The translations under genes were made by a program, and so were the position numbers. From Desulfarculaceae bacterium (GTDB taxonomy: Bacteria; Desulfobacterota; Desulfarculia; Desulfarculales; Desulfarculaceae), in NCBI GenBank assembly GCA_020444545.1, contig JAHLKT010000004.1, positions 372,001 through 436,000 on the forward strand: 64,000 nt of DNA, in the 5' to 3' direction. Below are positions 1 to 64,000 of the stretch, piece by piece (positions within the stretch are counted from its first letter, which is position 1; each line of letters starts with the position of its first letter). A model generated the notes under the pieces. The model saw nothing but the letters and a program-made list of their open reading frames with translations, was not told the DNA's origin and did not search any database.

Positions 1-337
1 CCTTGGTCCAGGCCTCGTCCCCCGGGCCGGGGCGGGCCACGATCTCCAGGTTTTCGCCCACGGTGAGGTCCGCGAAGACCCGGCGGTCGTCGGGCACGTA
101 GCCCAGGCCCAGACGGGCCCGCAGGTGGGGCTTGACGCCGGCCAGATCCTGGCCCTTGAACACGATGGAGCCCTTCTTGGGCGGGGTCAGGCCCATGATG
201 GAGCGCATGGTGGTGCTCTTGCCCGCGCCGTTGCGCCCCAGGATGCAAACCGCCTCGCCGCGCTCCACCTTGAGGCTTACGTCGAAGAGGATGTGGCTCA
301 GCCCGTAGTAGGTATGGATGCCCTTGACCTCAAGCAT
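1..337 (-). CDS. livF: Branched-chain amino acid-type ABC transporter ATP-binding protein LivF (partial, C-terminus outside window)
   Basis: Only the first 112 codons are present; the gene runs off the left edge. The ATG at 337 lies inside the last codons of livG (8-nt overlap, ATG embedded in the livG stop region), typical of translational coupling in liv operons. The protein opens with the LivF-type N-terminus (MLEVKGIHTYYG) and has a Walker A GRNGAGKST at residues 34-42, followed by the Q-loop region and the GYVPDDRRVFADLTV segment characteristic of LivF rather than LivG. It would power import by the LivHM permease encoded upstream, on the cytoplasmic face. Family assignment is firm. The transported substrate (amino acid, amide or aromatic/aliphatic acid) cannot be read from the sequence. 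Confidence 0.93.
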   Translation of the reverse strand, partial: MLEVKGIHTYYGLSHILFDVSLKVERGEAVCILGRNGAGKSTTMRSIMGLTPPKKGSIVFKGQDLAGVKPHLRARLGLGYVPDDRRVFADLTVGENLEIVARPGPGDEAWTK

Positions 338-1073
338 CGCCGTGGCCTCCCAGATAGGCGAGCTGCACCTGCTCGTCGCAGCGCACCTCGTCGCAGGTGC
401 CCTGGGCGATGGTGCGCCCCTGCTGCATGACCATGATGCGGTCGGCCAGGCCGAAGACCAGCTCCATGTCGTGCTCGCAGAATAGTATGGTCAGGCCCAG
501 CTCCTTGGTGAGCCGCTGGATCAGGGCCATGGTGGAGCGGGTCTCGTCCGGGCTCATGCCCGCGGTGGGCTCGTCCATGATCAACAGCTCGGGCCGGTTG
601 CCCAGGGCCACGGCCAGCTCCAGCACCTTGCTGTCCCCGTGGGAGAGCGTCCCGGACACGCGATGGGCCTTGTCTTCCAGACCCACGCTTTTGATTATCT
701 CCCAGGTCTCGTCCATGGCCACCCGGGCCGCGGGAGTGAAGAGCTTGAGCACCTTTTTCTGGCGGGCCAGCACGGCCACCTGCACGTTTTGCAATACGGT
801 CATGCGGGAGAAGAGGTTCACCACCTGGTAGCTCAGGCTGATGCCCCGGCTGCACACCCTATGCGGCTTGAGCCCGCCGATATGCTCACCCTTGAACAGG
901 ATCAGCCCCTTGTCCGGCTTGAGCTGGCCGGTGATCAGTTTGAACAGGGTGGTCTTGCCCGCGCCGTTGGGGCCGATCACGGCCACCATCTGCCCGGCGG
1001 CCACCTCCAGGTTGGCATCGGACACGGCCATGAAATCGCCGAAGGACTTCTTTAGATTCTGCACCGACAGCAT
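330..1073 (-). CDS. livG: Branched-chain amino acid-type ABC transporter ATP-binding protein LivG
   Basis: 247-residue cytoplasmic ABC ATPase. Walker A GPNGAGKT lies at residues 34-41, an LSHGDSK signature replaces the usual LSGGQ (as is normal for LivG), the Walker B is LLIMDEPTAGM, and the H-loop sits in the FCEHDMELV segment. The ATG at 1073 follows the livM stop by 2 nt and the 3' end overlaps livF by 8 nt, so the genes are co-translated. A longer open frame runs upstream through livM, but this ATG matches the family start (MLSVQNLKKSFG). It pairs with LivF to drive uptake through LivHM. The substrate is unknown; the neighbouring IclR regulator suggests an organic or aromatic acid is as likely as an amino acid. 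Confidence 0.95.
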   Translation of the reverse strand: MLSVQNLKKSFGDFMAVSDANLEVAAGQMVAVIGPNGAGKTTLFKLITGQLKPDKGLILFKGEHIGGLKPHRVCSRGISLSYQVVNLFSRMTVLQNVQVAVLARQKKVLKLFTPAARVAMDETWEIIKSVGLEDKAHRVSGTLSHGDSKVLELAVALGNRPELLIMDEPTAGMSPDETRSTMALIQRLTKELGLTILFCEHDMELVFGLADRIMVMQQGRTIAQGTCDEVRCDEQVQLAYLGGHGDA

Positions 1074-1075
1074 GG

Positions 1076-2029
1076 CTAGCTCTCCTCCCCGCCGGCGCGC
1101 TTGCGGCCAAAGAGGGCGGTGAAGTAGCCCAGCACCCCATCGGGCAGGAAGAAGATCAACAGCATGAGGATGATGCCCAGGACTAGGGTCCAATAGTCGG
1201 TGTAAATGCCCACCACGGTGCGCAGGATCACGATGATCGCCGCCCCCAGCATGGGCCCCAGGAAGGTGAACCACCCGCCCAGGAGGCACATGATCAAGAT
1301 CTCCAGGGACAGGGTCCAGAACATCATGTCCGGGAACACGCTGCCTTCCACGGTCACGAACAGCGTGCCCGCCACCCCGCCGAAGAAGCCCGCGATTACC
1401 AGGCCGATGAGCTGGTGGCGCATCACGTTGACCCCCACCGCCTCGGCCCGCTCGGGGTTGTCCCGGATGCCCTGGAACACCCGCCCGAAGGGCGAGTTCA
1501 CGATGAGGTACATCACCGCCAACGAGACCACGGTCACGATCAAAGTGAACCAGTAGGCCCCGTCGATGGAGCCGATGAGGCCCGGCACCGGCACCCCGTG
1601 CATGCCGTCGTCGCCGCCGGTGAAGGAGTACCAGCGGAACACGATGGCCCACACCAGGCTGCCCAGGGAAATCTGCAACATGCCGAAGTAGAGCTTGCTC
1701 AGGCGCACGCAGATGATGCCCATGACCAGGCTGAGGGCGGCGGCCACCAGGGGGCCCAGCAGATAGCCCCACCAGGGGTTCAGCCCGCCCCGCACCGTCA
1801 GGAGGGCGGCGGCATAGGCCCCGGCCCCGTAGAACACCGCGTGGTTGAACTGGTACATGCCGCCGAAGCCCAGCACCATGTTCAGGCTGCTGGCCAGCAG
1901 GCCGGTGACCAGGATCAAAGCCACCAAGTAGGTGTAGTAACGGGTGGCCAGGGCCGGCCAAAAGGCCAGCACCACCAGGATCACTCCGGCCAGGATGAGG
2001 CCGCGCGGGCTTACAATTTTCTCTCGCAC
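1076..2029 (-). CDS. livM: Branched-chain amino acid-type ABC transporter permease LivM
   Basis: 317-residue inner-membrane permease with about 8-9 hydrophobic segments. It carries family landmarks: LNMVLGFGGMYQFNHAVFYGAGAYAAALL near the N-terminus, the SFTGGDDGMHGVPVP loop, and an EAA-like cytoplasmic loop around FQGIRDNPERAEAVGVNV that contacts the ATPases. It lies between livH (13-nt gap) and livG (2-nt gap). Length and motif order are normal for LivM. Together with LivH it forms the transmembrane pathway. Confidence 0.94.
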   Translation of the reverse strand: MREKIVSPRGLILAGVILVVLAFWPALATRYYTYLVALILVTGLLASSLNMVLGFGGMYQFNHAVFYGAGAYAAALLTVRGGLNPWWGYLLGPLVAAALSLVMGIICVRLSKLYFGMLQISLGSLVWAIVFRWYSFTGGDDGMHGVPVPGLIGSIDGAYWFTLIVTVVSLAVMYLIVNSPFGRVFQGIRDNPERAEAVGVNVMRHQLIGLVIAGFFGGVAGTLFVTVEGSVFPDMMFWTLSLEILIMCLLGGWFTFLGPMLGAAIIVILRTVVGIYTDYWTLVLGIILMLLIFFLPDGVLGYFTALFGRKRAGGEES

Positions 2030-2042
2030 CGCTCGCCTCCCC

Positions 2043-2936
2043 TCACCAGGTGGATTTCAGCAGGCCCTTGGGCCTGAGCAGGAGCACGATGACCACGGCC
2101 ACGTAGGGGAAGACGATGGCGAACTGGGGCCACACCAAGATGCCGATGGAGGAGGTGAGCCCGAAGATGAGCGCGCCCAAGAGAGCGCCCCACATGTTGC
2201 CCAGGCCGCCGATGATCACGATAAGAAAACACTCCATGACAATGGCGTGGTCCATGCCCTGGGTGATGTTCTGGGTGGGGGCCACCAACGCGCCGCCCAG
2301 GCCGGCCAAGAGGCAGCCGATGCAAAAGACGAAGGCAAAGACCCAGCTCACGTTGATGCCCATGGCCGCCACCATCTCCCGGTCCACCGCCGCGGCCCGC
2401 GCGATCTTGCCGATCTTGGTCTTGTTGGTGAGGAACCAGAGGCCAAAGGCCACCAGCGGCCCCACCAGGAGCAAGAAGGCGTTGTAGCGCGGGAAGGGCA
2501 GATTGCCCAGGGAGAAGGAGCCCTGCAACATGACCGGCGCGGCCAGGGAGCGGTAGTCCGAGCCGTAGGTCAGCTTCACCAAATCGCCCAGCACCAGCAT
2601 GAGCGAAAAGGTGAACAACAGGAGCATCAGATGCTCCCGTTCGTAGAGGTGGCAGAAGATGCCCCGCTCCACCAACAGGCTCAGGAGCCCCACCGCGATG
2701 GGCGCCAGGACCAAGGCCACCCAGAATCCGGCCGAGCCTCCCACGAAGCTGGCCACGCTGTAGGTGAAAAAGGCCCCGATCATGTACAGGGAGCCGTGGG
2801 AGATGTTGGGGATTCTGAGCACCCCCAAGATCAGGCTCAGGCCCGAGGACACGATGAACAAGATGGTGGTGCGGCTAAGGCCCACCAGCACCTGCTGTCC
2901 CAGGGCGGCCAGGGTTATGTGACTGGCGATTTCCAT
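2043..2936 (-). CDS. livH: Branched-chain amino acid-type ABC transporter permease LivH
   Basis: 297-residue inner-membrane permease with about 8 membrane segments. Typical LivH features are visible: FIVSSGLSLILGVLRIPNISHGSLYMIGAF at the start, an EAA-like loop with AAAVDREMVAAMGINV, and GGLGNMWGALLGALIFGL towards the C-terminus. It is the first permease gene after livK, separated from it by about 90 nt that contain a perfect 15-bp hairpin (2964-2998). Forms the channel with LivM. Confidence 0.94.
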   Translation of the reverse strand: MEIASHITLAALGQQVLVGLSRTTILFIVSSGLSLILGVLRIPNISHGSLYMIGAFFTYSVASFVGGSAGFWVALVLAPIAVGLLSLLVERGIFCHLYEREHLMLLLFTFSLMLVLGDLVKLTYGSDYRSLAAPVMLQGSFSLGNLPFPRYNAFLLLVGPLVAFGLWFLTNKTKIGKIARAAAVDREMVAAMGINVSWVFAFVFCIGCLLAGLGGALVAPTQNITQGMDHAIVMECFLIVIIGGLGNMWGALLGALIFGLTSSIGILVWPQFAIVFPYVAVVIVLLLRPKGLLKSTW

Positions 2937-2963
2937 GCGGCTGCGATGGCCTCCGCGCCAGGG

Positions 2964-2998
2964 CCCGCCGGGGCGGAGAGGGGCTCCGCCCCGGCGGG
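2964..2998 (-). other. Intercistronic GC-rich hairpin between livK and livH
   Basis: A perfect inverted repeat with 15-bp arms (2964-2978 and 2984-2998) around a 5-nt loop lies directly after the livK coding region on the minus-strand transcript. No T-run follows, so a classical intrinsic terminator is unlikely. The placement fits an mRNA-stabilising or partially terminating element that raises binding-protein output over permease output (inference). Comparable hairpins occur after the other three binding-protein genes in this window. Confidence 0.7.
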
Positions 2999-3026
2999 TT
3001 GGTTCATGCCAATACGGCGGGCGGTC

Positions 3027-4238
3027 TTACTTGCCGCGGGCCTTCTTGATCTCGTTCACGTCGGGCGCGGCTTCGGCCGGAGTGATGTCGATGATCCCGT
3101 CGGCCACCAGGAAGTCGTACTTGTCCGACTTCTTGGTGGTGCCCAAGTACATGGGCAGCAGGGCCTGATGGTCATAGGCCCTAAGCTCCACGGTGCCCAC
3201 CGGGGTGTTCACCTTCATGCCTTCCACCGCGTCCACGAACTTGTCGCCCTTCATGGTCTTGGCCTTCTGATAGGCCCCGGTGATGAGCTGAGCGGTGATA
3301 TAGCCGTAGAGCGCCCCCACGGTGGGGATGCGGCCATAGGCGTCCTGGAACTCCTTGGCAAAGGCCTTGTTGGCCGCGCTGTCGGGATAATAGAAGTGGT
3401 AGTTGCTGGTGCCCATCACGCCCTCGGGGGCGCCCTTGCCCACCGGGCGCAGGGTGGCCAGCTCGGTGGCGGTGTGCATGTAGAAGGGGACCTTCTTGTT
3501 GAAGCCGGTGGCCTGCGCGGCCTTGAGGAAGGGCACGCAGTCGCGGCCGCCGGTGGCCACGATCACCGCGTCGGGCTTAGCGGCCAGGATGGCGGTGATG
3601 TAGGGGGTGAAGTCGGGCTCGCCGACCTTCCACCAGCTCTGGCCCAGCAGCTTCACTTCGGGCTTGAGCTTCTTCAGGTTCTGCCACACGCCGTCGGCCA
3701 CGGCGTGGCCGTACTCATAGTCGTCGCCCGCGATCCAGTACTTGATGTAGGGCTTCTTGGCCAGGCCCGCCGCGGCGGCCTTGCCGATCATGGCCGTGTT
3801 CTCGGTGATCTGGAACACGTAGCGGTGGCCCTTGGCCCCGCTGATCTTGGCGCTCTTAGAGAAGGTGGCGAAGAAGGGGATATTCTCCCGCTGGGCCAGG
3901 TCGCTGATGGCCAGGGCCAGGCCGGAGTTGATGGTGCCCACCAGGGCCGAGACGCCCTCGCGCATGATCAGCTCCTTGGCGGCGGCCAGGCCCAGGTCCA
4001 CCTTGAACTTGCTGTCGCGGGTGAGCACCTCGAACTTGTTGCCCCAGACCCCGCCCTTGGCGTTGACTTTCTTGATGTAGAGCTTGAAGGCGTCGCGCAC
4101 GTCGTTGGTATAGGTGCTGGGCGGTCCGCTGTAGCAGTCCACCATGCCGATCTTGATGGTTTTGGCCATCGCCGCGCCGCCCAGGGCCAGGCCCAGGGCC
4201 GCGGTCAGGGCCAGAATCAGCCAAAGCTTGCCTTTCAT
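3027..4238 (-). CDS. livK: Periplasmic substrate-binding protein of a liv-type ABC transporter
   Basis: 403-residue type I periplasmic binding protein (LivJ/LivK/AmiC-like fold). I chose the ATG at 4238 because a strong ribosome-binding site (GGGGAGGAAAG) precedes it and it opens directly into a Sec signal peptide (MKGKLWLILALTAALGLALG..AMA). The upstream in-frame start at 4283 would add 15 charged residues before the signal. Mature features include IKIGMVDCYSGPPSTY at the N-terminus, SALVGTINSGLALAISDLA and FFATFSKSA in the ligand cleft. It delivers substrate to LivHMGF encoded downstream. The regulator gene iclR lies just upstream. Substrate is not predictable from sequence alone. Confidence 0.92.
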   Translation of the reverse strand: MKGKLWLILALTAALGLALGGAAMAKTIKIGMVDCYSGPPSTYTNDVRDAFKLYIKKVNAKGGVWGNKFEVLTRDSKFKVDLGLAAAKELIMREGVSALVGTINSGLALAISDLAQRENIPFFATFSKSAKISGAKGHRYVFQITENTAMIGKAAAAGLAKKPYIKYWIAGDDYEYGHAVADGVWQNLKKLKPEVKLLGQSWWKVGEPDFTPYITAILAAKPDAVIVATGGRDCVPFLKAAQATGFNKKVPFYMHTATELATLRPVGKGAPEGVMGTSNYHFYYPDSAANKAFAKEFQDAYGRIPTVGALYGYITAQLITGAYQKAKTMKGDKFVDAVEGMKVNTPVGTVELRAYDHQALLPMYLGTTKKSDKYDFLVADGIIDITPAEAAPDVNEIKKARGK

Positions 4239-4300
4239 TTTCTTTCCTCCCCTTATGTGGGAAACGTCTTTCGCTCCAACCATGGCTCCCCGCGCCGCCT

Positions 4301-5083
4301 TCAGGCCCGGCGGGCGCGCGGATCAAGGTATTGATAATGACCCAAGTATCGCGAAATCTCCCCCGCCGCGTCCATGGCCTTGCGCACCAAGCCGGGCAGC
4401 TCGGCCTCGCCCAGGCGCTGGGGCTCGCCGTTTAGGCTGATGGCCCCGCAGACCTGCCCGCCCTCGCCGAACAGGGGCACCCCCAGGCTGTCCAGGTTCA
4501 ACAGGAACTCCTGGCGGGACAAACAATAGCCCCGCTCGCGGGAAAGCTCCAACTCGGTCCGCAGCTCCTCGGGGTCCACCACGGTGTGGGGGGTGTACTT
4601 CACCAGTTCCACCCGTTCCAGATAGCCATCGAGCACCTCGGGCGGCGAGAAGGCCAATATGGCCCGGCCCATGGAGGTGCAAAAGGCCGGGGCCGCCGCG
4701 CCGATGTAGGGCGCGGCGTAGGAGCTGCCCAGGGGCATGGTGTCCAGGGTGACCACCAGCACGTCGCGCTCCAAGACCCCCAACCGCCCCACCAGGCCGG
4801 TGTCGCGGGCCAAGTAGCCCAGCGGAATGGTGGCCTTCTGGTTCAGCTCCAGGGTGGCCATGTGGATGGAGCCCAGCTCGTGCAAACGCATGCCCAGGCG
4901 GTATTGGCGGGTCTTGGGGTCCTGGGCCAAAAAGCCCTCTTCTTGCAGGGTGCGCACCAGGCCGTGCACCGTGCCCACGGGCAGGCCCATCTCCTTGGCC
5001 ATCTCGCTGACCCCCATCTGGGGGCGGGCATAGGAGAACAGGGACAAAAGACCGGCAGCGCGCTTTATGGACTGATTCGGCAT
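4301..5083 (-). CDS. IclR-family transcriptional regulator
   Basis: 260 residues with an N-terminal winged helix-turn-helix (about 5-65, with GVSEMAKEMGLPVGTVHGLVRTL as recognition region) and a C-terminal IclR effector-binding domain with the AFCTSMGRAILAF segment and the FLLNLDSLGVPLFGEGGQVCGAISL core. It lies upstream of livK on the same strand and is divergent from larA. The octamer TTCGGCAT overlaps its start codon (5076-5083) and recurs twice upstream of larA, suggesting autoregulation and control of larA (inference). IclR proteins typically sense small organic or aromatic acids, which fits a liv-type acid importer and a 2-hydroxyacid racemase. The start ATG agrees with family length. 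Confidence 0.93.
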   Translation of the reverse strand: MPNQSIKRAAGLLSLFSYARPQMGVSEMAKEMGLPVGTVHGLVRTLQEEGFLAQDPKTRQYRLGMRLHELGSIHMATLELNQKATIPLGYLARDTGLVGRLGVLERDVLVVTLDTMPLGSSYAAPYIGAAAPAFCTSMGRAILAFSPPEVLDGYLERVELVKYTPHTVVDPEELRTELELSRERGYCLSRQEFLLNLDSLGVPLFGEGGQVCGAISLNGEPQRLGEAELPGLVRKAMDAAGEISRYLGHYQYLDPRARRA

Positions 5084-5255
5084 TCAGGAATGCCTTTCGA
5101 ATATTTCGAATTAATTTGGCTATATTTTTCATATTATAATCGAGGCGCCCATGTCAAGCCCCCTTCTCATAGTTTTGCCAGACTTGACACCCCGCTTCGT
5201 CGCCTCTAGGATGGCATTTATTCGGCATATGCGTCTTGGTTTCGACAATGCCGAA
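5076..5255. promoter_or_regulatory. Divergent iclR/larA control region with repeated TTCGGCAT operator-like motif
   Basis: The octamer TTCGGCAT occurs at 5076-5083 and 5221-5228 and inverted (ATGCCGAA) at 5248-5255; the latter two form an inverted repeat with a 19-bp gap. A short palindrome GGCATTC-AG-GAATGCC lies at 5079-5094 over the iclR start. The region between is AT-rich, unlike its surroundings, and contains TTGACA (5157-5152) and TATAAT (5138-5133) on the minus strand, but with only a 13-bp spacer, so the exact iclR promoter is unclear. Likely binding sites for the adjacent IclR protein (inference). Confidence 0.5.
5184..5212 (+). promoter_or_regulatory. Sigma70-type promoter of larA
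   Basis: TTGACA (5184-5189), a 17-bp spacer and TAGGAT (5207-5212) form a near-consensus housekeeping promoter reading towards larA. The expected start site near 5219 gives a leader of about 70 nt that contains the inverted repeat TTCGGCAT/ATGCCGAA, placing that repeat where a bound regulator would block transcription. Confidence 0.6.
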
Positions 5256-5291
5256 CTTACCGGCAACCGATGGACCTCTCTGGAGCCGATT

Positions 5292-6566
5292 TTGCCGCGC
5301 ATCGCCATACCCATGGGCCGCGACTTCGTGGAACTGGCCCTCACGCCCGAGCAGCAAGAGCGCGTCACCCTCTTGGAGGGCACCGCCCTGCCTCCCCTGC
5401 CCGATCCCGTGGGCGCGGTGGCCGCTTCCCTGGCCGCGCCTTTGGGCGGGCCGCCCCTGGCCCAGCTGGCCCGGGGCAAGCGTAGCGCCTGCGTGGTGGT
5501 CAGCGACATCACCCGGCCGGTGCCCAACCCGCTCATCCTGCCGCCCCTGTTGGCCGCGCTGGAAAACGCCGGTATGCCGCGAGAAGGCATCACCATACTC
5601 ATCGCTACGGGCATGCACCGGGCCAACACCGGCCCCGAGCTCATCGAGCTGTTGGGGCCCGAAGTGGCCGGGGCCTATCGCGTGGTAAACCACGACTGCC
5701 GCGACGCCGGGGCCCTGGCGGAGATCGGCCGCATCGACGGCAACCCCATCGCCCTCAACCGCCTGTACCTGGAAGCGGAGCTAAAAATCGTCACCGGGCT
5801 CATCGAGCCCCATCCCTTTGCCGGTTTCTCGGGCGGGGCCAAGTCCATCCTTCCCGGCGTGGCTAGCCTTGAGAGCATGAAGCACATGCACTCCTACGCC
5901 ATGGTGGCCGACCCCCGCCTGGCCGGGGGCCGCCTGGAGGACAACCCCTTCCAGGAGCAGGTGCGCCGCATCGGCGCCAAGGCGGGCCTGGACTTCCTGC
6001 TCAACGTGGTCATCGACCGTGAGCGCCGCCTCCTGGGCATTTTCGCCGGGGCCTTCCCCGAGGCCCACGACCAAGGCTGCGCCCTGGCCGCCCGCCAGAG
6101 CGTGGTGCGGGTGGATCAGCCCTTCGACCTGGTGGTGACCAACGGCGGGGGCCACCCCCTGGACGCCACCCTGTACCAGGCCTCCAAGGGCCTGCTCGCG
6201 GCCCGGCCCATAACCCGGCCCGGCGGCGCGGTGCTCTGGCTGGTGGCCGCCAGCGAAGGCCTGGGCAGCCCGGAGTATTGCGCCATGGTCACCCGCTGCG
6301 GCGACGCGGCCGGCTTCCGCGCGGCCCACGGCGCGCCGGAGGACTTCGTGGTGGACCAGTGGGGGGCCCAGTGCTACTTCCAATGCCTGGATCACATGGA
6401 GCGGGTGTTGTTGCATTCCCCGGGCGTAACCCCGGAACAGGCCGCCGCCTTCGGTCTGGAGCAGGTTCCCGACCTGGGCGCGGCCTGGCAAGAACTGCTG
6501 GCCGCCTATCCCCGCGTGGCGGTGATGCCCGAGGGCCCCTATCTTTGCCCGGTGCTTGCCGTCTGA
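5292..6566 (+). CDS. larA: LarA-type nickel-pincer lactate/2-hydroxyacid racemase (DUF2088 family)
   Basis: 424 residues from a TTG at 5292, preceded by GGAG with 6-nt spacing. Longer in-frame ATG starts exist at 5151, 5211 and 5229, but the TTG start gives the same length as Lactobacillus plantarum LarA and places key residues at matching numbers: D72, R75, H174 and the cofactor-binding K184 (in FSGGAKSILPG), with H109 and K299 one residue off. LarA uses a nickel-pincer nucleotide covalently attached to that lysine to racemise lactate; LarA homologues act on other 2-hydroxyacids. The cofactor genes larB/C/E are not in the window. A 2-hydroxyacid dehydrogenase operon lies 11 kb downstream, a plausible functional partner. 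All catalytic residues appear present. Exact substrate uncertain. Confidence 0.87.
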   Translation: MPRIAIPMGRDFVELALTPEQQERVTLLEGTALPPLPDPVGAVAASLAAPLGGPPLAQLARGKRSACVVVSDITRPVPNPLILPPLLAALENAGMPREGITILIATGMHRANTGPELIELLGPEVAGAYRVVNHDCRDAGALAEIGRIDGNPIALNRLYLEAELKIVTGLIEPHPFAGFSGGAKSILPGVASLESMKHMHSYAMVADPRLAGGRLEDNPFQEQVRRIGAKAGLDFLLNVVIDRERRLLGIFAGAFPEAHDQGCALAARQSVVRVDQPFDLVVTNGGGHPLDATLYQASKGLLAARPITRPGGAVLWLVAASEGLGSPEYCAMVTRCGDAAGFRAAHGAPEDFVVDQWGAQCYFQCLDHMERVLLHSPGVTPEQAAAFGLEQVPDLGAAWQELLAAYPRVAVMPEGPYLCPVLAV

Positions 6567-6656
6567 GCCGCGCAATCATCGGCCCTTGCCTTCCCGATAA
6601 TTCCCTGCTATTTTGGCCCAATTGTAGGCGGCGCCCCCACCGCTCCGCCCGCAAGC

Positions 6657-6696
6657 CAGGGGGCCTCCGGAAGGACGGCTAGCCCTGTCTTTTTTT
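6657..6696 (+). terminator. Possible intrinsic terminator after larA
   Basis: A CAGGG/CCCTG inverted repeat (6657-6661, 6683-6687) with an imperfectly paired GC-rich interior is followed by a run of seven T (6690-6696). The stem is interrupted, so this is a moderate-strength candidate separating larA from the acyl-CoA ligase. Confidence 0.4.
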
Positions 6697-6762
6697 CCGG
6701 CCCGCTTCAATCCATCAAAATTCAGATAAACAGCAGCCCCGGGTGGGGTGGAGGAGGCTTTC

Positions 6763-8280
6763 ATGGGGGGGATCGGTCATTGGCTGACGCGGCGGGCCGT
6801 GCTCAGCGCCGAGCGCATCGCGGTAATCGACGGAGAGCGCCGCATCAGCTACTCGCGGCTCAACCAGCGGGTGAACCAACTGGCCCGGGCCCTGGCCGAG
6901 GGCGGCCTCCGGCGGGGCGACCGCCTGAGCATGTTGGCCCTCAACTGCCTGGAGTGGGTGGAGGCGGTGATGGCCACGGCCAAGCTGGGGGTCATCCTGG
7001 TGCCGCTCAACTGGCGGCTCACTCCGGCCGAGCTGATCTATCAGCTCAGCGACAGCCAGACCCGCCACCTCATCTTCGCGCCCGGCCTTGAGGACCTGGC
7101 CGCCCAGATCACCCCGGCCGCCAAGCTGGAGCGGCTGTGGGTGCTGGGAGGCGAGGACCATGGCGAGGCCGGCTCCTACGAGGCCGCCCTGGCCGCCCAG
7201 TCGGCTGAAGAGCCCGAACTGGACTACGCGGTGGACCTCACCTGCCCCCACCTCATTGTCTACACTTCGGGCACCACCGGCCGCCCCAAGGGCGCGGTGC
7301 TCTCCCAGGCCAACAGCATGTGGAACGCGCTCAACCTGCACGTGGACCTGGAGTTCACCAGCGCGGACCGCGAGCTGGTGGTGCTGCCCATGTTCCACAT
7401 CGGAGGCATCGGCCTGTTCACCCTGTCGCTCATCTACGTGGGAGCCTCGGTGGTCACCCAGCGCGACTTCGACCTGGCCCAGATCATGCGCCGCCTGCGC
7501 GAGGAAGAGGTCACCCTGTTCTTCGCGGTGCCGGCCATGTATCTGCTGCTGATCCAGTCGCCGGATTTCGACCCCGGCGCTTTTGACAAGGTGCGCATGT
7601 GCTTCAGCGGCGGGGCTCCCCTGCCGCCATCGCTCATCGAGCAGTACCATGAGCTAGGCATCACCTTGCAGCAGGGCTACGGCATGAGCGAGGCCTCGCC
7701 CTCCACCACGGTGCTCTTGCCCCAATACGCCTGGGCCAAGCGGGGCTCGGTGGGGCGGCCCCACATGCATGTGCGCCTCAAGATCGCTGGCCCCAAGGAC
7801 CAGGAGCTGCCCGTGGGCTCGGTGGGCCAGGTGTTGCTAAAGGGCCCCAACATCATGCAAGGTTATTGGAACCAGCCCGAGGCCAACCGGGAGGTGTTCG
7901 CGGGCGGTTGGTTCCACACCGGCGATTTGGGCCGTTTGGACGAGGACGGCTTTCTGTACATCGTGGACCGCCAGAAGGACATGTACATCAGCGGCGGCGA
8001 AAACGTGTACCCGGCCGAGGTGGAGCACGCCATCTTTGAGTTGGAGGATGTGGCCGAGGCGGCGGTGGTGGGGATGCCCGATCCCCGCTGGGGCGAGACG
8101 GGCATGGCCTTCGTGGTGCCCCGCCAGGGAGCCGAGCTGACCCAGGAGCGCATCCTGGAGCATCTGCGCACCCGCCTGGCCAAGTTCAAGCTGCCTCGCC
8201 AGGTGGTGTTCGTCCAGGCCCTGCCGCGCACCGCCTCGGGCAAGGTGATCAAGAACCGGCTGCGCGAGGGCTCCGCCTAG
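6763..8280 (+). CDS. AMP-forming acyl-CoA ligase (long/medium-chain fatty acid-CoA ligase family)
   Basis: 505-residue ANL-superfamily enzyme. ATG at 6763 is preferred over an in-frame GTG at 6748 because GGAGGAGG sits just upstream of it. Motifs in order: YTSGTTGRPKGAVLS (P-loop for ATP), QGYGMSEASP (A5-type), GWFHTGDLGRLDEDGFLYIVDR with the hinge aspartate/arginine, GGENVYPAEVE, and the catalytic lysine near the C-terminus in ASGKVIKN. It activates a carboxylate to acyl-AMP and then acyl-CoA in the cytoplasm. It is close to FadD/FcsA-like and cyclohexanecarboxylate-type ligases; the acid substrate cannot be fixed. The next gene follows after 27 nt, so they are probably co-transcribed. Confidence 0.92.
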   Translation: MGGIGHWLTRRAVLSAERIAVIDGERRISYSRLNQRVNQLARALAEGGLRRGDRLSMLALNCLEWVEAVMATAKLGVILVPLNWRLTPAELIYQLSDSQTRHLIFAPGLEDLAAQITPAAKLERLWVLGGEDHGEAGSYEAALAAQSAEEPELDYAVDLTCPHLIVYTSGTTGRPKGAVLSQANSMWNALNLHVDLEFTSADRELVVLPMFHIGGIGLFTLSLIYVGASVVTQRDFDLAQIMRRLREEEVTLFFAVPAMYLLLIQSPDFDPGAFDKVRMCFSGGAPLPPSLIEQYHELGITLQQGYGMSEASPSTTVLLPQYAWAKRGSVGRPHMHVRLKIAGPKDQELPVGSVGQVLLKGPNIMQGYWNQPEANREVFAGGWFHTGDLGRLDEDGFLYIVDRQKDMYISGGENVYPAEVEHAIFELEDVAEAAVVGMPDPRWGETGMAFVVPRQGAELTQERILEHLRTRLAKFKLPRQVVFVQALPRTASGKVIKNRLREGSA

Positions 8281-8307
8281 ACGGGCCCCGCGCCCAGGAA
8301 GCAGACC

Positions 8308-9033
8308 ATGGCCCCCGTTCAAGCGCCCCCGCCAAAAGACGAGGCCCCGGAACAGCCCCACTGGCGCCGCTGGCTCAAGTGGGGCGCTCTGGCCCTGTTG
8401 CTCATGGGCCTGGCCGCGGTGTGGCGCTTCACGCCCCTGGACAGCCTGCTGCAGGAATCCACCCTGGCCGCCTGGGCCGCCAAGCTCAAGGGCACCCATC
8501 TGGCCTCCCTGGCGGTGATGGCGGTGTACATGGCCGCGGGCGCGGCCATGGTGCCGGTGGCCATACTCACCGGGGCCTGCGGGCTCATCTTCGGCCCTTG
8601 GTGGGGCGCGGCCTACGCCCTCCTGGGCTGCATGGCCAGCTCGCTGATGCTCTACGCGGTGGGCCGGGCGGCGGGCCGCCACAAGGTGGGCCGGTGGTCC
8701 GGCGGCAGGCTGGGCCGTCTGACCCAACGCCTGGCCGACCACAGCCTGAGCACCATCATCCTGGCCCGCATCCTGCCGGTGGCCCCCTTCACGGTGGTCA
8801 ACCTGGCGGCCGGGGCCACCAGGGTCGCTCTCTGGCCCTATGTGCTGGGCACCTTTCTGGGCGTGTTGCCCAACACCCTGGCCATCACCGTGTTCGCCGA
8901 CCGGCTGCACCGCCTCTGGCGCGAGCCCCATTGGCAGGACGCACTGGTGGGCCTGGCGGTGCTGGCCGCCCTGGCCTTGCTCACCTGGGCCCTGCGCCGC
9001 TACACCCGCCGCCGCAAGGCGGCCCCGGCCTAG
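8308..9033 (+). CDS. TVP38/TMEM64-family (VTT domain) inner-membrane protein
   Basis: 241 residues with a hydrophilic proline-rich N-terminus (1-20) and about five to six hydrophobic segments. The VTT/SNARE-associated core is visible as VPVAILTGACGLIFGPWWGAAYALLGCMASS, followed by the conserved ILARILPVAPFTVVNLAAGATRV re-entrant region and a C-terminal arginine-rich tail (LRRYTRRRKA). This family relates to DedA proteins and is thought to act in membrane lipid or undecaprenyl-phosphate handling; no catalytic role is established. The gene follows the acyl-CoA ligase closely and ends in a strong intrinsic terminator overlapping its last codons. Confidence 0.85.
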   Translation: MAPVQAPPPKDEAPEQPHWRRWLKWGALALLLMGLAAVWRFTPLDSLLQESTLAAWAAKLKGTHLASLAVMAVYMAAGAAMVPVAILTGACGLIFGPWWGAAYALLGCMASSLMLYAVGRAAGRHKVGRWSGGRLGRLTQRLADHSLSTIILARILPVAPFTVVNLAAGATRVALWPYVLGTFLGVLPNTLAITVFADRLHRLWREPHWQDALVGLAVLAALALLTWALRRYTRRRKAAPA

Positions 9034-9049
9034 CCGGGGCCTTTATTTT
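9021..9049 (+). terminator. Intrinsic terminator overlapping the stop of the VTT gene
   Basis: Perfect 9-bp stem GGCCCCGGC/GCCGGGGCC (9021-9029 and 9033-9041) with a 3-nt loop, followed by TTTATTTT. The stop codon lies in the loop. It sits between convergent genes. Confidence 0.85.
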
Positions 9050-9067
9050 CCGGGATAAAGCACCCGC

Positions 9068-9553
9068 CTACTCGGACAGGCGGCAGTGGTCCGGCCCCCT
9101 TATGATGAGCACCGGGCAAGGGCTGTGGCGTTGCACTTTCTCGGCCACCGAGCCGAAGAGCACCCCGGCCACGTCGCTGCGGCCCTTGCTGCCCACCACC
9201 AACAGATCGGCCTTTTCGTCCTTCACCGCCTTGATCACCTGCTCCCAGGGCAGCCCCTCGCGGAACACCAGGCGGGTGGGCACACCCTGAGTCTGGGACA
9301 GGAATTTCTTCTCAATGGATTCGCGGCGGCTGTCCTGCGCCTCGGCAATGGCCTTTTCGCGGTCAATGCCCAGCCCCGCTCCGCCGTAGCGTTCCACGGT
9401 ATCCAGATAGCGGGTGTTGATCACATTGACCAACACCAACTCGGCCCCCATCCCCTTGGCCAGGACCAGGGCGTGCTCAAAAGTGTCCTTGGAGTACTTG
9501 GAAAGGTCGATAGCGGCCATGATCTTTTTGTACTGTACTTGGCAATCATCCAT
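9068..9553 (-). CDS. Universal stress protein, UspA family
   Basis: 161-residue single-domain Usp. The N-terminus (YKKIMAAIDLSKYS) carries the conserved aspartate of the nucleotide pocket, and the C-terminal GSKGRSDVAGVLFGS fits the ATP-binding G-x2-G-x9-G-S/T signature, so this is predicted to be an ATP-binding Usp. ATG at 9553 has GAGG 9 nt upstream and a sigma70-like promoter ahead. It is monocistronic, convergent with the VTT gene. The physiological partner is unknown. Confidence 0.92.
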   Translation of the reverse strand: MDDCQVQYKKIMAAIDLSKYSKDTFEHALVLAKGMGAELVLVNVINTRYLDTVERYGGAGLGIDREKAIAEAQDSRRESIEKKFLSQTQGVPTRLVFREGLPWEQVIKAVKDEKADLLVVGSKGRSDVAGVLFGSVAEKVQRHSPCPVLIIRGPDHCRLSE

Positions 9554-9605
9554 CTTCGTTACCTCTTTGGTGGTGCCGCGTAGGAAGTGTCGTTTATACC
9601 TTGAT

Positions 9606-9633
9606 GATATATAGCCTTTTCAGGAGCCGTCAA
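9606..9633 (-). promoter_or_regulatory. Sigma70-type promoter of the uspA-like gene
   Basis: On the minus strand TTGACG (9633-9628), a 16-bp spacer and TATATC (9611-9606) give a good promoter match about 46 nt upstream of the start codon at 9553. Confidence 0.5.
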
Positions 9634-9747
9634 CTTTAAAGCCCCTTGATGGCTCGGGCCGTCTACAATGGTACATTAAATCCAGGTTCGCCCGCCGCCC
9701 CCGGGCAGCCGCCTACCCCACTCGCGCCCAGGAGCAGAACAGGTCTC

Positions 9748-11244
9748 ATGTCAGGCAAGCCCCAAATCGCTCTGATCAACCCCGGTCTGGAATACGCCTC
9801 CAACCGCGGCCTCTCCTACACCCCCACCGGCCTGGCCATCCTGGCCGCCGTGCTTCAGAAGCAGGGCTTCGAGGTGGCCTGGCTGGATATGCAACTGGCC
9901 GAGCCACAGGAGCTGGCGCCCCTGGTGCGCTCCTTTTTGCGCGATTACCGGCCGGTCATGGTGGGCGTGGGCGGCACCAGCAACACCCGCTTCGAGAGCT
10001 TTGCCATCGCCCAGGCGGCCAAGGCCGAGCACCCCGAGACCCTGGTGGTCTTCGGGGGCAGCCACGCCACCTTCACCGACCTGGACACCCTGGAGCACGT
10101 CCCGGCCATCGACTGCGTGGTGCGCGGCGAGGGCGAGGATACCTTGAGCGAGCTGGCCGACCAGGTGGCCGGCGGCGGCCGCGACTTCGGCCCCATCAAG
10201 GGCCTCACCTGGCGCAACGGGGCGGGCATCGCGGTGAACCCCGGCCGCGAGCGCATCAAGGAACTCTCCCGCCTGCCCTGGCCGGACTATGACCTGATTC
10301 AGGGCCACCGCTACATCAGCCCCATGCAGATCAGCGAGGAGCCTGGGCTCTCCACCCTGTCTTCGCGGGGCTGCCCCTATGGCTGCGCCTTCTGCTCCTC
10401 CACCGCCATGTGGGGCAGCAGCTACACCGCCCGCGAGTCGGCCGACGTGGTGGACGAGATCCTCATGCTCAAAGAGCGCTACGGCATCAAGGGCATCAAG
10501 TTCTACGACTCGATCCTATCGCTCAACCGCAAGCGCCTGGTGGAGCTGTGCACCCAGCTCATCGACCGGGGCGCCCAGGTGCATTGGGAGTGCGACGTGC
10601 GGGCAGACACCGTGGACCCCGAGCTGCTGGACGTCATGCGGGAGTCGGGCTGCTACATGATCTCCATGGGCCTGGAGTCGGCCGACGAGAACGTGCGCCA
10701 GTGCATCGGCAAGAAGCTCCGGGTGGAGCAGCTGGAGCAGGCAGCAGCCTGGGCCAAGGAGCGCGGCATCTTCGTCAAGGCCTTCCTGATGGTCGGCAAC
10801 CCCGGCGAAACCCTGGCCTCGGCCCACAAGACGGTGGAGTTCATCGACAGCCACGTGGGAGTCATCGACCGCATGCCCCTGGGCCCGGCCAAGATCTACC
10901 CCGGCACCCTCCTGGAAAAGATCGCCATGGACAAGGGCTACCTTCCGGCGGACTGGTCCTGGTCGGAGTATTACAAGGTGGAGGCCCACGCCAACGTGTG
11001 GGGCGAGCTCTACACCCCCTTGTTCCTGCAACCCGGCTTCGGCTTCGAGGAGATCAACAAGGCGATGTACCACTACTTCGAGGTGCATCAGCGCCACTTC
11101 CCGGACCTGCCCCAGGCCCTGCCCAACCTCAGCCCGGGCAGCCTGCTCAAGCGCCTGAAACGGGTGCGCTCGGCCGGCGAGGCCGCCGAGCTGGTAGTCA
11201 AGGGCATAAAAGCCCTGCGCCAGAAGCTCAACCGCAGCCTGTAG
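9748..11244 (+). CDS. B12-binding-domain radical SAM protein of unknown substrate
   Basis: 498 residues from ATG 9748, the first methionine opening directly into the B12-binding fold (KPQIALINPG). Upstream in-frame starts to 9646 would add a low-complexity proline-rich segment. Residues about 1-140 form a cobalamin-binding-type domain (no clear DxHxxG motif, as in many BchE-like enzymes) with VVFGGSHAT and VVRGEGEDTL. The radical SAM core follows with CPYGCAFC at about 209-216 and GLESADENV further on. The C-terminal tail is family-variable. Such enzymes do methylations, ring closures or rearrangements in lipid, cofactor or natural-product pathways. The gene stands alone, so no substrate can be inferred. 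Confidence 0.88.
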   Translation: MSGKPQIALINPGLEYASNRGLSYTPTGLAILAAVLQKQGFEVAWLDMQLAEPQELAPLVRSFLRDYRPVMVGVGGTSNTRFESFAIAQAAKAEHPETLVVFGGSHATFTDLDTLEHVPAIDCVVRGEGEDTLSELADQVAGGGRDFGPIKGLTWRNGAGIAVNPGRERIKELSRLPWPDYDLIQGHRYISPMQISEEPGLSTLSSRGCPYGCAFCSSTAMWGSSYTARESADVVDEILMLKERYGIKGIKFYDSILSLNRKRLVELCTQLIDRGAQVHWECDVRADTVDPELLDVMRESGCYMISMGLESADENVRQCIGKKLRVEQLEQAAAWAKERGIFVKAFLMVGNPGETLASAHKTVEFIDSHVGVIDRMPLGPAKIYPGTLLEKIAMDKGYLPADWSWSEYYKVEAHANVWGELYTPLFLQPGFGFEEINKAMYHYFEVHQRHFPDLPQALPNLSPGSLLKRLKRVRSAGEAAELVVKGIKALRQKLNRSL

Positions 11245-11566
11245 CGGCGGTGAGGCGCGGCGAAAGCGCATAGGGTAGAAAAGATTAAGAGGTTGGGGGA
11301 AAAGGGGGGATGCGGCGGATTGCTCTACTGGGGCGCACCTGTTCGGCCGTTCAATTACCCAGCCCGAGGGGAGCCATCCCCGGCATAACAAGGTTTTTTC
11401 TGGCCGCGCATATCCCCCTGTCGGCCATAGCCGTCACGCTCCCGTGGCGGGTGGACCAAACCGCACACCCCTCCACGGCCTAGCGCCGCCCCGGCGGCCT
11501 TCCCCTTCCAAACTTCTTTTTTATATGATGCCGCCCCGGCGCGGGGCTTCGGATCTTGCTAGCGCC
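11245..11566. other. Intergenic region between convergent genes (no gene seen)
   Basis: About 320 bp between the radical SAM gene and the GntR gene, which converge. It holds two short GC-rich hairpins near its right end: GCCGC/GGCGGC around 11490, followed by a T-rich stretch ending in TTCTTTTTTATA, which could end the radical SAM transcript; and GCCCCG/CGGGGC near 11531. No convincing coding frame. Confidence 0.4.
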
Positions 11567-12283
11567 TCAGGCTTCCTTGAGGTTCTCGAAGTAGTCGATC
11601 ACGAAGTTGATGTGCGAGCGCATGTAGTCAAAGGCCGCGTGGGTGTCGTGGGCCTTGATGGCCGCCAGCACCCTCTCGTGCTGGAGATGCACCAGGTCAA
11701 CGTTGACCAGGTCCTGGTAAAGGATCTGCAAGTTCTCGCGGATGCCCGCGGCCATGTAGTCATAGAAGTGCTTCATGAGCTGCACTTGCAGGCGGTTCTT
11801 GGTGGCGTAGGCGATGCGCATGTGGAAGTAAACGTCTTCCGAGCTGCCCAGGCCGCCCTTTTTTATCTGGGCGTTCATCTCGGCCAGGCTGCGCTCCAAG
11901 AGGACGATGTCCTCCTCGTTGGCCCGACGGGCGGCCAGCACCGCGCTGTTGCACTCCAGACCCAGGCGCACCTCCAAGAGCTCGGTAAGGCTCAGGGATT
12001 GGCCCTCGATCATCAGGCCCAATGGGTTGCGTTCCAGGCCCTCGTGATGGTTGGCCACGAAGGTCCCCTGCCCCTGGCGCTGCTCCACCAGGCCTAGGCT
12101 TACCAAACGGCTCACCGCGTTGCGCACCGTGGGCCGGCTCACCCCCATCTGCAGGGCCAGCTCCCGCTCCGGCGGCAGCTGATCCAGGGGCTTCAGCTGG
12201 CCCCGGAAGATCATGTCCCGCAGCTGCTCGAAAACCTGATCCGAGATTTTTTTGGGTTGCACCGGCTTGAAGCGGCTCATCAT
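11567..12283 (-). CDS. GntR-family (FadR/FCD subfamily) regulator of the TRAP/2-hydroxyacid operon
   Basis: 238 residues: N-terminal winged helix (about 10-75, with LPPERELALQMGVSRPTVRNAVSRL as the recognition core) and an all-helical FCD effector domain with the metal-binding pattern of Asp/His residues (HMRIAYAT, HERVLAAI, MRSHI). Two tandem ATGs (12283, 12280) exist; GGGAG is better spaced for the second. The gene is divergent from the dctPQM-dehydrogenase operon. Both intergenic promoters overlap TGGT-N3-ACC palindromes, the half-sites used by PdhR, LldR and FadR. I infer autorepression plus repression of the operon, relieved by an organic acid such as lactate or pyruvate. Confidence 0.92.
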   Translation of the reverse strand: MMSRFKPVQPKKISDQVFEQLRDMIFRGQLKPLDQLPPERELALQMGVSRPTVRNAVSRLVSLGLVEQRQGQGTFVANHHEGLERNPLGLMIEGQSLSLTELLEVRLGLECNSAVLAARRANEEDIVLLERSLAEMNAQIKKGGLGSSEDVYFHMRIAYATKNRLQVQLMKHFYDYMAAGIRENLQILYQDLVNVDLVHLQHERVLAAIKAHDTHAAFDYMRSHINFVIDYFENLKEA

Positions 12284-12310
12284 GGCTCCCGGCGTTAGGG
12301 GCTACGCCTA

Positions 12311-12349
12311 AATTGGTAATACCTTACACCACCTTATTCGCGCAGTAAA
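12311..12349 (-). promoter_or_regulatory. gntR promoter with overlapping GntR-type half-palindrome
   Basis: Minus-strand TTTACT (12349-12344), 17-bp spacer and TAAGGT (12326-12321) form a plausible promoter. The sequence AATTGGT-AAT-ACC (12311-12323) overlaps the -10 and start site; its left half is identical to the perfect operator at 12614. This points to autoregulation. Confidence 0.5.
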
Positions 12350-12581
12350 TCTTATTCAGCTCCGGCTAGCCCTAGCCGGCCCGCCCAGGCCGTTTCGCCC
12401 CGTGACTCCACTCCCAGGCCCGGCCCAGGCTGTGCATTTTCTCGCATAATGAGATGCGCACCCGTCAAACAGGGCCAATGGTATGTTACATTGTCCTTAA
12501 TACCTCCTTACCTTACCTTTCGATCATACTGATTATTTCCAGCTATCCAACATATTAGGCCGTTGGGCTAAAATTTTTCGG

Positions 12582-12630
12582 TTGACAGACGCGGGGGTTT
12601 TTACGTATCCCTAAATTGGTCTTACCAATT
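12582..12630 (+). promoter_or_regulatory. Promoter and perfect GntR-type operator of the TRAP/dehydrogenase operon
   Basis: TTGACA at 12582-12587 is followed 18 bp later by a weak -10 (TATCCC, 12606-12611). Immediately downstream, across the expected start site, lies the perfect palindrome AATTGGT-CTT-ACCAATT (12614-12630), which matches the TTGGT-N3-ACCAA operator type known for PdhR/LldR-like regulators. The geometry fits repression. Confidence 0.65.
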
Positions 12631-12836
12631 GACCGTAAGTAACCGGAAGGCTGCTTGCCCTGCCTGCTCGGCCCTTGGCAGGCCCTCCGAAGACTCTGGC
12701 CCAGGCCGAAACCGATGCGCCGCATTGAGGCGTTTCGTCCATATAAACCCGCCGCGCCTTGTGCGGCGGCTCCCTGCGGGAGCCTCCGGCCGGGCGGGCA
12801 AGTGACCTGAAAGCCAATGTACGAAGGGAGGAAGGC

Positions 12837-13919
12837 ATGCGCAAAGCAGCCAAACTTTTGACCCTGGTGATGGCCCTCAGCCTGCTGATGGCCGCGCCCG
12901 CCCTGGTCTCGGCCAAGGAAAAACCCGTTCTGCTCAAAGTCCCGGTCACCTTCTCCACCGAGCTGCCCGGCTTGGGCTCCACCATCAAGTGGGTCTCCGA
13001 GCGCATCGGCACCCTGAGCGGCGGGGCCATCAAGATGAAGGTCTACGAGCCCAAGAAGCTGGTGGCGCCTTTCGAGATTCTCGAGTCCGTGTCCAAGGGC
13101 AAGGTCAACGCCGGCTACTCCATGAGCGCCTACTGGGCCGGCAAGATCAACGCCGCTCCCATCTTCTCGGCCATCCCCTTCGGCCCCGACGCCAGCGAGT
13201 ACCTCGCCTGGATGTACTACGGCAACGGCCTGAAGTTCTGGCAGGAGATGTATGACAAGAACGGCTACAACGTCCACGTCCTGCTCTGTGGGGTCATCGC
13301 CCCGGAGACCTCCGGCTGGTTCAACAAGGAGATCAACACCCCCGAGGACCTGAAGGGCCTGCGCATGCGCTTCTTCGGCTTCGGCGGCAAGGTCATGCAG
13401 AAGATGGGCGTGTCCACCAGCCTGCTGCCCGGCGGCGAAATCTTCCCGGCCCTGGAGAAGAAGGCCCTGGACGCCACCGAGTTCTCCATGCCCGCCATCG
13501 ACAAGCGCCTGGGTTTCTACAAGGTCGTCAAATACAACTACTACCCCGGTTGGCATCAGCAGGCCTCCCTGTTCGAGCTCTTGATCAACAAGGACACCTG
13601 GAACTCCCTGAGCAAGCATCAAAAGATGTGCCTGGAGATCATCACCCGCGCGGCCACCGCCGACTCCCTGGCTTTCGTGGAGTCCCTGCAGGCCCCGGTC
13701 ATCAAGGAAAACGTGACCAAGCGCGGCGTTATCAACAAGTACTGGTCCCCCGAGATGCTGGCCGCCTACAAGAAGGCCTGGCTCGAGGTGGTCGAGGAAG
13801 AAAAGAAGAAGGACCCCTTCTTCGCCAAGGTGTGGGACGACCTGAGCAAGTTCCGCGAGGAGTATGAGTACTGGTCCTCGGTGGCTTTCCTGCCCCGGCC
13901 CGCGCCCAAGCTCAAGTAA
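12837..13919 (+). CDS. dctP: TRAP transporter periplasmic substrate-binding protein DctP
   Basis: 360 residues from ATG 12837, chosen for the strong GGGAGGAA ribosome-binding site and the Sec signal peptide that follows (MRKAAKLLTLVMALSLLMAAP..SA). The mature protein shows DctP-family landmarks: the VKVPVTFSTELPGLG N-terminus, GVIAPETSGWFNKEINTPEDLKGLRMR with the conserved arginine that salt-bridges a carboxylate ligand, and SMPAIDKRLGFYKV. It delivers an organic acid to DctQM. The context (2-hydroxyacid dehydrogenase downstream, PdhR/LldR-type operator upstream) suggests lactate or another 2-hydroxy/2-oxo acid; this is inference. A strong hairpin follows the gene. Confidence 0.93.
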   Translation: MRKAAKLLTLVMALSLLMAAPALVSAKEKPVLLKVPVTFSTELPGLGSTIKWVSERIGTLSGGAIKMKVYEPKKLVAPFEILESVSKGKVNAGYSMSAYWAGKINAAPIFSAIPFGPDASEYLAWMYYGNGLKFWQEMYDKNGYNVHVLLCGVIAPETSGWFNKEINTPEDLKGLRMRFFGFGGKVMQKMGVSTSLLPGGEIFPALEKKALDATEFSMPAIDKRLGFYKVVKYNYYPGWHQQASLFELLINKDTWNSLSKHQKMCLEIITRAATADSLAFVESLQAPVIKENVTKRGVINKYWSPEMLAAYKKAWLEVVEEEKKKDPFFAKVWDDLSKFREEYEYWSSVAFLPRPAPKLK

Positions 13920-13948
13920 ACCCGGCCCCAAGGGGCTTTCCCCTCCTG

Positions 13949-13978
13949 GCGGGGCGGCGGCCTGCGCCGCCGCCCCGC
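13949..13978 (+). other. Intercistronic GC-rich hairpin between dctP and dctQ
   Basis: Perfect 13-bp stem (13949-13961 with 13966-13978) and 4-nt loop just downstream of dctP. No T-run follows. Same position relative to a binding-protein gene as the hairpins in the three liv operons. Confidence 0.7.
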
Positions 13979-14024
13979 TCCCTCGCCCAGACCCCGGCCC
14001 GTCCGGGGCATTCGGAGACGGCTC

Positions 14025-14553
14025 ATGAGCGGCGATTCTCACCAACCACCGGCCATTTGTAAAAAGTTGGACCGGTTTGTCATCAAGGTGGGCAAGGTGG
14101 CTGCCTGGAGCAACTGCCTATTGGTGCTGGCCATCATCCTCAACGTGGTGCTGCGCTATGCCTTCGGCAAGGGCCAGGTGTGGCTGGAGGAGCTGCAATG
14201 GCACCTCTACGGCCTGGCAGTGATGATCGGCCTGTCCTACTCCCAGGCCATGGACTCGCCCATTCGGGTGGACATCATGCACCAGCGCTTCTCGCGCCGG
14301 GGCAAGGCCTTTTGGGAGATCGTGGGCTCCCTGTTGTTCCTGCTGCCCTGGGTAGCGGTGCTCATCTACATGGGCGTTGATTTCTGGACCGAATCCTGGC
14401 GGGTCAACGAGGCCTCGGACTCTCCCCTGGGCCTGCCCTTCCGCTGGATCATCAAGGCGGTGATTCCCATCTCCTTCGCCCTTTTGGGCACGGCTGGCAT
14501 CAGCCGCTTCATAGCCAGCATCGCGGTGCTCGCCGCGCCTCGGGGGGATCGCC

Positions 14554-14564
<11 letters not shown>
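14025..14564 (+). CDS. dctQ: TRAP transporter small permease DctQ
   Basis: 179 residues with four predicted membrane helices. The family pattern is visible: a first helix ending in NVVLRYAFGKGQVWLEELQWHLYGLAVMIGLSY (the conserved W-x-EE-L motif) followed by DSPIRVDIMHQRFSRRGKAF. It forms the Na+-coupled membrane complex with DctM, whose gene overlaps its 3' end by 11 nt. Confidence 0.93.
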
Positions 14565-15939
<1,375 letters not shown>

Positions 15940-15959
15940 GCAGCGATTAGGAGGGCCCC

Positions 15960-16442
15960 ATGGCGGTCAAGATTCTGTTGGCGGTGGATTTTTCCGGCTA
16001 CAGCGGCGACACGGTGAAGCTGGCCGGCGAGCTGGCCAGCTGCCTGGGCGGCGAGCTGGTGGCGCTGAACGTGCTGCACCAGCGCGTTGTGGACGAGCTC
16101 CGCTTCATCCAAGGCACCACCGAGCTGCTTGACTGCGAGCAGGCGGTGGCCCAACGCAAGCAAGGCCGCCAGCAGCGCCTGGAAGAGCTGGTGCAAGAGT
16201 ACGGCCTAACGGCCCGCTGCCTGGTGGAGATCGGCGTGCCCTGGGAGGCCATCCTGGACGTGGCCGCCCGCGAGGAGGCGGCCTACATCGTCATGGGCAC
16301 CAAGGGCCGGGGCGACTTCGCCCGCACCATGCTGGGCTCCAACGCGGACAAGGTGTACCGCCATAGCCCGGTGACCGTGGTGTCGGTGCGCGGCGACAAG
16401 CACCGCGAGCACCTTGGCCGTGCGCGGGGCGCGGGGGCCTGA
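15960..16442 (+). CDS. Universal stress protein (UspA family) inside the 2-hydroxyacid operon
   Basis: 160 residues; N-terminal VKILLAVDFSGYSGDTVKLAGEL with the conserved aspartate, and MGTKGRGDFARTMLGSNADKV matching the G-x2-G-x9-G-S ATP-binding signature. RBS AGGAGGGCCCC precedes ATG 15960. It sits between the TRAP genes and the cytochrome gene, whose ATG overlaps its stop by one base, so it is part of the operon. Usp proteins linked to TRAP systems (for example TeaD with TeaABC) regulate the transporter in an ATP-dependent way; the same role here is inferred. Confidence 0.9.
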   Translation: MAVKILLAVDFSGYSGDTVKLAGELASCLGGELVALNVLHQRVVDELRFIQGTTELLDCEQAVAQRKQGRQQRLEELVQEYGLTARCLVEIGVPWEAILDVAAREEAAYIVMGTKGRGDFARTMLGSNADKVYRHSPVTVVSVRGDKHREHLGRARGAGA

Positions 16443-17653
16443 TGCGCCGCCTCCTGCCCATAGGCGGGCTGTTCCTGGCCGCGCTGGTGCTGGTCCTGGC
16501 TTGGTCCGCTCCGGCGGCGGCCATGGCCAAAGCCGACGCGGCCTGCCTCCAGTGCCACGCCTCCGAAGGCCTGGCCGACGGCAAGGGCCAAGACCTGGGC
16601 CCGCACGCCGAGCTTTCCTGTGTGGAGTGCCACCAAGGCGCCCAGCAGGTGCCTCACGAAAACATCACCCTCGCTTCCTGCACCGACTGCCATCTGCCCC
16701 ACAACGAAGAGGCCAGCGGCGACCTGCACGCCGGGGTGTCTTGCCAGGCCTGCCACTTCGGCGGCGAGGCCGGTCCCCACGCTCTGGTGCCGGTAAAGAA
16801 CCAGGCTTCGTGCAAGCGCTGCCATTTTGAGGGCAACCAGATTGGCGCGCCCGCCGCGGTGCTGCCCCCCAAGAGCGCGCTGTGCCTGGCCTGCCACACC
16901 GCCACCCTCAGCCTGGCCGACTGGCCCTCGCGCATCGCCCTGGCCTTGCTGCTTCTGGGCTTCGTCGGCTCGCTGGCCTTCTGGCTCAGCGGCGGCGGCG
17001 CGGGCCCGGCCCCGAATCACAAAAGCGCCTGGCGCATCGGCCCGGCCCTGAGCGCTCTGCTCCTGGACGGCCTGTTGCAGCGCCGCTTGTGGCGTCTGTC
17101 GCGGGGCCGCTGGCTGGTGCACGCCCTGATTTTCTTGCCCTTAGCCGCGCGCCTAGCCTGGGCCTTGGCAGCCCTGGTGCTGGGGCGCTGGGCCGTGGGC
17201 AGCTATTTCACCCAAGCTCTCTTGGCCAAGAACCACCCGGCCACGGCCCTGTTCTTAGACCTCACCGGCCTGATGATCCTGGCAGGCGGCCTGCTGGCCC
17301 TGGGCCGCCGTTTGGCCCGGCGGGGCGCGGCCCTGCCCGGCCTGCCCCGGCCCGACTGGCCCGCCCTGGCCCTCATCGGGCTCATCGTGCTCAGCGGCTT
17401 CATCACCGAGGGTGCGCGCCTGGCGCTCACCGGACACGGCGGCGCGCCCTGGGCTTTAGTGGGCGCGGCGCTTAGCCACCTGTTCACGCCGGGCCCGGCC
17501 CTGCAAAGCGCCTATGCCTGGCTGTGGTACGGCCACGCCATCTGCTACGCCGCCTTTGTGGCCTATCTGCCCTTCAGCCGTTTGCGCCATATCCTGCTGG
17601 CCCCCCTGTGGCTGGCTATCCGGGCGGGCGGCGAGACCAAACATGGAAAGTGA
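16442..17653 (+). CDS. Hexahaem cytochrome c fused to a NarI/HdrE-like membrane domain
   Basis: 403 residues. A Sec signal (1-27) leads to a periplasmic domain with six CxxCH haem-binding motifs (CLQCH, CVECH, CTDCH, CQACH, CKRCH, CLACH) within about residues 33-160. A C-terminal part with about five to six membrane helices follows, carrying scattered histidines (for example WLVHALIFLP, WLWYGHAICYAAFVAYLPFSRLRHI) as in NarI/DsrM/HdrE b-type cytochromes that exchange electrons with quinone. It overlaps the usp gene by 1 nt and the dehydrogenase gene by 11 nt. I infer that it links the cytoplasmic dehydrogenase/HdrD-like proteins to the menaquinone pool and to periplasmic haems. The fusion is unusual. 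Confidence 0.82.
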   Translation: MRRLLPIGGLFLAALVLVLAWSAPAAAMAKADAACLQCHASEGLADGKGQDLGPHAELSCVECHQGAQQVPHENITLASCTDCHLPHNEEASGDLHAGVSCQACHFGGEAGPHALVPVKNQASCKRCHFEGNQIGAPAAVLPPKSALCLACHTATLSLADWPSRIALALLLLGFVGSLAFWLSGGGAGPAPNHKSAWRIGPALSALLLDGLLQRRLWRLSRGRWLVHALIFLPLAARLAWALAALVLGRWAVGSYFTQALLAKNHPATALFLDLTGLMILAGGLLALGRRLARRGAALPGLPRPDWPALALIGLIVLSGFITEGARLALTGHGGAPWALVGAALSHLFTPGPALQSAYAWLWYGHAICYAAFVAYLPFSRLRHILLAPLWLAIRAGGETKHGK

Positions 17654-19034
17654 CATGACACCCGAGATCAAGGACAAGCTCCGCTCCATAGTGGGCGAGG
17701 CCAATTTCAGCGACCAGCTCATCGACCTGGTGAGCTACTCCTCCGATGCCTCGGAACACGCCCACCGGCCTGACGCGGCGGCGTGGGCCGAGAGCGCCGA
17801 GCAGGTGCAGGCCATCGTGGCGCTGGCCAACGCCGAGGGCTTCCCGGTCACCGTGCGCGGCGCGGGCACCGGGCTCTCGGGCCTGTCGGTGCCGGCCCAG
17901 GGCGGCCTGGTCCTTGACCTCAGCCGCATGGACCAGATCATCGATATCAGCATCGGCGACCGGGTGGCCGTGGTGCAGCCCGGCGTGGTCTACGCCGACC
18001 TGGCCAAGGCCCTGGAGCCGCACGGTTACGTGTTCCCGCCCGACCCGGCCTCGGGCAAGGCCTGCACCCTGGGGGGCAACGTGGGCACCAACGCGGGCGG
18101 GGTCAAAGGCGCCAAGTACGGTACCACCCGCGACTACGTGCTGGGCCTGACCGTGGTGCTGGGCGACGGCCGCCTGATGAAGACCGGCAACCGGGCCATG
18201 AAGAGCGTATCGGGCTTCGACCTCACCCGCCTGTTCGTGGGCAGTGAGGGCGCCCTGGGCATCGTCACTGAGATCATCCTCAAGATCAGCCCCAAGCCTC
18301 TGGCCACGGCCACCACCCTGGCCATCTTCGACGACCTGGAAGACGCGGGCCGCGCGGTGAGCGGGGTCATGGCCAGCGGGGTCATCCCCAGCGTGCTGGA
18401 GATCCTGGGCCGCGAGACCCTCAAGGCCATCAACCAGAACACCGAGCTCAACCTGCCCGAGGTGGACGCCATGCTCCTGGCCGAGACCGACGGCTACACC
18501 CAGGGCGAGGCGGACTACCAGATGGAGCGGGTGGTGGCGCAGTTCCAGGCCCACAACGCCCGCGAGGTGAAGCAGGCGGAAAGCGCCGAGCAGGCGGCCG
18601 GGCTGTGGAAGGCGCGCAAGAGCTGCTATGCGGTGCTGGCCCGCATCCGGCCCAACTTTTCGCTGGAGGACATCACCGTGCCCATGAGCCAGGTGGCCCC
18701 CATGCTGCGCGGGGTGCAGGAGATCGCCGCCAGGCGCAAGGTGCAGATCGCCACCTTCGGCCACGCCGGGGACGGCAACCTGCACCCGCAGTTCCTCTAC
18801 GACGCCAAGGACCCGGCCGAGAAGGAGCGGGTCGAGGCCGCGGCCGGCGACCTGTTCCAGCTGGCCGTGGACCTGGGCGGCACCCTCACCGGCGAGCACG
18901 GCATCGGGCTGTCCAAGGCGCCCTACATGGCCATGGAGCACGACCCGGTTGCTCTGGACCTGATGCGCTCCATCAAAAAGGTCTGCGACCCTCACAACAT
19001 CCTCAACCCCGGCAAGATGGCTTTGGACGAATAA
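17643..19034 (+). CDS. FAD-linked 2-hydroxyacid (D-lactate/glycolate) dehydrogenase, GlcD family
   Basis: 463 residues from ATG 17643 (a second ATG at 17655 is also possible). VAO-type flavoenzyme: the N-terminal PP-loop VRGAGTGLSGLSVPAQGG, GGNVGTNAGGVKGAKYG in the FAD domain, the RLFVGSEGALGIVTE segment, and the C-terminal cap motifs GHAGDGNLHP and GGTLTGEHGIGLSK containing the catalytic/substrate histidines. It oxidises a 2-hydroxyacid to the 2-oxoacid and passes electrons to an Fe-S partner. The next gene (2-nt gap) is the GlcF/HdrD-like partner; there is no GlcE, so the arrangement resembles D-lactate dehydrogenases of anaerobes. Distinction between lactate, glycolate or other hydroxyacids is not possible from the sequence. 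Confidence 0.92.
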   Translation: MESDMTPEIKDKLRSIVGEANFSDQLIDLVSYSSDASEHAHRPDAAAWAESAEQVQAIVALANAEGFPVTVRGAGTGLSGLSVPAQGGLVLDLSRMDQIIDISIGDRVAVVQPGVVYADLAKALEPHGYVFPPDPASGKACTLGGNVGTNAGGVKGAKYGTTRDYVLGLTVVLGDGRLMKTGNRAMKSVSGFDLTRLFVGSEGALGIVTEIILKISPKPLATATTLAIFDDLEDAGRAVSGVMASGVIPSVLEILGRETLKAINQNTELNLPEVDAMLLAETDGYTQGEADYQMERVVAQFQAHNAREVKQAESAEQAAGLWKARKSCYAVLARIRPNFSLEDITVPMSQVAPMLRGVQEIAARRKVQIATFGHAGDGNLHPQFLYDAKDPAEKERVEAAAGDLFQLAVDLGGTLTGEHGIGLSKAPYMAMEHDPVALDLMRSIKKVCDPHNILNPGKMALDE

Positions 19035-19036
19035 GC

Positions 19037-20140
19037 ATGTCTGACGAACATCCCTTGTTGGAAAAATTCCGCGATCAGATTCAGCGCTGCTCGCGCTGCG
19101 GTTTCTGCCAAGCCCACTGCCCGGTGTTCGGGGGCACCCGACGGCCGGCCCTGAACGCGCGCGGCAAGATGCTGCTACTCAAGGAAGTGCTGGACGGACG
19201 CCTGGAGTTGGGCGAGGAACTGGTGGAAAGCCTGTTCCAATGCACCACCTGCGCCTCCTGCGCTACCAATTGTCCCTCTGGGGTGGATGTGCCCGCCATC
19301 ATCAAGGCAGCGCGCAAGGAGATGGTGGGTCTGGGCACTTGCCACCCCGCATTTTCCGGCATGGACCAGGTGCTGGACGACCACGACAACATCTACGCCG
19401 AGGACGACCCCGAGGACTTCGACCGCGAGCGGGGAAACCGGGCGGAGGTGGTCTACTTCATGGGCTGCGTGGGCCAATACCGCGAGGAAGAGGCCACCGA
19501 GGCGGCCCTGGACCTCCTGGACCACCTGGAGGTGCACTACACCCTCATCGACGAGGTGTGCTGCTCCGGGGTCTTGGAGGACGTGGGCTTCAGTCTCAAG
19601 CCCCGTCTGGCGAGCGCCAACATCGAGCGCATCCTGGCCACCGGAGCCAAGACCGTGGTCACCGGCTGCCCCTATTGCTATCGCACCTTCAGCGAGCAGG
19701 ATGCCTACGCCCCCTTGCGCGAGGCGGGCCTGGAGATAATGCACCTGAGCCAATTCCTGACCGGGCGCGACCTGGGCCTGACCAGCGACCTGAAGGTGAC
19801 CTACCACGATCCCTGCGACCTGGGCCGCCATTGCGGCATCTACGACGAGCCGCGCCGGACCATCAAGGCCGTGGCCCCCAACTTCGTGGAGCTGGCCGAC
19901 AACCGCCAGGACGCCCTGTGCTGCGGGGCCGGGGGCGGGGTGCGCGGGGCCTATGCCAAGAACTCCCTGGCCATGGCCCGCCGCCGTTTGTCGCAGGTTG
20001 AGGAAAGCGGCGCTGAGGTGCTCTTAACCGAGTGCAACTCCTGCGTGCACAACCTGTCCAACGCCAAACTGCGCGCTCAAAAATTCCGAGTTATGACCAC
20101 CCCTCAGTTCCTCATGGAGCTGATCGAAGATTCCGAATAA
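19037..20140 (+). CDS. HdrD/GlcF-like iron-sulfur protein with two CCG domains (I)
   Basis: 367 residues. Two N-terminal [4Fe-4S] ferredoxin motifs (CSRCGFCQAHCP and CTTCASCATNCP) are followed by two cysteine-rich CCG domains. The first has GC-x30-CC-x34-CxxC, close to the canonical CX31-38CCX33-34CXXC; the second has HDPCDLGR..LCCGAGGG..CNSC. All cysteines of both appear intact. In HdrB/HdrD this domain carries the noncubane cluster that splits disulfides; in GlcF/LldE it serves electron transfer from the FAD subunit. It lies 2 nt after the dehydrogenase gene and 16 nt before the lipoyl-carrier gene, so it may connect both (inference). Confidence 0.9.
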   Translation: MSDEHPLLEKFRDQIQRCSRCGFCQAHCPVFGGTRRPALNARGKMLLLKEVLDGRLELGEELVESLFQCTTCASCATNCPSGVDVPAIIKAARKEMVGLGTCHPAFSGMDQVLDDHDNIYAEDDPEDFDRERGNRAEVVYFMGCVGQYREEEATEAALDLLDHLEVHYTLIDEVCCSGVLEDVGFSLKPRLASANIERILATGAKTVVTGCPYCYRTFSEQDAYAPLREAGLEIMHLSQFLTGRDLGLTSDLKVTYHDPCDLGRHCGIYDEPRRTIKAVAPNFVELADNRQDALCCGAGGGVRGAYAKNSLAMARRRLSQVEESGAEVLLTECNSCVHNLSNAKLRAQKFRVMTTPQFLMELIEDSE

Positions 20141-20156
20141 GTACGAGGTGCCTGTC

Positions 20157-20582
20157 ATGGAAATTAGCGGCTACAACTTCCCGGACGAGCTTTACTACGA
20201 CCCGGAGCACTACTGGGTGCGCGTGGAGGGCGACGAGCTGGTCATGGGCATGGACGATTTTGCCCAGAAGCTGGCCGGAGACATCGTGTTCGTGCAGCTT
20301 CCTGACGAGGGCAAGAAGCTCAAGAAGGGCAAGAAGCTGGCCAAGGTGGAGTCCGGCAAGTGGCTGGGCAAGATCCTCTCTCCGGTCAACGGCGAGCTCA
20401 TCGCGGTCAACGAGGAGCTGGAGCTGAATCCCGAGCTGATCAACCAGGACTGCTACGGCGCGGGCTGGATGTATCGCCTGCGGGCGGGCGACCTGAGTGA
20501 GATCGAGGATCTCATGCACGGGGAGGCGGCGGTGCGGCCCTGGGTGGAGGCCGAGATCGCCAAGCACGCCAACGAAGGCTAG
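20157..20582 (+). CDS. GcvH-like lipoyl-carrier protein
   Basis: 141 residues from ATG 20157 with GAGGTG upstream (an in-frame GTG at 20148 is part of that ribosome-binding site). The fold is that of glycine cleavage H protein: YDPEHYWVRVEGDELVMGMDDFAQKLAGDIVFVQLP, the lysine-rich KKLKKGKK stretch, and VESGKWLGKILSPVNGE where K68 is the predicted lipoylation site. The C-terminal half (GAGWMYRLRAGDLSEIEDLM) matches the H-protein tail. No glycine cleavage P, T or L genes are present. The gene is embedded between two HdrD-like genes, and a lipoate ligase closes the operon, so it is probably a dedicated lipoylated carrier like LbpA of the sHdr sulfur-oxidation system (inference). Confidence 0.9.
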   Translation: MEISGYNFPDELYYDPEHYWVRVEGDELVMGMDDFAQKLAGDIVFVQLPDEGKKLKKGKKLAKVESGKWLGKILSPVNGELIAVNEELELNPELINQDCYGAGWMYRLRAGDLSEIEDLMHGEAAVRPWVEAEIAKHANEG

Positions 20583-20586
20583 AACT

Positions 20587-21777
20587 TTGGACAACCGTCT
20601 CTATAGCAAGGGGCAGCTCATGTCCCTGGAAGCCTGCACCGGCTGCGCCGCCTGCGTGGATGCCTGCCCCGCGGTGAACGCCTCGGGCGACGGCAAGCTC
20701 TCGGGTTTCTACCGTTTGGACTGGCAGCGGAGGGCGGGCCGAACCGGCAGCGGTTGGCTGCGGCGGCTGTTCGGCGGGCGGCCTCCCAGCGAGGATGAGT
20801 GGCGCGCGTTTTCGGAGACGGTGTTCCGCTGCACCTTGTGCGGCAACTGCGCCGAGGTCTGCCCCTCGGGCATCGGGCTCAAGGAGCTGTGGCTCAACCT
20901 GCGCCAGGAGTTGGTGGAGCAAGGGGCCTACCCCTCCAAGGTGGACCTGATCCTGGAGAACCTGGCCGAGAGCCACAACGTGTTCGGCGAGGAGCCCGAC
21001 GAGCGGGCCGAGTGGGTGGAGGACCTGGACGACCCGCCGGACGACCTGTTCATCAAGGACCAGGCCGAGGTGGTCTACTTCACCGGCTGCGTGGCCTCCT
21101 ACTTCCCCCTGGCCCAGCAGATACCCGTGGCCCTGTCCGAGGTGCTGCAGACGGCGGAGGTGGACTTCACCCTCCTGGGCGAGGACGAATGGTGCTGCGG
21201 CTTCCCCCTGCTCAGCGCGGGCAACCTGCCCGTTGCCCAAGAAATGATCGAGCACAACCTGGCCGCCATCAAGGACAAGGGCGCCCACGAGGTGGTCTTT
21301 GCCTGCCCCTCTTGCTACATGATGTGGCGCGAGCACTACCCCAAAGCCGGACTCAAGCTTCGCCACGCCACTCAGTTTTTGGATGATCTTTTGGCCTCGG
21401 GCCGCCTGCCCCTGGCCGAGCGCAAACTAACCGTGACCTATCACGACCCCTGCGACCTGGGACGGGCCGCGCGGGTCTTCGAGGCCCCCCGGCGGGTGAT
21501 CCGCGCCTTGCCTGGGGTCGAGTTGGTGGAGCTGGCCGATAACCGCGAGAATTGCCTGTGCTGCGGGGGTGGGGGAAATTTGGAGATGATCGACCAGCAG
21601 CTCAACGCGGGGATCGCCCGGCGCAAGGTTGAGCAGGTGCTGGCCACCGGGGCCTCGACGGTGGTCAGCGGCTGCCAGCAGTGCCTGCGCACCATGGCCA
21701 CCCACGCCCGGCGCAACAAGCTGCCCCTCAAGGTAATGGACGTGGCCCAACTGGTGCGGGCCTCCCTGGACATTTGA
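20587..21777 (+). CDS. HdrD/GlcF-like iron-sulfur protein with two CCG domains (II)
   Basis: 396 residues from a TTG at 20587 with GAAGG upstream; an ATG at 20620 with AGGGG upstream is a good alternative (385 aa). Two [4Fe-4S] motifs (CTGCAACVDACP, CTLCGNCAEVCP) separated by about 60 residues precede two CCG domains (TGCVASY..WCCGFPLL..CPSC and HDPCDLGR..LCCGGGGN..CQQC) with intact cysteines. It is only about as similar to the first HdrD-like protein as family members usually are, so this is not a recent tandem copy. Position 4 nt after the lipoyl-carrier gene suggests they act together, possibly in lipoyl disulfide/dithiol redox chemistry (inference). Confidence 0.88.
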   Translation: MDNRLYSKGQLMSLEACTGCAACVDACPAVNASGDGKLSGFYRLDWQRRAGRTGSGWLRRLFGGRPPSEDEWRAFSETVFRCTLCGNCAEVCPSGIGLKELWLNLRQELVEQGAYPSKVDLILENLAESHNVFGEEPDERAEWVEDLDDPPDDLFIKDQAEVVYFTGCVASYFPLAQQIPVALSEVLQTAEVDFTLLGEDEWCCGFPLLSAGNLPVAQEMIEHNLAAIKDKGAHEVVFACPSCYMMWREHYPKAGLKLRHATQFLDDLLASGRLPLAERKLTVTYHDPCDLGRAARVFEAPRRVIRALPGVELVELADNRENCLCCGGGGNLEMIDQQLNAGIARRKVEQVLATGASTVVSGCQQCLRTMATHARRNKLPLKVMDVAQLVRASLDI

Positions 21778-21796
21778 TCTGGCTTAGGTGGGGAGC

Positions 21797-22465
21797 ATGA
21801 AAGACCAAGCGCGGGACCAAGAGCTTGCCAAACGCCTGCACACCTTCGATGGGTGGGTGCGGGAAGGAAAGATACCCAGCTCCTCCAAGATCATCCCGGT
21901 GCGGCAGTCGGTGGAGTGCTTGCAGTGGGTGTTGCCCACCCAGCAGGTGCTGGAGATACTGCGCAATGCGCGCTCCTTCGCCCTGGCCGACTGCCTGTGC
22001 CGCACCACCTACCAGCGCTGCGACAACCCGCGCGAGACCTGCTTCTACCTCAACGACGTGGCTGACCAGAAAGTCGAGAAAGGCATGGCCCGGAGGGTCA
22101 GCCTGGCAGAGGCCTCCGAGGTGCTCAAGCTGGCCAACCAGCACGGCCTGATCCACCTGACCATCTACAACCCCGAGCAGCACGTGTACGCGCTCTGCAG
22201 CTGCTGCGAGTGCTGCTGCCACGACATCGCTTTCATGAAGCAGTTCGGGCGGCCCGATCTGGTGGCCCATGCCGACTACGTGGCCGAGGTGGACCCGGAG
22301 GCATGCGTGCAGTGCGGCGCGTGCGTGGAGCGCTGCGTTTTCGGCGCCCAGAGCGGGGAGCCGGGCGCGGTGGTTTTCCGGCCGGACAAATGCTACGGCT
22401 GCGGGCTGTGCGTCACCACCTGCGCTGCGGGCGCCATCCACATGGCGCTCCGGGCGCGGCAGTAG
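21797..22465 (+). CDS. Cysteine-rich 2x[4Fe-4S] ferredoxin-domain protein
   Basis: 222 residues from ATG 21797. The N-terminal part (1-150) has no family name I can give with certainty; it has a winged-helix-like start, a cysteine-bearing segment (ADCLCRTTYQRCDNPRETC) and a striking Cys cluster (CSCCECCCHD). The C-terminus has two complete [4Fe-4S] motifs, CVQCGACVERC and CYGCGLCVTTC, of the bacterial ferredoxin type. Similar proteins occur with oxidoreductases in anaerobes as electron-transfer subunits. It lies 19 nt after the second HdrD-like gene and 9 nt before the lipoate ligase gene, so it is part of the operon. A probable electron-transfer partner; the role is inferred. Confidence 0.82.
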   Translation: MKDQARDQELAKRLHTFDGWVREGKIPSSSKIIPVRQSVECLQWVLPTQQVLEILRNARSFALADCLCRTTYQRCDNPRETCFYLNDVADQKVEKGMARRVSLAEASEVLKLANQHGLIHLTIYNPEQHVYALCSCCECCCHDIAFMKQFGRPDLVAHADYVAEVDPEACVQCGACVERCVFGAQSGEPGAVVFRPDKCYGCGLCVTTCAAGAIHMALRARQ

Positions 22466-22474
22466 AATAAGCCC

Positions 22475-23479
22475 ATGCCGTCTTCACGCCGCGGCGCGAT
22501 GCACCTATATCGCCTGGGTTCGGTCTCCTGGCAGGAGAGCCAGCTGGCCTACCACGCCCTGGCCCACCTGGGCCGCGAGGGCCTGGTGCTCTGCTCGCCG
22601 GAGCGGCCTTATCTGTCGGTGGGCTACTTTCAGGACCCGGCCCAGGAGCTGGACCTGGACTACTGCGCCAGGGCCGGGCTGCCGGTGTTCCGCCGCGAGG
22701 TGGGCGGCGGCGCGGTGTACCTGGATCGCAACCAGCTCTTCTGGCAGGTGGTGCTTCGGCGTGAGCATCCCTTGGTCAGCCTCAACCGCCAGCGCTTCTA
22801 TGCGCGCCTCTTGGCCCCGGTGGTGGCGGCCTATGGCGACCTGGGCGTGACCGCCCGGGTGGCCCCGGTCAACGACGTGGCCGTGGGCGAGCGGCGCATC
22901 GCGGGCACCGGCGCGGGCGAGATAGGCCAGTGCGTGGCCTTTGTGGGCAACCTCATGCGCTCCTTTGACTGCGCGGCCATGGCCCGGGCCCTGCGCGCCC
23001 CGGGCGAGGCCTTTCGCCGCTGCTTTCAGGCCTACATGGAACAGCAGCTCACCTCCCTCAGGCGCGAGCTGGGCCCGGAGCGCGAAGCCGCCCTTGACGA
23101 CGAGGCGCTCTACCAGCGCATGGCCTATCGCTTCGACGAGGTGCTGGGCCCCCTGGAGGAGCACCCCCTGGACGATGAGCTGCGCGGGGCCATGGAGCGT
23201 CTGGGCCGCCGCCTGCTCTCGCCGGAGTGGACCTTCAAACCCCGCCGCGCCCGGGCCCTGCGCCAGGTCAAGGTGCGGGCAGGACTCTATCTGCACCACT
23301 GGGAGGGCGGCCAACCCCAGGCCCCGCTACGTGCCCACTTCATCAGCCAGGACGGCAAGGTGATCGAGCTGCACCTCACCGGCCGGGCGGACCTTGCCGC
23401 CGAGCTATCCCGCCAGTTCCTGGGCGCGGACGTGCGCGGTCTGCAAAAGTACCTGAACAGCCTGGCCGCAAGCGCCTAA
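22475..23479 (+). CDS. Lipoate-protein ligase A family protein
   Basis: 334 residues. The BPL/LplA/LipB catalytic domain shows RREVGGGAVYLD (family RRxxGGGxVxHD) and NDVAVGERRIAGTG; in most ligases the position before IAG/ISG is the adenylate-binding lysine, here arginine. The C-terminal 90 residues (FKPRRARALRQVKVRAGLYL...) resemble the LplB-type accessory domain, so ligase and accessory parts may be fused. Its likely substrate is the GcvH-like carrier encoded three genes upstream, as with sLplAB and LbpA in sHdr systems (inference). The stop overlaps that of the convergent RND gene by 4 bp. The ATG at 22475 lacks a good ribosome-binding site; ATG 22499 is possible. Confidence 0.85.
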   Translation: MPSSRRGAMHLYRLGSVSWQESQLAYHALAHLGREGLVLCSPERPYLSVGYFQDPAQELDLDYCARAGLPVFRREVGGGAVYLDRNQLFWQVVLRREHPLVSLNRQRFYARLLAPVVAAYGDLGVTARVAPVNDVAVGERRIAGTGAGEIGQCVAFVGNLMRSFDCAAMARALRAPGEAFRRCFQAYMEQQLTSLRRELGPEREAALDDEALYQRMAYRFDEVLGPLEEHPLDDELRGAMERLGRRLLSPEWTFKPRRARALRQVKVRAGLYLHHWEGGQPQAPLRAHFISQDGKVIELHLTGRADLAAELSRQFLGADVRGLQKYLNSLAASA

Positions 23480-26400
23480 GCGTTCGCCTCGCTCCCCGCG
23501 AATTTCTTGTAGTACAACGCGTAGTAGGCCACCGGCACCACCAGCAGGCTGAAGGCGGTGGAAGCGGCCAGGCCGAAGATGAGGGCCCAGGCCAGACCCG
23601 AGAAGATGGGGTCCAGGGTGATGGGCCAGGCCCCAAGGGCCGTGGTGGCTGCGGTGAGCACGATGGGCCTAAAACGCACCGCTCCGCTGGCCAGCACCGC
23701 GTCCTTGAAGCCGCGCCCCTCGTCCATCTCGTTGTGCACGAACTCTATGAGCACCACCGAGTTGCGGATCACGATGCCGCCCAGAGCGATCATGCCGATC
23801 ATGCTGGTGGCGGTGAAGAACACCGGGTTGGGCCAACCGGCCACCGCGTCCCCGGCCACCAGGTTGAGTAGCCAGAAACCGGGCATGATGCCCAGGAGGG
23901 TCAGGGGTATGGCCAGCATCAACAGAACCGGCACCGTGAACGAGCCGGTCTGCACCACCAGCAGTATGAAGATGCCGATCAGCGCCGCTCCGAAGGCCAG
24001 GCCCAAATCGCGGAACACGCGTAGGGTGATGTGCCACTCGCCCTCGCCGTCCCAGGCCACCGACACCCCGGGCGGAAGCTTGACCTTTTCCATGCGCTGT
24101 TGCAGGTCCAGGATCACCGTGGCCGGCGAGCGCCCGGCCAGCTCGGCGTAGGCCATTACCACGGGCCTGAGGTCCTTGTGCATCACCGGCTGTTCGGTAG
24201 GTGCTTGCACGAAACGCCCCAGCTCGCCCAGGGCCACGTGGCCGCCCGAGGCCGTGGCCACGGGAAGCTGGTTCAACTCCTCCAGGCTGCTGCGGCTCAC
24301 CCGCGGCAGGATCAGGCGTATGGGCAAGGGTTGGCGTTCGTGGGCCAAGTGCACCGTGGCCGGCTGGTCGCCGCCCAGGGCCAGGCGCAGGGTGGCGGTG
24401 ATGCGCGCCGCGCTGATGCCGTGCAGCGAGGCCTTCTCCTTGTCCACCACGAAGTCCCAGCGCGGGCGCTCTGCCTCGGAGGAATCGTCGATGTCCACCA
24501 CCTTGTCCTCGGCGTGCATCACCCCGCGCACCTGGCCCGCGGCCTTCACCAGGTCCGCGTAGGGCGTGCCCGGCTCGCCGTAGACCTCGGCCACCACCGT
24601 GGCCAACACCGGCGGGCCGGGCGGCAACTCCACCAGCTTCAGGTTGGCCCCGTGGCGGCCGGCGATTTTCTCCAGGTCGCGGCGGAGGCGCAGGAGAATC
24701 TCGTGGCTTTGCTGCTCGCGCCGGTCCTTGGGGGCCAAGTTCACCCGGATGTCGGCCACGTTGCCTCCCTGCCGGAGGTAGTAGTGGCGCACCATGCCGT
24801 TGAAGTCCATGGGCGAGGAACCGCCCACATGGGAGGTGTAGTTCACCACCTCGGGCACCCCGGCCAGATAACGCTCCAGGGCCCGCACCGCCCGGTCGGT
24901 GGTCTCCAGGGTGGTGCCTTCGGGCAGGTCCAAGACGAGCTGGAACTCGTTCTTGTTGTCAAAGGGCAGCATCTTCACCGGCACCTGGCGCAGGGCCACC
25001 AGGGCCACCGAGGCCGCCAGGGCCAGCACGATAGCCCCGGCCAGCCCCCAGCGCAAGGCGCGATGCTCCAGAAAAGGCTTCACCGTGGCCTGGTAGGCCC
25101 TTCGCAGGCCGGGCGGGGTCACCTCTTTCGCCTCGCCGGTGATCGTCTCGCCCTGACAGTCAACGGCCGGGGCTCGGTTCTTTAGCAAGCGGTAGCAGAG
25201 CCAAGGCACCACGGTAAGGGCCCACACGGTGCTGAAGGTCACGGTCAGGGGCACGTTGATGGCCATGGGGGCCATGTAGGGGCCCATCATGCCGGTGATG
25301 AAAAACATCGGCGCGAAGCTGACGATGATGGCCAGGGTGGACATGATCACCGGCGGCATCACCTCGTTGACCCCCACCAGGGTGGCCTCCAGGGGGTTGC
25401 GCCGCCCCAGGCGGATATGGCGCTGGATGTTGTCCACGTTGGTTATGGGGTCGTCCACCACCAGGCCCAGGGAAAGGATCAGGGCGAACATGGTCACCCG
25501 ATTGATGGTGTAGCCGAAAAGGTAGTTGACGAACAGGGCCATGGCAAAGGACAGGGGCACCGCGATGGCCACCACCAGAGCCTCGCGCCAGCCCAGGGTG
25601 AAGGCCAACAGGGCCACCACGGTGAGCACCGCGAAGAACAGCGAGTTCATCAGTTCGTCGCTCTTCACCTGGGCGGTCTGGCCGTAGTTGCGGGTCACGG
25701 TGAGCCCCACCCCGGCGGGCAATATCTGCCCTTTGAGCTTGTCGGCCCGGGCCAGGATGTCCTCGGCCACGCTCACCGCGTTGGTGCCGCGCTTCTTGGC
25801 CAGGGCGATGGTCACCGCGTTGAGGCCCTGACGGTCGGTGGGCAGGCCCTGGCGAGCCAGCCAGCCCCGCCCGAAGCTCATGCGGGTGTAGGCGGTCGCC
25901 TCGGCCGGGCCGTCCAGGATGCGGGCCACGTCGCGCAGATATACCGGCCGGCCCTGATGCACCCCGACCACCAAGGTGCCCACCTGCGCCGGGGTCTGCA
26001 AATAGGCGTTGCTGGTCACCTGAAACACCCGGTCGGCCTGATCCATGCGCCCGGCCAGGGCGGCGGCGTCGGCCCCGGCCAGGGCCCGCCGCGCAGCCAG
26101 GGGGCTTATGCCGTAGGCGGCCAGGCGCTGGGGGTCCAGCTCCACCCGCACCTGGCGGGCGCGGCCACCGTAGATGCCGGTGCGCGAGATGTCGGGCACC
26201 CGCGAGAGATGGAAGAGCATCTCCTCGGCCATGCGCCGGAGCTCGTAGTCCGAGTAGCGCGACGAGTGCAGGGTGAGATTGACGATGGGTACGTCGTCGA
26301 TCTCCACCGGCTTGACCACCCAACCCCGCACCACGGAGGGCACCTGGTCGGCGTTCATGGCGATCTTGTTGTAGAGCTTGATCAGGGAGCGCTCGCGGTC

Positions 26401-26742
26401 CTCGCCCACGAAGAATCTTACCGTGACCACGGCCTGACCCCGCTGGGCCCGGGAGTAGACGTGCTCCACCCCGTCGATCTGCCAGAGCAGGCGCTCCAGG
26501 GGGGTGGTGACCAGGCGCTCCACCTCGGCGGCGCTGGCCCCGGGCGCGCTGACCATCACGTCGGCCAGGGGCACCACGATCTGGGGCTCTTCCTCGCGGG
26601 GGGTGAGCATCACCGCCGCTGCCCCCAGGCACACCGCCAGAATCATCAGCAGCAACGATAGCTGCGAAGTGACAAAGGGCCGCACCAGCCGGGCCATGAG
26701 GCCCAGGCGCGGCTCGCCGTTTTGGCTGGGATCAGCGGGCAT
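23476..26742 (-). CDS. RND-family efflux transporter, inner-membrane pump
   Basis: 1088 residues, normal for an AcrB/CzcA-type pump. Features: first helix after residue 25 (SQLSLLLMILAVCLGAAAVML), a large periplasmic porter domain with DVMVSAPGASAAEVERLVTTPLE, the TM4 segment LSLGLVVDDPITNVDNIQRHI with the two adjacent aspartates of the proton relay, a second periplasmic domain from about residue 570, and a C-terminal helix bundle (FTATSMIGMIALGGIVIRNSVVLIEF). The REEEPQI/IDDVP motifs resemble the subgroup of HAE-like pumps of environmental bacteria with broad substrates. The start ATG is embedded in the end of the adaptor gene (11-nt overlap). Substrate unknown. Confidence 0.94.
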   Translation of the reverse strand: MPADPSQNGEPRLGLMARLVRPFVTSQLSLLLMILAVCLGAAAVMLTPREEEPQIVVPLADVMVSAPGASAAEVERLVTTPLERLLWQIDGVEHVYSRAQRGQAVVTVRFFVGEDRERSLIKLYNKIAMNADQVPSVVRGWVVKPVEIDDVPIVNLTLHSSRYSDYELRRMAEEMLFHLSRVPDISRTGIYGGRARQVRVELDPQRLAAYGISPLAARRALAGADAAALAGRMDQADRVFQVTSNAYLQTPAQVGTLVVGVHQGRPVYLRDVARILDGPAEATAYTRMSFGRGWLARQGLPTDRQGLNAVTIALAKKRGTNAVSVAEDILARADKLKGQILPAGVGLTVTRNYGQTAQVKSDELMNSLFFAVLTVVALLAFTLGWREALVVAIAVPLSFAMALFVNYLFGYTINRVTMFALILSLGLVVDDPITNVDNIQRHIRLGRRNPLEATLVGVNEVMPPVIMSTLAIIVSFAPMFFITGMMGPYMAPMAINVPLTVTFSTVWALTVVPWLCYRLLKNRAPAVDCQGETITGEAKEVTPPGLRRAYQATVKPFLEHRALRWGLAGAIVLALAASVALVALRQVPVKMLPFDNKNEFQLVLDLPEGTTLETTDRAVRALERYLAGVPEVVNYTSHVGGSSPMDFNGMVRHYYLRQGGNVADIRVNLAPKDRREQQSHEILLRLRRDLEKIAGRHGANLKLVELPPGPPVLATVVAEVYGEPGTPYADLVKAAGQVRGVMHAEDKVVDIDDSSEAERPRWDFVVDKEKASLHGISAARITATLRLALGGDQPATVHLAHERQPLPIRLILPRVSRSSLEELNQLPVATASGGHVALGELGRFVQAPTEQPVMHKDLRPVVMAYAELAGRSPATVILDLQQRMEKVKLPPGVSVAWDGEGEWHITLRVFRDLGLAFGAALIGIFILLVVQTGSFTVPVLLMLAIPLTLLGIMPGFWLLNLVAGDAVAGWPNPVFFTATSMIGMIALGGIVIRNSVVLIEFVHNEMDEGRGFKDAVLASGAVRFRPIVLTAATTALGAWPITLDPIFSGLAWALIFGLAASTAFSLLVVPVAYYALYYKKFAGSEANA

Positions 26743-27808
26743 GGCCCTCGGCCGGAATCAGCACCGTCTCGCCGCCCTTGAGGCCTGAAAGCGCCTCGAG
26801 CATGTCGCCCTGTCGGCGGCCGGTGGTCACCATCACCTTTTGCCAGCGGCCGTCCTGCTTGACCATGACCATCTCCAGCTGGCCCACCCGGCTCACCGCC
26901 GCGGCGGGCACCAGCACCGCCTTGCGCTTGCCCACCGGCACCAGCAGGCGGCCGAACACGCCGGGGTAGAGCCCGGCCTCGGTCGGCAGGCCCACCTTCA
27001 CGATGAAGGTGCGGGTGGCCGGGTCGGCGGCGGGCACCACCTCGCGCACCTCGCCGCTAAGCACGCGGTCCAGGGAAGGCAGCTCGACCTGGAGCTTCTG
27101 GCCGGGATGCACCCGCGCGAAGAGCCCCTCGGGCAACACCGCCTCCAAACGCAGGCCGCCCTTGGCCTCCATGGTGAGCAGCGGCCTCCCGGGCTGGGCG
27201 CTGTCGCCGGGCTCGGCCAGGCGTTTGATCACCCGGCCGTCGGTCGGGGCGCTCACCGTGGTATAGCCCAGAGCCACCCGTGCCTCCTGCTCCATTTCGC
27301 CCGCGCGGGCCACCTGGGCCTGGGCCCGCTTGAGCCCTTCGGTGGCCATCTCCATCTGGCGGGGAGTGGCGGCCTGGCCCTTCAAGAGCTGGGCCACGCG
27401 GCTGTGCTCGGCCTTGGCCCGGGCCAGCACCGCCTGTGCCTCGGCCATGCCTTGCCGGGCCTGGGCCAGGCGGGCGCGGTACTGCCGGTCGTCCAGCTTG
27501 ACCAGTTCCTGCCCCTGCTTGACCATCTGCCCGGCGCGCGCCTCCACCTTGAGGATGCGCCCCGGCACCTGGGCCTCCACCCGTATCTCGCTCACCGGCT
27601 GCACCGTGCCCACGGCCTGGTGGTTCACCGGCAGCTCCACGGCTTTGGTCTGGGCCTCGCGCCCCGCCGGAGCGGCCTTTTCCCGGGCCTCGATGCGCCC
27701 AGGCCCGATCTTGCCGAAGTCCAGAAAGCCGCCGGTATAGGCGATGAGCAGGGCCAGGGCCAGGCACCCGGCCACCAGGCCGATGAGGCGGATCGTCTTA
27801 GCGGGCAT
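26732..27808 (-). CDS. RND efflux periplasmic adaptor (membrane fusion protein)
   Basis: 358 residues from ATG 27808, which has a strong AGGAGG ribosome-binding site; an upstream in-frame ATG at 27829 is less likely. A single N-terminal anchor/signal helix (IRLIGLVAGCLALALLIAYTG) is followed by a lipoyl/biotinyl-like half (RVEAQVPGRILKVEARAGQMVKQGQELVKLD), an alpha-helical hairpin rich in Ala/Gln/Lys (about 110-190), the second lipoyl half (VSAPTDGRVIKRLAEPGDSAQPGRPLL) and beta-barrel. It bridges the pump and the TolC-like channel. Overlaps both neighbours (11 nt each side), so the three genes form an operon. Confidence 0.93.
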   Translation of the reverse strand: MPAKTIRLIGLVAGCLALALLIAYTGGFLDFGKIGPGRIEAREKAAPAGREAQTKAVELPVNHQAVGTVQPVSEIRVEAQVPGRILKVEARAGQMVKQGQELVKLDDRQYRARLAQARQGMAEAQAVLARAKAEHSRVAQLLKGQAATPRQMEMATEGLKRAQAQVARAGEMEQEARVALGYTTVSAPTDGRVIKRLAEPGDSAQPGRPLLTMEAKGGLRLEAVLPEGLFARVHPGQKLQVELPSLDRVLSGEVREVVPAADPATRTFIVKVGLPTEAGLYPGVFGRLLVPVGKRKAVLVPAAAVSRVGQLEMVMVKQDGRWQKVMVTTGRRQGDMLEALSGLKGGETVLIPAEGHAR

Positions 27809-29297
27809 CTTTGGCCTCCTGCCTTGCATAGCGGGCCCACAGCCCCAGGGACCGGGCCAGGTCGGCCTCGGACTTGGCCTGGTCGTAGCGGGCGGCGGCG
27901 GAACGCTGCCGGGCCCGGCTCAGGTCCAGCTCGGCCTCCAGATAGCGGGTCACCGTGGCCGCGCCGCCGTCGTATTGCCGCTGCACCAGAGTGAGCGACT
28001 CGCTGGCGCTACGCACGCTGGCCGTACTCACCCGGCCCCGCGCCTTGGCCTCCTCCAGGTTCAGGTACGAAGAGCGCACCTCCAGCTGCACCTGGCGGGT
28101 GGCCTTGCTGTCCGCGGCCAGGATGCGCTCCAAACGGGCGGATGCCGCGCGCACCTCGGCCGGGGTGGAGAAGCCGGTGAACAGGTCCCAGTTCAGGGTG
28201 AGCCCGGCCACCCAGTTGGCCTTGTTGGCCTCGAACTCTCCGGGCGTGGCCGCGTCCATATACAAACGCCCCCGGGCGTCCAGGGTGGGCAGATAGCCCG
28301 CTTTGGCCTGGTCCAGGCCCATGCGTGCCTGCTCCACCTGGCGGCGGGCTTTCTTGAGCTCGGGCCGAAGCTCCAGGGCCACGGCCAGGCCGTCGCGGTA
28401 GGCGGGCGGAATCTTCACCCCCGGCGATTTGCCTTCCACCGGGGTGAACTCCGCGTCCGGGTCCGCGCCCATGAGGTTGGCCAGGGCGGCCAGGGACAGG
28501 CGGTAGTTGTTGCTGGCCCGCACCAGGGACTCGTGGGCCGAGGCCAGGCGCACCTCCAGGGAGAGCACGTCGGACTTGAGCGCCCCGCCCGCCTCGTGGC
28601 GCACCCGCATGGCCCTAAGCTGCGCGCCCACCGTCTTTTGGCTGTCCTTGGCGATGGCCGCGAAGTCGCGCGCGGCCAGGGCGTTATAATAGGCCTGGAT
28701 CACCGAGGCCACCAGGGCGTTCTCCACGCTCTGGCGGTCCAGGCGGCTTATCTCGGTGCCGGTCTCGGCCATGCGCCGGTTCAGCAGGTCGCGGCCGCCG
28801 CGATAGAGGTTCCAGCCCGCGTTCAGGCCCGCCTCGAAGTTCTGGAAGGTGCCCGGCTGGTTGAAGTTGACGTTGTTGCCCAGGTCGCGCTGGTCGATGG
28901 TCGAGAAGAGATAGGCGCTGGGCGCATCGCCGCGCTGATAGGAGCCGCTCACCCCCAGGCGGGGCCAGAAGGCGGCCTGGGCCCGCGCCACCAATGCCTC
29001 GCTCTGGCGGATGCGGGCCAGGGCCATCTGCTGGTCCGGGCTGTGGGCCAGAGCCAGGCCGATGGCCGCGCGCAGGTCCAGCTGGGCGGGCAGCTTCACC
29101 TCAGGCGGGACCGTAGGGGCCTCGGCCTTGCTCGGCGTCGCGGCCGGAGCGGCCGGGGCCACCGCCGGAGCTTGCCGCTCCTGCTTGATGGCCTGATAGG
29201 TGTACTTGTCCCCCGTGGCGCAGCCAGCCAGCAGCGCGCCGCCCAGGAGAATTAGAAGCAGGGAGCATCCCCGCGTTTTATTAGTGCATCGGCGCAT
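27798..29297 (-). CDS. TolC-like outer-membrane efflux lipoprotein
   Basis: 499 residues. The N-terminal signal ends in a lipobox (LLAGC, cysteine about residue 26), predicting a lipoprotein anchored in the outer membrane, as in OprM/NodT channels. Two OEP repeats follow (about 70-280 and 290-490) with typical helical stretches (LALAHSPDQQMALARIRQSEALVARAQAAFWPRL; LELRPELKKARRQVEQARMGLDQAKAGYLP). First gene of the efflux operon; the adaptor gene overlaps its end by 11 nt. Confidence 0.92.
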   Translation of the reverse strand: MRRCTNKTRGCSLLLILLGGALLAGCATGDKYTYQAIKQERQAPAVAPAAPAATPSKAEAPTVPPEVKLPAQLDLRAAIGLALAHSPDQQMALARIRQSEALVARAQAAFWPRLGVSGSYQRGDAPSAYLFSTIDQRDLGNNVNFNQPGTFQNFEAGLNAGWNLYRGGRDLLNRRMAETGTEISRLDRQSVENALVASVIQAYYNALAARDFAAIAKDSQKTVGAQLRAMRVRHEAGGALKSDVLSLEVRLASAHESLVRASNNYRLSLAALANLMGADPDAEFTPVEGKSPGVKIPPAYRDGLAVALELRPELKKARRQVEQARMGLDQAKAGYLPTLDARGRLYMDAATPGEFEANKANWVAGLTLNWDLFTGFSTPAEVRAASARLERILAADSKATRQVQLEVRSSYLNLEEAKARGRVSTASVRSASESLTLVQRQYDGGAATVTRYLEAELDLSRARQRSAAARYDQAKSEADLARSLGLWARYARQEAKDAR

Positions 29298-29395
29298 GGG
29301 CTATATTCTGGTGTGTGAGGGATCGCCGTTTCAAACCCTGATAAGACTATAGCATTTTCGGCAACCCGCCATTTTGCAAGTAGAAACTAAAATCA

Positions 29396-32300
29396 TTATT
29401 CCCCTCGCCCATTTGGGCCCATGCTGGCGGCCCCTTGCCGGCCCACCGGGGCCGCGTTCTCCACGTTGAACGTCGCCACCCCGAAGTTCTCCTCCACCCG
29501 GCCATCCAATATATAAGGCCGCGACCAGTCCAGCATCATGGCGAAGCGGCGGTAGGCGCGGGGGAAAAAGGTGGTCTCCACCAGGCCGGTCTCGTCCTCG
29601 AAGGTGAGGAACTGCATGGGCTCGTCGCTCTTGGTCCACACCGTCTTGCCGGTGATGAGCCAGCCGGCCAGGCGCATACGGCGGCCCACGTAACGCGCCA
29701 GGTCGCGGGCCTTGGCGATGCCCTTGCCCTTGAGCGCCCGGGCGAAGAGCACCATGGGGTGGCGCTCGGGCAAAAAGCCCAGCACCGCGTACTGGCGGCG
29801 CAGGCGGGCCAGCTCGTCGCCCGGCGGCAGGGGCGGGGCCACCGGCGGCGGCGCGGCGGGAAACAGGCCCTGGTCGCGGCGGGCCAGGTCGCGCTCCCGG
29901 CGGGTCCGGGCCAAACGCCAGAGCAGCTCGGCCGGGTCCGCGCCGGGATGCAATTCCCCGAAGGCCCCGGCGTGGATCAAGGCCCGGGCCTCGTCCTCCT
30001 CGGGCCGCGCCCGATGCAGGAAGTCCTCTATGTTGGCGAAGGGCCGCGCCTCCCGCGCCGCCAGGATGCGCCCCATGCTCTCCCGGCCCAGGCCCTTGAG
30101 AGCCATGAGTCCCACCCGCAGCCCGCGGCCATGCCCGCTCCAGGCCACGCCGCTCTGGTTCACGCAGGGCGGCAGCACCCTCAGCCCCAGGCGGCGCGCC
30201 TCGGAGACATAGGCAAAGGCGGAGTAGAAACCGCCCTGGTTGGAGATCACCGCGGCCATGAACTCGGCCGGGTGGTGCGCCTTGAGGTAAGCCGCCTGGA
30301 AGGATACCCGCGCGTAGCTCGCGCTGTGGGGCTTGCAAAAGCTGTATCCCGAGAAGCTCATCATCATGTCCCAGATGGCGTCCAGGCGCTCCCGGCTCAC
30401 TCCCCTCTTTCGCGCCCCGGCCATGAACTTCTCCTTGTAGTCCAGAAGGGTGCGCCCCTTGTCCTTCCAGGACATCACCTTGCGCAGGCGGTCGCCCTCC
30501 GCGTGGCTGAACCCGGCCAGGGCCACCGCCGCCTGGGAGACCTGCTCTTGGTAAACCATGATGCCGTAGGTCTCGTTCAATATCGGCTCCAGCAGGGGAT
30601 GGATGGGCTCCCAGGACGCGCCGTGCAGACGGTGCAGATACTCCTGGATGTAGTCGTTGGCGGCAGGACGGATGATGCTGGAGTGGATCACCAAATGCTC
30701 GTAGTCCCCGCGCGCCGCCTTTTCCTGCAACAGGCGGGTGGCCGGGCTCTCGATGTAAAAGCAGCCCATGGTGCGGCCCCGGGCCACCAGGGCCTGGGTG
30801 GCCGGGTCGTCCTCGGGCTGCCAGCCCGCCTCGTGGAAAGCTCCGCCGCCCGCCCGCACCGAGGCCACCGCGTCGCGGATCACGGCCAAAGAGCGGTTGC
30901 CCAAGAGGTCTATCTTCACCAGCCCCGCTTCCTCGGCCCCGTCCTTTTCCCACTGGATGATGGGCACGCCCTTGGGCGCGGTTTCCAGGGGGGCGTAGGA
31001 GTCGATGGGGCCGGGGGTGATCACCACCCCGCCCACGTGCACGCTGATGTGGCGGGGGATGCCCACGATGGCCTGGGCCGCGGCCAGCACCTCGGGCCAG
31101 GGCGCGGCCAGATCGGCCTTGGCGCCCGGCGGCAGTGCCTGGCGCTTGGGGTAAAAGCCGGTGTGCCCCTCCGCCGGCCCACGCAACCAGGGCAGATGGC
31201 GCATCACCCGCTTGATCTCCTGCGCGGGCAGGCCGTGGACCTTGGCCACCTCGCGGATGGCCATGCGTCCCTGGAAAAAGATGTGGGTGGCCACCATGGC
31301 CGCGCGGCCCGCGTATTGCGCGAGCACCGATTCGATCACCCCGTCGCGCTCGTCCCAGGCGAAGTCCACGTCAATGTCCGGCGGGTCGATGCGCTGGGGA
31401 TGGATGAAGCGCTCGAAGTAGAGGTTGAACTTAAGGGGGCAGACGTTGGTGATGCCCAGGGAGTAGGCCACCAGCGAAGCCGCGCCCGAGCCCCGGCCGC
31501 AGATGCGGGGCGAACGCTTAACGATGTCCTCCACCACCAGGAAGTAGGAGGAAAAGCCCTTGCCCGCGATGATGGCCAGCTCGTGCTCCAAGCGGGCCCG
31601 GGCCGCGCCGGGCAGAGGCTCGCCGTAGCGTCCGGCGGCCCCGGCATAGGCCCGCGCGCGCAACACCTCGTCCGCGCCGCGTCCCTGGGCGTCCTGCCAG
31701 GGCGGCATGATCACCCCCGGCGCGGGCACGAAGGCCAGGCGTTCGGCCAGGGCGGCCGCCCCGTGCAGCGCCTCGGACAAGGGCGCGAAGCGCTCAGCAT
31801 ACTCATCCGGCCCCGCCAGCAGGGCGTCGGGCGGGGCCAGTTCGCCGGGCTCGAGCCGCGACAGAGTGGTGTTGGCCGCGATGGCTTTTAGCACCCGGTG
31901 GCGCTCGCGGTCGTTGGGCTCCAAAAAGCAGGCGTCGCTAATGGCCGCCAAAGGCGCGTCCAAGCGGCGGGCCATGCGGCGCAGCTCCAGGGAAGCGCCC
32001 GTCGGGCGGCGGGGCAAGGCCGCCCATGCGGGCACGCCCTGCCCTTGCCAAGCGGCCAGCAGGGCCGGGTGGTCGGTGAGCACCGCCAAACCCTGGCTTT
32101 CCTCGGCCACGGCTTGCGCCAGCCTGAAGCCCTCCTCTCTATGCCGCCGGGTGAGCAAACGGCAGAGGCTGGCGAAGCCCGTCGCGTTCTCCACCAGGCA
32201 CCAGGTCCGCGCCCCGCCGCCGGGTTGCGTCACCTCGGCTCCGATGACGGGCCGCAGGCCCTCCTCTCGGCAAGCCCTGCGGAACTCCCACAGGCCGTAG

Positions 32301-32425
32301 AGGTTGTCCCGGTCGGCCAGGGCCAGGCAGCCAAAGCCCAAGGCCTTGGCCCGCCTGGCCAGGGCGCGGGGCGAGGCGGTGCCGTGCATGAGCGAATAAT
32401 GCGAGCGCACCAGAGGCAGCACCAT
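29396..32425 (-). CDS. dnaE2: Error-prone DNA polymerase DnaE2 (ImuC)
   Basis: 1009 residues from ATG 32425, whose first base coincides with the last base of the imuB stop; the upstream in-frame extension overlaps imuB and is not used. The N-terminal PHP-like domain starts VLPLVRSHYSLMHGTASP, lacking the full HxH metal site of replicative DnaE, as expected for DnaE2. The polymerase core has the catalytic aspartates in PDIDVDF and GLVKIDLLGNRSL, and the C-terminus has the OB-fold (MRLAGWLITGKTVWTKSDEPMQFLTFED). It performs translesion synthesis and SOS mutagenesis with ImuB. ImuA is not encoded next to it. Confidence 0.94.
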   Translation of the reverse strand: MVLPLVRSHYSLMHGTASPRALARRAKALGFGCLALADRDNLYGLWEFRRACREEGLRPVIGAEVTQPGGGARTWCLVENATGFASLCRLLTRRHREEGFRLAQAVAEESQGLAVLTDHPALLAAWQGQGVPAWAALPRRPTGASLELRRMARRLDAPLAAISDACFLEPNDRERHRVLKAIAANTTLSRLEPGELAPPDALLAGPDEYAERFAPLSEALHGAAALAERLAFVPAPGVIMPPWQDAQGRGADEVLRARAYAGAAGRYGEPLPGAARARLEHELAIIAGKGFSSYFLVVEDIVKRSPRICGRGSGAASLVAYSLGITNVCPLKFNLYFERFIHPQRIDPPDIDVDFAWDERDGVIESVLAQYAGRAAMVATHIFFQGRMAIREVAKVHGLPAQEIKRVMRHLPWLRGPAEGHTGFYPKRQALPPGAKADLAAPWPEVLAAAQAIVGIPRHISVHVGGVVITPGPIDSYAPLETAPKGVPIIQWEKDGAEEAGLVKIDLLGNRSLAVIRDAVASVRAGGGAFHEAGWQPEDDPATQALVARGRTMGCFYIESPATRLLQEKAARGDYEHLVIHSSIIRPAANDYIQEYLHRLHGASWEPIHPLLEPILNETYGIMVYQEQVSQAAVALAGFSHAEGDRLRKVMSWKDKGRTLLDYKEKFMAGARKRGVSRERLDAIWDMMMSFSGYSFCKPHSASYARVSFQAAYLKAHHPAEFMAAVISNQGGFYSAFAYVSEARRLGLRVLPPCVNQSGVAWSGHGRGLRVGLMALKGLGRESMGRILAAREARPFANIEDFLHRARPEEDEARALIHAGAFGELHPGADPAELLWRLARTRRERDLARRDQGLFPAAPPPVAPPLPPGDELARLRRQYAVLGFLPERHPMVLFARALKGKGIAKARDLARYVGRRMRLAGWLITGKTVWTKSDEPMQFLTFEDETGLVETTFFPRAYRRFAMMLDWSRPYILDGRVEENFGVATFNVENAAPVGRQGAASMGPNGRGE

Positions 32426-33627
32426 CAGGCCGCCTCCAGGCCGCGCCCCAGGCGGATCTTGTCCGCGCCGTGACGGCCACGGATGGCGTCCAAGGCGGCC
32501 AGCAGGGCCTCGCCTTGGGGCGGCGGCGCGTCCTCGGCCGCAAAGGGCAGCTCCATCTGGGCGGGCGGGAAGGTCAGGCGCGCCAGGCTCAGGCGCAGGT
32601 GGCGGATGCGCACCCGCCGGGTCCAGGCCGAGGCCAGGCAGTCTCGGGCCAGGCCGAAGAGCACGAAGTCGTTGGCCGTGCCCGGCGCGTGGGCCCGCTG
32701 GCGAAAGACCCGCGCCCCGTCGCTGTAGTCCAGGGACAGCACCAGCCGCCGGGCCACCCTGCCCTGCCTGCGCAGGGCGGCCCCGCCCCGCTCCACCAGC
32801 CGCCACAGGGCCGCCTCCACCGGCCGCACCCGGTTGGTGTCCTCGCCGAACTCATGTCCCAGACGCACCACGGGCGGCTTGTGCCCCAGGGGCAGCACGG
32901 GCGAATCGTCGCGGCCGCGCAGGATGCCCTCCACCTGCCCGGCCCGTGGGCCGAAGACCACGGCCAGGTGCTCCCGGCTCCAGGCCAGGGCCTGCTGCAC
33001 CCGGTGCAAATGGTAATCGCCCAGGGCCAGCAGATCGCCGCGCTCCAGGCCGGGCAGCAAAAACAGGGGCAAAGGCCGCAGGAAGCTTTCCTCATCGCCG
33101 TGAGCCACGATGTGCTCGCCGCGAGGCTTGACCACCCGGGTGGCCACCTTGGCCACCAGCTTGTTGGCCGCCAGCCCCCAGATGGGGTCCAGGCCCAGCT
33201 CGCCGCGCACCGCCCGCCGGATGCGCTGGGCCACGTCCTGGGGCGGGCCGAAGAGCCGTCCCGTGCCGGTGAGGTCCAGAAACAGATGCCCGCTGTCCTC
33301 CTCGGCCTCCACCAGGGGCGAGAAGGGCGCGGCCCGGGCCAGCAGCTCGGCCATGGCCCGCTCGTAGCGGTGGGGCCGGGGCGCGGCTACACGAGCCTCG
33401 CGGCACAGGCGCGAGGCCCGAGCCAGGGGCATGTGCTTGCGCACCCCGGCCTGAAAGGCCTCCTCGCTCATATCGAACACCCGCGCCCGGGCCGCACCCT
33501 GGGGGGCCACGATCACCGGACGCTCGCGCAGCGAGGCGTCCTCCAGGCGCTCCACGGCCACGGCGAAATCGGCCACGTTTAGGTGGATCACCGCGCGGGG
33601 GCGGTCGGCTGACCATACGGGCGGCAT
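32425..33627 (-). CDS. imuB: ImuB-like Y-family polymerase subunit (catalytically inactive)
   Basis: 400 residues with the Y-family layout. The first catalytic motif is HLNVADFAVAVE where active polymerases have HxDMDxFF, so the metal-binding Asp is Asn; the second (SLDEAYLDVT in DinB) is replaced by a segment ending in GHLFLDLT, so the Asp-Glu pair is also gone. Loss of catalytic acids is diagnostic of ImuB, which acts as a scaffold for DnaE2 and the beta clamp. A clamp-binding-like QMELPF occurs near the C-terminus, followed by DAIRGRHGADKIRLGRG. Start ATG has GGAG upstream. It is translationally coupled to dnaE2 and has a LexA-box-like promoter. Confidence 0.85.
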   Translation of the reverse strand: MPPVWSADRPRAVIHLNVADFAVAVERLEDASLRERPVIVAPQGAARARVFDMSEEAFQAGVRKHMPLARASRLCREARVAAPRPHRYERAMAELLARAAPFSPLVEAEEDSGHLFLDLTGTGRLFGPPQDVAQRIRRAVRGELGLDPIWGLAANKLVAKVATRVVKPRGEHIVAHGDEESFLRPLPLFLLPGLERGDLLALGDYHLHRVQQALAWSREHLAVVFGPRAGQVEGILRGRDDSPVLPLGHKPPVVRLGHEFGEDTNRVRPVEAALWRLVERGGAALRRQGRVARRLVLSLDYSDGARVFRQRAHAPGTANDFVLFGLARDCLASAWTRRVRIRHLRLSLARLTFPPAQMELPFAAEDAPPPQGEALLAALDAIRGRHGADKIRLGRGLEAA

Positions 33628-33675
33628 GGCAGGCTCCGGCGGAAGAGAGTCACATGAGGTCTGGGTTATGACTCC

Positions 33676-33704
33676 AGGTTACCGCCGGGCGAACAATTAG
33701 TCAA
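33676..33704 (-). promoter_or_regulatory. imuB-dnaE2 promoter with LexA-box-like palindrome
   Basis: Minus-strand TTGACT (33704-33699), 17-bp spacer, TAACCT (33681-33676). The spacer and -10 carry GTTCGCCCGGCGGTAACC (33694-33677), one mismatch from the GGTT-N2-C-N4-G-N3-ACC motif reported for LexA of Geobacter. SOS control of this cassette is the norm. The hexamer positions are seen; LexA binding is inferred. Confidence 0.5.
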
Positions 33705-33724
33705 CACGTGTATAGTTTGTATTG

Positions 33725-33742
33725 CGAGGCGGAACCCGCCTC
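33725..33742. other. Short hairpin upstream of imuB promoter
   Basis: GAGGCGG and CCGCCTC form a 7-bp inverted repeat with a short loop. It lies between the end of the ligase gene and the imuB promoter and may help end or pause the upstream minus-strand transcript; there is no T-run. Confidence 0.35.
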
Positions 33743-33825
33743 CGGGGGGCCTCCCCTGGCGGGGGGTACTCAGGTTAAGGAGTGGTAATAATTAGATGTT
33801 ACCGAAAGGCCTCGCCGCCGGGGCC

Positions 33826-35142
33826 TCACTGCGCCGCGCCAAAGGTGCGCTTGGCCGTGCCGTCGCTGGGCCAAGGCTGATCGGTGAGGCGCACCGGGCC
33901 CAGTCCCAAGCCGCCGGCGGCCATCTCGGGCAAGGCGGCCAGGGCCTCGCGCGCCCGTTCCGCCAGGGTGGAAGCCGCGCTTGGCGATGCCCGCAGGATC
34001 AACTCCAGACGGCGCTCTGCCCCCTCCCCCACCAAGGCGGCGCGGTAGTCCAGCAGCCCGGGCAGGGCGAAGAGCGCCTCGTCCAAGCGCCACAAGGGCA
34101 GGCGCGCCCCGTTCCCCAGATCAAGCACGTTGCCCAGGCGGCCGGGTACCCGGGCCAGGCGGGGCGTGAAGCCGCCGCAAGGGCAGGGCTCGTCCAGCAG
34201 GCGGCCCAGGTCGCCGGTGCGGTAGCGCAACAGCGGCATGGCCTCTCGGGTCAGGGTGGTCAGGACCAGCTCGCCCTCCTCGCCCGGCGGCAGCGCCTCG
34301 CCGCTGTCCGGATCGATCACCTCGTAGTAGAGGTCCGCGCCGCGCAGGTGATAGCCCTGGTGGGCCGCGCACTCCACCCCGCCGCCCAGGCCGCTCTCGG
34401 TCATGCCGTAGTGCTCGAAAACCTCGCATCCCCAGGCCTCATGCACCCTGCGGGCCAAGGCTTGGGGCACGTAGTCGGTGGTGAGCAATACATTGCGCAG
34501 CACGCCCCGCAGGCAAGCGGCCTCGGGATGCTCGGCCATGGCCAAGACCTGCACCGGGATGCCCACCATGCAAGCGGCCCGCGCCTCGGCCGCAGCGCGC
34601 AGGGCCTGGCCCGCGTCGCCCACCGGGCCATGGTGTACCCCTCGTGCACCCAGAAGGCTCAGGCCCCGGGCCAACAGATCGCCCACGCTGTCCGGAGTGC
34701 GCCCGGGCAGGAGTATCAACACGCTGTCCCCCGGCCCCACCATGGTGCTCATGCCGTGGTGAAAAAAGTCCACGGTCAGCTCCAGGTCAGCGTCGCTGAA
34801 ATAGACCCGCTTGGGCGCGGCGGTGGTGCCCGAAGTGCTCAGGGTCACCACCCGGGCCACCTGGCCCTGAGACACGCAGAGCATGGCCAAATGATGCTCG
34901 CGCAAATCCGCCGCCGTGGTGAAGGGCAGAGCGGCCCAGTCCTCCAGGCGCGGCGGGATGCTCATGGGCAGGTGGGCCAGGCGCTCCCGTTGCCAGGGGC
35001 TGTGTTCACGCGCGTGGGCCAGCACCGCGCGCAATTTGGCGAGCTGATATTCTTCCAGCGCGGCCGGGTCTGGATCGCGCCCCTCCGGCAGGCCCAGCTT
35101 GGCGGCCAGCCAAGGGTGCAGCGGAGTGCGGGCCACGGTCAT
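33826..35142 (-). CDS. PaaK-like AMP-dependent CoA ligase, DVU_1553 type
   Basis: 438 residues from ATG 35142, overlapping the stop of the radical SAM gene (ATGA-type junction); a longer frame to 35235 overlaps that gene and is rejected. It resembles phenylacetate-CoA ligase/coenzyme F390 synthetase: LSTSGTTAAPKRVYFS (P-loop), EHYGMTESGLGGGVEC, LLRYRTGDLGRLLDEPCPCGG with the Cys-x-Cys typical of PaaK relatives, and a C-terminal subdomain with a lysine near TAKRTFG. Last gene of the trs-like cluster. It probably adenylates a carboxylate made or modified by the cluster; the substrate is unknown. Confidence 0.85.
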   Translation of the reverse strand: MTVARTPLHPWLAAKLGLPEGRDPDPAALEEYQLAKLRAVLAHAREHSPWQRERLAHLPMSIPPRLEDWAALPFTTAADLREHHLAMLCVSQGQVARVVTLSTSGTTAAPKRVYFSDADLELTVDFFHHGMSTMVGPGDSVLILLPGRTPDSVGDLLARGLSLLGARGVHHGPVGDAGQALRAAAEARAACMVGIPVQVLAMAEHPEAACLRGVLRNVLLTTDYVPQALARRVHEAWGCEVFEHYGMTESGLGGGVECAAHQGYHLRGADLYYEVIDPDSGEALPPGEEGELVLTTLTREAMPLLRYRTGDLGRLLDEPCPCGGFTPRLARVPGRLGNVLDLGNGARLPLWRLDEALFALPGLLDYRAALVGEGAERRLELILRASPSAASTLAERAREALAALPEMAAGGLGLGPVRLTDQPWPSDGTAKRTFGAAQ

Positions 35143-36497
35143 GGCCGGTAGAGCCGTTGCCCGCGGGCGCTGGTCAGGTTGTACAGGCAAAAGGGCACCC
35201 GGCGTCCGTCCGGGGCAATCTGGTGAATGCAGCAATCACGCACCCGCTCCAGGTCCAGGTTCCAGACGTCCTGAAAGGCCATGGCCGATACGGACAAGGT
35301 GCGCTGCCGGGCCAGGGAGATGAAATCGTCCAGGGCAATGGGGCCGTCGCAAGCTGCGGGCTCCGACGCGGCCTGGGGCGACAGAGGGCCGGCGGGCGCG
35401 GCCCAGTTGCGCGAGACCCGGGCGATGGTGCGCAGCGCCCCCTGCTCCGCCGGCTCGGGGCGGGGGCAACAGGCCGGGTCATGCCCTTGGCTGAGCGCCT
35501 GCACCCGGCCGTCGGGGTGCAACAGGAAGTTGCCCTGAAAAGAGCACAGAGAGTTTTCGCAGCCCGGCGGCCGGAAGCTCTCCACCGGAAAGCATCCTTC
35601 GCTCTGCTGGTCAATGGCCCGCATCAGCTCGGGCAGGGTGAGGCGCTCGCCGCCCTGCAGGCCGCCGGGGTAGCGCCCGAAGCGGCTCATAGGCTGGAAG
35701 TGCACCGCCCGCACCACTGGCGTGCGCTCCTGGGCCAGGGTCAGGATGGGCCCCACCTGGTCCAAGTTGATGCCCGGCACGATGGTGGGCACCAAGACCA
35801 CGCCCAGACCCAGCTGAGCGCAGGCATCCAGGGCGGCCAGCTTTTCAGCTAGCAAGGGCCGCCCGCGCAGCTTCTGGTAGGCCGCGTCGTCCACGGCGTC
35901 GAACTGCAAAAACACCGAGGCCAGCCCGGCGTCGGCCAAGGCCTGGCCATAGGCGCGGTCCCGGGCCAGGCGCAGGCCGTGGGTGTTCAATTGGATGAAG
36001 CCGAAGCCCAGCTCACGGCCCAGGGCCACGATGGCGGGCAGGTCGTCGCGGGTGGTGGGCTCGCCGCCCGAAAGCTGGATGTTGCAACCGCCGCCGCTCT
36101 TCAGCAAGGCCCGGTACCAACTCTCGATCAGCTCCAGGCTGGGCTCGGGGCCCTTGGCCGGGGCGTCGGCGTAGCACACCGGGCAGCCCAGGTCGCAGCC
36201 CGTGGCCACGTCCATGACCGCGGTGCAGGTTCGCTGGCGATGCTCGGGGCACAGGCCGCAGTCAAAGGGGCAGCCCGCGTCCACTCGGGTCTCGCTGTAG
36301 GCCAGAGGGGCCGGGGTCTTGGGGCGTTGCCAGGTGGCGAACTCCGGCGGGCCGCGCCAGATCAGGGTGCGAAACTCGCCGTGCTCGGGGCATTGCTTGA
36401 CCTGGTAGACATCCTGCCCCGCGAACTCGCGGCGGGCCGGGATGCGGGCCAGGCACTCCGGGCACAGGCTTTGGCCCTCGGCGGGGTCAGTATTCAT
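35139..36497 (-). CDS. trsS: Radical SAM protein of the TrsS (DVU_1554) type
   Basis: 452 residues from ATG 36497, which overlaps the preceding gene by 11 nt. The N-terminus has a zinc-ribbon-like CPECLARIPARRE..KQCPEHG and a cysteine-rich CPFDCGLCPEHRQRTC, followed by the radical SAM motif CDLGCPVCYA (C-x3-C-x2-C) and IQLSGGEPTTRDDLP. This arrangement resembles the tetraether-synthase/MJ0619 type of radical SAM enzymes that act on lipids or cofactors. Some members of the TrsS family are selenoproteins; here the frame is fully open with cysteines in the motifs. Function unknown; acts presumably with the methyltransferase and ligase next to it. The name rests on my recognition of the Desulfovibrio neighbourhood. 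Confidence 0.8.
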   Translation of the reverse strand: MNTDPAEGQSLCPECLARIPARREFAGQDVYQVKQCPEHGEFRTLIWRGPPEFATWQRPKTPAPLAYSETRVDAGCPFDCGLCPEHRQRTCTAVMDVATGCDLGCPVCYADAPAKGPEPSLELIESWYRALLKSGGGCNIQLSGGEPTTRDDLPAIVALGRELGFGFIQLNTHGLRLARDRAYGQALADAGLASVFLQFDAVDDAAYQKLRGRPLLAEKLAALDACAQLGLGVVLVPTIVPGINLDQVGPILTLAQERTPVVRAVHFQPMSRFGRYPGGLQGGERLTLPELMRAIDQQSEGCFPVESFRPPGCENSLCSFQGNFLLHPDGRVQALSQGHDPACCPRPEPAEQGALRTIARVSRNWAAPAGPLSPQAASEPAACDGPIALDDFISLARQRTLSVSAMAFQDVWNLDLERVRDCCIHQIAPDGRRVPFCLYNLTSARGQRLYRP

Positions 36498-36948
36498 CCA
36501 CATGCCCCGGGTCGGCTGGGTCGAAGCCATGGGCCACGAGCAGCTCCATCACCTTGGCAAAGGCCTCGGCCACCATTTCGCCGCATTTCTGCTGGGGCTG
36601 GCGAGGGGCGTCAGCCCCCAGGATGGCCTCGCAGGTGGTGCCGCCGTTTTCGCCTTGGGCACGCGCGGCGAACCACTCGCCCAGCTCTTGCAGCATGGGC
36701 ATGAAGGCGGGCGACTCCTCCTCGCCTTGGCCCCCCTTGCCCGCATACAAGGCCAGCACGCAGGCCCCGCCGCTGAGCACCCCGCAGGTGCCCGCGCCCA
36801 TGCCGCAGCCAAAGGCCAGCCCGGCCAGGGCGCGAATCATATCCGGGTTCTCGCGCCCCTGGGTCTCCAGGGCCAGAGCCATCATGATCTGGCTGCAATA
36901 GAGGCCTTGCGCGGCCAGGCGCATCACCCTGAGCATGGTGTCGTCCAT
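36487..36948 (-). CDS. C-GCAxxG-C-C family protein (DVU_1555 type)
   Basis: 153 residues from ATG 36948, 2 nt after the methyltransferase stop. The family pattern is present: an N-terminal CSQ, then FGCGMGAGTCGVLSGGACVLALYAG, and later single cysteines (TTCEAILG, QKCGEM). Such proteins occur beside redox enzymes and are presumed redox-active or metal-binding, but no activity is known. Part of a run of six overlapping or nearly overlapping genes. Confidence 0.83.
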   Translation of the reverse strand: MDDTMLRVMRLAAQGLYCSQIMMALALETQGRENPDMIRALAGLAFGCGMGAGTCGVLSGGACVLALYAGKGGQGEEESPAFMPMLQELGEWFAARAQGENGGTTCEAILGADAPRQPQQKCGEMVAEAFAKVMELLVAHGFDPADPGHVDEY

Positions 36949-36950
36949 GT

Positions 36951-37655
36951 CTAATCCTTTCGCCGGGCAATGAGCAGGAAGTAGCCGGGCCGTAGGGCTC
37001 TGGCGCGGGCGGCCAAGTCGCAGCCCGCCTCGCATTCGCCCCAAAGGGCGGCGGCCGAGCCGTGGGCCCAGGCCAGCTGGGCGGCCAGGCGGGTCAGCAA
37101 GGGGGAATGGTCCTCCCAGATGACCGGCTCCAGGCCTGCCTCCTGGAGCAGACTCTCCAGATGCCCTGGTGTCATGGCCCCTCCCAGGCAGCCGGGCAGG
37201 GGCGCGGCGGTGGCGTCTTGGGGCTCCCCGCGCAAATAGAGGTCGCTCAGGGCCAGGCGGCCGTTGGGGCGCAACACGCGGCGGCACTCGGCCAGCGCCG
37301 CGCCGGGATCGGGGCACAGGGAGAGCACGCATTCGCAGAGCAGGCCGTCCAGGCTGGCCGGCGCGACGGGCAGGGCCTGGGCATGGCCCCGCAGCAGGGT
37401 CAGCCCGGCGTGGACCTCGCGCGCCTCGCCCAGCAGAGAGCCCGACAAATCCACGCCCAAAACGCGCAGCCCGCGCGAGGCCAGGAAAGCCGCGCTGGCG
37501 CCCAGGCCGCAGCCCAGGTCCAACACCCGGCTGCCGGGTGGCCAAGCGGCCAACTCCAGGGCCCGCTCGGTCAGTTCCAAGCCGCCGGGGCGCAGGCACG
37601 GCCCGGTGACCGCGCGCAAATCAGGGGATTCAAAAGGAGCGAGCGCCTGGCTCAC
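36951..37655 (-). CDS. Class I SAM-dependent methyltransferase, TrsM (DVU_1556) type
   Basis: 234 residues from a GTG at 37655 that overlaps the stop of the preceding gene (GTGA junction). An in-frame extension to 37829 is out of register with family homology and overlaps the upstream gene. SAM-binding motif I is VLDLGCGLGASAAFLASRG with the acidic end of strand 2 in GVDLS; the post-motifs FDGLLCECVLSLCPD and LRPNGRLALSDLYL follow, as in ubiquinone/menaquinone-type methyltransferases. Likely methylates a small molecule in the trs-like pathway; substrate unknown. Confidence 0.82.
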   Translation of the reverse strand: MSQALAPFESPDLRAVTGPCLRPGGLELTERALELAAWPPGSRVLDLGCGLGASAAFLASRGLRVLGVDLSGSLLGEAREVHAGLTLLRGHAQALPVAPASLDGLLCECVLSLCPDPGAALAECRRVLRPNGRLALSDLYLRGEPQDATAAPLPGCLGGAMTPGHLESLLQEAGLEPVIWEDHSPLLTRLAAQLAWAHGSAAALWGECEAGCDLAARARALRPGYFLLIARRKD

Positions 37656-37870
37656 TTGTCCTCCAGGATCTGCTCCACCTCGGCCATCTTGCCCAGGGCC
37701 AACTCCTCGCTGATCAGGACCAGGCCGCAGCGCGGGCAGCGAGGCAGCTCGGCGGTGAACTCGTTGCCCAGATACTCCACCACCACCGGGGCGGGTTCCA
37801 GCTTGCCGCCGCATTTGCAGCAGGTCCACTCCAGGTCGCCGGGGCGGATGTTGTCGGTGTTCATGCTCAC
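37652..37870 (-). CDS. Small CxxC redox/zinc-ribbon protein (DVU_1557 type)
   Basis: 72 residues from GTG 37870 overlapping the preceding stop (GTGA); an internal ATG at 37864 would remove two residues. It contains CCKCGGKL and CPRCGLVL, two knuckles of a rubredoxin-like or zinc-ribbon fold, and an acidic helical C-terminus. A small metal-binding or electron-transfer protein; the operon context suggests it serves the large oxidoreductase or the radical SAM enzyme. Confidence 0.78.
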   Translation of the reverse strand: MSMNTDNIRPGDLEWTCCKCGGKLEPAPVVVEYLGNEFTAELPRCPRCGLVLISEELALGKMAEVEQILEDK

Positions 37871-40179
37871 GGCCTTGCCCTCCCCTTCACCTGCATGCGG
37901 TGGGCATAGGCGTTGTGCACCCTATAGCCCTCGCCTTCTGGGGTGTACTCCACCCAGAAGACCGCCTTGTAGGGCTGATAGGAGGCGAGGAAATGACCGC
38001 TCTCGGGATGGCAAAGCTTGTCGCCCTGGGCCTCGGCCTCGAAAATGACTTTCTGAATATCTTCAATGAGGATGCGCCGCTCTTCCAAAAGAGGGGCCAC
38101 CTCGGGCGGAATGATCAGCTTCACTTGGCGATGAGCCTCCATGGCGGGCGCTTCCTCTCCCCACAAATCTCGCAACAACCCGGCCTTTAGCCGGGCCCGG
38201 TTCTCCCGCCGCTGGGACCAGCCCGGATTGGGGCGGGCGGCCGGGTCGTCCTCGCCCTGGGGCGGGAAGAACAAATCCAAGGCATGCAGAGCCCGCTTGC
38301 CCACCGAGGCCAGGCGGTCGCGGCACACCGCGCAATAGGCCAGGTAGTCGCGCTCGCTCTGGCCGGCGCGCCGGGTGATCACCTCGCGGGCCAGGGGCGG
38401 GTTGGCGGTGCTCATCAGCCCGCCGTAGCCGCAACATTCGGTGAGCTCGCGGCCCAGCTTCAGCTCCTCCAGCTCCACCCCGGCTTTGCCCACCACCCCC
38501 CGCACCGCCTGCTGGGCGGCCTTGTCGTGGCGGGTGGTGCAGGGGTCGTGCATGGCCAAGGCCCCGGCGGGCGGGGCTTGCATTGGGGCCCCGGTCTCGG
38601 CCAGCACCTCCCACAAAAAGCGCTGCTCCACTTCGGGCAGATGGCGGCGAAACACATCCACGCAGGAGGGGCAGGCCATGATCAGCGGCGGCGAGCCCAG
38701 GGCCTGCCAATCCTCTTTCCAGGCGGCCAGAGCCTCGGCCAGCATGGCTTCCTGCCCGCCCCAATAGGCCGGGGCCCCGCAGCAGGCCAACATGAGCCCC
38801 ACCCCGCCCGGCAGCGAGGCGCAGAGGTGTTCGTACACCGCGCGCACCTGGCCCGGGGCCGAGGCCGGTAGCTGGCAGCCGGGGTAGAACAGATAGGCGC
38901 TGGCCGCGTGGCCGGGCTGGTGCTTGGCCAGGCGGAACTCTTGGCCCAAGCTGAAGCGCATGTCCAAGAGGGCGAACTCGTGGGCCGAAGGCGGCATCTT
39001 GCCCTTGGCCACCATGCCCTGGCGGGTGGCCAGGCAGAGATCCTGCATGGCGAAGTCCTCGGGGCACACCGCCTCGCACAGGCCGCACAGGGAGCATGAG
39101 TTGATCAGCTTGTTGGCCTGGCGCGCGCCCATGACAATGGACTGGTTGTTGTATATTTCGCGGGCGTACTTCTTGGGGTAGGCCCCGAAATTTTCCAGAT
39201 AAGGGCAGACCTTGACGCATTCCAGGCAGTGGCATTGCAGGCAGCGCGCCGCCTCGGTGGCCGCCGCCTCGTCGCCGTAGCCCTCCGGCCCGGCGGGCAC
39301 CATGGGCAGGGACTCCACCCCCTCCAGGCTGGTGAACAGGCGGGTTTCCTGGGGGCCGTCGTTCTCGCGACTCATGCCCGGAGCAACTCCCTGCATCAGG
39401 CGGTCCAGGGAGGCAGCCCCCCAGCGGCCCTGGGCCGCGGCCCACACCGGCGAGAAACCCTCGGGCCAGGCCAGGCCGCCCGCGAACACGCCCTCGCGCG
39501 CGGTGGCCTGCACTGGCCGGGCGGTCACGGGCCGGCCGTCCTCGCCGCGCTCCAGGGGCCAGGCCTCGGGGTCCAGGACATCCACGGAGAGGAACACCCC
39601 GTCGTGGTTATCCAGTAAATCATCCAGGATGCCGGGGTCGTCCACTGGAGCCTCGGCCTTCACCTTGAGGCCCAGCTTGTTCAGCAGCTCCAGTTCCTCG
39701 TCCCAGGCCTGGTCCGGCACTTGTCCGGCGTAGTGCTCCCTGAGGCCCTGGGCCAGGGCGGCCCCGGGTTCGTACAGCGTGACCTGGTAGCCCTTGCGGA
39801 GCAGATCGCCGGCGGCGGTGAGGCCCGCCAGGCCGCTGCCCACCACGGCCAGGCTCTTGGGCTTATTGGGCACCGGGGCGGGCTTGCGGCGGGGGCGGGG
39901 GTGGGAGACGCAGGCCCGCTCCAATAGATGAATGGCAATGGGGTCGCCAACCTCGCCGCGCTTGCACTGGTCGCGGCAGGGGGCGTCGCAGATGCGGCCC
40001 AGCACGGCGGTCAGCGGCATGGTGCGCAGCAGCACCTGCCAGGCCCCGGCCCAGTCCTGGGCCGCCGCCTTGGCGCAGAGGGCGCGGCCGTCCACGTGCA
40101 GGGGGCAGGCGGCAATGCACCAGGGCTGTTTTTCCTCGATGCAGCGCGCCTCCCATTGGCGCAGATCCAATTGCTCCAT
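37867..40179 (-). CDS. FAD/NAD(P)-binding and dicluster [4Fe-4S] oxidoreductase (DVU_1558 type)
   Basis: 770 residues, multi-domain. Residues 1-100 form a GltD-like N-terminal [4Fe-4S] domain (CIAACPLHVDGRALC; ICDAPCRDQCKRGE). A dinucleotide-binding Rossmann motif VVGSGLAGLTAAGDLL follows at about 110, then two [4Fe-4S] motifs (CLQCHCLECVKVCP, CSLCGLCEAVCP) and a single-pair CCG-like domain (FYPGCQL..LACCGAPAY..CPSC and HDPCTTRHD..ECCGYGG..CAVC). The C-terminal about 90 residues are separate. Thus flavin, Fe-S and HdrD-like parts are fused. First gene of the trs-like operon, with its own start region after the mop terminator. Likely an electron-bifurcating or disulfide-linked oxidoreductase; reaction unknown. 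Confidence 0.85.
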   Translation of the reverse strand: MEQLDLRQWEARCIEEKQPWCIAACPLHVDGRALCAKAAAQDWAGAWQVLLRTMPLTAVLGRICDAPCRDQCKRGEVGDPIAIHLLERACVSHPRPRRKPAPVPNKPKSLAVVGSGLAGLTAAGDLLRKGYQVTLYEPGAALAQGLREHYAGQVPDQAWDEELELLNKLGLKVKAEAPVDDPGILDDLLDNHDGVFLSVDVLDPEAWPLERGEDGRPVTARPVQATAREGVFAGGLAWPEGFSPVWAAAQGRWGAASLDRLMQGVAPGMSRENDGPQETRLFTSLEGVESLPMVPAGPEGYGDEAAATEAARCLQCHCLECVKVCPYLENFGAYPKKYAREIYNNQSIVMGARQANKLINSCSLCGLCEAVCPEDFAMQDLCLATRQGMVAKGKMPPSAHEFALLDMRFSLGQEFRLAKHQPGHAASAYLFYPGCQLPASAPGQVRAVYEHLCASLPGGVGLMLACCGAPAYWGGQEAMLAEALAAWKEDWQALGSPPLIMACPSCVDVFRRHLPEVEQRFLWEVLAETGAPMQAPPAGALAMHDPCTTRHDKAAQQAVRGVVGKAGVELEELKLGRELTECCGYGGLMSTANPPLAREVITRRAGQSERDYLAYCAVCRDRLASVGKRALHALDLFFPPQGEDDPAARPNPGWSQRRENRARLKAGLLRDLWGEEAPAMEAHRQVKLIIPPEVAPLLEERRILIEDIQKVIFEAEAQGDKLCHPESGHFLASYQPYKAVFWVEYTPEGEGYRVHNAYAHRMQVKGRARP

Positions 40180-40255
40180 GGCCGCTCCCCTTGCCTGTAA
40201 ACCAGCCTCCGGCCCGCCCCGGTCCGCCTATTTCAATGATACAACAACGGGCCGC

Positions 40256-40293
40256 AAAAAAAGCGCGGCCGGGGCGGCTCGGCCCCGGCCGCG
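40256..40293 (-). terminator. Intrinsic terminator downstream of mop
   Basis: Perfect 12-bp stem (40264-40275 with 40282-40293, loop 6 nt) followed on the minus strand by CTTTTTTT. A strong terminator that separates the mop transcript from the trs-like operon. Confidence 0.88.
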
Positions 40294-40306
40294 AGGGTGG
40301 TTGACG

Positions 40307-43024
40307 CTAGGCCGGCATGGCGGCCAGCACCTTTTCGGGCCGCGCGGGCAGCTTGGTCACCCGTGCTCCGCAGGCGTTGTAGATGGCGTTGATGATCGCC
40401 GCGTGGGGGCAGGTCAGGGGCAGCTCGCCCACCCCGGCCGCGCCGAAGGGACCGGCGGGACGCGGGGTCTCCACGTAGATGATCTCCATATCGTCCGGGA
40501 TCATCTTGGCGTAGGGGAAGCCCGCGCCCACCATGGTGGAGTGCTTCTGAATGTCCTCGAAGTCCTCGGTGAGGGCCAGGCCCACGCCCTGGGCCAAGCC
40601 GCCGTAGATCTGGCCGTCGGTGACCAGGCGGTTGTTCACCTTGCCGATGTCGGCCACCAGGGTCATCTTCTCCACCGTGGTCTTGCCGGTGGCCACTTCC
40701 ACCGCCACCTCGGCCAGGAACACGCCGTACATGTACACCGAGAAGGGATCGCCCTGGCCGTTCTCATCGCAGTTGGAGGCCGGGGCGGTCCACTTGCCGT
40801 CGTACTTCACCGGGATGCCGTCGCCCATCATCTCGTCGAAGCTGCGGTAGGTGCCGTCTTCCTTCTTCATGGCCTCCAACAGAAGCTCACAGCCCACCTT
40901 GATGGCCATGCCGGTCATCACCTGGGAGCGGCTGCCGCCGGAAGGCCCGCTGTTGGGGGCCAGGGCGGTGTCGTTCATCACCAGGTGAATCTGTTCCGGG
41001 GACAGGCCCAGGGGCCGCAGGGCCTCGTGGGCGGTGCCCAGGGCGCCCATGTCCGCGCCCTGGCCGTGGTCCTGCCAGCAGGAGTACACCGTAACGCTGC
41101 CGTCCTGGTTCAGCTCCACCTGCACCTCCGAGGCGTCGGGGCCGTCCAGGCCGCAGCCGTAGACCCCCACGGACACGCCCACCCCGCGCTTTACCTCGGG
41201 GGTGGATTCCGCCTCGGCCTTGGCCTTGGCCGCCTCGTACTTGGGCCGGATGAGGTCGATCATCTCGGGCAGGGAGTAGACCTCGGGGTCCTGGCCGGTG
41301 GGGGTGGTGGAGCCGGGGCGGTAGACGTTCTTGTAGCGCAGTTCCAGGGGGTCCATGCCCAGCTTCTCGGCCAGCTCGTCCATGAGCACCTCGGAGGCGA
41401 ACTCGCTCTGGGGCGAGCCGTAGCCCCGGAAGGCCGAGCCCCAGGCGTGGTTGGTGCACACGGTGCGGCCCTCGCCCCGGATGGCCGGGATGTCGTAGCC
41501 CGCTCCCATGAACTGGGCCCCGCGCAGGGTGAGGAGGTCACCGAACTCGGAGTAGGGGCCGTGGTCCACGGACCAGTCGGTCTCCAGGCCCAAAAGCTTG
41601 CCGTCGTTGTCGGCGGCCAGGCGCAGGTTCATGAAGAAGGGCGAGCGCTTGCCGGTGTAGGTCATCTGTTGGTAGTAGTCGTAGCGCAGGAACACCGGCT
41701 GGCCGGTGGCCAGACAGGCCGCGCCCACCAGGGCCTCCATGGTGGGGCTGAACTTGTAGCCAAAGGTGCCGCCGGCCGGGTTTTGCACCATCACCAGGTT
41801 GGCCAGGTCCACCCCCATGCCTTCGGCGATCATGGCCGCGTGCAGATGCAGGCCGATGGACTTGGAGTGAATGTAGAGCTTGCCCTCTTTGTTGAGGAAG
41901 GCGAAGCCCACGTCCGGCTCGATGGGCATGTGGGGCTGGCGGCCCACGTAGAAGTCGTCTTCCACCACCGCGGCCGCGCCGTCGAAGATGGGCCCGGTGT
42001 CCTCGCCCTTGGCGATCTTCTGGATGTAGTAGATGTTGGGGGTGCCGGGGTGGATCTCCATGGCGTCCTCGGCCATGGCCTCGGGCGCGCTCATGTAGGC
42101 GGGCAGCTTCTCCAGCTCCACCTTCACCTTTTCCGCCGCCGCCTCGGCCTGGGCCGGGGAATGGGCGCAGACGATGGCGATGGCGTCGCCGTATTGATAG
42201 ACCTTCTCGTCGCAGAGAATGGGCCGGTCCCAGCCGTCGCCCAGGTTGGTGGGGAAGGTGATCAGGCCGGTGATGCGGTTCTTGCCCTTGATGTCCTTGG
42301 CGGTGATGACCTTTTCCACCCCGGGCATGGTCTCGGCCTCGCTGGTGTCCACCGAAAGGATGTTGGCGTGGGACACATCTGCCTGCACCAGGGCCAGGTG
42401 CAGGGTGTTGGCCGGCATCTTCAGGCCCAGGTCCGCGCCGTAGTCCAGGGTGCCGGTCACCTTGGCCAGGGCCGAGGGGCGGGGGTATTTCCCGCCCCAG
42501 ATGCGGCCGTCCTCGGGCAGCTTGTAGGACAGCTCCTTGAGGGTCATCTTGCCGTTCAAGACTTTGGCCGCGTCCATCACCGAATCCACCAGCTGCTTGT
42601 AGCCGGTGCAGCGGCAGGCGTTGCGGTGCACCTGGAACCAGGAGCGGATGTCCTCGCGGCTCGGGTCTGGGTTGCTTTCCAGCAGGGCCTTGGCCGAAAC
42701 GATGAAGCCCGGGGTGCAGAAGCCGCACTGGGCGCCGCCGTGCACCATCCAGGCCACTTGTAGGGCATGGGGATGGCTGGGCGTACCCACGCCTTCGATG
42801 GTAAGGACGGAAGCGCCGTCGGGAACCTTGGACATTTTGGTGACGCAGGAGCGCACCAGCTTGCCGTCCAGGATCACGTTGCAGGCGCCGCACTGGCCTT
42901 CGCCGCAGCCGACCTTGGTGCCGGTGAGGCCCAGGCCTTCCCTGATCACGTTGGCCAAGGACTCGTCGGCGTAAGCCACCACGGTCTTGGGCTGGCCGTT
43001 GATCGTCAGAGTTCTTTTAAGCAT
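40307..43024 (-). CDS. mop: Molybdenum aldehyde oxidoreductase (Mop, xanthine oxidase family)
   Basis: 905 residues, matching the 907 of Desulfovibrio gigas Mop and similar to it along the whole length. Two N-terminal [2Fe-2S] domains: plant-type CGEGQCGACNVILDGKLVRSC and the helical CGFCTPG..CRCTGY. The molybdopterin-binding part follows, ending with GAAGVGELPLT that carries the catalytic glutamate; GTFGYKFSPT and AFRGYGSPQ are cofactor-contacting. It oxidises aldehydes to acids using molybdopterin cytosine dinucleotide, donating electrons to flavodoxin or ferredoxin. It has its own upstream region and terminator; the adjacent trs-like cluster is also next to mop in Desulfovibrio. MobA/XdhC-type maturation genes are not in the window. 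Confidence 0.96.
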   Translation of the reverse strand: MLKRTLTINGQPKTVVAYADESLANVIREGLGLTGTKVGCGEGQCGACNVILDGKLVRSCVTKMSKVPDGASVLTIEGVGTPSHPHALQVAWMVHGGAQCGFCTPGFIVSAKALLESNPDPSREDIRSWFQVHRNACRCTGYKQLVDSVMDAAKVLNGKMTLKELSYKLPEDGRIWGGKYPRPSALAKVTGTLDYGADLGLKMPANTLHLALVQADVSHANILSVDTSEAETMPGVEKVITAKDIKGKNRITGLITFPTNLGDGWDRPILCDEKVYQYGDAIAIVCAHSPAQAEAAAEKVKVELEKLPAYMSAPEAMAEDAMEIHPGTPNIYYIQKIAKGEDTGPIFDGAAAVVEDDFYVGRQPHMPIEPDVGFAFLNKEGKLYIHSKSIGLHLHAAMIAEGMGVDLANLVMVQNPAGGTFGYKFSPTMEALVGAACLATGQPVFLRYDYYQQMTYTGKRSPFFMNLRLAADNDGKLLGLETDWSVDHGPYSEFGDLLTLRGAQFMGAGYDIPAIRGEGRTVCTNHAWGSAFRGYGSPQSEFASEVLMDELAEKLGMDPLELRYKNVYRPGSTTPTGQDPEVYSLPEMIDLIRPKYEAAKAKAEAESTPEVKRGVGVSVGVYGCGLDGPDASEVQVELNQDGSVTVYSCWQDHGQGADMGALGTAHEALRPLGLSPEQIHLVMNDTALAPNSGPSGGSRSQVMTGMAIKVGCELLLEAMKKEDGTYRSFDEMMGDGIPVKYDGKWTAPASNCDENGQGDPFSVYMYGVFLAEVAVEVATGKTTVEKMTLVADIGKVNNRLVTDGQIYGGLAQGVGLALTEDFEDIQKHSTMVGAGFPYAKMIPDDMEIIYVETPRPAGPFGAAGVGELPLTCPHAAIINAIYNACGARVTKLPARPEKVLAAMPA

Positions 43025-43585
43025 TTTTCATCCCCTTTGGTCTAATGTGGGCTTTCCTTTTGGCCTTCTTGGGCAGCGCCCTGAAATAACTAGCAAAACA
43101 TGCACGCCAACGCATACGCGCCGGCAATTACTCGCCTACACCACGACCGGCGATAATGCGCATCACCATTCCGAAAGCCAATTTTCGTCGGGCAGGTGCG
43201 TTGCCGATGAAACCGCGAGTGCGATTCCGTTGAAGCCAAGGTTGTGGTGATGATGTTGCACATTTACCGGATGTGCGCCCCAGGGCCCAGCTGTGGCCGA
43301 GCCGCCTGAATTAACTTTTTCGTGCGGGTAGCTTCATGGTGACGCGCCGGGTTCGGCAAAGTCAAGCCGCGTTTTGGCGGCGCACTGGCGGCAGTGCGCC
43401 GGGGCGGCCGGCCCGATTATGCTCCGGCCGGCCGGCTGCTCTGGAAGCGCCCGGACAAGCCTTAATATTTGAGCATTTCCAATCAACGGGGCTGACGGGG
43501 AAATCGGTCACCAGCTAATTTCATACGATGCGCCCCGCTTGAGCTGGCCCAAAATCACGCCGCCAGCCACGCCTTCCGGCGAGGC
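43025..43585. other. Non-coding region between tex and mop
   Basis: About 560 bp with no convincing gene. Next to mop it contains the inverted repeat GCACAT-N7-ATGTGC (43258-43263, 43271-43276), about 235 bp upstream of the mop start, a possible regulator site. Further left of tex, two GC-rich hairpins follow each other: GGCGCACTG/CAGTGCGCC (43379-43387, 43392-43400) and CGGCCGG/CCGGCCG with a 12-nt loop (about 43405-43431). They lie 150-200 nt past the tex stop on the minus strand and may end that transcript, though no T-run follows. No clear molybdenum-cofactor riboswitch was recognised. Confidence 0.45.
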
Positions 43586-45880
43586 TCATTGCTGGGTCAG
43601 CTTGCCCAGAGCCTTGCTGAAGGGGTTGTTAAATGGCTGCGGCTTTTCGGGGGCCTTTTTCTTGGCCATGGGCTTCTTGCCGCCCCGCCGCTCCCCGCCG
43701 CCTCCCGGCGCCCGGCGCGCCCGCTCGGCAAAGGGGTCCTTTTTCATGGACAGGGAGATGCGGCCCCGGGCCAGGTCCAGGTCGATCACCGTGACCTCCA
43801 CCTGCTGCTGCACCTTTACCTCCTGGCGGGGGTCCTTTACGAAACGGTCGGCCAAATGGCTGATATGCACCAAGCCGTCGTTGTGCACCCCGATGTCCAC
43901 GAAGGCCCCGAAGTTGGTCACGTTGGTGACCACCCCGGGCAGCTTCATGCCGATCTGCAAATCCTCGGGCGCATGCACCCCCTCGGCAAAGGAGAAGGCC
44001 TCGAAAGCCGAGCGCGGGTCGCGGCCCGGCTTGGCCAGCTCGGCCAGGATGTCGTTCACCGTGGGCAGGCCCACCCGCTCGCTCACATAGTCCTTGGCCT
44101 TGATGCGGCCGCGCAGCTCCTGGTCCTTGAGCAGGTCCTCCAGCTGGCAAGCCAAATCCCGGGCCATCTGCTCCACCACGGGGTAAGACTCCGGGTGCAC
44201 CGCCGAGGCGTCCAGGGGGTTGTCGCCCTGGTTGATGCGCAAGAAGCCCGCCGCCTGCTCAAAGGCCTTGGGCCCCAGGCGGGGCACCTTCAGGAGATCC
44301 TGGCGGCTGGCAAAGGGCCCGTTCTCCTCGCGGTGGCGCACTATGTTCTGGGCCAGGGAGGCGCCCACCCCGGAGACCATGGCCAAGAGCTGCGGGCTGG
44401 CCGTGTTCAGCTCCACGCCCACCGCGTTGACGCAGCTGACCACCACGTCTTCCAGGCTGCGGGCCAACGAACCCTGGTCCACGTCGTGCTGATACTGCCC
44501 CACCCCGATGGCTTTGGGGTCGATCTTGACCAGTTCGGCCAGGGGGTCGACGAGACGGCGGCCGATGGACACGGCCCCGCGCACCGTGAGGTCCAGATCC
44601 GGGAACTCCTGGCGGGCCACCTCGGAGGCGGAGTAAACGCTGGCCCCGGACTCGCTGACCATGACCACGGTGACGCCCGCTATACCCAGGCCGCGCACCA
44701 GTTCCTCGGTCTCCCGGCTGGCTGTGCCGTTGCCGATGGCCACTGCCTCGATGCCGTAATCCTTGATCAGGCGACGGAGCTTTTCGCCGGCGGCCTTGCG
44801 CTGATTGTCGCTCATTAGATTAATCAGATCGTAGTGCTTCAGGTCGCCCTGCTCGTTGAGGCAGGCCACCTTGCAGCCGGTGCGATAACCCGGATCGATG
44901 GCCAGCACCCGCTTGGCGCCCAAGGGCGGGGCCATCAACAGCTCACGCAGGTTCTCGGCAAAGACCCTGACCGCCTCTTCCTCGGCCCGCTTGCGCAACA
45001 CGGTGCGCAGCTCGATCTCCATGGCCCGGCCCAACAGGCGTTTGTAGCTGTCGGTGACCGCCAGGCGCACCTGCTCGGCGCAGGGGCCGTCGTTGCGCAC
45101 GAACATTTTTTCCAGGATGGCGATGGCCTCTTCCTGGGCAGGCTCCACCCGGAAAATGAGGTGCCCTTCCTTCTCACCCCGGCGGATGGCCAGGATGCGG
45201 TGGCCGGCGGCGGCCGCGGCGGGCTCGCTCCACTCGAAGTAGTCCTTGAATTTCTGGCCCTTCTCCTCCTCGCCGCTCATCACCTGGCTGCGCAGCACCG
45301 CCTTTTCGGCGTACAGGGCGCGCATGGCCGCGCGGGCCTCGGCGTCCTCGTTGATCTGCTCGGCGATGATGTCCCGCGCCCCGGCCAGGGCGTCCTCCGC
45401 GCTCTCCACGCCCTTTTCGGCGTCCACGTACTGGGCCGCCTCCCCGGCGGGGTCGCCCGTGGCGGGCTGGGCCATAACATACTCGGCCAGGGGCTCCAGG
45501 CCCTTCTCGCGGGCCATCATGGCCTTGGTGCGGCGCTTGGGCTTGAAGGGCAGGTACACGTCCTCCAGCTCGGCCATGCTGGCCGCTTCGCCCACCTTGG
45601 CCTCCAGCTCGGGGCTCAAGAGGTTGCGCTCGGTCAGGGACTTGAGGATGGCCGCGCGCCGGGCGTCCAGCTCCTTGAGCTGGTCCAGGCGGTCGCGGAT
45701 GGCGATGATGGCCACCTCGTCCAGGGAGCCGGTGACTTCCTTGCGGTAGCGGGCGATGAAAGGGACGGTGCTCCCCTCTTCCAAAAGGGCGGCGGTGGCC
45801 CGCACCTGGGGCAGAGAGATGGAGAGTTCCTCGGAAACTTGGGACAGGTTGGCCGCGCTTGCCGGCTGGGTTTCGCTCAA
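43586..45880 (-). CDS. tex: Tex-family RNA-binding transcriptional accessory protein
   Basis: 764 residues from a TTG at 45880 with GGAG 8 nt upstream. Domain order fits Tex: N-terminal helical region (LSQVSEELSISLPQVRATAALLEEGSTVPFIARYRKEVTGSLDE), YqgF/RNase H-like domain (VLAIDPGYRTGCKVACLNEQGDL), helix-hairpin-helix (VNTASPQLLAMVSGVGASLAQNIV), and S1 RNA-binding domain (GMKLPGVVTNVTNFGAFVDIGVHNDGLVHIS). Lysine/arginine-rich C-terminal tail. A conserved nucleic-acid-binding protein influencing transcription; monocistronic here. Confidence 0.95.
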   Translation of the reverse strand: MSETQPASAANLSQVSEELSISLPQVRATAALLEEGSTVPFIARYRKEVTGSLDEVAIIAIRDRLDQLKELDARRAAILKSLTERNLLSPELEAKVGEAASMAELEDVYLPFKPKRRTKAMMAREKGLEPLAEYVMAQPATGDPAGEAAQYVDAEKGVESAEDALAGARDIIAEQINEDAEARAAMRALYAEKAVLRSQVMSGEEEKGQKFKDYFEWSEPAAAAAGHRILAIRRGEKEGHLIFRVEPAQEEAIAILEKMFVRNDGPCAEQVRLAVTDSYKRLLGRAMEIELRTVLRKRAEEEAVRVFAENLRELLMAPPLGAKRVLAIDPGYRTGCKVACLNEQGDLKHYDLINLMSDNQRKAAGEKLRRLIKDYGIEAVAIGNGTASRETEELVRGLGIAGVTVVMVSESGASVYSASEVARQEFPDLDLTVRGAVSIGRRLVDPLAELVKIDPKAIGVGQYQHDVDQGSLARSLEDVVVSCVNAVGVELNTASPQLLAMVSGVGASLAQNIVRHREENGPFASRQDLLKVPRLGPKAFEQAAGFLRINQGDNPLDASAVHPESYPVVEQMARDLACQLEDLLKDQELRGRIKAKDYVSERVGLPTVNDILAELAKPGRDPRSAFEAFSFAEGVHAPEDLQIGMKLPGVVTNVTNFGAFVDIGVHNDGLVHISHLADRFVKDPRQEVKVQQQVEVTVIDLDLARGRISLSMKKDPFAERARRAPGGGGERRGGKKPMAKKKAPEKPQPFNNPFSKALGKLTQQ

Positions 45881-46088
45881 GGTGTAGGCTCCGGAAAGGT
45901 TGCTGGTTTTTTTATACGATCGCGTAGGGGTGAATTAGTGGCGGATCATTAGCGGAGAAGGGTTGGTACAAAAACAGAACATTGCTAAGCGAGAATTACC
46001 ATGCGTTCAAAAAACAAGCAAGCCGGTCATAGTTTATTTGCCATGCACACATACTCAACCAATTGGCCTCCCACCCACGGCCCGAAGG

Positions 46089-46520
46089 TCAGAGCTTCGC
46101 ATTGACAATGCGTTTTACCCGTTGCCCTTCCCGGAACTCTTTTTCCGCTATGCCAAGCAGCTCCAAGGCATTTTCCAGGGTTCTGACCACCTTCACCTTA
46201 ATATCCGCATCACTCATGTAAGCCTCGAAAAGCCGGGCCATGCCAAAGCTGAAATCCGAGGGGGTCACAAAAACGCAATGCTCTCCACCCAGTTCATTTT
46301 CATAGAATGAACCCAAGCGGACGAAATCATCCATACTATAGGCAGGCATGGGGGCATCTTCGAGGTCAGTAAAATCCACGATTTTTTTCATGGGTGGGAC
46401 ATAGTGTTCGTCAGCGGCTAACTCTCTTAAATGACAAATCAACTCTTCAATGGAGAGAGCCTTGGACATTTTCACGTAAACCAGACGCAAACTAGGTACT
46501 ATTTGGTAACTTACAGACAT
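46089..46520 (-). CDS. Hypothetical alpha/beta protein, SpoIIAA/STAS-like
   Basis: 143 residues, no confident family. The pattern LRLVYVKMSKALSIEELICHLRELAADEHY..KKIVDFTDLED resembles the small STAS/SpoIIAA-like or Sec14-like proteins that often start with a beta strand, a helix beginning with S/T-x-E-E, and a DFxD motif. No signal peptide, membrane helix or metal motif. Base composition is visibly lower in GC than the flanking tex and nitrilase genes, suggesting recent acquisition or relaxed selection. Monocistronic; an AGG about 8 nt before ATG 46520 could serve as ribosome-binding site. Function unknown. Confidence 0.65.
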   Translation of the reverse strand: MSVSYQIVPSLRLVYVKMSKALSIEELICHLRELAADEHYVPPMKKIVDFTDLEDAPMPAYSMDDFVRLGSFYENELGGEHCVFVTPSDFSFGMARLFEAYMSDADIKVKVVRTLENALELLGIAEKEFREGQRVKRIVNAKL

Positions 46521-46874
46521 GGTATCAACCTAAAACCATGAGGCAGGGGGAACGATGAGGCGCCATGCGCCCACCGACGGAGATCTCTGCGCGAAATCGG
46601 GGACCCAGGTTTAATGATCCCGCGGGTCAGCCGCTCCATGTAACGTTTAGTTTGCTTGCCGTGCAAATGCCGAATTGATCTTTTTGCCTTATATCAAAAG
46701 ATCAGCATCGCCTGAAAGCCATTTTTCGCTGTCTCTCGCACAATTTGTGCTAAATATCACAAGCCAGCCCCAGGAGCAAGCACTTAGAGCAAACAAAACA
46801 CTGGCCCGGCATGAGCCCCAAAAGACCAGGGGCGGGGATGACCCCCGCCCCTGGCTGGTTTAGCAAGTAAGAAC
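46521..46874. other. Low-GC intergenic region containing a terminator
   Basis: About 350 bp between the hypothetical gene and the nitrilase gene, AT-richer than average. Apart from the terminator at its right end (46816-46854) I see no gene or repeat. The promoter of the hypothetical gene must lie here but is not clear. Confidence 0.4.
46816..46854 (-). terminator. Intrinsic terminator after the nitrilase gene
   Basis: Perfect 12-bp stem CCAGGGGCGGGG/CCCCGCCCCTGG (46826-46837, 46843-46854) with a 5-nt loop, followed on the minus strand by TCTTTTGG. Ends the liv2-nitrilase operon. Confidence 0.75.
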
Positions 46875-47840
46875 CTAGGCTTCGCCGTCCTCGAAGGGGT
46901 TCTTGGTCTCCCCGTCCCAGGCGGTGACCGCTGGCTGGGGCTTCAAGTTCACGTGCAGCTGGAACACGTCGGGACGGGCGTAGTGGCCCGGGGTGTCCAG
47001 GTCGAACTTGCCCCGCACGATCTGGTCCAGGTCCAGGTCCGCGGTGAGAATGCAGGGACCGTCGAACTCCGGCCCGGCCAGCACCTGGCCCAGGGGGTCG
47101 ATGATGCAGCTTCCCCCACGCATCATCACCGTGGCCGGGTCGTCCTCGGGCATGGGGGTGGAGCATTCGGGGTAATCGCCTAGGTGCACGTATTGGCAGG
47201 AGCTGAGCACGAAGCAGCGCCCCTCCAGGGCGATGAAGCGCATGGTGGGCAGGTTGGTCTCGCGGTCGTCGGCCGTGGGGGCCAAATAGAGCTGCACACC
47301 CTGGGAGTACATGTACATCCTGAGCATGGGCATGTAGTTCTCCCAGCAGATCACCGAGCCGATCTTGCCCACCTCGGTGTCGATCACCGGCATGGTGGAG
47401 CCGTCGCCGAAACCCCACACCAGGCGCTCCATGGCCGTGGGCATGAGCTTGCGGTGCTTGCCCAACATGGAGCCGTCCGGCCCGAAGAAGAGCGCCGTGC
47501 AGTAGAGGGTGCCCCCCTCGCGCTCCATGACCCCGATGGTCAGGTAGACCCCCGCCTCCTTGGCCGCCCGCCCCAGAGCCTCGGTGGCCGGTCCGGGCAC
47601 CTCGATGGAGCCTTCGTAGTACTTGCGGAAGTCCTCACGCCCCTCGGGGAAGCGCATCCCCACCCGGGCCCCGAAGTCCCAGCCCTTGGGGTAGCCCGAG
47701 ATAAAGGCCTCGGGGAACAGCACCAGGCGCGCTCCCTTGTCCGCCGCCTGCTTGGTCAGATCGGCCACCTTGGCCACCGTGGCCATGGCATCGAAAACCA
47801 CCGGAGAATCCTGGACCACCGCGACCCGCACCATGCTCAT
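46875..47840 (-). CDS. Nitrilase (aliphatic/aromatic nitrile aminohydrolase)
   Basis: 321 residues from ATG 47840, preceded by AAGGAG; the in-frame ATG at 47861 would add 7 residues. The Glu-Lys-Cys triad is complete: E44 in LFPEAFISGYP, K131 in HRKLMPT and C165 in VICWENYMP. The CWEN-x-MP signature and length point to the true nitrilase branch (nitrile to acid plus ammonia) rather than amidases. It lies about 130 nt downstream of livF2 and is probably the last gene of that transporter operon, so its substrate may be a nitrile imported by, or its product related to the ligand of, the liv2 system (inference). A strong terminator follows. Confidence 0.9.
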   Translation of the reverse strand: MSMVRVAVVQDSPVVFDAMATVAKVADLTKQAADKGARLVLFPEAFISGYPKGWDFGARVGMRFPEGREDFRKYYEGSIEVPGPATEALGRAAKEAGVYLTIGVMEREGGTLYCTALFFGPDGSMLGKHRKLMPTAMERLVWGFGDGSTMPVIDTEVGKIGSVICWENYMPMLRMYMYSQGVQLYLAPTADDRETNLPTMRFIALEGRCFVLSSCQYVHLGDYPECSTPMPEDDPATVMMRGGSCIIDPLGQVLAGPEFDGPCILTADLDLDQIVRGKFDLDTPGHYARPDVFQLHVNLKPQPAVTAWDGETKNPFEDGEA

Positions 47841-47973
47841 GTGACTATCTCCTTTATGCAACGCACCCGCCCATGGCCGGTGTTGAACTGTCTCACGCGC
47901 TCGGGGGCTCCTTGCCGATGCGGCCGCGCCTGGCGGCCAGGACCGCGGCTCATGCCGGCAGGAACCCGCCTGG

Positions 47974-48684
47974 CTACACCATCAGGTATTTCTCTTTGAT
48001 CTGCGGCCGGCTTTCCAGCTCGGCCATGCTCCCCTCGAACTTGACCTCTCCTCCTTCGATCACATAGGCCCGGTCAGCTATGGAGGTGGCGAAGGCCAGG
48101 TTCTGCTCGGCGAAGAGTATCGCCAGGCCCAGGGATTTCAGGTACTTGATCTGGCGGGAAAGCTCCTGGACCACCACCGGGGCCAGCCCCTCCACGGGCT
48201 CGTCCAATAATAGCAAAGTGGGGTTGCCCATGAGGGTGCGGCCGCAGGAAAGCATCTGCTGCTCCCCGCCGCTGAGATATCCCGCGTGATTGCCCGCCAG
48301 GGGCTCCAGCTCGGGGAAAAGCTCGTAGATGCCCTCCAGGGTCCATTTTTTCATAGCGTCGGAAATGGGCGGCTTGGCGCCGATCTCCAGGTTCTCCCGC
48401 ACGGTGAGGTCCGGAAAAACCAGGCGCTCGTCGGGCACGTAGCCGATACCCAGGCGGGCGATGCGAAAAGGCGCCAGGCCCAGCAGCTCCGTCCCGCCGT
48501 AGGTCACCGAGCCCTGTTTGGCGGGCACGATGCCCATGATGGTTTTGAGAGTTGTGGTCTTGCCCACCCCGTTGCGGCCCAGCAGGCAGACGCACTCGCC
48601 GTCATTCACCTCCAGGGACACCCCGAACAGGATGTGGCTGGTGTCGTAGAAGGTGTGGATGTCTTTTACGATAAGTTTGGCCAT
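47974..48684 (-). CDS. livF: Liv-type ABC transporter ATP-binding protein LivF (system 2)
   Basis: 236 residues from ATG 48684, the first base of which is the last of the livG2 stop. Walker A GRNGVGKT at 36-43, signature LSGGEQQMLSCGR, Walker B LLLLDEPVEGL. The in-frame upstream extension overlaps livG2 and is not real. Interacts with LivHM2. Confidence 0.95.
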   Translation of the reverse strand: MAKLIVKDIHTFYDTSHILFGVSLEVNDGECVCLLGRNGVGKTTTLKTIMGIVPAKQGSVTYGGTELLGLAPFRIARLGIGYVPDERLVFPDLTVRENLEIGAKPPISDAMKKWTLEGIYELFPELEPLAGNHAGYLSGGEQQMLSCGRTLMGNPTLLLLDEPVEGLAPVVVQELSRQIKYLKSLGLAILFAEQNLAFATSIADRAYVIEGGEVKFEGSMAELESRPQIKEKYLMV

Positions 48685-49433
48685 CAGCTGTGCTCGCCCA
48701 GATAGATCTTTTGGACCAGGGGATTCTCCCGCACCTCCTGGGGGCTGCCGGTGAACAGCAGCTCGCCCCGGTGCAGCAGGGAAACCTTGCGCGCGTGGCG
48801 AAACACCACGGACATGTCGTGCTCGGTGAACAGGATGGTCACCTTCAGCTCCTGGTTGAGCCGGTCCACCAGGGCCATGGCCTCGCGGGTCTCGTCCAGG
48901 GACATGCCCGCAGTGGGCTCGTCCAGGAGCAGGAGCTTGGGCTTGCCCGCCAAGGCGATGGCCAGCTCCAGCTTTTTCTTGTCGCCCTGGGAAAGCTCGC
49001 CGGCCACCACCTTGCGCCGCTCGGTGAGGGCGCACCGCTCCAGGATCTCGCCGGTCTCGCGGTTGCCCACCCGGCGGGCCAGCTTGTAGAGGTTGAACTC
49101 CAGGCCGCGCCGCGCCTGCACCGCCGAGCGCACGTTCTCCCACACCGTGAGCTGGGTGAAGATGTTGCTCACCTGAAAGGCCCGGGTGATGCCGTCCATG
49201 GCGATGCGGTGGGGCGCCCGCCGGGTTATGTCCCGGCCCATGAACTTCACCTGCCCCGAGTCGGGCACGTGGTAGCCGGTGATGAGGTTGAACAGGGTGC
49301 TCTTGCCCGCGCCGTTGGGCCCGATTATGGCCGACTGCTCGCCGGGCTCCAGACGCAGGCTAAGGTTGTTGGTGGCGTGCAGGCCGCCGAAGCTCTTGTT
49401 GAGTCCCTCTATCTCCAGGATGCCTTGGCTCAT
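48684..49433 (-). CDS. livG: Liv-type ABC transporter ATP-binding protein LivG (system 2)
   Basis: 249 residues, Walker A GPNGAGKST at 38-46, LSQGDKKKLELA signature, Walker B LLLLDEPTAGMS, and EHDMSVVF H-loop. Start overlaps the livM2 stop by 4 nt (ATGA). Confidence 0.95.
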   Translation of the reverse strand: MSQGILEIEGLNKSFGGLHATNNLSLRLEPGEQSAIIGPNGAGKSTLFNLITGYHVPDSGQVKFMGRDITRRAPHRIAMDGITRAFQVSNIFTQLTVWENVRSAVQARRGLEFNLYKLARRVGNRETGEILERCALTERRKVVAGELSQGDKKKLELAIALAGKPKLLLLDEPTAGMSLDETREAMALVDRLNQELKVTILFTEHDMSVVFRHARKVSLLHRGELLFTGSPQEVRENPLVQKIYLGEHS

Positions 49434-50479
49434 GAGGATTCTCCGGACCGCGCGGCCTCTGGCGCCGCGTCCTCGGGGAGGTAGTCATGGTGCTTGAGCG
49501 GGGACAGGCGCTTGTCCAGCAGGGAGAGCACCCCGCCGGGCAGATAGAGCACCAGGAAGAGAATGATGAGCCCGATGGTCAGGGGCCAGTACACCGTGAA
49601 CTGGGTTATGTAGGCGTTCAGGAAGGTGTAGATGGCCGAGCCCACCAGGGGGCCGGTGAGAAAGCCCGCCCCGCCGATGAGCGACATGAACACCGCCATG
49701 CCCGACTGCACCCAGCCCAGGAGGAAAGGCGACACGCTGCGCTGGAAGGGCCCCCACAGCGCCCCGGCCACCCCGGCGAAGGCCCCGGCCAACACGAAGT
49801 TGGCCAGCATGACCAGGCGCACGTTGATGCCCAGGAACACCGCGCGCCGCTGGTTGTCGCGGATCATGCGCAGGGTGTAGCCGAAGGGCGAGTTGGTGAT
49901 GCGCCAGAGCAGCACGGTGCACCCGGCCACCACGATCAGCACCAAATAGTAGTAGTTGACCACCTCGCTGAAGATGCCCGGCGGCATGATGCCCTGGATG
50001 CCGTCGTCGCCCTTGGTGAAGCTGTACCAGGAGAAGACCAGGTAGTAGAGCAGCTCGCCGAAGGCCAGGCTGAGCAGGGCGAAGTAGATGCCCGTGAGGC
50101 GCACGCAGAAATAGCCCACGACAAGGGCACACAGGGCCGATACCGGCATGGCGATGAGCAGGGACAGGAAAAAGTCCAAGTAGCCCACCTGCCCCACCGG
50201 GGATTGCAGGGCCCGCATCAAGAGGGCGGTGGAATAGGCCCCCACCCCGAAAAAGGCGGCGTGGCCGAAGGTGATCTGGCCCATGTAGCCGTAGATCAGG
50301 TTGAAGCTCATGGCGAACAGGCCCAGGATGAGTATCTCGGCGGCCACGATGGTCGGAAACTCCCCGGGCAGCAGGGGCACCAGCAAAAAGGCCACCCCCA
50401 GCACCAGGGACACCGGGCCGGTGAGGCCGTAGGTTTGGTACAGGCGGAGCCAGAAGCCTCTCTTGGTTGCGTTATTCAT
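49430..50479 (-). CDS. livM: Liv-type ABC transporter permease LivM (system 2)
   Basis: 349 residues, about 9-10 hydrophobic segments; FNLIYGYMGQITFGHAAFFGVGAYSTALL, YSFTKGDDGIQGI, and TLRMIRDNQRRAVFLGINV (ATPase-contact loop) mark LivM. Slightly longer than LivM of system 1 owing to an N-terminal cytoplasmic stretch and a charged C-terminal tail. Confidence 0.94.
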   Translation of the reverse strand: MNNATKRGFWLRLYQTYGLTGPVSLVLGVAFLLVPLLPGEFPTIVAAEILILGLFAMSFNLIYGYMGQITFGHAAFFGVGAYSTALLMRALQSPVGQVGYLDFFLSLLIAMPVSALCALVVGYFCVRLTGIYFALLSLAFGELLYYLVFSWYSFTKGDDGIQGIMPPGIFSEVVNYYYLVLIVVAGCTVLLWRITNSPFGYTLRMIRDNQRRAVFLGINVRLVMLANFVLAGAFAGVAGALWGPFQRSVSPFLLGWVQSGMAVFMSLIGGAGFLTGPLVGSAIYTFLNAYITQFTVYWPLTIGLIILFLVLYLPGGVLSLLDKRLSPLKHHDYLPEDAAPEAARSGESS

Positions 50480-50498
50480 TGCAGCACCTCGAAATTTT

Positions 50499-51392
50499 CT
50501 AGAAACGCATCTCGGTTCCGAAGAGGCCCCAGGGCCGCCAGATGAGCACCCCCACCAGGATCAGGAAGATGATGGCCAGGGAGCCGTCGGGCCAGACCAG
50601 GATGGAGAAGGCGTAGACCACCCCCACGATGATGGAGGCCACGAAAGTGCCCAGGATGCTGCCGAACCCGCCGATGACCACCACCGCGAAGCACTGGATG
50701 ATCATGTCCATGTCCACCCCCAGGCCGATGGGCATGATGCCCAGGAACAGCCCGGCGCAGAAGGCGGCGATGGCCACGCCCATGCCGAAGACCCCGGCGT
50801 AGATGTTGGGGATGTTGATGCCCAGGGCGCTGACCATCTCCCGGCTGAAAACCGCCGCCCGCACGATGCGGCCGTAGCGGGTGCGTTGCAAAAACCACCA
50901 CAGCCCGCCCGCCACCACCATGCCCGAGATGATGATCACGAACAAATAGGGGCTCACGTAGGAGCCCATGATCTCCATGGGCTCGATGGGCAGGAAGATG
51001 CGCCGGTTCTCCACCCCCCACCCCAGCTTGATCACGTCGCTGATGATCAGGATCAGCGCGAAGGTGAGCAGCACCTGCTCGGGCAGCTCGCGCTGGTACA
51101 TGCGCCGGATGATGAAGCGCTCCAGCATCCAGCCCACCCCGAACATCACCGCCGTGGCGGCCACGATGGCCGGGACCAGGAGCAGACCGAAGGGCCCGGC
51201 GATCCCGGTGAGGAAGCTGTAGAAGGAGTAGGTCACATAGCCCGCCAGCAGCCAGAGGGTGGCATGGGCGAAGTTCAGGATGTTCATCACCCCGAAGATG
51301 AGCGACAGCCCGGCCGAGAGCAGGAAAAGCATCATGGCCCGGGACAGCCCGCTGAAGAGCTGGATCAACAGGGCGCTGGCGTCAAACGGCAT
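50499..51392 (-). CDS. livH: Liv-type ABC transporter permease LivH (system 2)
   Basis: 297 residues with LivH landmarks LFLLSAGLSLIFGVMNILNFAHATLWLLAGY, AAVFSREMVSALGINIPN and GGFGSILGTFVASIIVGVVYAF. Separated from the upstream livK2 by a hairpin-containing 95-nt gap. Confidence 0.94.
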   Translation of the reverse strand: MPFDASALLIQLFSGLSRAMMLFLLSAGLSLIFGVMNILNFAHATLWLLAGYVTYSFYSFLTGIAGPFGLLLVPAIVAATAVMFGVGWMLERFIIRRMYQRELPEQVLLTFALILIISDVIKLGWGVENRRIFLPIEPMEIMGSYVSPYLFVIIISGMVVAGGLWWFLQRTRYGRIVRAAVFSREMVSALGINIPNIYAGVFGMGVAIAAFCAGLFLGIMPIGLGVDMDMIIQCFAVVVIGGFGSILGTFVASIIVGVVYAFSILVWPDGSLAIIFLILVGVLIWRPWGLFGTEMRF

Positions 51393-51448
51393 GTGAAAAA
51401 CCTCCTGGTGCGAATCCCTCCGAGCGCCCCCACGCGGGGCAAGGCGGA

Positions 51449-51482
51449 AAGGCTCCGGGGAGAGCGCGCCCCCCGGAGCCTT
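51449..51482 (-). other. Intercistronic hairpin between livK2 and livH2
   Basis: Perfect 12-bp stem AAGGCTCCGGGG/CCCCGGAGCCTT (51449-51460, 51471-51482) with a 10-nt loop just after the livK2 stop on the minus-strand transcript; no T-run. Confidence 0.7.
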
Positions 51483-51487
51483 GGGGA

Positions 51488-52786
51488 TCAGCTACGTTTC
51501 TTCTGCACCTTTTGAACCTCGTCGCAGCTGGGCATCCAGACCTTGTCGCCGGGCACCACGATCAGGGTCTTGGGATCGAACACCGGGATGGGCCATTCCT
51601 TGCTGTTGGCCACCTCGCCCACGTAGGAGGGGCAGTCGAGCTGGTTGTTGCACTCGCGGAACTTCAGCTTGCCCCGGCAGGTGTCGATGGTGGCGCCGGT
51701 GAGGGCCTTGCGCATGGCCTCGTTGTTCACCGAGCCGGCCTTGGCGGCCGCCTGATCCAGGCCGTTGAGCGCGTCGAAGTACATGCAGGCGAAGTCGTCG
51801 GGGAAGTCATCCTTGCCGAACTTGGCCTGATAGATCTTCATGTACTCCTGCATCATGGGGTACTGCATGTTGGCGAAGAAGGGGCAGCGGTTGATGCCGA
51901 TGATGCCCCTCGGCAGGGTCTTGGCCTGCTGGATCAGCTCGGTGACCGGCAGGAACACGCCGGGATAGGCCACCTTCTTCAAAAGGCCCATGGCCTTGGC
52001 CTGCTGCAGGAAGGTCTCGTTGTCCTTGCCCGCGATGGCCCCGAACATGAAGTCCGGCTTCATGGCCATGATGGCGGTGATGTAGGAGCTGAAGTCGGTC
52101 TCGCCCAGGCGGCACCACAGGGCCTTGATCAGCTTGGCCTCGGGCGCGGCCTTGGCCAGCTCGCTCACGAACACCCGCTGGGAGTCGCGGCCCCACTCGT
52201 AGTCCTGGCCCAGGGTGACGAACTTGTTCCAGCCGCGCTTCTTGATCATCTCGGCCACGGCCACCACGGTGGCCCCGGACTGCATGCGGCTGTTGGGGCC
52301 GAACATGAAGGAATACGGAGTGTAGTTCTCGTTGACGATCTTGGAGCTGTTGCTGGTGGCGGCCAGGTGCAGCACCTTGTGCTCGTGGATGATCTCCTGG
52401 ATGGCCATGGCCACGGCGCTGCTCCAAGTGCCGATGATGCACTGGACCTTCTCGTTGAGGATCAGCGAACGGGCCTCGCGGGCGCCCACGTCGGGCTTGG
52501 TCTGGGTGTCGCGGAAGTAGAGCTCGATGGGATGCTTGCCCAAGAGGCCGCCGCGCTTATTGATCTGGGCGGCAATGAGGGGCAGGCCCTTGATGGGCCG
52601 GGCAGAGTAGTTGGCCCCCGGTCCGGTGGTGGGCAGGCACACCCCGATGCGGTAGGGCTCGGCCGAACCGGCCCGCACCCAGCGGGGCAGCAGGGCGATG
52701 GTCCCGGCCGCCACGGAGGTGACCAGGAAGTCGCGCCTGCTTATGCCGTGCAGTTTCTTTGTAAGGTCGTCCTTCGCGCCGCTCAT
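51488..52786 (-). CDS. livK: Liv-type substrate-binding protein with Tat signal (system 2)
   Basis: 432 residues. The N-terminus is a twin-arginine signal (SRRDFLVTS at about 16-24 then a moderately hydrophobic stretch), so the protein is probably exported folded by Tat. The mature domain is a type I binding protein (YRIGVCLPTTGPGANYSARPIKG; CIIGTWSSAVAMAIQEI). It belongs to the group often annotated as urea/amide or branched-chain amino acid binding proteins. Transcribed after the GntR gene and before livHMGF2. The ligand is unknown; a nitrilase at the operon end hints at an amide, nitrile or derived acid. Confidence 0.92.
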   Translation of the reverse strand: MSGAKDDLTKKLHGISRRDFLVTSVAAGTIALLPRWVRAGSAEPYRIGVCLPTTGPGANYSARPIKGLPLIAAQINKRGGLLGKHPIELYFRDTQTKPDVGAREARSLILNEKVQCIIGTWSSAVAMAIQEIIHEHKVLHLAATSNSSKIVNENYTPYSFMFGPNSRMQSGATVVAVAEMIKKRGWNKFVTLGQDYEWGRDSQRVFVSELAKAAPEAKLIKALWCRLGETDFSSYITAIMAMKPDFMFGAIAGKDNETFLQQAKAMGLLKKVAYPGVFLPVTELIQQAKTLPRGIIGINRCPFFANMQYPMMQEYMKIYQAKFGKDDFPDDFACMYFDALNGLDQAAAKAGSVNNEAMRKALTGATIDTCRGKLKFRECNNQLDCPSYVGEVANSKEWPIPVFDPKTLIVVPGDKVWMPSCDEVQKVQKKRS

Positions 52787-52875
52787 GATTCCTTCTCCTC
52801 CTCGCTTTGCTGCGATGGTGCGCCGCTCGTCAATCCCCCCGGTCTCATGGCGCCGGGCAAAATCCTTGAATGCGG

Positions 52876-53526
52876 CTATGGTTCTTCATAACCTTGCAAA
52901 ATGCAGTTCAACGCCGTCTGCCAGTGCTCCTTGGCGATCTTCTTGGCCTTGCGGGCGTCCTTGGCCTTGATGGCGTCGTATAGGTCTTGGTGGAAATCAC
53001 GGAACCCCGGGATCTGGGGGGTGAGATAGGCCACCTGAAGCCCCACCCAGGCCGTCTCGTAGAAGTTGACCAGCATGTCGGTGAGAAAATCGTTCTTGCC
53101 CATCTTGGCGATGGCCAGGTGGAAGCCAATGTCCAGTTGGAAGCGCTTTCCGTCGTAGACGATGTTGGCGTAGTCCAGGTAATCCTGGTGCGCCTGCTCA
53201 AGCTGGGCCAGCCCCTCTTCGTCGCCGTTGCTCACGGCATAGTCGATGGCGATGGCCTCCAACTTGTCGCGCAGGTCGTACATCTGCACCACTTCTTCAA
53301 TGGTGAGCTGCCGCACGAAGTAGCCACGGTTCACGTGGTAGATGACCAGCCCCTCGTTTTCCAGCTTGTTCAAGGCGTTGATGATGGGGGTCTTGCTCAT
53401 GCCGAGCTGCTTGGCCAGGTCGCTGTAGATGATCTTCTGCCCGGGTGAGAGCTTGCGGGCAAAGAGCAATTGCTTGATGCCTACCAGTGCCTGGTGGTCC
53501 TTGGACACGGTGGGTGGGTTGGGCAT
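52876..53526 (-). CDS. GntR-family (FCD) regulator of the liv2-nitrilase operon
   Basis: 216 residues: winged helix (about 15-75, IIYSDLAKQLGMSKTPIINALNKLENEGLV) and helical FCD domain with acidic/histidine metal-site residues (DIGFHLAIAKMGKN, FHQDLYDAI, KEHWQTAL). It is the first gene of a minus-strand run leading into livK2 (90-nt gap). A well-formed promoter directly upstream overlaps the palindrome AATGTGATCACATT, so it is likely autoregulated and controls the transporter genes (inference). Confidence 0.92.
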   Translation of the reverse strand: MPNPPTVSKDHQALVGIKQLLFARKLSPGQKIIYSDLAKQLGMSKTPIINALNKLENEGLVIYHVNRGYFVRQLTIEEVVQMYDLRDKLEAIAIDYAVSNGDEEGLAQLEQAHQDYLDYANIVYDGKRFQLDIGFHLAIAKMGKNDFLTDMLVNFYETAWVGLQVAYLTPQIPGFRDFHQDLYDAIKAKDARKAKKIAKEHWQTALNCILQGYEEP

Positions 53527-53543
53527 GGAGCTTCCTTACAATT

Positions 53544-53606
53544 ATGTGATCTTTTATTTGATCCTAAATGTGATCACATTTTAAGTGGCACCCCTGGCGG
53601 CGTCAA
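53544..53606 (-). promoter_or_regulatory. gntR2 promoter with perfect operator palindrome
   Basis: Minus-strand TTGACG (53606-53601), 17-bp spacer and TAAAAT (53583-53578) form a strong promoter. Overlapping the -10 is the perfect 14-bp palindrome AATGTGATCACATT (53567-53580). The half ATGTGATC recurs at 53544-53551 and TTGATC at 53558-53563, giving a cluster of related half-sites within 40 bp of the start codon. Confidence 0.68.
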
Positions 53607-53699
53607 GCAAAAAACGCCCCGCCCCGCCACGGCCGGCGCCCGGCGTGGCGGCTGCGGGTCAGTTGCACGGAGTTTTCGGGATTAAATCAGGCGCTTACC

Positions 53700-53738
53700 A
53701 AAAATGCCAAGCCAAGCCCCCCAAGAGCTTGGCTTGGC
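53700..53738 (-). terminator. Intrinsic terminator after the aminotransferase gene
   Basis: Perfect 12-bp stem GCCAAGCCAAGC/GCTTGGCTTGGC (53706-53717, 53727-53738), 9-nt loop, followed on the minus strand by ATTTTT. It separates the catabolic genes from the gntR2-liv2 operon. Confidence 0.85.
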
Positions 53739-53760
53739 CGCATTGAAAAGGATGCCGTGT

Positions 53761-55101
53761 TCAGGTCCGAGCCGTGACCGTCTTCACCGCCGAGCCCAGC
53801 TTGTCCAACAGCAGGGCCATCTCCTGCTCGTCGATGACAAAGGGCGGCGCCACCATAAAGGCGTCGCCCTGCCCCTTTGCAAAGCCCACCGCCTTGTACA
53901 CGATGACTCCGTCGTGGAACAGATGCTCCCACAGGCGCTCGGCCATGCGCTCGTTGCGGGGATATGGCTCGAGAGTCTCGCGGTCTTGCACCAGCTCCAC
54001 GCCCCAGAGCATGCCCAAGCCGCGCACCTGGGCCACGTGGGGCAGGCCGCCCAGTTGTTGGCCCAGGGCCTGGCCCAGCCTGGCGCCCATGTCCGCCGCC
54101 CGCTCCACCAGGCCTTCGCGCTCCAGTATGCCCACCGCGGCCAGAGCGGCGGACGCGCCCACCGGGTGGTGTGAGAAGGTGCCGCCGTGCACAAAGCCGC
54201 CGCCCTTGACCACGGCCTCGTAGTGTTCGGTCCGCGTGCCCACCGCCGACAGGGGCAGCGCCCCGCCGGTGAGGCCCTTGCCCAGGGTCACCAGGTCCGG
54301 GGCGATGTCCCAGTGCTCGCAGGCGAACCAGCGCCCGGTGCGGCCCATGCCGGTCATCACTTCGTCGGCGATGAGGAGCACACCATATTGGCGGCATATC
54401 TCCTGGATGCGATCCCAATAGCCATCCGGCGGCACCACGGCGGCCAGGGTGGCCCCGCTCACCGGCTCGGCCAAGAAGGCGCTCACCGTGTCCAGCCCCA
54501 GTTCCTCGATGGTCTCGGCCAGGGCGTCGGCGCAGCGCAGCCCGCAGGCGGGATGCTCCAGGCCGTAGGCGCAGCGCAGGCAGAACGGCGGCGGGATGTG
54601 GGCGGCCTGGGGCAGCATGGGCTCGAAAGGACCGCGCTCGGCCGGGCGGCCGGTGGCGGCCAGGGCGCCCAGGGTCAGGCCGTGATAAGAGCCCCAGCGC
54701 GCGATGAGCTTGTGGCGGCTGTCGCGGCCATGGACCAGGTGAATCTGGCGGGCCAGCTTCACCGCCGTCTCCACCGCCTCGGAGCCGGTGGTCATGTAGT
54801 AAAAGCGCTCGATCCCCGCCGGGGCGTGGGCGGCCAGGGCGGCGGAGAGCTCCTCCACCGGCTTGGTGCTGAACATGGTGGGGTGGGCGTAGTAGCCCAG
54901 GCGGATCTGCTCGGCCACCGCCTGGGCGATCTCCTCCCGGGCGTGGCCCAGGTTCACCACCACCGCTCCGCCGCTGGCGTCCAGATAGCACTTGCCGTCG
55001 CTGTCCACGATGCGGCAGCCCTGGGAGCGCTGCAACAGGGGCAGCTCTCCCTTGAGCTTGCGATGGAACACGTAGCTATGGCGCTGATCGACCATGGACA
55101 T
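53761..55101 (-). CDS. Class III PLP-dependent aminotransferase (omega-amino acid:2-oxoacid type)
   Basis: 446 residues, usual for the GABA/beta-alanine/taurine aminotransferase group. Cofactor features: TGSEAVETAVKLAR (phosphate binding), RWGSYHGLTLGALAATGR, the LLIADEVMTGMGRTGRWFACEHWDI segment with the PLP-contacting aspartate, and the Schiff-base lysine in TLGKGLTGG. Adjacent to 4-hydroxybutyryl-CoA dehydratase and thiolase, so 4-aminobutyrate to succinate semialdehyde is an attractive reaction, but a semialdehyde reductase and 4-hydroxybutyrate CoA-transferase are not seen nearby. Substrate therefore inferred. An intrinsic terminator follows. Confidence 0.88.
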   Translation of the reverse strand: MSMVDQRHSYVFHRKLKGELPLLQRSQGCRIVDSDGKCYLDASGGAVVVNLGHAREEIAQAVAEQIRLGYYAHPTMFSTKPVEELSAALAAHAPAGIERFYYMTTGSEAVETAVKLARQIHLVHGRDSRHKLIARWGSYHGLTLGALAATGRPAERGPFEPMLPQAAHIPPPFCLRCAYGLEHPACGLRCADALAETIEELGLDTVSAFLAEPVSGATLAAVVPPDGYWDRIQEICRQYGVLLIADEVMTGMGRTGRWFACEHWDIAPDLVTLGKGLTGGALPLSAVGTRTEHYEAVVKGGGFVHGGTFSHHPVGASAALAAVGILEREGLVERAADMGARLGQALGQQLGGLPHVAQVRGLGMLWGVELVQDRETLEPYPRNERMAERLWEHLFHDGVIVYKAVGFAKGQGDAFMVAPPFVIDEQEMALLLDKLGSAVKTVTART

Positions 55102-55133
55102 TTTCCACGCGGGCCTAAGCCTCGCGGCCTGGC

Positions 55134-56579
55134 TCAGGCTATTTCAAGCAGGTCCTTGACCCTCTGCACCTTGTCTTCCAGACCGGCCTGGCGGCTGATC
55201 ATGATGCGCTGGGCGGTGGGCGGCCCGGCCCCGTGCATGGACTCGATGAGATAGCCCACCGCGCCGGCCCCGGCCACCAGGTTCTCGATGAGCCGGAGCA
55301 CCTTCATGCGGTCCACCACCGGGTAGTCCGGGTTAGCGGCCAAATACTTCTGGATGTAGGGCCCGGCCACCGGGTCGTTCAGGTCCGCGGCCGAAGGCAG
55401 GGTGCCCAGCAGGCCGCCGGCCACGTCGGTGGCCAGGCGGGCCAGCTCATAGGGGAAGCGGGTCACGTTGAGCTTGCACACGTTGGCCAAGAGCAGGTTC
55501 ACCAGGTAGTTGCCCGAGGCGGTGGCCTGGCCCTCGTGGGAGCAGGCCAGGCCACAGGAGTAGATCGTCTCGTTGAGATGGATCATCTCCACGATCTTCT
55601 CCTTGATGTGGCTGGCTTTTGCCACTCCGTTCATCTGGGCGATGAGCGCGGTGGCCCCGATGAGCGCGTCGCCCACGCCCACCTTGCAGCCGCCGTAGGA
55701 CTGGCGGTGGTAGGAGGCGAAGCGCTCCACCAGGATTCCGGAGAAATCCACCTCGCCGTCCAGGAACACCCGCTCGTCGGGCACGAACACGTCCTCGAAG
55801 ACGGTCATGACCTCCTGGCCGCCGAAGCTGTTGCCCACGTCCAAGAGGTCGGCCTCCAGCTTGCGGGTGTCGCTGGCCTGGCGGCCGTAGATGTAGCGCA
55901 CGTTGGGGTCGTTGGTGGGCACCGCGCAGCACACCGCCCAGGCTTCCTCGCCGGGCCGCATGGTCAGGGTGGGCATCACCAATATCTCGTGCGAGTTGAG
56001 CATGCCGGTCTGGTGCAGCTTGGCCCCGGAGATGACGATGCCGCCGGGACGCCGCTCCTTTACGCGCAAGAACAAATCAGGATCGAGCTGGTCCTTGGGC
56101 CGCTTGCCCCGGTCGCCCTTGGGGTCAGTCATGGCCCCGTCCACCACCAGGTCGTTCTGCTGAATCCAGGTCCAGTAGGCCCGGAAGCGCTGGTGATAGT
56201 CGGTGCCGTGCTTCTGGTCGCAGTCATAGGTGGTGCTGAAGATGGCGTTGGCCGCGTCCATGCCCACGCAGCGCTGGAAGCAGCAGGCCGTGCCCAGGCC
56301 GCAGTGACGCTGCATCTTCACCTTGTTCACCAAGTCCTGGGGGCTCTGGTGCAGATGGGCGAAGCGGTTGATCACGTCGCCACACAGCGAGGACTCCACG
56401 CAGAAGAGCTCCTGGGTGGCGGGATCGTGGGCCGCGTCATAGGTGAAGGCCACCGCCTTCTGGGAAGGCTTGACCAGGCCGTGCTGGTCCAGGCCGCCCT
56501 GCTTCTTGCCCAGGACGTGGGCCTCCAGGCCCAGCTCCTCCATGGATTGCAGATATTGTTTTCCGGTCTTGAGCGCCAC
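55134..56579 (-). CDS. abfD: 4-Hydroxybutyryl-CoA dehydratase / vinylacetyl-CoA isomerase
   Basis: 481 residues, the family length (4-hydroxyphenylacetate 3-hydroxylase-like flavoprotein fold). The four [4Fe-4S] ligands known in Clostridium aminobutyricum AbfD are present: C100 and C104 in CFQRCVGMDA, and H291 and C298 in HRQSYGGCKVG. The enzyme uses FAD plus this cluster for radical dehydration of 4-hydroxybutyryl-CoA to crotonyl-CoA; it is oxygen-sensitive, fitting an anaerobe. In an apparent operon with thiolase, crotonase and aminotransferase (gaps 21-47 nt). High confidence in the assignment because ligand spacing is exact; related vinylacetyl-CoA isomerases would look similar. Confidence 0.92.
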   Translation of the reverse strand: MALKTGKQYLQSMEELGLEAHVLGKKQGGLDQHGLVKPSQKAVAFTYDAAHDPATQELFCVESSLCGDVINRFAHLHQSPQDLVNKVKMQRHCGLGTACCFQRCVGMDAANAIFSTTYDCDQKHGTDYHQRFRAYWTWIQQNDLVVDGAMTDPKGDRGKRPKDQLDPDLFLRVKERRPGGIVISGAKLHQTGMLNSHEILVMPTLTMRPGEEAWAVCCAVPTNDPNVRYIYGRQASDTRKLEADLLDVGNSFGGQEVMTVFEDVFVPDERVFLDGEVDFSGILVERFASYHRQSYGGCKVGVGDALIGATALIAQMNGVAKASHIKEKIVEMIHLNETIYSCGLACSHEGQATASGNYLVNLLLANVCKLNVTRFPYELARLATDVAGGLLGTLPSAADLNDPVAGPYIQKYLAANPDYPVVDRMKVLRLIENLVAGAGAVGYLIESMHGAGPPTAQRIMISRQAGLEDKVQRVKDLLEIA

Positions 56580-56600
56580 GGCTCTCCCCTTTCCTCGGCC

Positions 56601-57788
56601 CTAGGCCGTTTCCCGTTCCACCACCAGGGCCGTGCCCATGCCTCCACCGGCGCACAGAGCGGCCAGGCCCAACTTTAACCCTCGCTTGGCCATCTCGTAA
56701 AGCAGGGTGGTGGTGATGCGCGCCCCGGTGCAGCCCACCGGATGGCCCAGGGAGACGCCGCTGCCGTTGACGTTGGTGATCTCCCGGTCGAGGCCCATGG
56801 CCTTTTCGCAGGCCAGATACTGGGCCGCAAAGGCCTCGTTGAGCTCGATCAGCTGCATGTCCTCCAGGCTCAGCCCCGCCTTGGCCAGGGCGCGGGCAGT
56901 GGCCTCCACCGGGCCGATGCCCATGACCTCGGGCTCCACCCCGCTGGTGGCGGTGCCCCGAATGACGGCCATGATCGGCGCACCCAGCTCCTGGGCCTTG
57001 GCGCGGGACATAAGCAGGAGCCCGGCCGCCCCGTCGTTGATGCCCGAAGCGTTGCCCGCGGTCACGGTGCCGTCTTTCTTGAAGGCGGGCCCCAGCCCGG
57101 CCAGGCTCTCCAGGGTGGTGTCGGGCCGAGGATGCTCGTCAGTGTCGAAGACCACGCTCTTTTTCTTTTGCTTGATCTCCAGGGGCAGTATCTCGTCCTT
57201 GAAGCGGCCCTCGGCTATGGCCTTGGCCGCCCGCTGCTGGCTGGTGAAGGCCAGCTGGTCCTGCTCCTCGCGGCTGATGCCGTAGCGCTCGGCCAGGTTC
57301 TCGGCGGTGATGCCCATGGCCGGCCCCACCCCCAGCTCGGTGAGCGAGTCCCACATGGAGTCGCGCACCTCGGCGTGGCCCAGACGAGAGCCCCAGCGCA
57401 GCTTGTCGATGGTGTAGGAGGCGTTGCTCATGCTGTCGGCCCCGCCGGCCATGATCACCTCCGCCTCGCCCGCCTTGATCTGGTAGTAGCCCAGCTGGAT
57501 GGAGGACATGGAGGAGGTGCAGTTGCGGTGCACGGTGATGCCCGGCACGCTCACCGGCAGGCCGGCCTTTACCGCCGCCACCCGGGCCAGGTTGTTCTCG
57601 CGGAAGGTCTTCTGGTAGTTGCAGCCCCAGATAACGTCCTCGATCAGGGCCGGGTCCACCCCCGCCCGGCGCACCACCTCCTGCATCACCGGGATGCTCA
57701 GGTCCAGGGCGCTCATGCTTTTGAGTCCCCCGCCGTGGCGGCCGATGGCCGTGCGGCAGGCGCTGACGATAACCACGTCTTGGCTCAT
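56601..57788 (-). CDS. Acetyl-CoA acetyltransferase (thiolase)
   Basis: 395 residues from ATG 57788 with GGAAG upstream; the longer frame to 57887 overlaps the crotonase gene. Catalytic residues are present: nucleophile C90 in HRNCTSSM, H in NVNGSGVSLGHPVGCTGAR and the second cysteine in ALCAGGGMG. It thiolyses acetoacetyl-CoA (or longer 3-ketoacyl-CoA) to acetyl-CoA. Gene order and short gaps make it a partner of abfD and the crotonase. A dedicated 3-hydroxybutyryl-CoA dehydrogenase is absent from the window. Confidence 0.94.
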   Translation of the reverse strand: MSQDVVIVSACRTAIGRHGGGLKSMSALDLSIPVMQEVVRRAGVDPALIEDVIWGCNYQKTFRENNLARVAAVKAGLPVSVPGITVHRNCTSSMSSIQLGYYQIKAGEAEVIMAGGADSMSNASYTIDKLRWGSRLGHAEVRDSMWDSLTELGVGPAMGITAENLAERYGISREEQDQLAFTSQQRAAKAIAEGRFKDEILPLEIKQKKKSVVFDTDEHPRPDTTLESLAGLGPAFKKDGTVTAGNASGINDGAAGLLLMSRAKAQELGAPIMAVIRGTATSGVEPEVMGIGPVEATARALAKAGLSLEDMQLIELNEAFAAQYLACEKAMGLDREITNVNGSGVSLGHPVGCTGARITTTLLYEMAKRGLKLGLAALCAGGGMGTALVVERETA

Positions 57789-57835
57789 GATGCTTCCTTT
57801 TTCAGAATGGCCAATGGGATGGCCTCGAGAGCCCG

Positions 57836-58591
57836 CTACTTCACGAAAGCGGCCAGACGCTTTTTGGTGTCCGGCGAGTCGAAGCAAAGGCTGATGAGTT
57901 CGTTTTCGTATTCATAGGCCGCGTCCAGGTCCACCCGCTCGGCCATCTTCTTGAGGGCCTTGCTCAGGCGCACCGCGATCTCCGAGCGGCTGATGATCTC
58001 TTGGGCGTAGCCCATGACCGTGGCGTCGACCTCCTCGGCGGGCAGAGCCCGGGTGATCAGCCCGATGCGCTCGGCCTCGGCCGCGTCGATCACCCGGCCG
58101 GTGACCACCATGTCCCAGGCGCGGCGCGCCCCGATGAGGTAGATCAGGCGCGGCAGGCCGCCCAGGATGCCGAAGTCCACCTCCTGCTGGCCAAAGCGCG
58201 ACTTTTCGCTGGCGAAAACGAAGTCGCAGTTCATGGCCAGGATGTTGCCTCCGCCGAAGGTCACGCCCTTGACTGCGGCGATGTATACCTTCTCGCCGCC
58301 GGTCATCACCTTGGCCAGGCGGCGCAGATAGCCGGTGTAGCCCCGGAAGTCCAGGGGACCCATGCCCGCCATCTGGGCGATGTCCGCCCCGGCGATGAAG
58401 GCCTTGTCCCCGGCGCTGTCCATGATGATCACCCGCACCTCGGGCTGGAGGTCGAGCGCCTCCAGGCAGGCGCAGAGCTCCTCCAGGACCTCCAGGCTCA
58501 GGGCGTTGTATTTCTCGGCCCGGTCCAGGGTGACCTTTACGATCCCCTCTCCCGGCCGGTCCACTTTCAGATGCTGATATGCGGCGGACAA
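57836..58591 (-). CDS. Crotonase-superfamily protein lacking one catalytic glutamate
   Basis: 251 residues from a TTG at 58591 with GAGGAG 6-7 nt upstream; an in-frame TTG at 58618 has no such site. The crotonase fold is clear: oxyanion-hole residues in AFIAGADIAQM and KGVTFGGGNILAMNCD, and FGQQEVDFGILGG. Compared with mammalian enoyl-CoA hydratase, Glu164 (FGQxE) is conserved, but Glu144 (GGGCE) is replaced by Ile in GGGNI. So it may not be a normal hydratase; isomerase, thioesterase, or decarboxylase activity is possible. It sits between livF3 and the thiolase gene. Confidence 0.88.
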   Translation of the reverse strand: MSAAYQHLKVDRPGEGIVKVTLDRAEKYNALSLEVLEELCACLEALDLQPEVRVIIMDSAGDKAFIAGADIAQMAGMGPLDFRGYTGYLRRLAKVMTGGEKVYIAAVKGVTFGGGNILAMNCDFVFASEKSRFGQQEVDFGILGGLPRLIYLIGARRAWDMVVTGRVIDAAEAERIGLITRALPAEEVDATVMGYAQEIISRSEIAVRLSKALKKMAERVDLDAAYEYENELISLCFDSPDTKKRLAAFVK

Positions 58592-58625
58592 GGATGTCTC
58601 CTCTGGATGATGAGCCAAGCGGGCC

Positions 58626-59330
58626 CTAGACCCCCAGGTACTTCTGCTTGGCGTGTTCGTCGGCGTCCAGCTCCTGGGCGGTGCCTTCCAGCACCACCGC
58701 GCCCTGGTCGATGATGTAGCCGTAGTCGATGAGGTCCAGGACGAAGCGCAGGTTCTGCTCGGCCAGGAGGATGGTGGTGGTCTTGCGCACCTCCTGGATC
58801 AGGTTCTTGATCTCGCGCACGATGAGCGGAGCCAGGCCCTCGGTGGGTTCGTCCAACAGCAGCACCGAGGGGTTGATCATCAGGGTGCGGGCGATGGTGA
58901 CCATCTGCTGCTCCCCGCCGCTCAGGTCCATGCCCCGGTTGTCTTTCAGCTGGGCCAGCTTGGGGAACAGGTCGAATATCTTCTCCACGGTCCAGCCGCC
59001 TTCGGACTTGGGGTTCACCTTCTGCATGATCTCCAGGTTGTCCAGCACGGTCAGGTCCGAAAATACCCGGCGGTCCTCGGGCACGAAGCCCACGCCCAAT
59101 TTGGCGATGCGGTGGCTGGGCATGCCGCAGATGTTTTGGCCCCGGTAGGTGACGCTTCCCTGGCGGGGTTGCACCAGGCCGATGATGCTCTTGAGGGTGG
59201 TGGACTTGCCGGCGCCGTTGCGGCCGATGAGGCCCACCACCTGGCCCGGCGCCACCGCCAGCGACACCCCGAAGAGGATGTGGCTCTTGCCGTAGTAGGA
59301 GTTGATGTCCTTGACTTCGAGCTCGTTCAT
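58626..59330 (-). CDS. livF: Liv-type ABC transporter ATP-binding protein LivF (system 3)
   Basis: 234 residues with Walker A GRNGAGKST at 36-44, LSGGEQQMVTIARTL signature and LLLDEPTEGLAP Walker B. Start overlaps the livG3 stop by 4 nt. The crotonase gene follows after about 35 nt. Confidence 0.95.
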   Translation of the reverse strand: MNELEVKDINSYYGKSHILFGVSLAVAPGQVVGLIGRNGAGKSTTLKSIIGLVQPRQGSVTYRGQNICGMPSHRIAKLGVGFVPEDRRVFSDLTVLDNLEIMQKVNPKSEGGWTVEKIFDLFPKLAQLKDNRGMDLSGGEQQMVTIARTLMINPSVLLLDEPTEGLAPLIVREIKNLIQEVRKTTTILLAEQNLRFVLDLIDYGYIIDQGAVVLEGTAQELDADEHAKQKYLGV

Positions 59331-60076
59331 GCCTCTTCTCCCAGATAGGCTTCCTTGACCTTGGGGTTGGCCCGAATCTCCTCCACCGAGCCATCGGCGA
59401 TGACCATGCCGGTCTGCAACACCAGCACCCGGGTGGATATGTTGAAAACCATGTCCAGGTCATGCTCGGTGAACACGATGGTCACGCCGGTCTTCTTCCA
59501 CACGTCCTTGATCAGCGCGATGGACTGGGCGGTCTCCTCGGGCCCCATGCCTGCGGTGGGCTCGTCCAGAAGCAGCAAGGCCGGGTGGTTGGTCAGGGCC
59601 ATGCCCATCTCCAGGCACTTCTGGTCGCCGTGGGAAAGGGTGGTGGCCACCACGTCGGCCTCGGCCTCCAGGTGCACCAGGCCCAGGATGCGCTCCACCT
59701 CCTGGTCCACCTGGGGCATCTTGTCCACATTCTTGAACAGGCGCAGGGTCTGTTTCTGGTGGGCCAACACCCCGATGCGCACGTTGGCGGCCACGGTGAG
59801 GTCGGGGAAGAGGTTGACCACCTGGAAGGAGCGGCCGATGCCCTTGTTGATGATCTCCGGCCGGGAGAGCCCGTCGATGCGTTCGCCCTTGAAGAACACC
59901 TGCCCCTTGCTGGGCTTGTACTTGCCGGTGATCACGTTGAAGAAGGTGGTCTTGCCCGCGCCGTTGGGGCCTATCACCGCCAAAAGCTCCTGGGGCTCCA
60001 CCGTGCAATTGACTTCGTGCAAGGCGTTCATCTTGCCGAAGCTCATGGTCACGTTGTCGATGCGCAGTATCTCCAT
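59327..60076 (-). CDS. livG: Liv-type ABC transporter ATP-binding protein LivG (system 3)
   Basis: 249 residues with Walker A GPNGAGKTT at 36-44, LSHGDQKCLEMG signature, LLLLDEPTAGMGPEE Walker B and FTEHDLDMVF. Follows the fused permease gene by 28 nt. Confidence 0.95.
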   Translation of the reverse strand: MEILRIDNVTMSFGKMNALHEVNCTVEPQELLAVIGPNGAGKTTFFNVITGKYKPSKGQVFFKGERIDGLSRPEIINKGIGRSFQVVNLFPDLTVAANVRIGVLAHQKQTLRLFKNVDKMPQVDQEVERILGLVHLEAEADVVATTLSHGDQKCLEMGMALTNHPALLLLDEPTAGMGPEETAQSIALIKDVWKKTGVTIVFTEHDLDMVFNISTRVLVLQTGMVIADGSVEEIRANPKVKEAYLGEEA

Positions 60077-60104
60077 CTGTCAGGCCTTTCTTCCTTGCCG
60101 CGCC

Positions 60105-61967
60105 CTAGGAGGCCTTGAAGGACAGGATGAATTTTTTGGCGTAGCCGGTTATGCCCATGGGGAAGAGCATCACCACCAGGATCAGGATGGAGCCCATGAC
60201 CAGCTGCCAATACTCGGTGATGGACACGATGTAGCTGTGCAGCACGTAGTAGAACAGGGTGCCCACCCCCGGGCCGATGAGGGTGCTGATGCCGCCGATG
60301 AGGCTCATGAAAATGGGCTCGCCGGACTTGGACCAGTGGGAGGCCAGGGCGTCGATGGTGCCCGCGAAGGGCGCGAAGAGCGACCCGGCCACTCCGGTGA
60401 ACACCCCCGCGATGATGAAGGCGATGAGCTTGTACTTCTTCACCGGCAGGCCCAGGAACTCGGTGCGGGTGGGGTTCTCGCGAATGGCCAGGAGCACCTG
60501 TCCGAAGGGCGAGTTCATGATGGTGCGCAGGATGAAGTAGCACAAGGCCACCACCACCAGGATGAAGTAGTAGTTGGCCAGAGGACTGAGTATCTCCAGC
60601 TCGGTGAAGCCGAACTTGAGCACCGGGCTGGGGATGCCCGAAAGGCCGTCCGCCCCGCCGGTGAGCGAGTTCCACTTGTAAATGATGCTGTAGAAGAGCA
60701 TGGCAAAGGCCATGGTGAGCATACCGAAATATATCTCGCTGCGGTGGATGCTCATCAGGCCGATGACCACCGCCACTCCGGTGGAGATGGCCAGGGCAGC
60801 CGCGAAGGCCAGCCACCAGTTGGTGGTCACGTGGATGAGCATCAGGGCGATGGCGTAGGCCCCGGCCCCGAAGATGGAGGCCTGGCCGAAGGAGAGCATG
60901 CCCGTGAAGCCGAAGAGCACGTTAAAGCTGATGGAGAACAGGGCGAAGATCATGATCTCGGCCAGGAGATAGGTCCAGTACTTGGGCAGGGCCAGAGGCG
61001 CGAAGGCCAGCAGGGCCACTACCACCAGGGAGCTGAAAAGAGATAGCTGGGTGGCTGATAGTTTTTTGAAGGCGCTGGCCACCGTGCCCAGGTAGGGCAC
61101 CACCGGCACGTGCATGGTCTCTATCTCGCGGCCGAACATGCCCCGGGGGTAGAGGGTGAGGAACACCACCAGGAGCACGAAGATCAGGCTCATGGACAGC
61201 TCGGGCAAGAACACCCCGCCCAGGACGCTCATCTCGCCCACGATCAGCGAGGCCAAGAGAGTGCCCCGGAAGCTGCCCACCCCACCGATGACCACGATGG
61301 CGAAGCTGTAGATCAGAAACTCCGCATCCACTCCCGCGGCGATGGAGAGCTTGAGCGAGCCCAAGACCCCGGCCAGCCCGGCCAAAAGCGCCCCCAGGCC
61401 GAAGGCCAGGGTGCCGCGCCGGGCTACGTTGAAGCCAAGGGCCTCGGAGATTTGGCGGTCCAGGGAGATGGCGGTCAAAATTTTCCCGAAGGTCGTCTTC
61501 TTGAACAGGAACCACAGCCCCCCCGCGGTTAGCAAACCCACCAGGATTATGAATAAGGAGGTGATGGGGATGATCTCGCCGAACAGGCTGATGCTTCCCT
61601 GGAGCAGAGGCGGCGTCACCACGGTCTTGACGTCGGAGCCCCAGATTATTTTGATAATGTCGTAAATGACCAGGATGAGGCCGAAGGTGAGAAGAATCGT
61701 GTAAACATGATGCCGCTTGTACAGGGGGCGCAGGAATACGAACTCGATGACCATGCCGAACAGCCCCACCACCAGCGGCGCGATCAGCAGGCCGAGCCAG
61801 AAGTCGCCCAGGCCCTGGGCCACCGAGTAGGTCACGTAGGCCCCCAGGATGAACAGGGCCCCGTGCGCGAAGTTGAGCACGCCCAAGAATCCTAAAATGA
61901 TGTTCAAGCCCGCCGACAATACGAAAAGCATCATCGCGAAAGTCAGGCCGTTGATGACATAGGCCAT
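60105..61967 (-). CDS. Fused LivH-LivM permease (system 3)
   Basis: 620 residues in one open frame combining both permeases that are normally separate. Residues 1-285 are LivH (LFVLSAGLNIILGFLGVLNFAHGALFILGAY; AISLDRQISEALGFNVARRG; GGVGSFRGTLLASLIVGE). A linker of about 45 residues (GREIETMHVPVVPYLG...) leads to LivM from about 330 (FNVLFGFTGMLSFGQASIFGAGAYAIALM; SLTGGADGLSGIP; LLAIRENPTRTEFLGLPV). No stop or frameshift is seen at the junction. Such LivHM fusions are known in some bacteria and yield a monomeric membrane unit for the two ATPases. Confidence 0.92.
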   Translation of the reverse strand: MAYVINGLTFAMMLFVLSAGLNIILGFLGVLNFAHGALFILGAYVTYSVAQGLGDFWLGLLIAPLVVGLFGMVIEFVFLRPLYKRHHVYTILLTFGLILVIYDIIKIIWGSDVKTVVTPPLLQGSISLFGEIIPITSLFIILVGLLTAGGLWFLFKKTTFGKILTAISLDRQISEALGFNVARRGTLAFGLGALLAGLAGVLGSLKLSIAAGVDAEFLIYSFAIVVIGGVGSFRGTLLASLIVGEMSVLGGVFLPELSMSLIFVLLVVFLTLYPRGMFGREIETMHVPVVPYLGTVASAFKKLSATQLSLFSSLVVVALLAFAPLALPKYWTYLLAEIMIFALFSISFNVLFGFTGMLSFGQASIFGAGAYAIALMLIHVTTNWWLAFAAALAISTGVAVVIGLMSIHRSEIYFGMLTMAFAMLFYSIIYKWNSLTGGADGLSGIPSPVLKFGFTELEILSPLANYYFILVVVALCYFILRTIMNSPFGQVLLAIRENPTRTEFLGLPVKKYKLIAFIIAGVFTGVAGSLFAPFAGTIDALASHWSKSGEPIFMSLIGGISTLIGPGVGTLFYYVLHSYIVSITEYWQLVMGSILILVVMLFPMGITGYAKKFILSFKAS

Positions 61968-61998
61968 CGGTCGCTCCCAGGTGTTGAGTCAGGGGTCG

Positions 61999-62026
61999 CC
62001 GGCGCCCGGCCGAAGCCGGGCGCCGG
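61999..62026 (-). other. Intercistronic hairpin between livK3 and livHM3
   Basis: Perfect 12-bp stem CCGGCGCCCGGC/GCCGGGCGCCGG (61999-62010, 62015-62026) with a CGAA tetraloop, just downstream of livK3; no T-run. Confidence 0.72.
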
Positions 62027-62041
62027 AGGCTGCCTGAGAAA

Positions 62042-63343
62042 TCAGGACTTGAAGGGAATGGGCATGCCGTAGAGATCCTTGGCCTCGCCGTCGGTGACCA
62101 TGACCTCGCCGTAGGGGATGGTCACGATCTCGGTGGCCAGCCAGTAGGGAGCCTTGGGCACCGGGCCCATGTAGCCCATGTGGTAGGCCTTCTTGATGGG
62201 CAGATGCGACATCTCGCGGATCTTGAGCCAACCGGCGTAGCCCGAGTACTCCAGGCCCTCCATGGCCTTGGCCATGTCCATGGGCTTGGTGCTCTTGGCC
62301 TTCTCGATGGCCTTCTTGAGGATCATCAGGGAGTCGTAGTAACAGGCCGCCGTGTCCTCGCTCACCCACTCGCCGTAGGCCTTGACGTAGAGCTCGTTGA
62401 ACTTCTTACCCGGAGGCAGGGAGGGATGGCCCTGGTCCATGCCGCTCCACAGGGGCTCCATCTGGTCGCCCATGGCCTTGCAGATGCCCACCGAGTTGCC
62501 GTAGTGGAAGCCCACGGTCTTCTCATAGAGCTTGTAGGGCTTCTGCTGGCGCAGGAAGGTGACCATGTCGCCGGCCCAGGAGATGGTGACCAGGCCGTCG
62601 GGCTGGTAGTCGGAGATCTGCTGGATGATGCCGGAGAAGTCGGCCTCGCCGAACTTGTGCAGGAAGGGCTTCACCTCGCCGCCCTTGAGCTTGGAGTTGG
62701 CCAGGGCGTACTGGAAGTCCTTGAGGCAGTCATGGCCCCAGGCGTAGTCGGGCACCAGGACGGCCCACTTCTTGAAATTGGGATACTTGCGCTCGGCCAG
62801 GCGCACCACGCCGCGCATCTGGGTGGGGCCGTCGTCGCCCAGGCGGAAGTCCAGCTCGTGCATCTCCTTGTAGGCCGAAGTGCCGTCCACCTCGTAGTCC
62901 CAGTGCAGGATGCCGTACTTCCTGGCCACCTGGGAGAGCACCTTGGTCACGCTGGTGCAGGTCTCGCCGTGCAGGGCCACGATGCCCTCTTCCAGGATGA
63001 GGCGCTTGGCCACGCGGGCCGCGTCCTGGGCCTTGCACTGGGTGTCCTCGTAGATCACCTTGAGCGGGCGGCCCATGATGCCGCCGTTGGCGTTGATGTG
63101 CTTCTCGGCCAGCATGGCGCCCTTCTGCTCGGCGGTGCCGATGCCCGCGAACAGGCCGCTGAGCACCTCGCAGAACCCGACCTTGATGGGCTCCTTGGTC
63201 TTGGCGTGGATGAAAGGCGTGCCCAGGGGGCTGAACAAGGTGGCCCCCACGGTGCCGGCGGTGATGAGGCCGGATTTCTTAAAAAATCCGCGGCGGTCGA
63301 TGCTGCCGCCCATCAAAGAGCTATTTTTGTCCTTCTTGGCCAT
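62042..63343 (-). CDS. livK: Liv-type substrate-binding protein with Tat signal (system 3)
   Basis: 433 residues. Twin-arginine motif DRRGFFKKS at about 16-24 followed by a weakly hydrophobic stretch predicts Tat export. Mature type I binding protein (IKVGFCEVLSGLFAGIGTAEQKGAMLAEKHI; GGIMGRPLKVIYEDTQCKAQDAARVAKRLI). It belongs to the same broad family as livK1/livK2 but differs clearly in sequence, so the ligand probably differs. The RBS (AGGAGGGACAA region) before ATG 63343 is strong. It feeds LivHM3/G3/F3, encoded with the abfD catabolic genes, hence possibly a C4 acid or omega-amino acid (inference). Confidence 0.92.
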   Translation of the reverse strand: MAKKDKNSSLMGGSIDRRGFFKKSGLITAGTVGATLFSPLGTPFIHAKTKEPIKVGFCEVLSGLFAGIGTAEQKGAMLAEKHINANGGIMGRPLKVIYEDTQCKAQDAARVAKRLILEEGIVALHGETCTSVTKVLSQVARKYGILHWDYEVDGTSAYKEMHELDFRLGDDGPTQMRGVVRLAERKYPNFKKWAVLVPDYAWGHDCLKDFQYALANSKLKGGEVKPFLHKFGEADFSGIIQQISDYQPDGLVTISWAGDMVTFLRQQKPYKLYEKTVGFHYGNSVGICKAMGDQMEPLWSGMDQGHPSLPPGKKFNELYVKAYGEWVSEDTAACYYDSLMILKKAIEKAKSTKPMDMAKAMEGLEYSGYAGWLKIREMSHLPIKKAYHMGYMGPVPKAPYWLATEIVTIPYGEVMVTDGEAKDLYGMPIPFKS

Positions 63344-63457
63344 TTGTCCCTCCTGTTAGATCGTCATTATGATCAGCGGGGCCGAGCCATGGGCCGGGCC
63401 CTGATTACTAGGCGTGGTTGTGTTTCCCCGAACGGCGCGAACCGCATACGCGCCGCC

Positions 63458-64000
63458 CTAGGCCTTGGCCTCCTCCGCCTCCCGCAGGATGCGCCGGAGC
63501 AGCTTGCCGGTGGTGCCCTTGGGAAGCTCGTCCCGGAACTCGATGACCCGGGGGTACTTGTAGGCGGCCATCTTGTCCTTGGCCCAGTCGATGAGCTCCT
63601 GCTCGCTTATCTTGCCCTTGTACTCCGAGGCCAGCACGATGAAGGCCTTCACCGACTCGCCGCGCTTGGGGTCGGGGACGGGAATGCAGGCTGCCTGGTT
63701 CACCGCGGGGTGGCGCATCATGAAGCCCTCCACCTCCTCCGGAGCGATGGCGTAGCCCGAGGCCTTGATCATTTCCTTCTTGCGGCCTTGGAAGTACACG
63801 TAGCCGTCCTCGTCGAAGCGGCCCATGTCGCCGGTGTAGAGGCGGCCGTCGCGCAGCACCTCGGCGGTGGCCTCCTCGCGGCCCCAGTAGCCCTTGAACA
63901 CCGCCGGGCTCTTGACCGTGATCTCGCCCACCTCGCCCGGACCCAGCTCGCGCTCCGGGTCGTCGAAATCCATGATCTTGAGGTCCGTGCCGGTGTGGGG
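63458..64000 (-). CDS. AMP-forming acyl-CoA synthetase (partial, N-terminus outside window)
   Basis: The C-terminal 180 residues; the reading frame stays open to the window edge. Features of the ANL superfamily: LYTGDMGRFDEDGYVYFQGRKKEMIKASGYAIAPEEVE, containing the hinge and A8 loop, and the catalytic lysine in the PKGTTGKLLRRIL tail. Upstream residues PHTGTDLKIMDFD confirm that the gene continues. It is the most upstream gene seen of the minus-strand run leading to livK3 (gap 114 nt) and could activate the acid imported or produced there. Confidence 0.92.
   Translation of the reverse strand, partial: PHTGTDLKIMDFDDPERELGPGEVGEITVKSPAVFKGYWGREEATAEVLRDGRLYTGDMGRFDEDGYVYFQGRKKEMIKASGYAIAPEEVEGFMMRHPAVNQAACIPVPDPKRGESVKAFIVLASEYKGKISEQELIDWAKDKMAAYKYPRVIEFRDELPKGTTGKLLRRILREAEEAKA

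Follow-up and report, generated by a model that had tools for sequence, protein, structure and literature searches.

A GcvH-like protein clade linked to HdrD-type proteins and a membrane cytochrome in a predicted D-2-hydroxyacid oxidation operon of a sulfate-reducing bacterium

What would a relative of the glycine cleavage H protein do in an operon apparently devoted to the oxidation of a 2-hydroxyacid? The question is raised by a stretch of 64,000 nucleotides (the window) from a dsrA-bearing genome of the Desulfarculaceae type, that is, from a sulfate-reducing bacterium. In sulfate reducers the route to the membrane of electrons from lactate and similar substrates is still unsettled. The lipoyl cofactor, for its part, is best known from the transfer of acyl and aminomethyl groups. 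An earlier note on this DNA had suggested that a lipoyl group may serve here as an electron shuttle between the flavin/HdrD-like dehydrogenase and a second HdrD-like protein, and the family described below offers a testable path for such electrons.

The operon and its products

The genes listed in the earlier note (positions 16442–23479) were all recovered by profile matches as a single packed series on the forward strand, with intergenic spacing from overlap to 19 nt. The unit is probably longer than noted, since genes for TRAP transport and for a universal stress protein lie 5′ in the same orientation; it probably begins at about 12837 with the solute-binding DctP (12837–13919, with ATG 12837 chosen as its start; PF03480, 127 bits), followed by DctQ (14025–14564; PF04290, 78 bits), DctM (14554–15939; PF06808, 249 bits) and the universal stress protein (15960–16442; PF00582, 85.6 bits), a gene shared with loci L006 and L007. 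Locus L007 belongs to a cultured relative, Desulfocarbo indianensis, which has the operon too. A GntR/FCD-family regulator is encoded divergently on the reverse strand (11567–12283; PF00392, 80 bits; PF07729, 73 bits). Between them, at 12616–12628, lies the perfect palindrome TTGGTCTTACCAA, the sole copy in the window, where 0.02 would be expected in 64 kb. In L006 it likewise precedes the operon, in L035 and L039 the cytochrome gene, and L007 has a near-copy. It has the form of the PdhR/LldR-type consensus and is a probable operator of the FCD regulator. Scans for promoters and terminators gave matches no commoner than chance.

The membrane cytochrome (16442–17653; PF02665 and PF14522, with haem and hydrophobic-segment counts) has a signal/anchor, six CXXCH haem c sites and a NarI-like b-type C-terminus (PF02665, 27.0 bits, cut-off 22.9); its homologues carry 4–11 haem sites. 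GlcD, an FAD-type D-2-hydroxyacid dehydrogenase subunit (17655, or 17643, to 19034; PF02913, 228 bits; PF01565, 149 bits), has a GEHG motif at residue 413 and PDB relatives that include LctD, and it scores 461 bits against TIGR00387, under the cut-off of 568. Its partner HdrD1 (19037–20140) and the more distal HdrD2 (20587–21777, TTG start) each match PF13183 and, in two stretches, PF02754. Both hold the complete set of cysteines that two cubane and two non-cubane (CCG-type) clusters require, all ligands of the pattern CX~31–36CCX~34–36CXXC being kept. This combination, with CCG motifs of the form CX~31–39CCX~35–36CXXC, marks HdrB/HdrD-type disulfide oxidoreductases. The cluster cysteines of HdrD1 are at least 97% conserved among 31 sequences, and in HdrD2 18 of 18 are fully conserved among 89. 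The PDB relatives of HdrD2 are 9ojn_A and HdrB.

The LplA-type lipoate–protein ligase (22475–23479) has the LplA-B catalytic domain (PF21948, 105 bits, cut-off 27), and its PDB relatives are likewise ligases. The lysine of its RK[IV]SG motif is replaced by arginine in the window and in some Desulfarculaceae relatives, while nearly all others keep it. The Cys-rich ferredoxin-like protein (21797–22465, two Fer4 stretches) does belong to the series in the window, as had been noted, yet homologues were seen only in the same-genus loci L006 and L138 and not in L007, and it was set aside as an accessory, not a core part.

The clade of the GcvH-like protein

The predicted lipoyl carrier (20157–20582; PF01597, 136 bits) exceeds the NCBIfam cut-offs for GcvH, and its lipoylation-type Lys68 (codon AAG, 20358–20360), in the sequence ESGKWLGK, aligns with the lipoyl lysine of the H proteins of Escherichia coli and Thermus thermophilus. 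These features would suit a glycine cleavage H protein, or a donor in lipoyl relay to the E2 subunit of a 2-oxoacid dehydrogenase. The statement that glycine cleavage genes are missing holds within the 64-kb window, which has no gcvT or gcvP; elsewhere, the same genome carries a gcvT-gcvH-gcvPA-gcvPB-lipA operon with a different H protein. In the tree that the earlier note had proposed, GcvH proteins with the motif ESGKW[LV]G form one clade (SH-aLRT 99), apart from that H protein, and they do so as well when the motif columns are removed; with these columns in or out, a single change suffices to explain the motif. Glycine cleavage H proteins share the fold family and the lipoyl lysine, but have an ESVK-type motif and the linkage to gcvTP that the ESGKW[LV]G clade lacks. 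A search of the window's genome found no E2, which excludes lipoyl relay to E2 there. Both roles were therefore rejected as already contradicted, and we give them next to no credence.

The association of this clade with Hdr-type genes was seen from several sides. All 65 GcvH copies that adjoin HdrD2 relatives carry ESGKW[LV]G, as against none of the 13 that adjoin gcvTP. When loci were collected by PF01597 only, with no Hdr anchor, 33 of 36 motif proteins still adjoined Hdr-type genes (Fisher p = 2.5e-17 for motif against Hdr-type neighbour, related genomes not being independent). A DNA search for the motif only found it in 47 of 395 genomes of the phylum, the reversed-pattern control column giving one match, and among the 18 loci sampled in which a GcvH could be recognised, 16 had Hdr or GlcD–HdrD genes close by. 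The clade is thus distinct from genuine H proteins and its Hdr linkage is conserved, so that the pattern which the earlier note would have taken as refuting its proposal was not found. If the proposed role is right, it would account for a set of proteins that current models misannotate as ‘glycine cleavage H proteins’, for which ESGKW[LV]G is a simple re-annotation marker.

A constant core with exchangeable electron sources

The linkage of GcvH, HdrD2 and cytochrome recurs in Desulfobacterota and Chloroflexota, far beyond chance. These three form the invariant core, often with the ligase, and GlcD/HdrD1 is one exchangeable electron source among several, the others being acetoin/2-oxoacid dehydrogenase complexes with E3, GlcD–HdrD fusions and HdrABC; on the HdrD2 tree there are at least four switches between GlcD/HdrD1 and E1/E2/E3/AcoX partners. 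Of the gene series that the earlier note had described, the linkage to an HdrD-type protein, NarI-type cytochrome and ligase has held up, and the GlcD/HdrD1 pair has proved to be one of several contexts. The gene for E3, an enzyme that generates or oxidises dihydrolipoyl groups, often stands immediately 5′ of the cytochrome–GcvH–HdrD2 genes. The clusters themselves often include lipoylation genes (ligase, LipA, LipS1/LipS2), and genes for LarA-type racemases lie near several of the relatives' loci.

In our view, the window probably encodes a dihydrolipoyl-protein:membrane oxidoreductase that receives its electrons from a dehydrogenase of D-2-hydroxyacids, probably of D-lactate. The operon would provide for uptake and oxidation of a D-2-hydroxyacid with its own membrane electron exit: GlcD would oxidise the substrate at its FAD and pass electrons to HdrD1, from which the GcvH-like protein, probably lipoylated on Lys68 by the operon's ligase, would take them as dihydrolipoamide; HdrD2 would re-oxidise the dithiol at a CCG-type iron–sulfur site, and the NarI-like/hexahaem cytochrome would deliver the electrons to menaquinone, to periplasmic cytochromes c or to both. 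Given its six haem c sites, the chain could end in the periplasm instead of at the quinone. D-lactate is the probable substrate, to judge from the domain match of GlcD and HdrD1 to DVU3027-28 of Desulfovibrio vulgaris, the LarA-type genes near relatives, and the FCD regulator with its conserved palindrome. The shuttle step that the earlier note had proposed gains support from two observations, namely that the module also accompanies E1/E2/E3 complexes, which yield dihydrolipoyl groups, and that the window's genome has no E2; the step and its direction are what we infer. The arginine at the ligase motif in the window's group speaks against the shuttle.

The energetics also raise an objection. 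The standard potential of the lactate/pyruvate couple is about −0.19 V. As that of lipoamide is about −0.29 V (PMC6067878), the first transfer would be uphill by ~0.1 V, unless the protein environment alters that value; from lactate to menaquinone the chain is downhill overall. Electrons might instead run the other way, from quinol or periplasmic cytochromes to the lipoyl protein for some reductive process on the pattern of DsrC reduction by DsrMK, or in an HdrABC-type confurcation. HdrD/DsrK-type enzymes are reversible, haem c sites are numerous in the cytochrome and HdrABC is among the partners of this GcvH clade. However, lipoamide (−290 mV) lies so far below menaquinone (−75 mV) that this step is strongly uphill unless energy is supplied, and the recurrent partners (TRAP uptake, LarA-type racemase, acetoin/2-oxoacid dehydrogenase) are catabolic, and we regard reverse flow as improbable.

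Relatives would feed electrons into the same module from their own sources. It is tempting to see protein-bound lipoamide as a general respiratory electron carrier of anaerobes, in which a GcvH-like clade connects unrelated dehydrogenases, through HdrD-type chemistry, with membrane cytochromes; the sources would then be 2-hydroxyacid oxidation, acetoin/2-oxoacid oxidation via E3 and HdrABC-linked reactions, and the carrier would parallel NADH, ferredoxin and ETF. This wider reading, taken as a whole, we offer only tentatively. Among the papers searched on GcvH in connection with HdrD, with lactate dehydrogenase or with acetoin, none described the module; lipoic acid is not known as a carrier in respiratory chains of this kind, and a lactate-type dehydrogenase appears to use a small protein that bears it here.

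Comparison with known systems

By themselves, GlcD and HdrD1 match DVU3027-28 (DldII-A/B), shown genetically to be a D-lactate dehydrogenase (PMC4481167): both systems have a GlcD-type FAD subunit with the GEHG motif and an HdrD-like subunit that combines a dicluster domain and CCG domains (PF01565 and PF02913; PF13183 and PF02754). The DldII operon, unlike the window, is described without a lipoyl protein, a second HdrD, a dedicated cytochrome or a ligase. This working enzyme counts against the shuttle, which would be an alternative exit for the electrons, not a requirement. Direct contact along GlcD, HdrD1, HdrD2 and the cytochrome could carry the electrons, leaving the lipoyl protein a regulatory, structural or protective part, and EtfD/HdrF-type membrane proteins do accept electrons without one (PMC2702500). 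Yet the clade shows no variation at the lipoyl lysine or in the ESGKW residues around it, lipoylation genes are often in the cluster, and the lipoyl protein remains with HdrD2 as the dehydrogenase changes; electron transfer by direct contact is thus unlikely, although it deserves some weight.

The LbpA/sHdr system with sLpl and LipS1/S2 (PMC6067878, PMC10332631) resembles the window in its GcvH homologue with a lipoyl lysine, its Hdr-like proteins and its dedicated lipoylation genes. It suggests that the lipoyl protein might bind sulfane sulfur or a thiol intermediate and offer it to catalytic sites of the Hdr type, the role proposed in sulfur oxidation by sHdr. That LbpA is encoded with Hdr-like proteins and its own ligase (PMC6067878), and that some ESGKW loci (L071, L072, L087) have HdrABC, would fit. 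The analogy is partial. LbpA has a signature of two conserved cysteines, one towards each terminus (PMC6067878), and this pair is absent from the aligned ESGKW proteins, whose only frequent cysteine (82%) lies mid-protein and is also found in the genome's canonical GcvH. The sHdr subunit gene set is not linked to the GcvH-like protein, which has HdrD1 and HdrD2 instead. A tblastn search of plasmids for LbpA references gave ordinary GcvH matches only. Beside the lipoyl protein, the genes that recur constantly encode carbon dehydrogenases and a NarI-type cytochrome, and an unsystematic look at the loci showed no genes for sulfur transfer (TusA, rhodanese). A role as a sulfur carrier is accordingly quite unlikely, and the dithiol/disulfide role remains our preferred reading.

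As for the membrane end, proteins of the HdrF/ETF:menaquinone-oxidoreductase type (PMC2702500; PDB 9ojn_A, ‘Iron-sulfur-binding reductase’) likewise join an HdrD domain to a multi-helix membrane cytochrome, and HdrF has been proposed to gather electrons for the quinone pool (PMC2702500). They are fused, fed by ETF or Glp dehydrogenases and devoid of a lipoyl protein, whereas the present module consists of separate genes with an extra haem c domain. If the lipoyl route is correct, the Hdr-type disulfide chemistry known for CoM-S-S-CoB, DsrC and sHdr/LbpA would extend to carbon respiration. DsrMK–DsrC and methanogen HdrDE also combine an HdrD/DsrK-type CCG subunit and a b-type NarI-like cytochrome with a disulfide substrate. 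HdrD2 scores 95 bits against the DsrK model (cut-off 400), which places it outside the DsrK equivalog and the module outside DsrMK proper, and by gene linkage the GcvH-like protein occupies the place of DsrC. HdrD2, the cytochrome and the lipoyl protein would thus be a plug-in unit analogous to DsrMK acting on DsrC, with protein-bound lipoamide, rather than DsrC or CoM-S-S-CoB, as its disulfide carrier.

Operon and control region

A packed series of genes with two HdrD-like proteins, a GcvH-like protein and a ligase had been described in the earlier note, and all seven genes are indeed present on the + strand at 16442-23479, with intergenic gaps from overlap to 19 nt. The first encodes a membrane cytochrome that combines six CXXCH sites with a NarI-like domain. 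Domain or profile matches identify the others as a GlcD-type FAD subunit, HdrD1 (19037-20140), the GcvH-like protein (20157-20582), HdrD2 (20587-21777), a Cys-rich ferredoxin-like protein and, last, an LplA-type ligase (22475-23479). A TRAP transporter is encoded upstream on the same strand, as is a universal stress protein, and a GntR/FCD regulator diverges from the operon. Between regulator and operon stands the palindrome TTGGTCTTACCAA, the sole copy in 64 kb (0.02 expected), a probable PdhR/LldR-type operator. Its pattern also precedes the operon in the related locus L006, with a near-copy in L007, and in L035 and L039 it lies immediately upstream of the cytochrome gene; just a handful of sites occur across the 2.17 Mb of fetched loci.

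HdrD1 (31 sequences) and HdrD2 (89) both retain two complete CCG motifs and the eight cysteines of the cubane clusters; the cluster cysteines are 100% conserved in HdrD2 and show at least 97% conservation in HdrD1. Among solved structures, HdrD2 is closest to 9ojn_A ('Iron-sulfur-binding reductase') and to HdrB chains, and GlcD to a glycolate oxidase, to LctD from the lactate dehydrogenase/Etf complex and to D-lactate dehydrogenases. In the ligase, Arg takes the place of the RK[IV]SG-motif Lys both in the window and in some Desulfarculaceae relatives (L006, L138, L156, L009); this Lys is retained in nearly all other relatives. An RND-type efflux operon (transporter, membrane fusion protein and outer membrane channel; 23476-29297, - strand) converges on the ligase gene, their stops overlapping by 4 nt. 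Also on the - strand, the gene at 37867-40179, whose 770-aa product has CCG and dicluster segments as well as a pyridine-nucleotide-disulfide-like part, adjoins a 905-aa molybdenum hydroxylase-like gene of the aldehyde oxidoreductase type (40307-43024).

A separate GcvH family

Among the 80 loci from Desulfobacterota and Chloroflexota fetched with HdrD2 as query, all 65 distinct GcvH classed beside Hdr-type genes carry the motif ESGKW[LV]G around their lipoyl lysine. An Hdr-independent survey of 40 related genomes with PF01597 alone found 33 of 36 ESGKW proteins adjoining Hdr-type genes, as against 2 of 47 other GcvH (Fisher p = 2.5e-17, the relatedness of the genomes overstating independence), and the motif in none of 13 gcvTP-linked GcvH. 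A motif-only DNA search of 395 genomes in the phylum was positive for 47; its reversed-pattern control gave one hit. Sampling 20 motif loci in other families gave 18 with a recognisable GcvH, of which 16 have Hdr or GlcD-HdrD genes nearby. In a GcvH tree of 136 sequences, a single change accounts for the motif, and the GcvH-like protein falls in its own clade, apart from the true gcv-operon H protein (SH-aLRT 99 with the motif columns left out); since the alignment has only ~140 columns, we rely on this main split alone.

The host genome (4.38 Mb, 11 contigs, completeness 100), whose nearest named relatives are Desulfarculaceae, is dsrA-positive (582 bits) and encodes five GcvH-like proteins. 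One, with the ordinary motif ESVKTAAD, sits in what we read from adjoining ORFs as gcvT-gcvH-gcvPA-gcvPB-lipA. A second ESGKW-type copy lies with two HdrA-like proteins, HdrC, HdrB and an 886-aa GlcD-HdrD fusion (L087, G000:C3:516500-535500), in a cluster that recurs in most same-genus genomes and may represent a 2-hydroxyacid dehydrogenase that is lipoyl-linked and coupled to HdrABC. A lone GcvH (L088, G000:C1:790500-809500), whose motif ESAKSVSD is common to many relatives, has neither glycine cleavage genes nor Hdr genes adjoining; in L089 (G000:C1:27000-46000), a divergent GcvH domain forms part of a 310-aa protein, of a long type present in many relatives, that is encoded beside a large HdrA-type gene. 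A further cluster encodes LplA-DUF116, an FAD protein, LipS1 and LipS2 (L233, G000:C2:222000-236000); as the gcv operon also contains lipA, the genome seems to have two routes of lipoate assembly. No 2-oxoacid dehydrogenase E2 was found in this genome (PF00198: 0 matches; control positive in 10 genomes).

Constant core and changing electron sources

Gene order across the loci (mechanical ORFs, labelled by phmmer with a set of representative queries) reveals a constant core of NarI-type cytochrome, ESGKW-type GcvH and HdrD2, usually with the ligase. Many loci are short metagenome contigs; in the 54 HdrD2 loci longer than 12 kb, GcvH (48), cytochrome (45) and ligase (37) lie within 9.5 kb. The neighbourhood named in the earlier note holds in part: the GcvH-HdrD2 linkage is widespread, whereas GlcD with HdrD1 is one electron source among several. 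Another comprises E1/E2/E3 together with an AcoX-like protein and an SDR resembling acetoin reductase (Pfam, NCBIfam), and GlcD-HdrD fusions and HdrABC also occur; the HdrD2 tree requires at least four changes between the GlcD/HdrD1 and E1/E2/E3-AcoX contexts. Acetoin/2-oxoacid dehydrogenase clusters accompany the core in L016, L022, L034, L037, L046, L052, L055 and L061. Lipoyl synthase genes accompany several loci (LipA above the cut-off; LipS1 and LipS2 below it, as sole hits), and 8 of the 54 have LarA-type racemase genes nearby, most of the assignable ones together with GlcD.

Proposed electron path and known systems

Given a constant core and changing sources, the simplest reading is a putative activity in which HdrD2 and the cytochrome would oxidise dihydrolipoyl-GcvH and pass the electrons to menaquinone or periplasmic cytochromes. 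D-lactate is the probable substrate in the window, as suggested by the match to the Desulfovibrio vulgaris D-lactate dehydrogenase DVU3027-28 (PMC4481167), by the type of regulator and by the racemase genes that relatives carry. In the window, GlcD-HdrD1 would reduce the GcvH lipoyl group; in the acetoin context E3, from its known action on H protein, may equilibrate that group with NADH or E2, which would allow E3 to link NADH with the membrane. The main objection to a lipoyl electron step is energetic, the lactate/pyruvate potential being about -0.19 V. That of lipoamide is more negative, at -0.29 V (PMC6067878).

Our literature search found no paper describing the cytochrome, ESGKW-type GcvH and HdrD2 module. 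Among lipoyl proteins with Hdr partners, the nearest precedent is LbpA of the sHdr system, for which a dihydrolipoyl electron step has been proposed, with re-oxidation by E3 and NAD+ (PMC6067878). The ESGKW family, however, has neither the LbpA cysteine pair nor the sHdr partners, and we therefore do not classify it as LbpA. Electron collection by HdrD-type membrane proteins has also been proposed for the HdrF proteins of Desulfobacterium autotrophicum (PMC2702500), there without a lipoyl carrier. Mechanistically, the module would be akin to DsrMK with DsrC.
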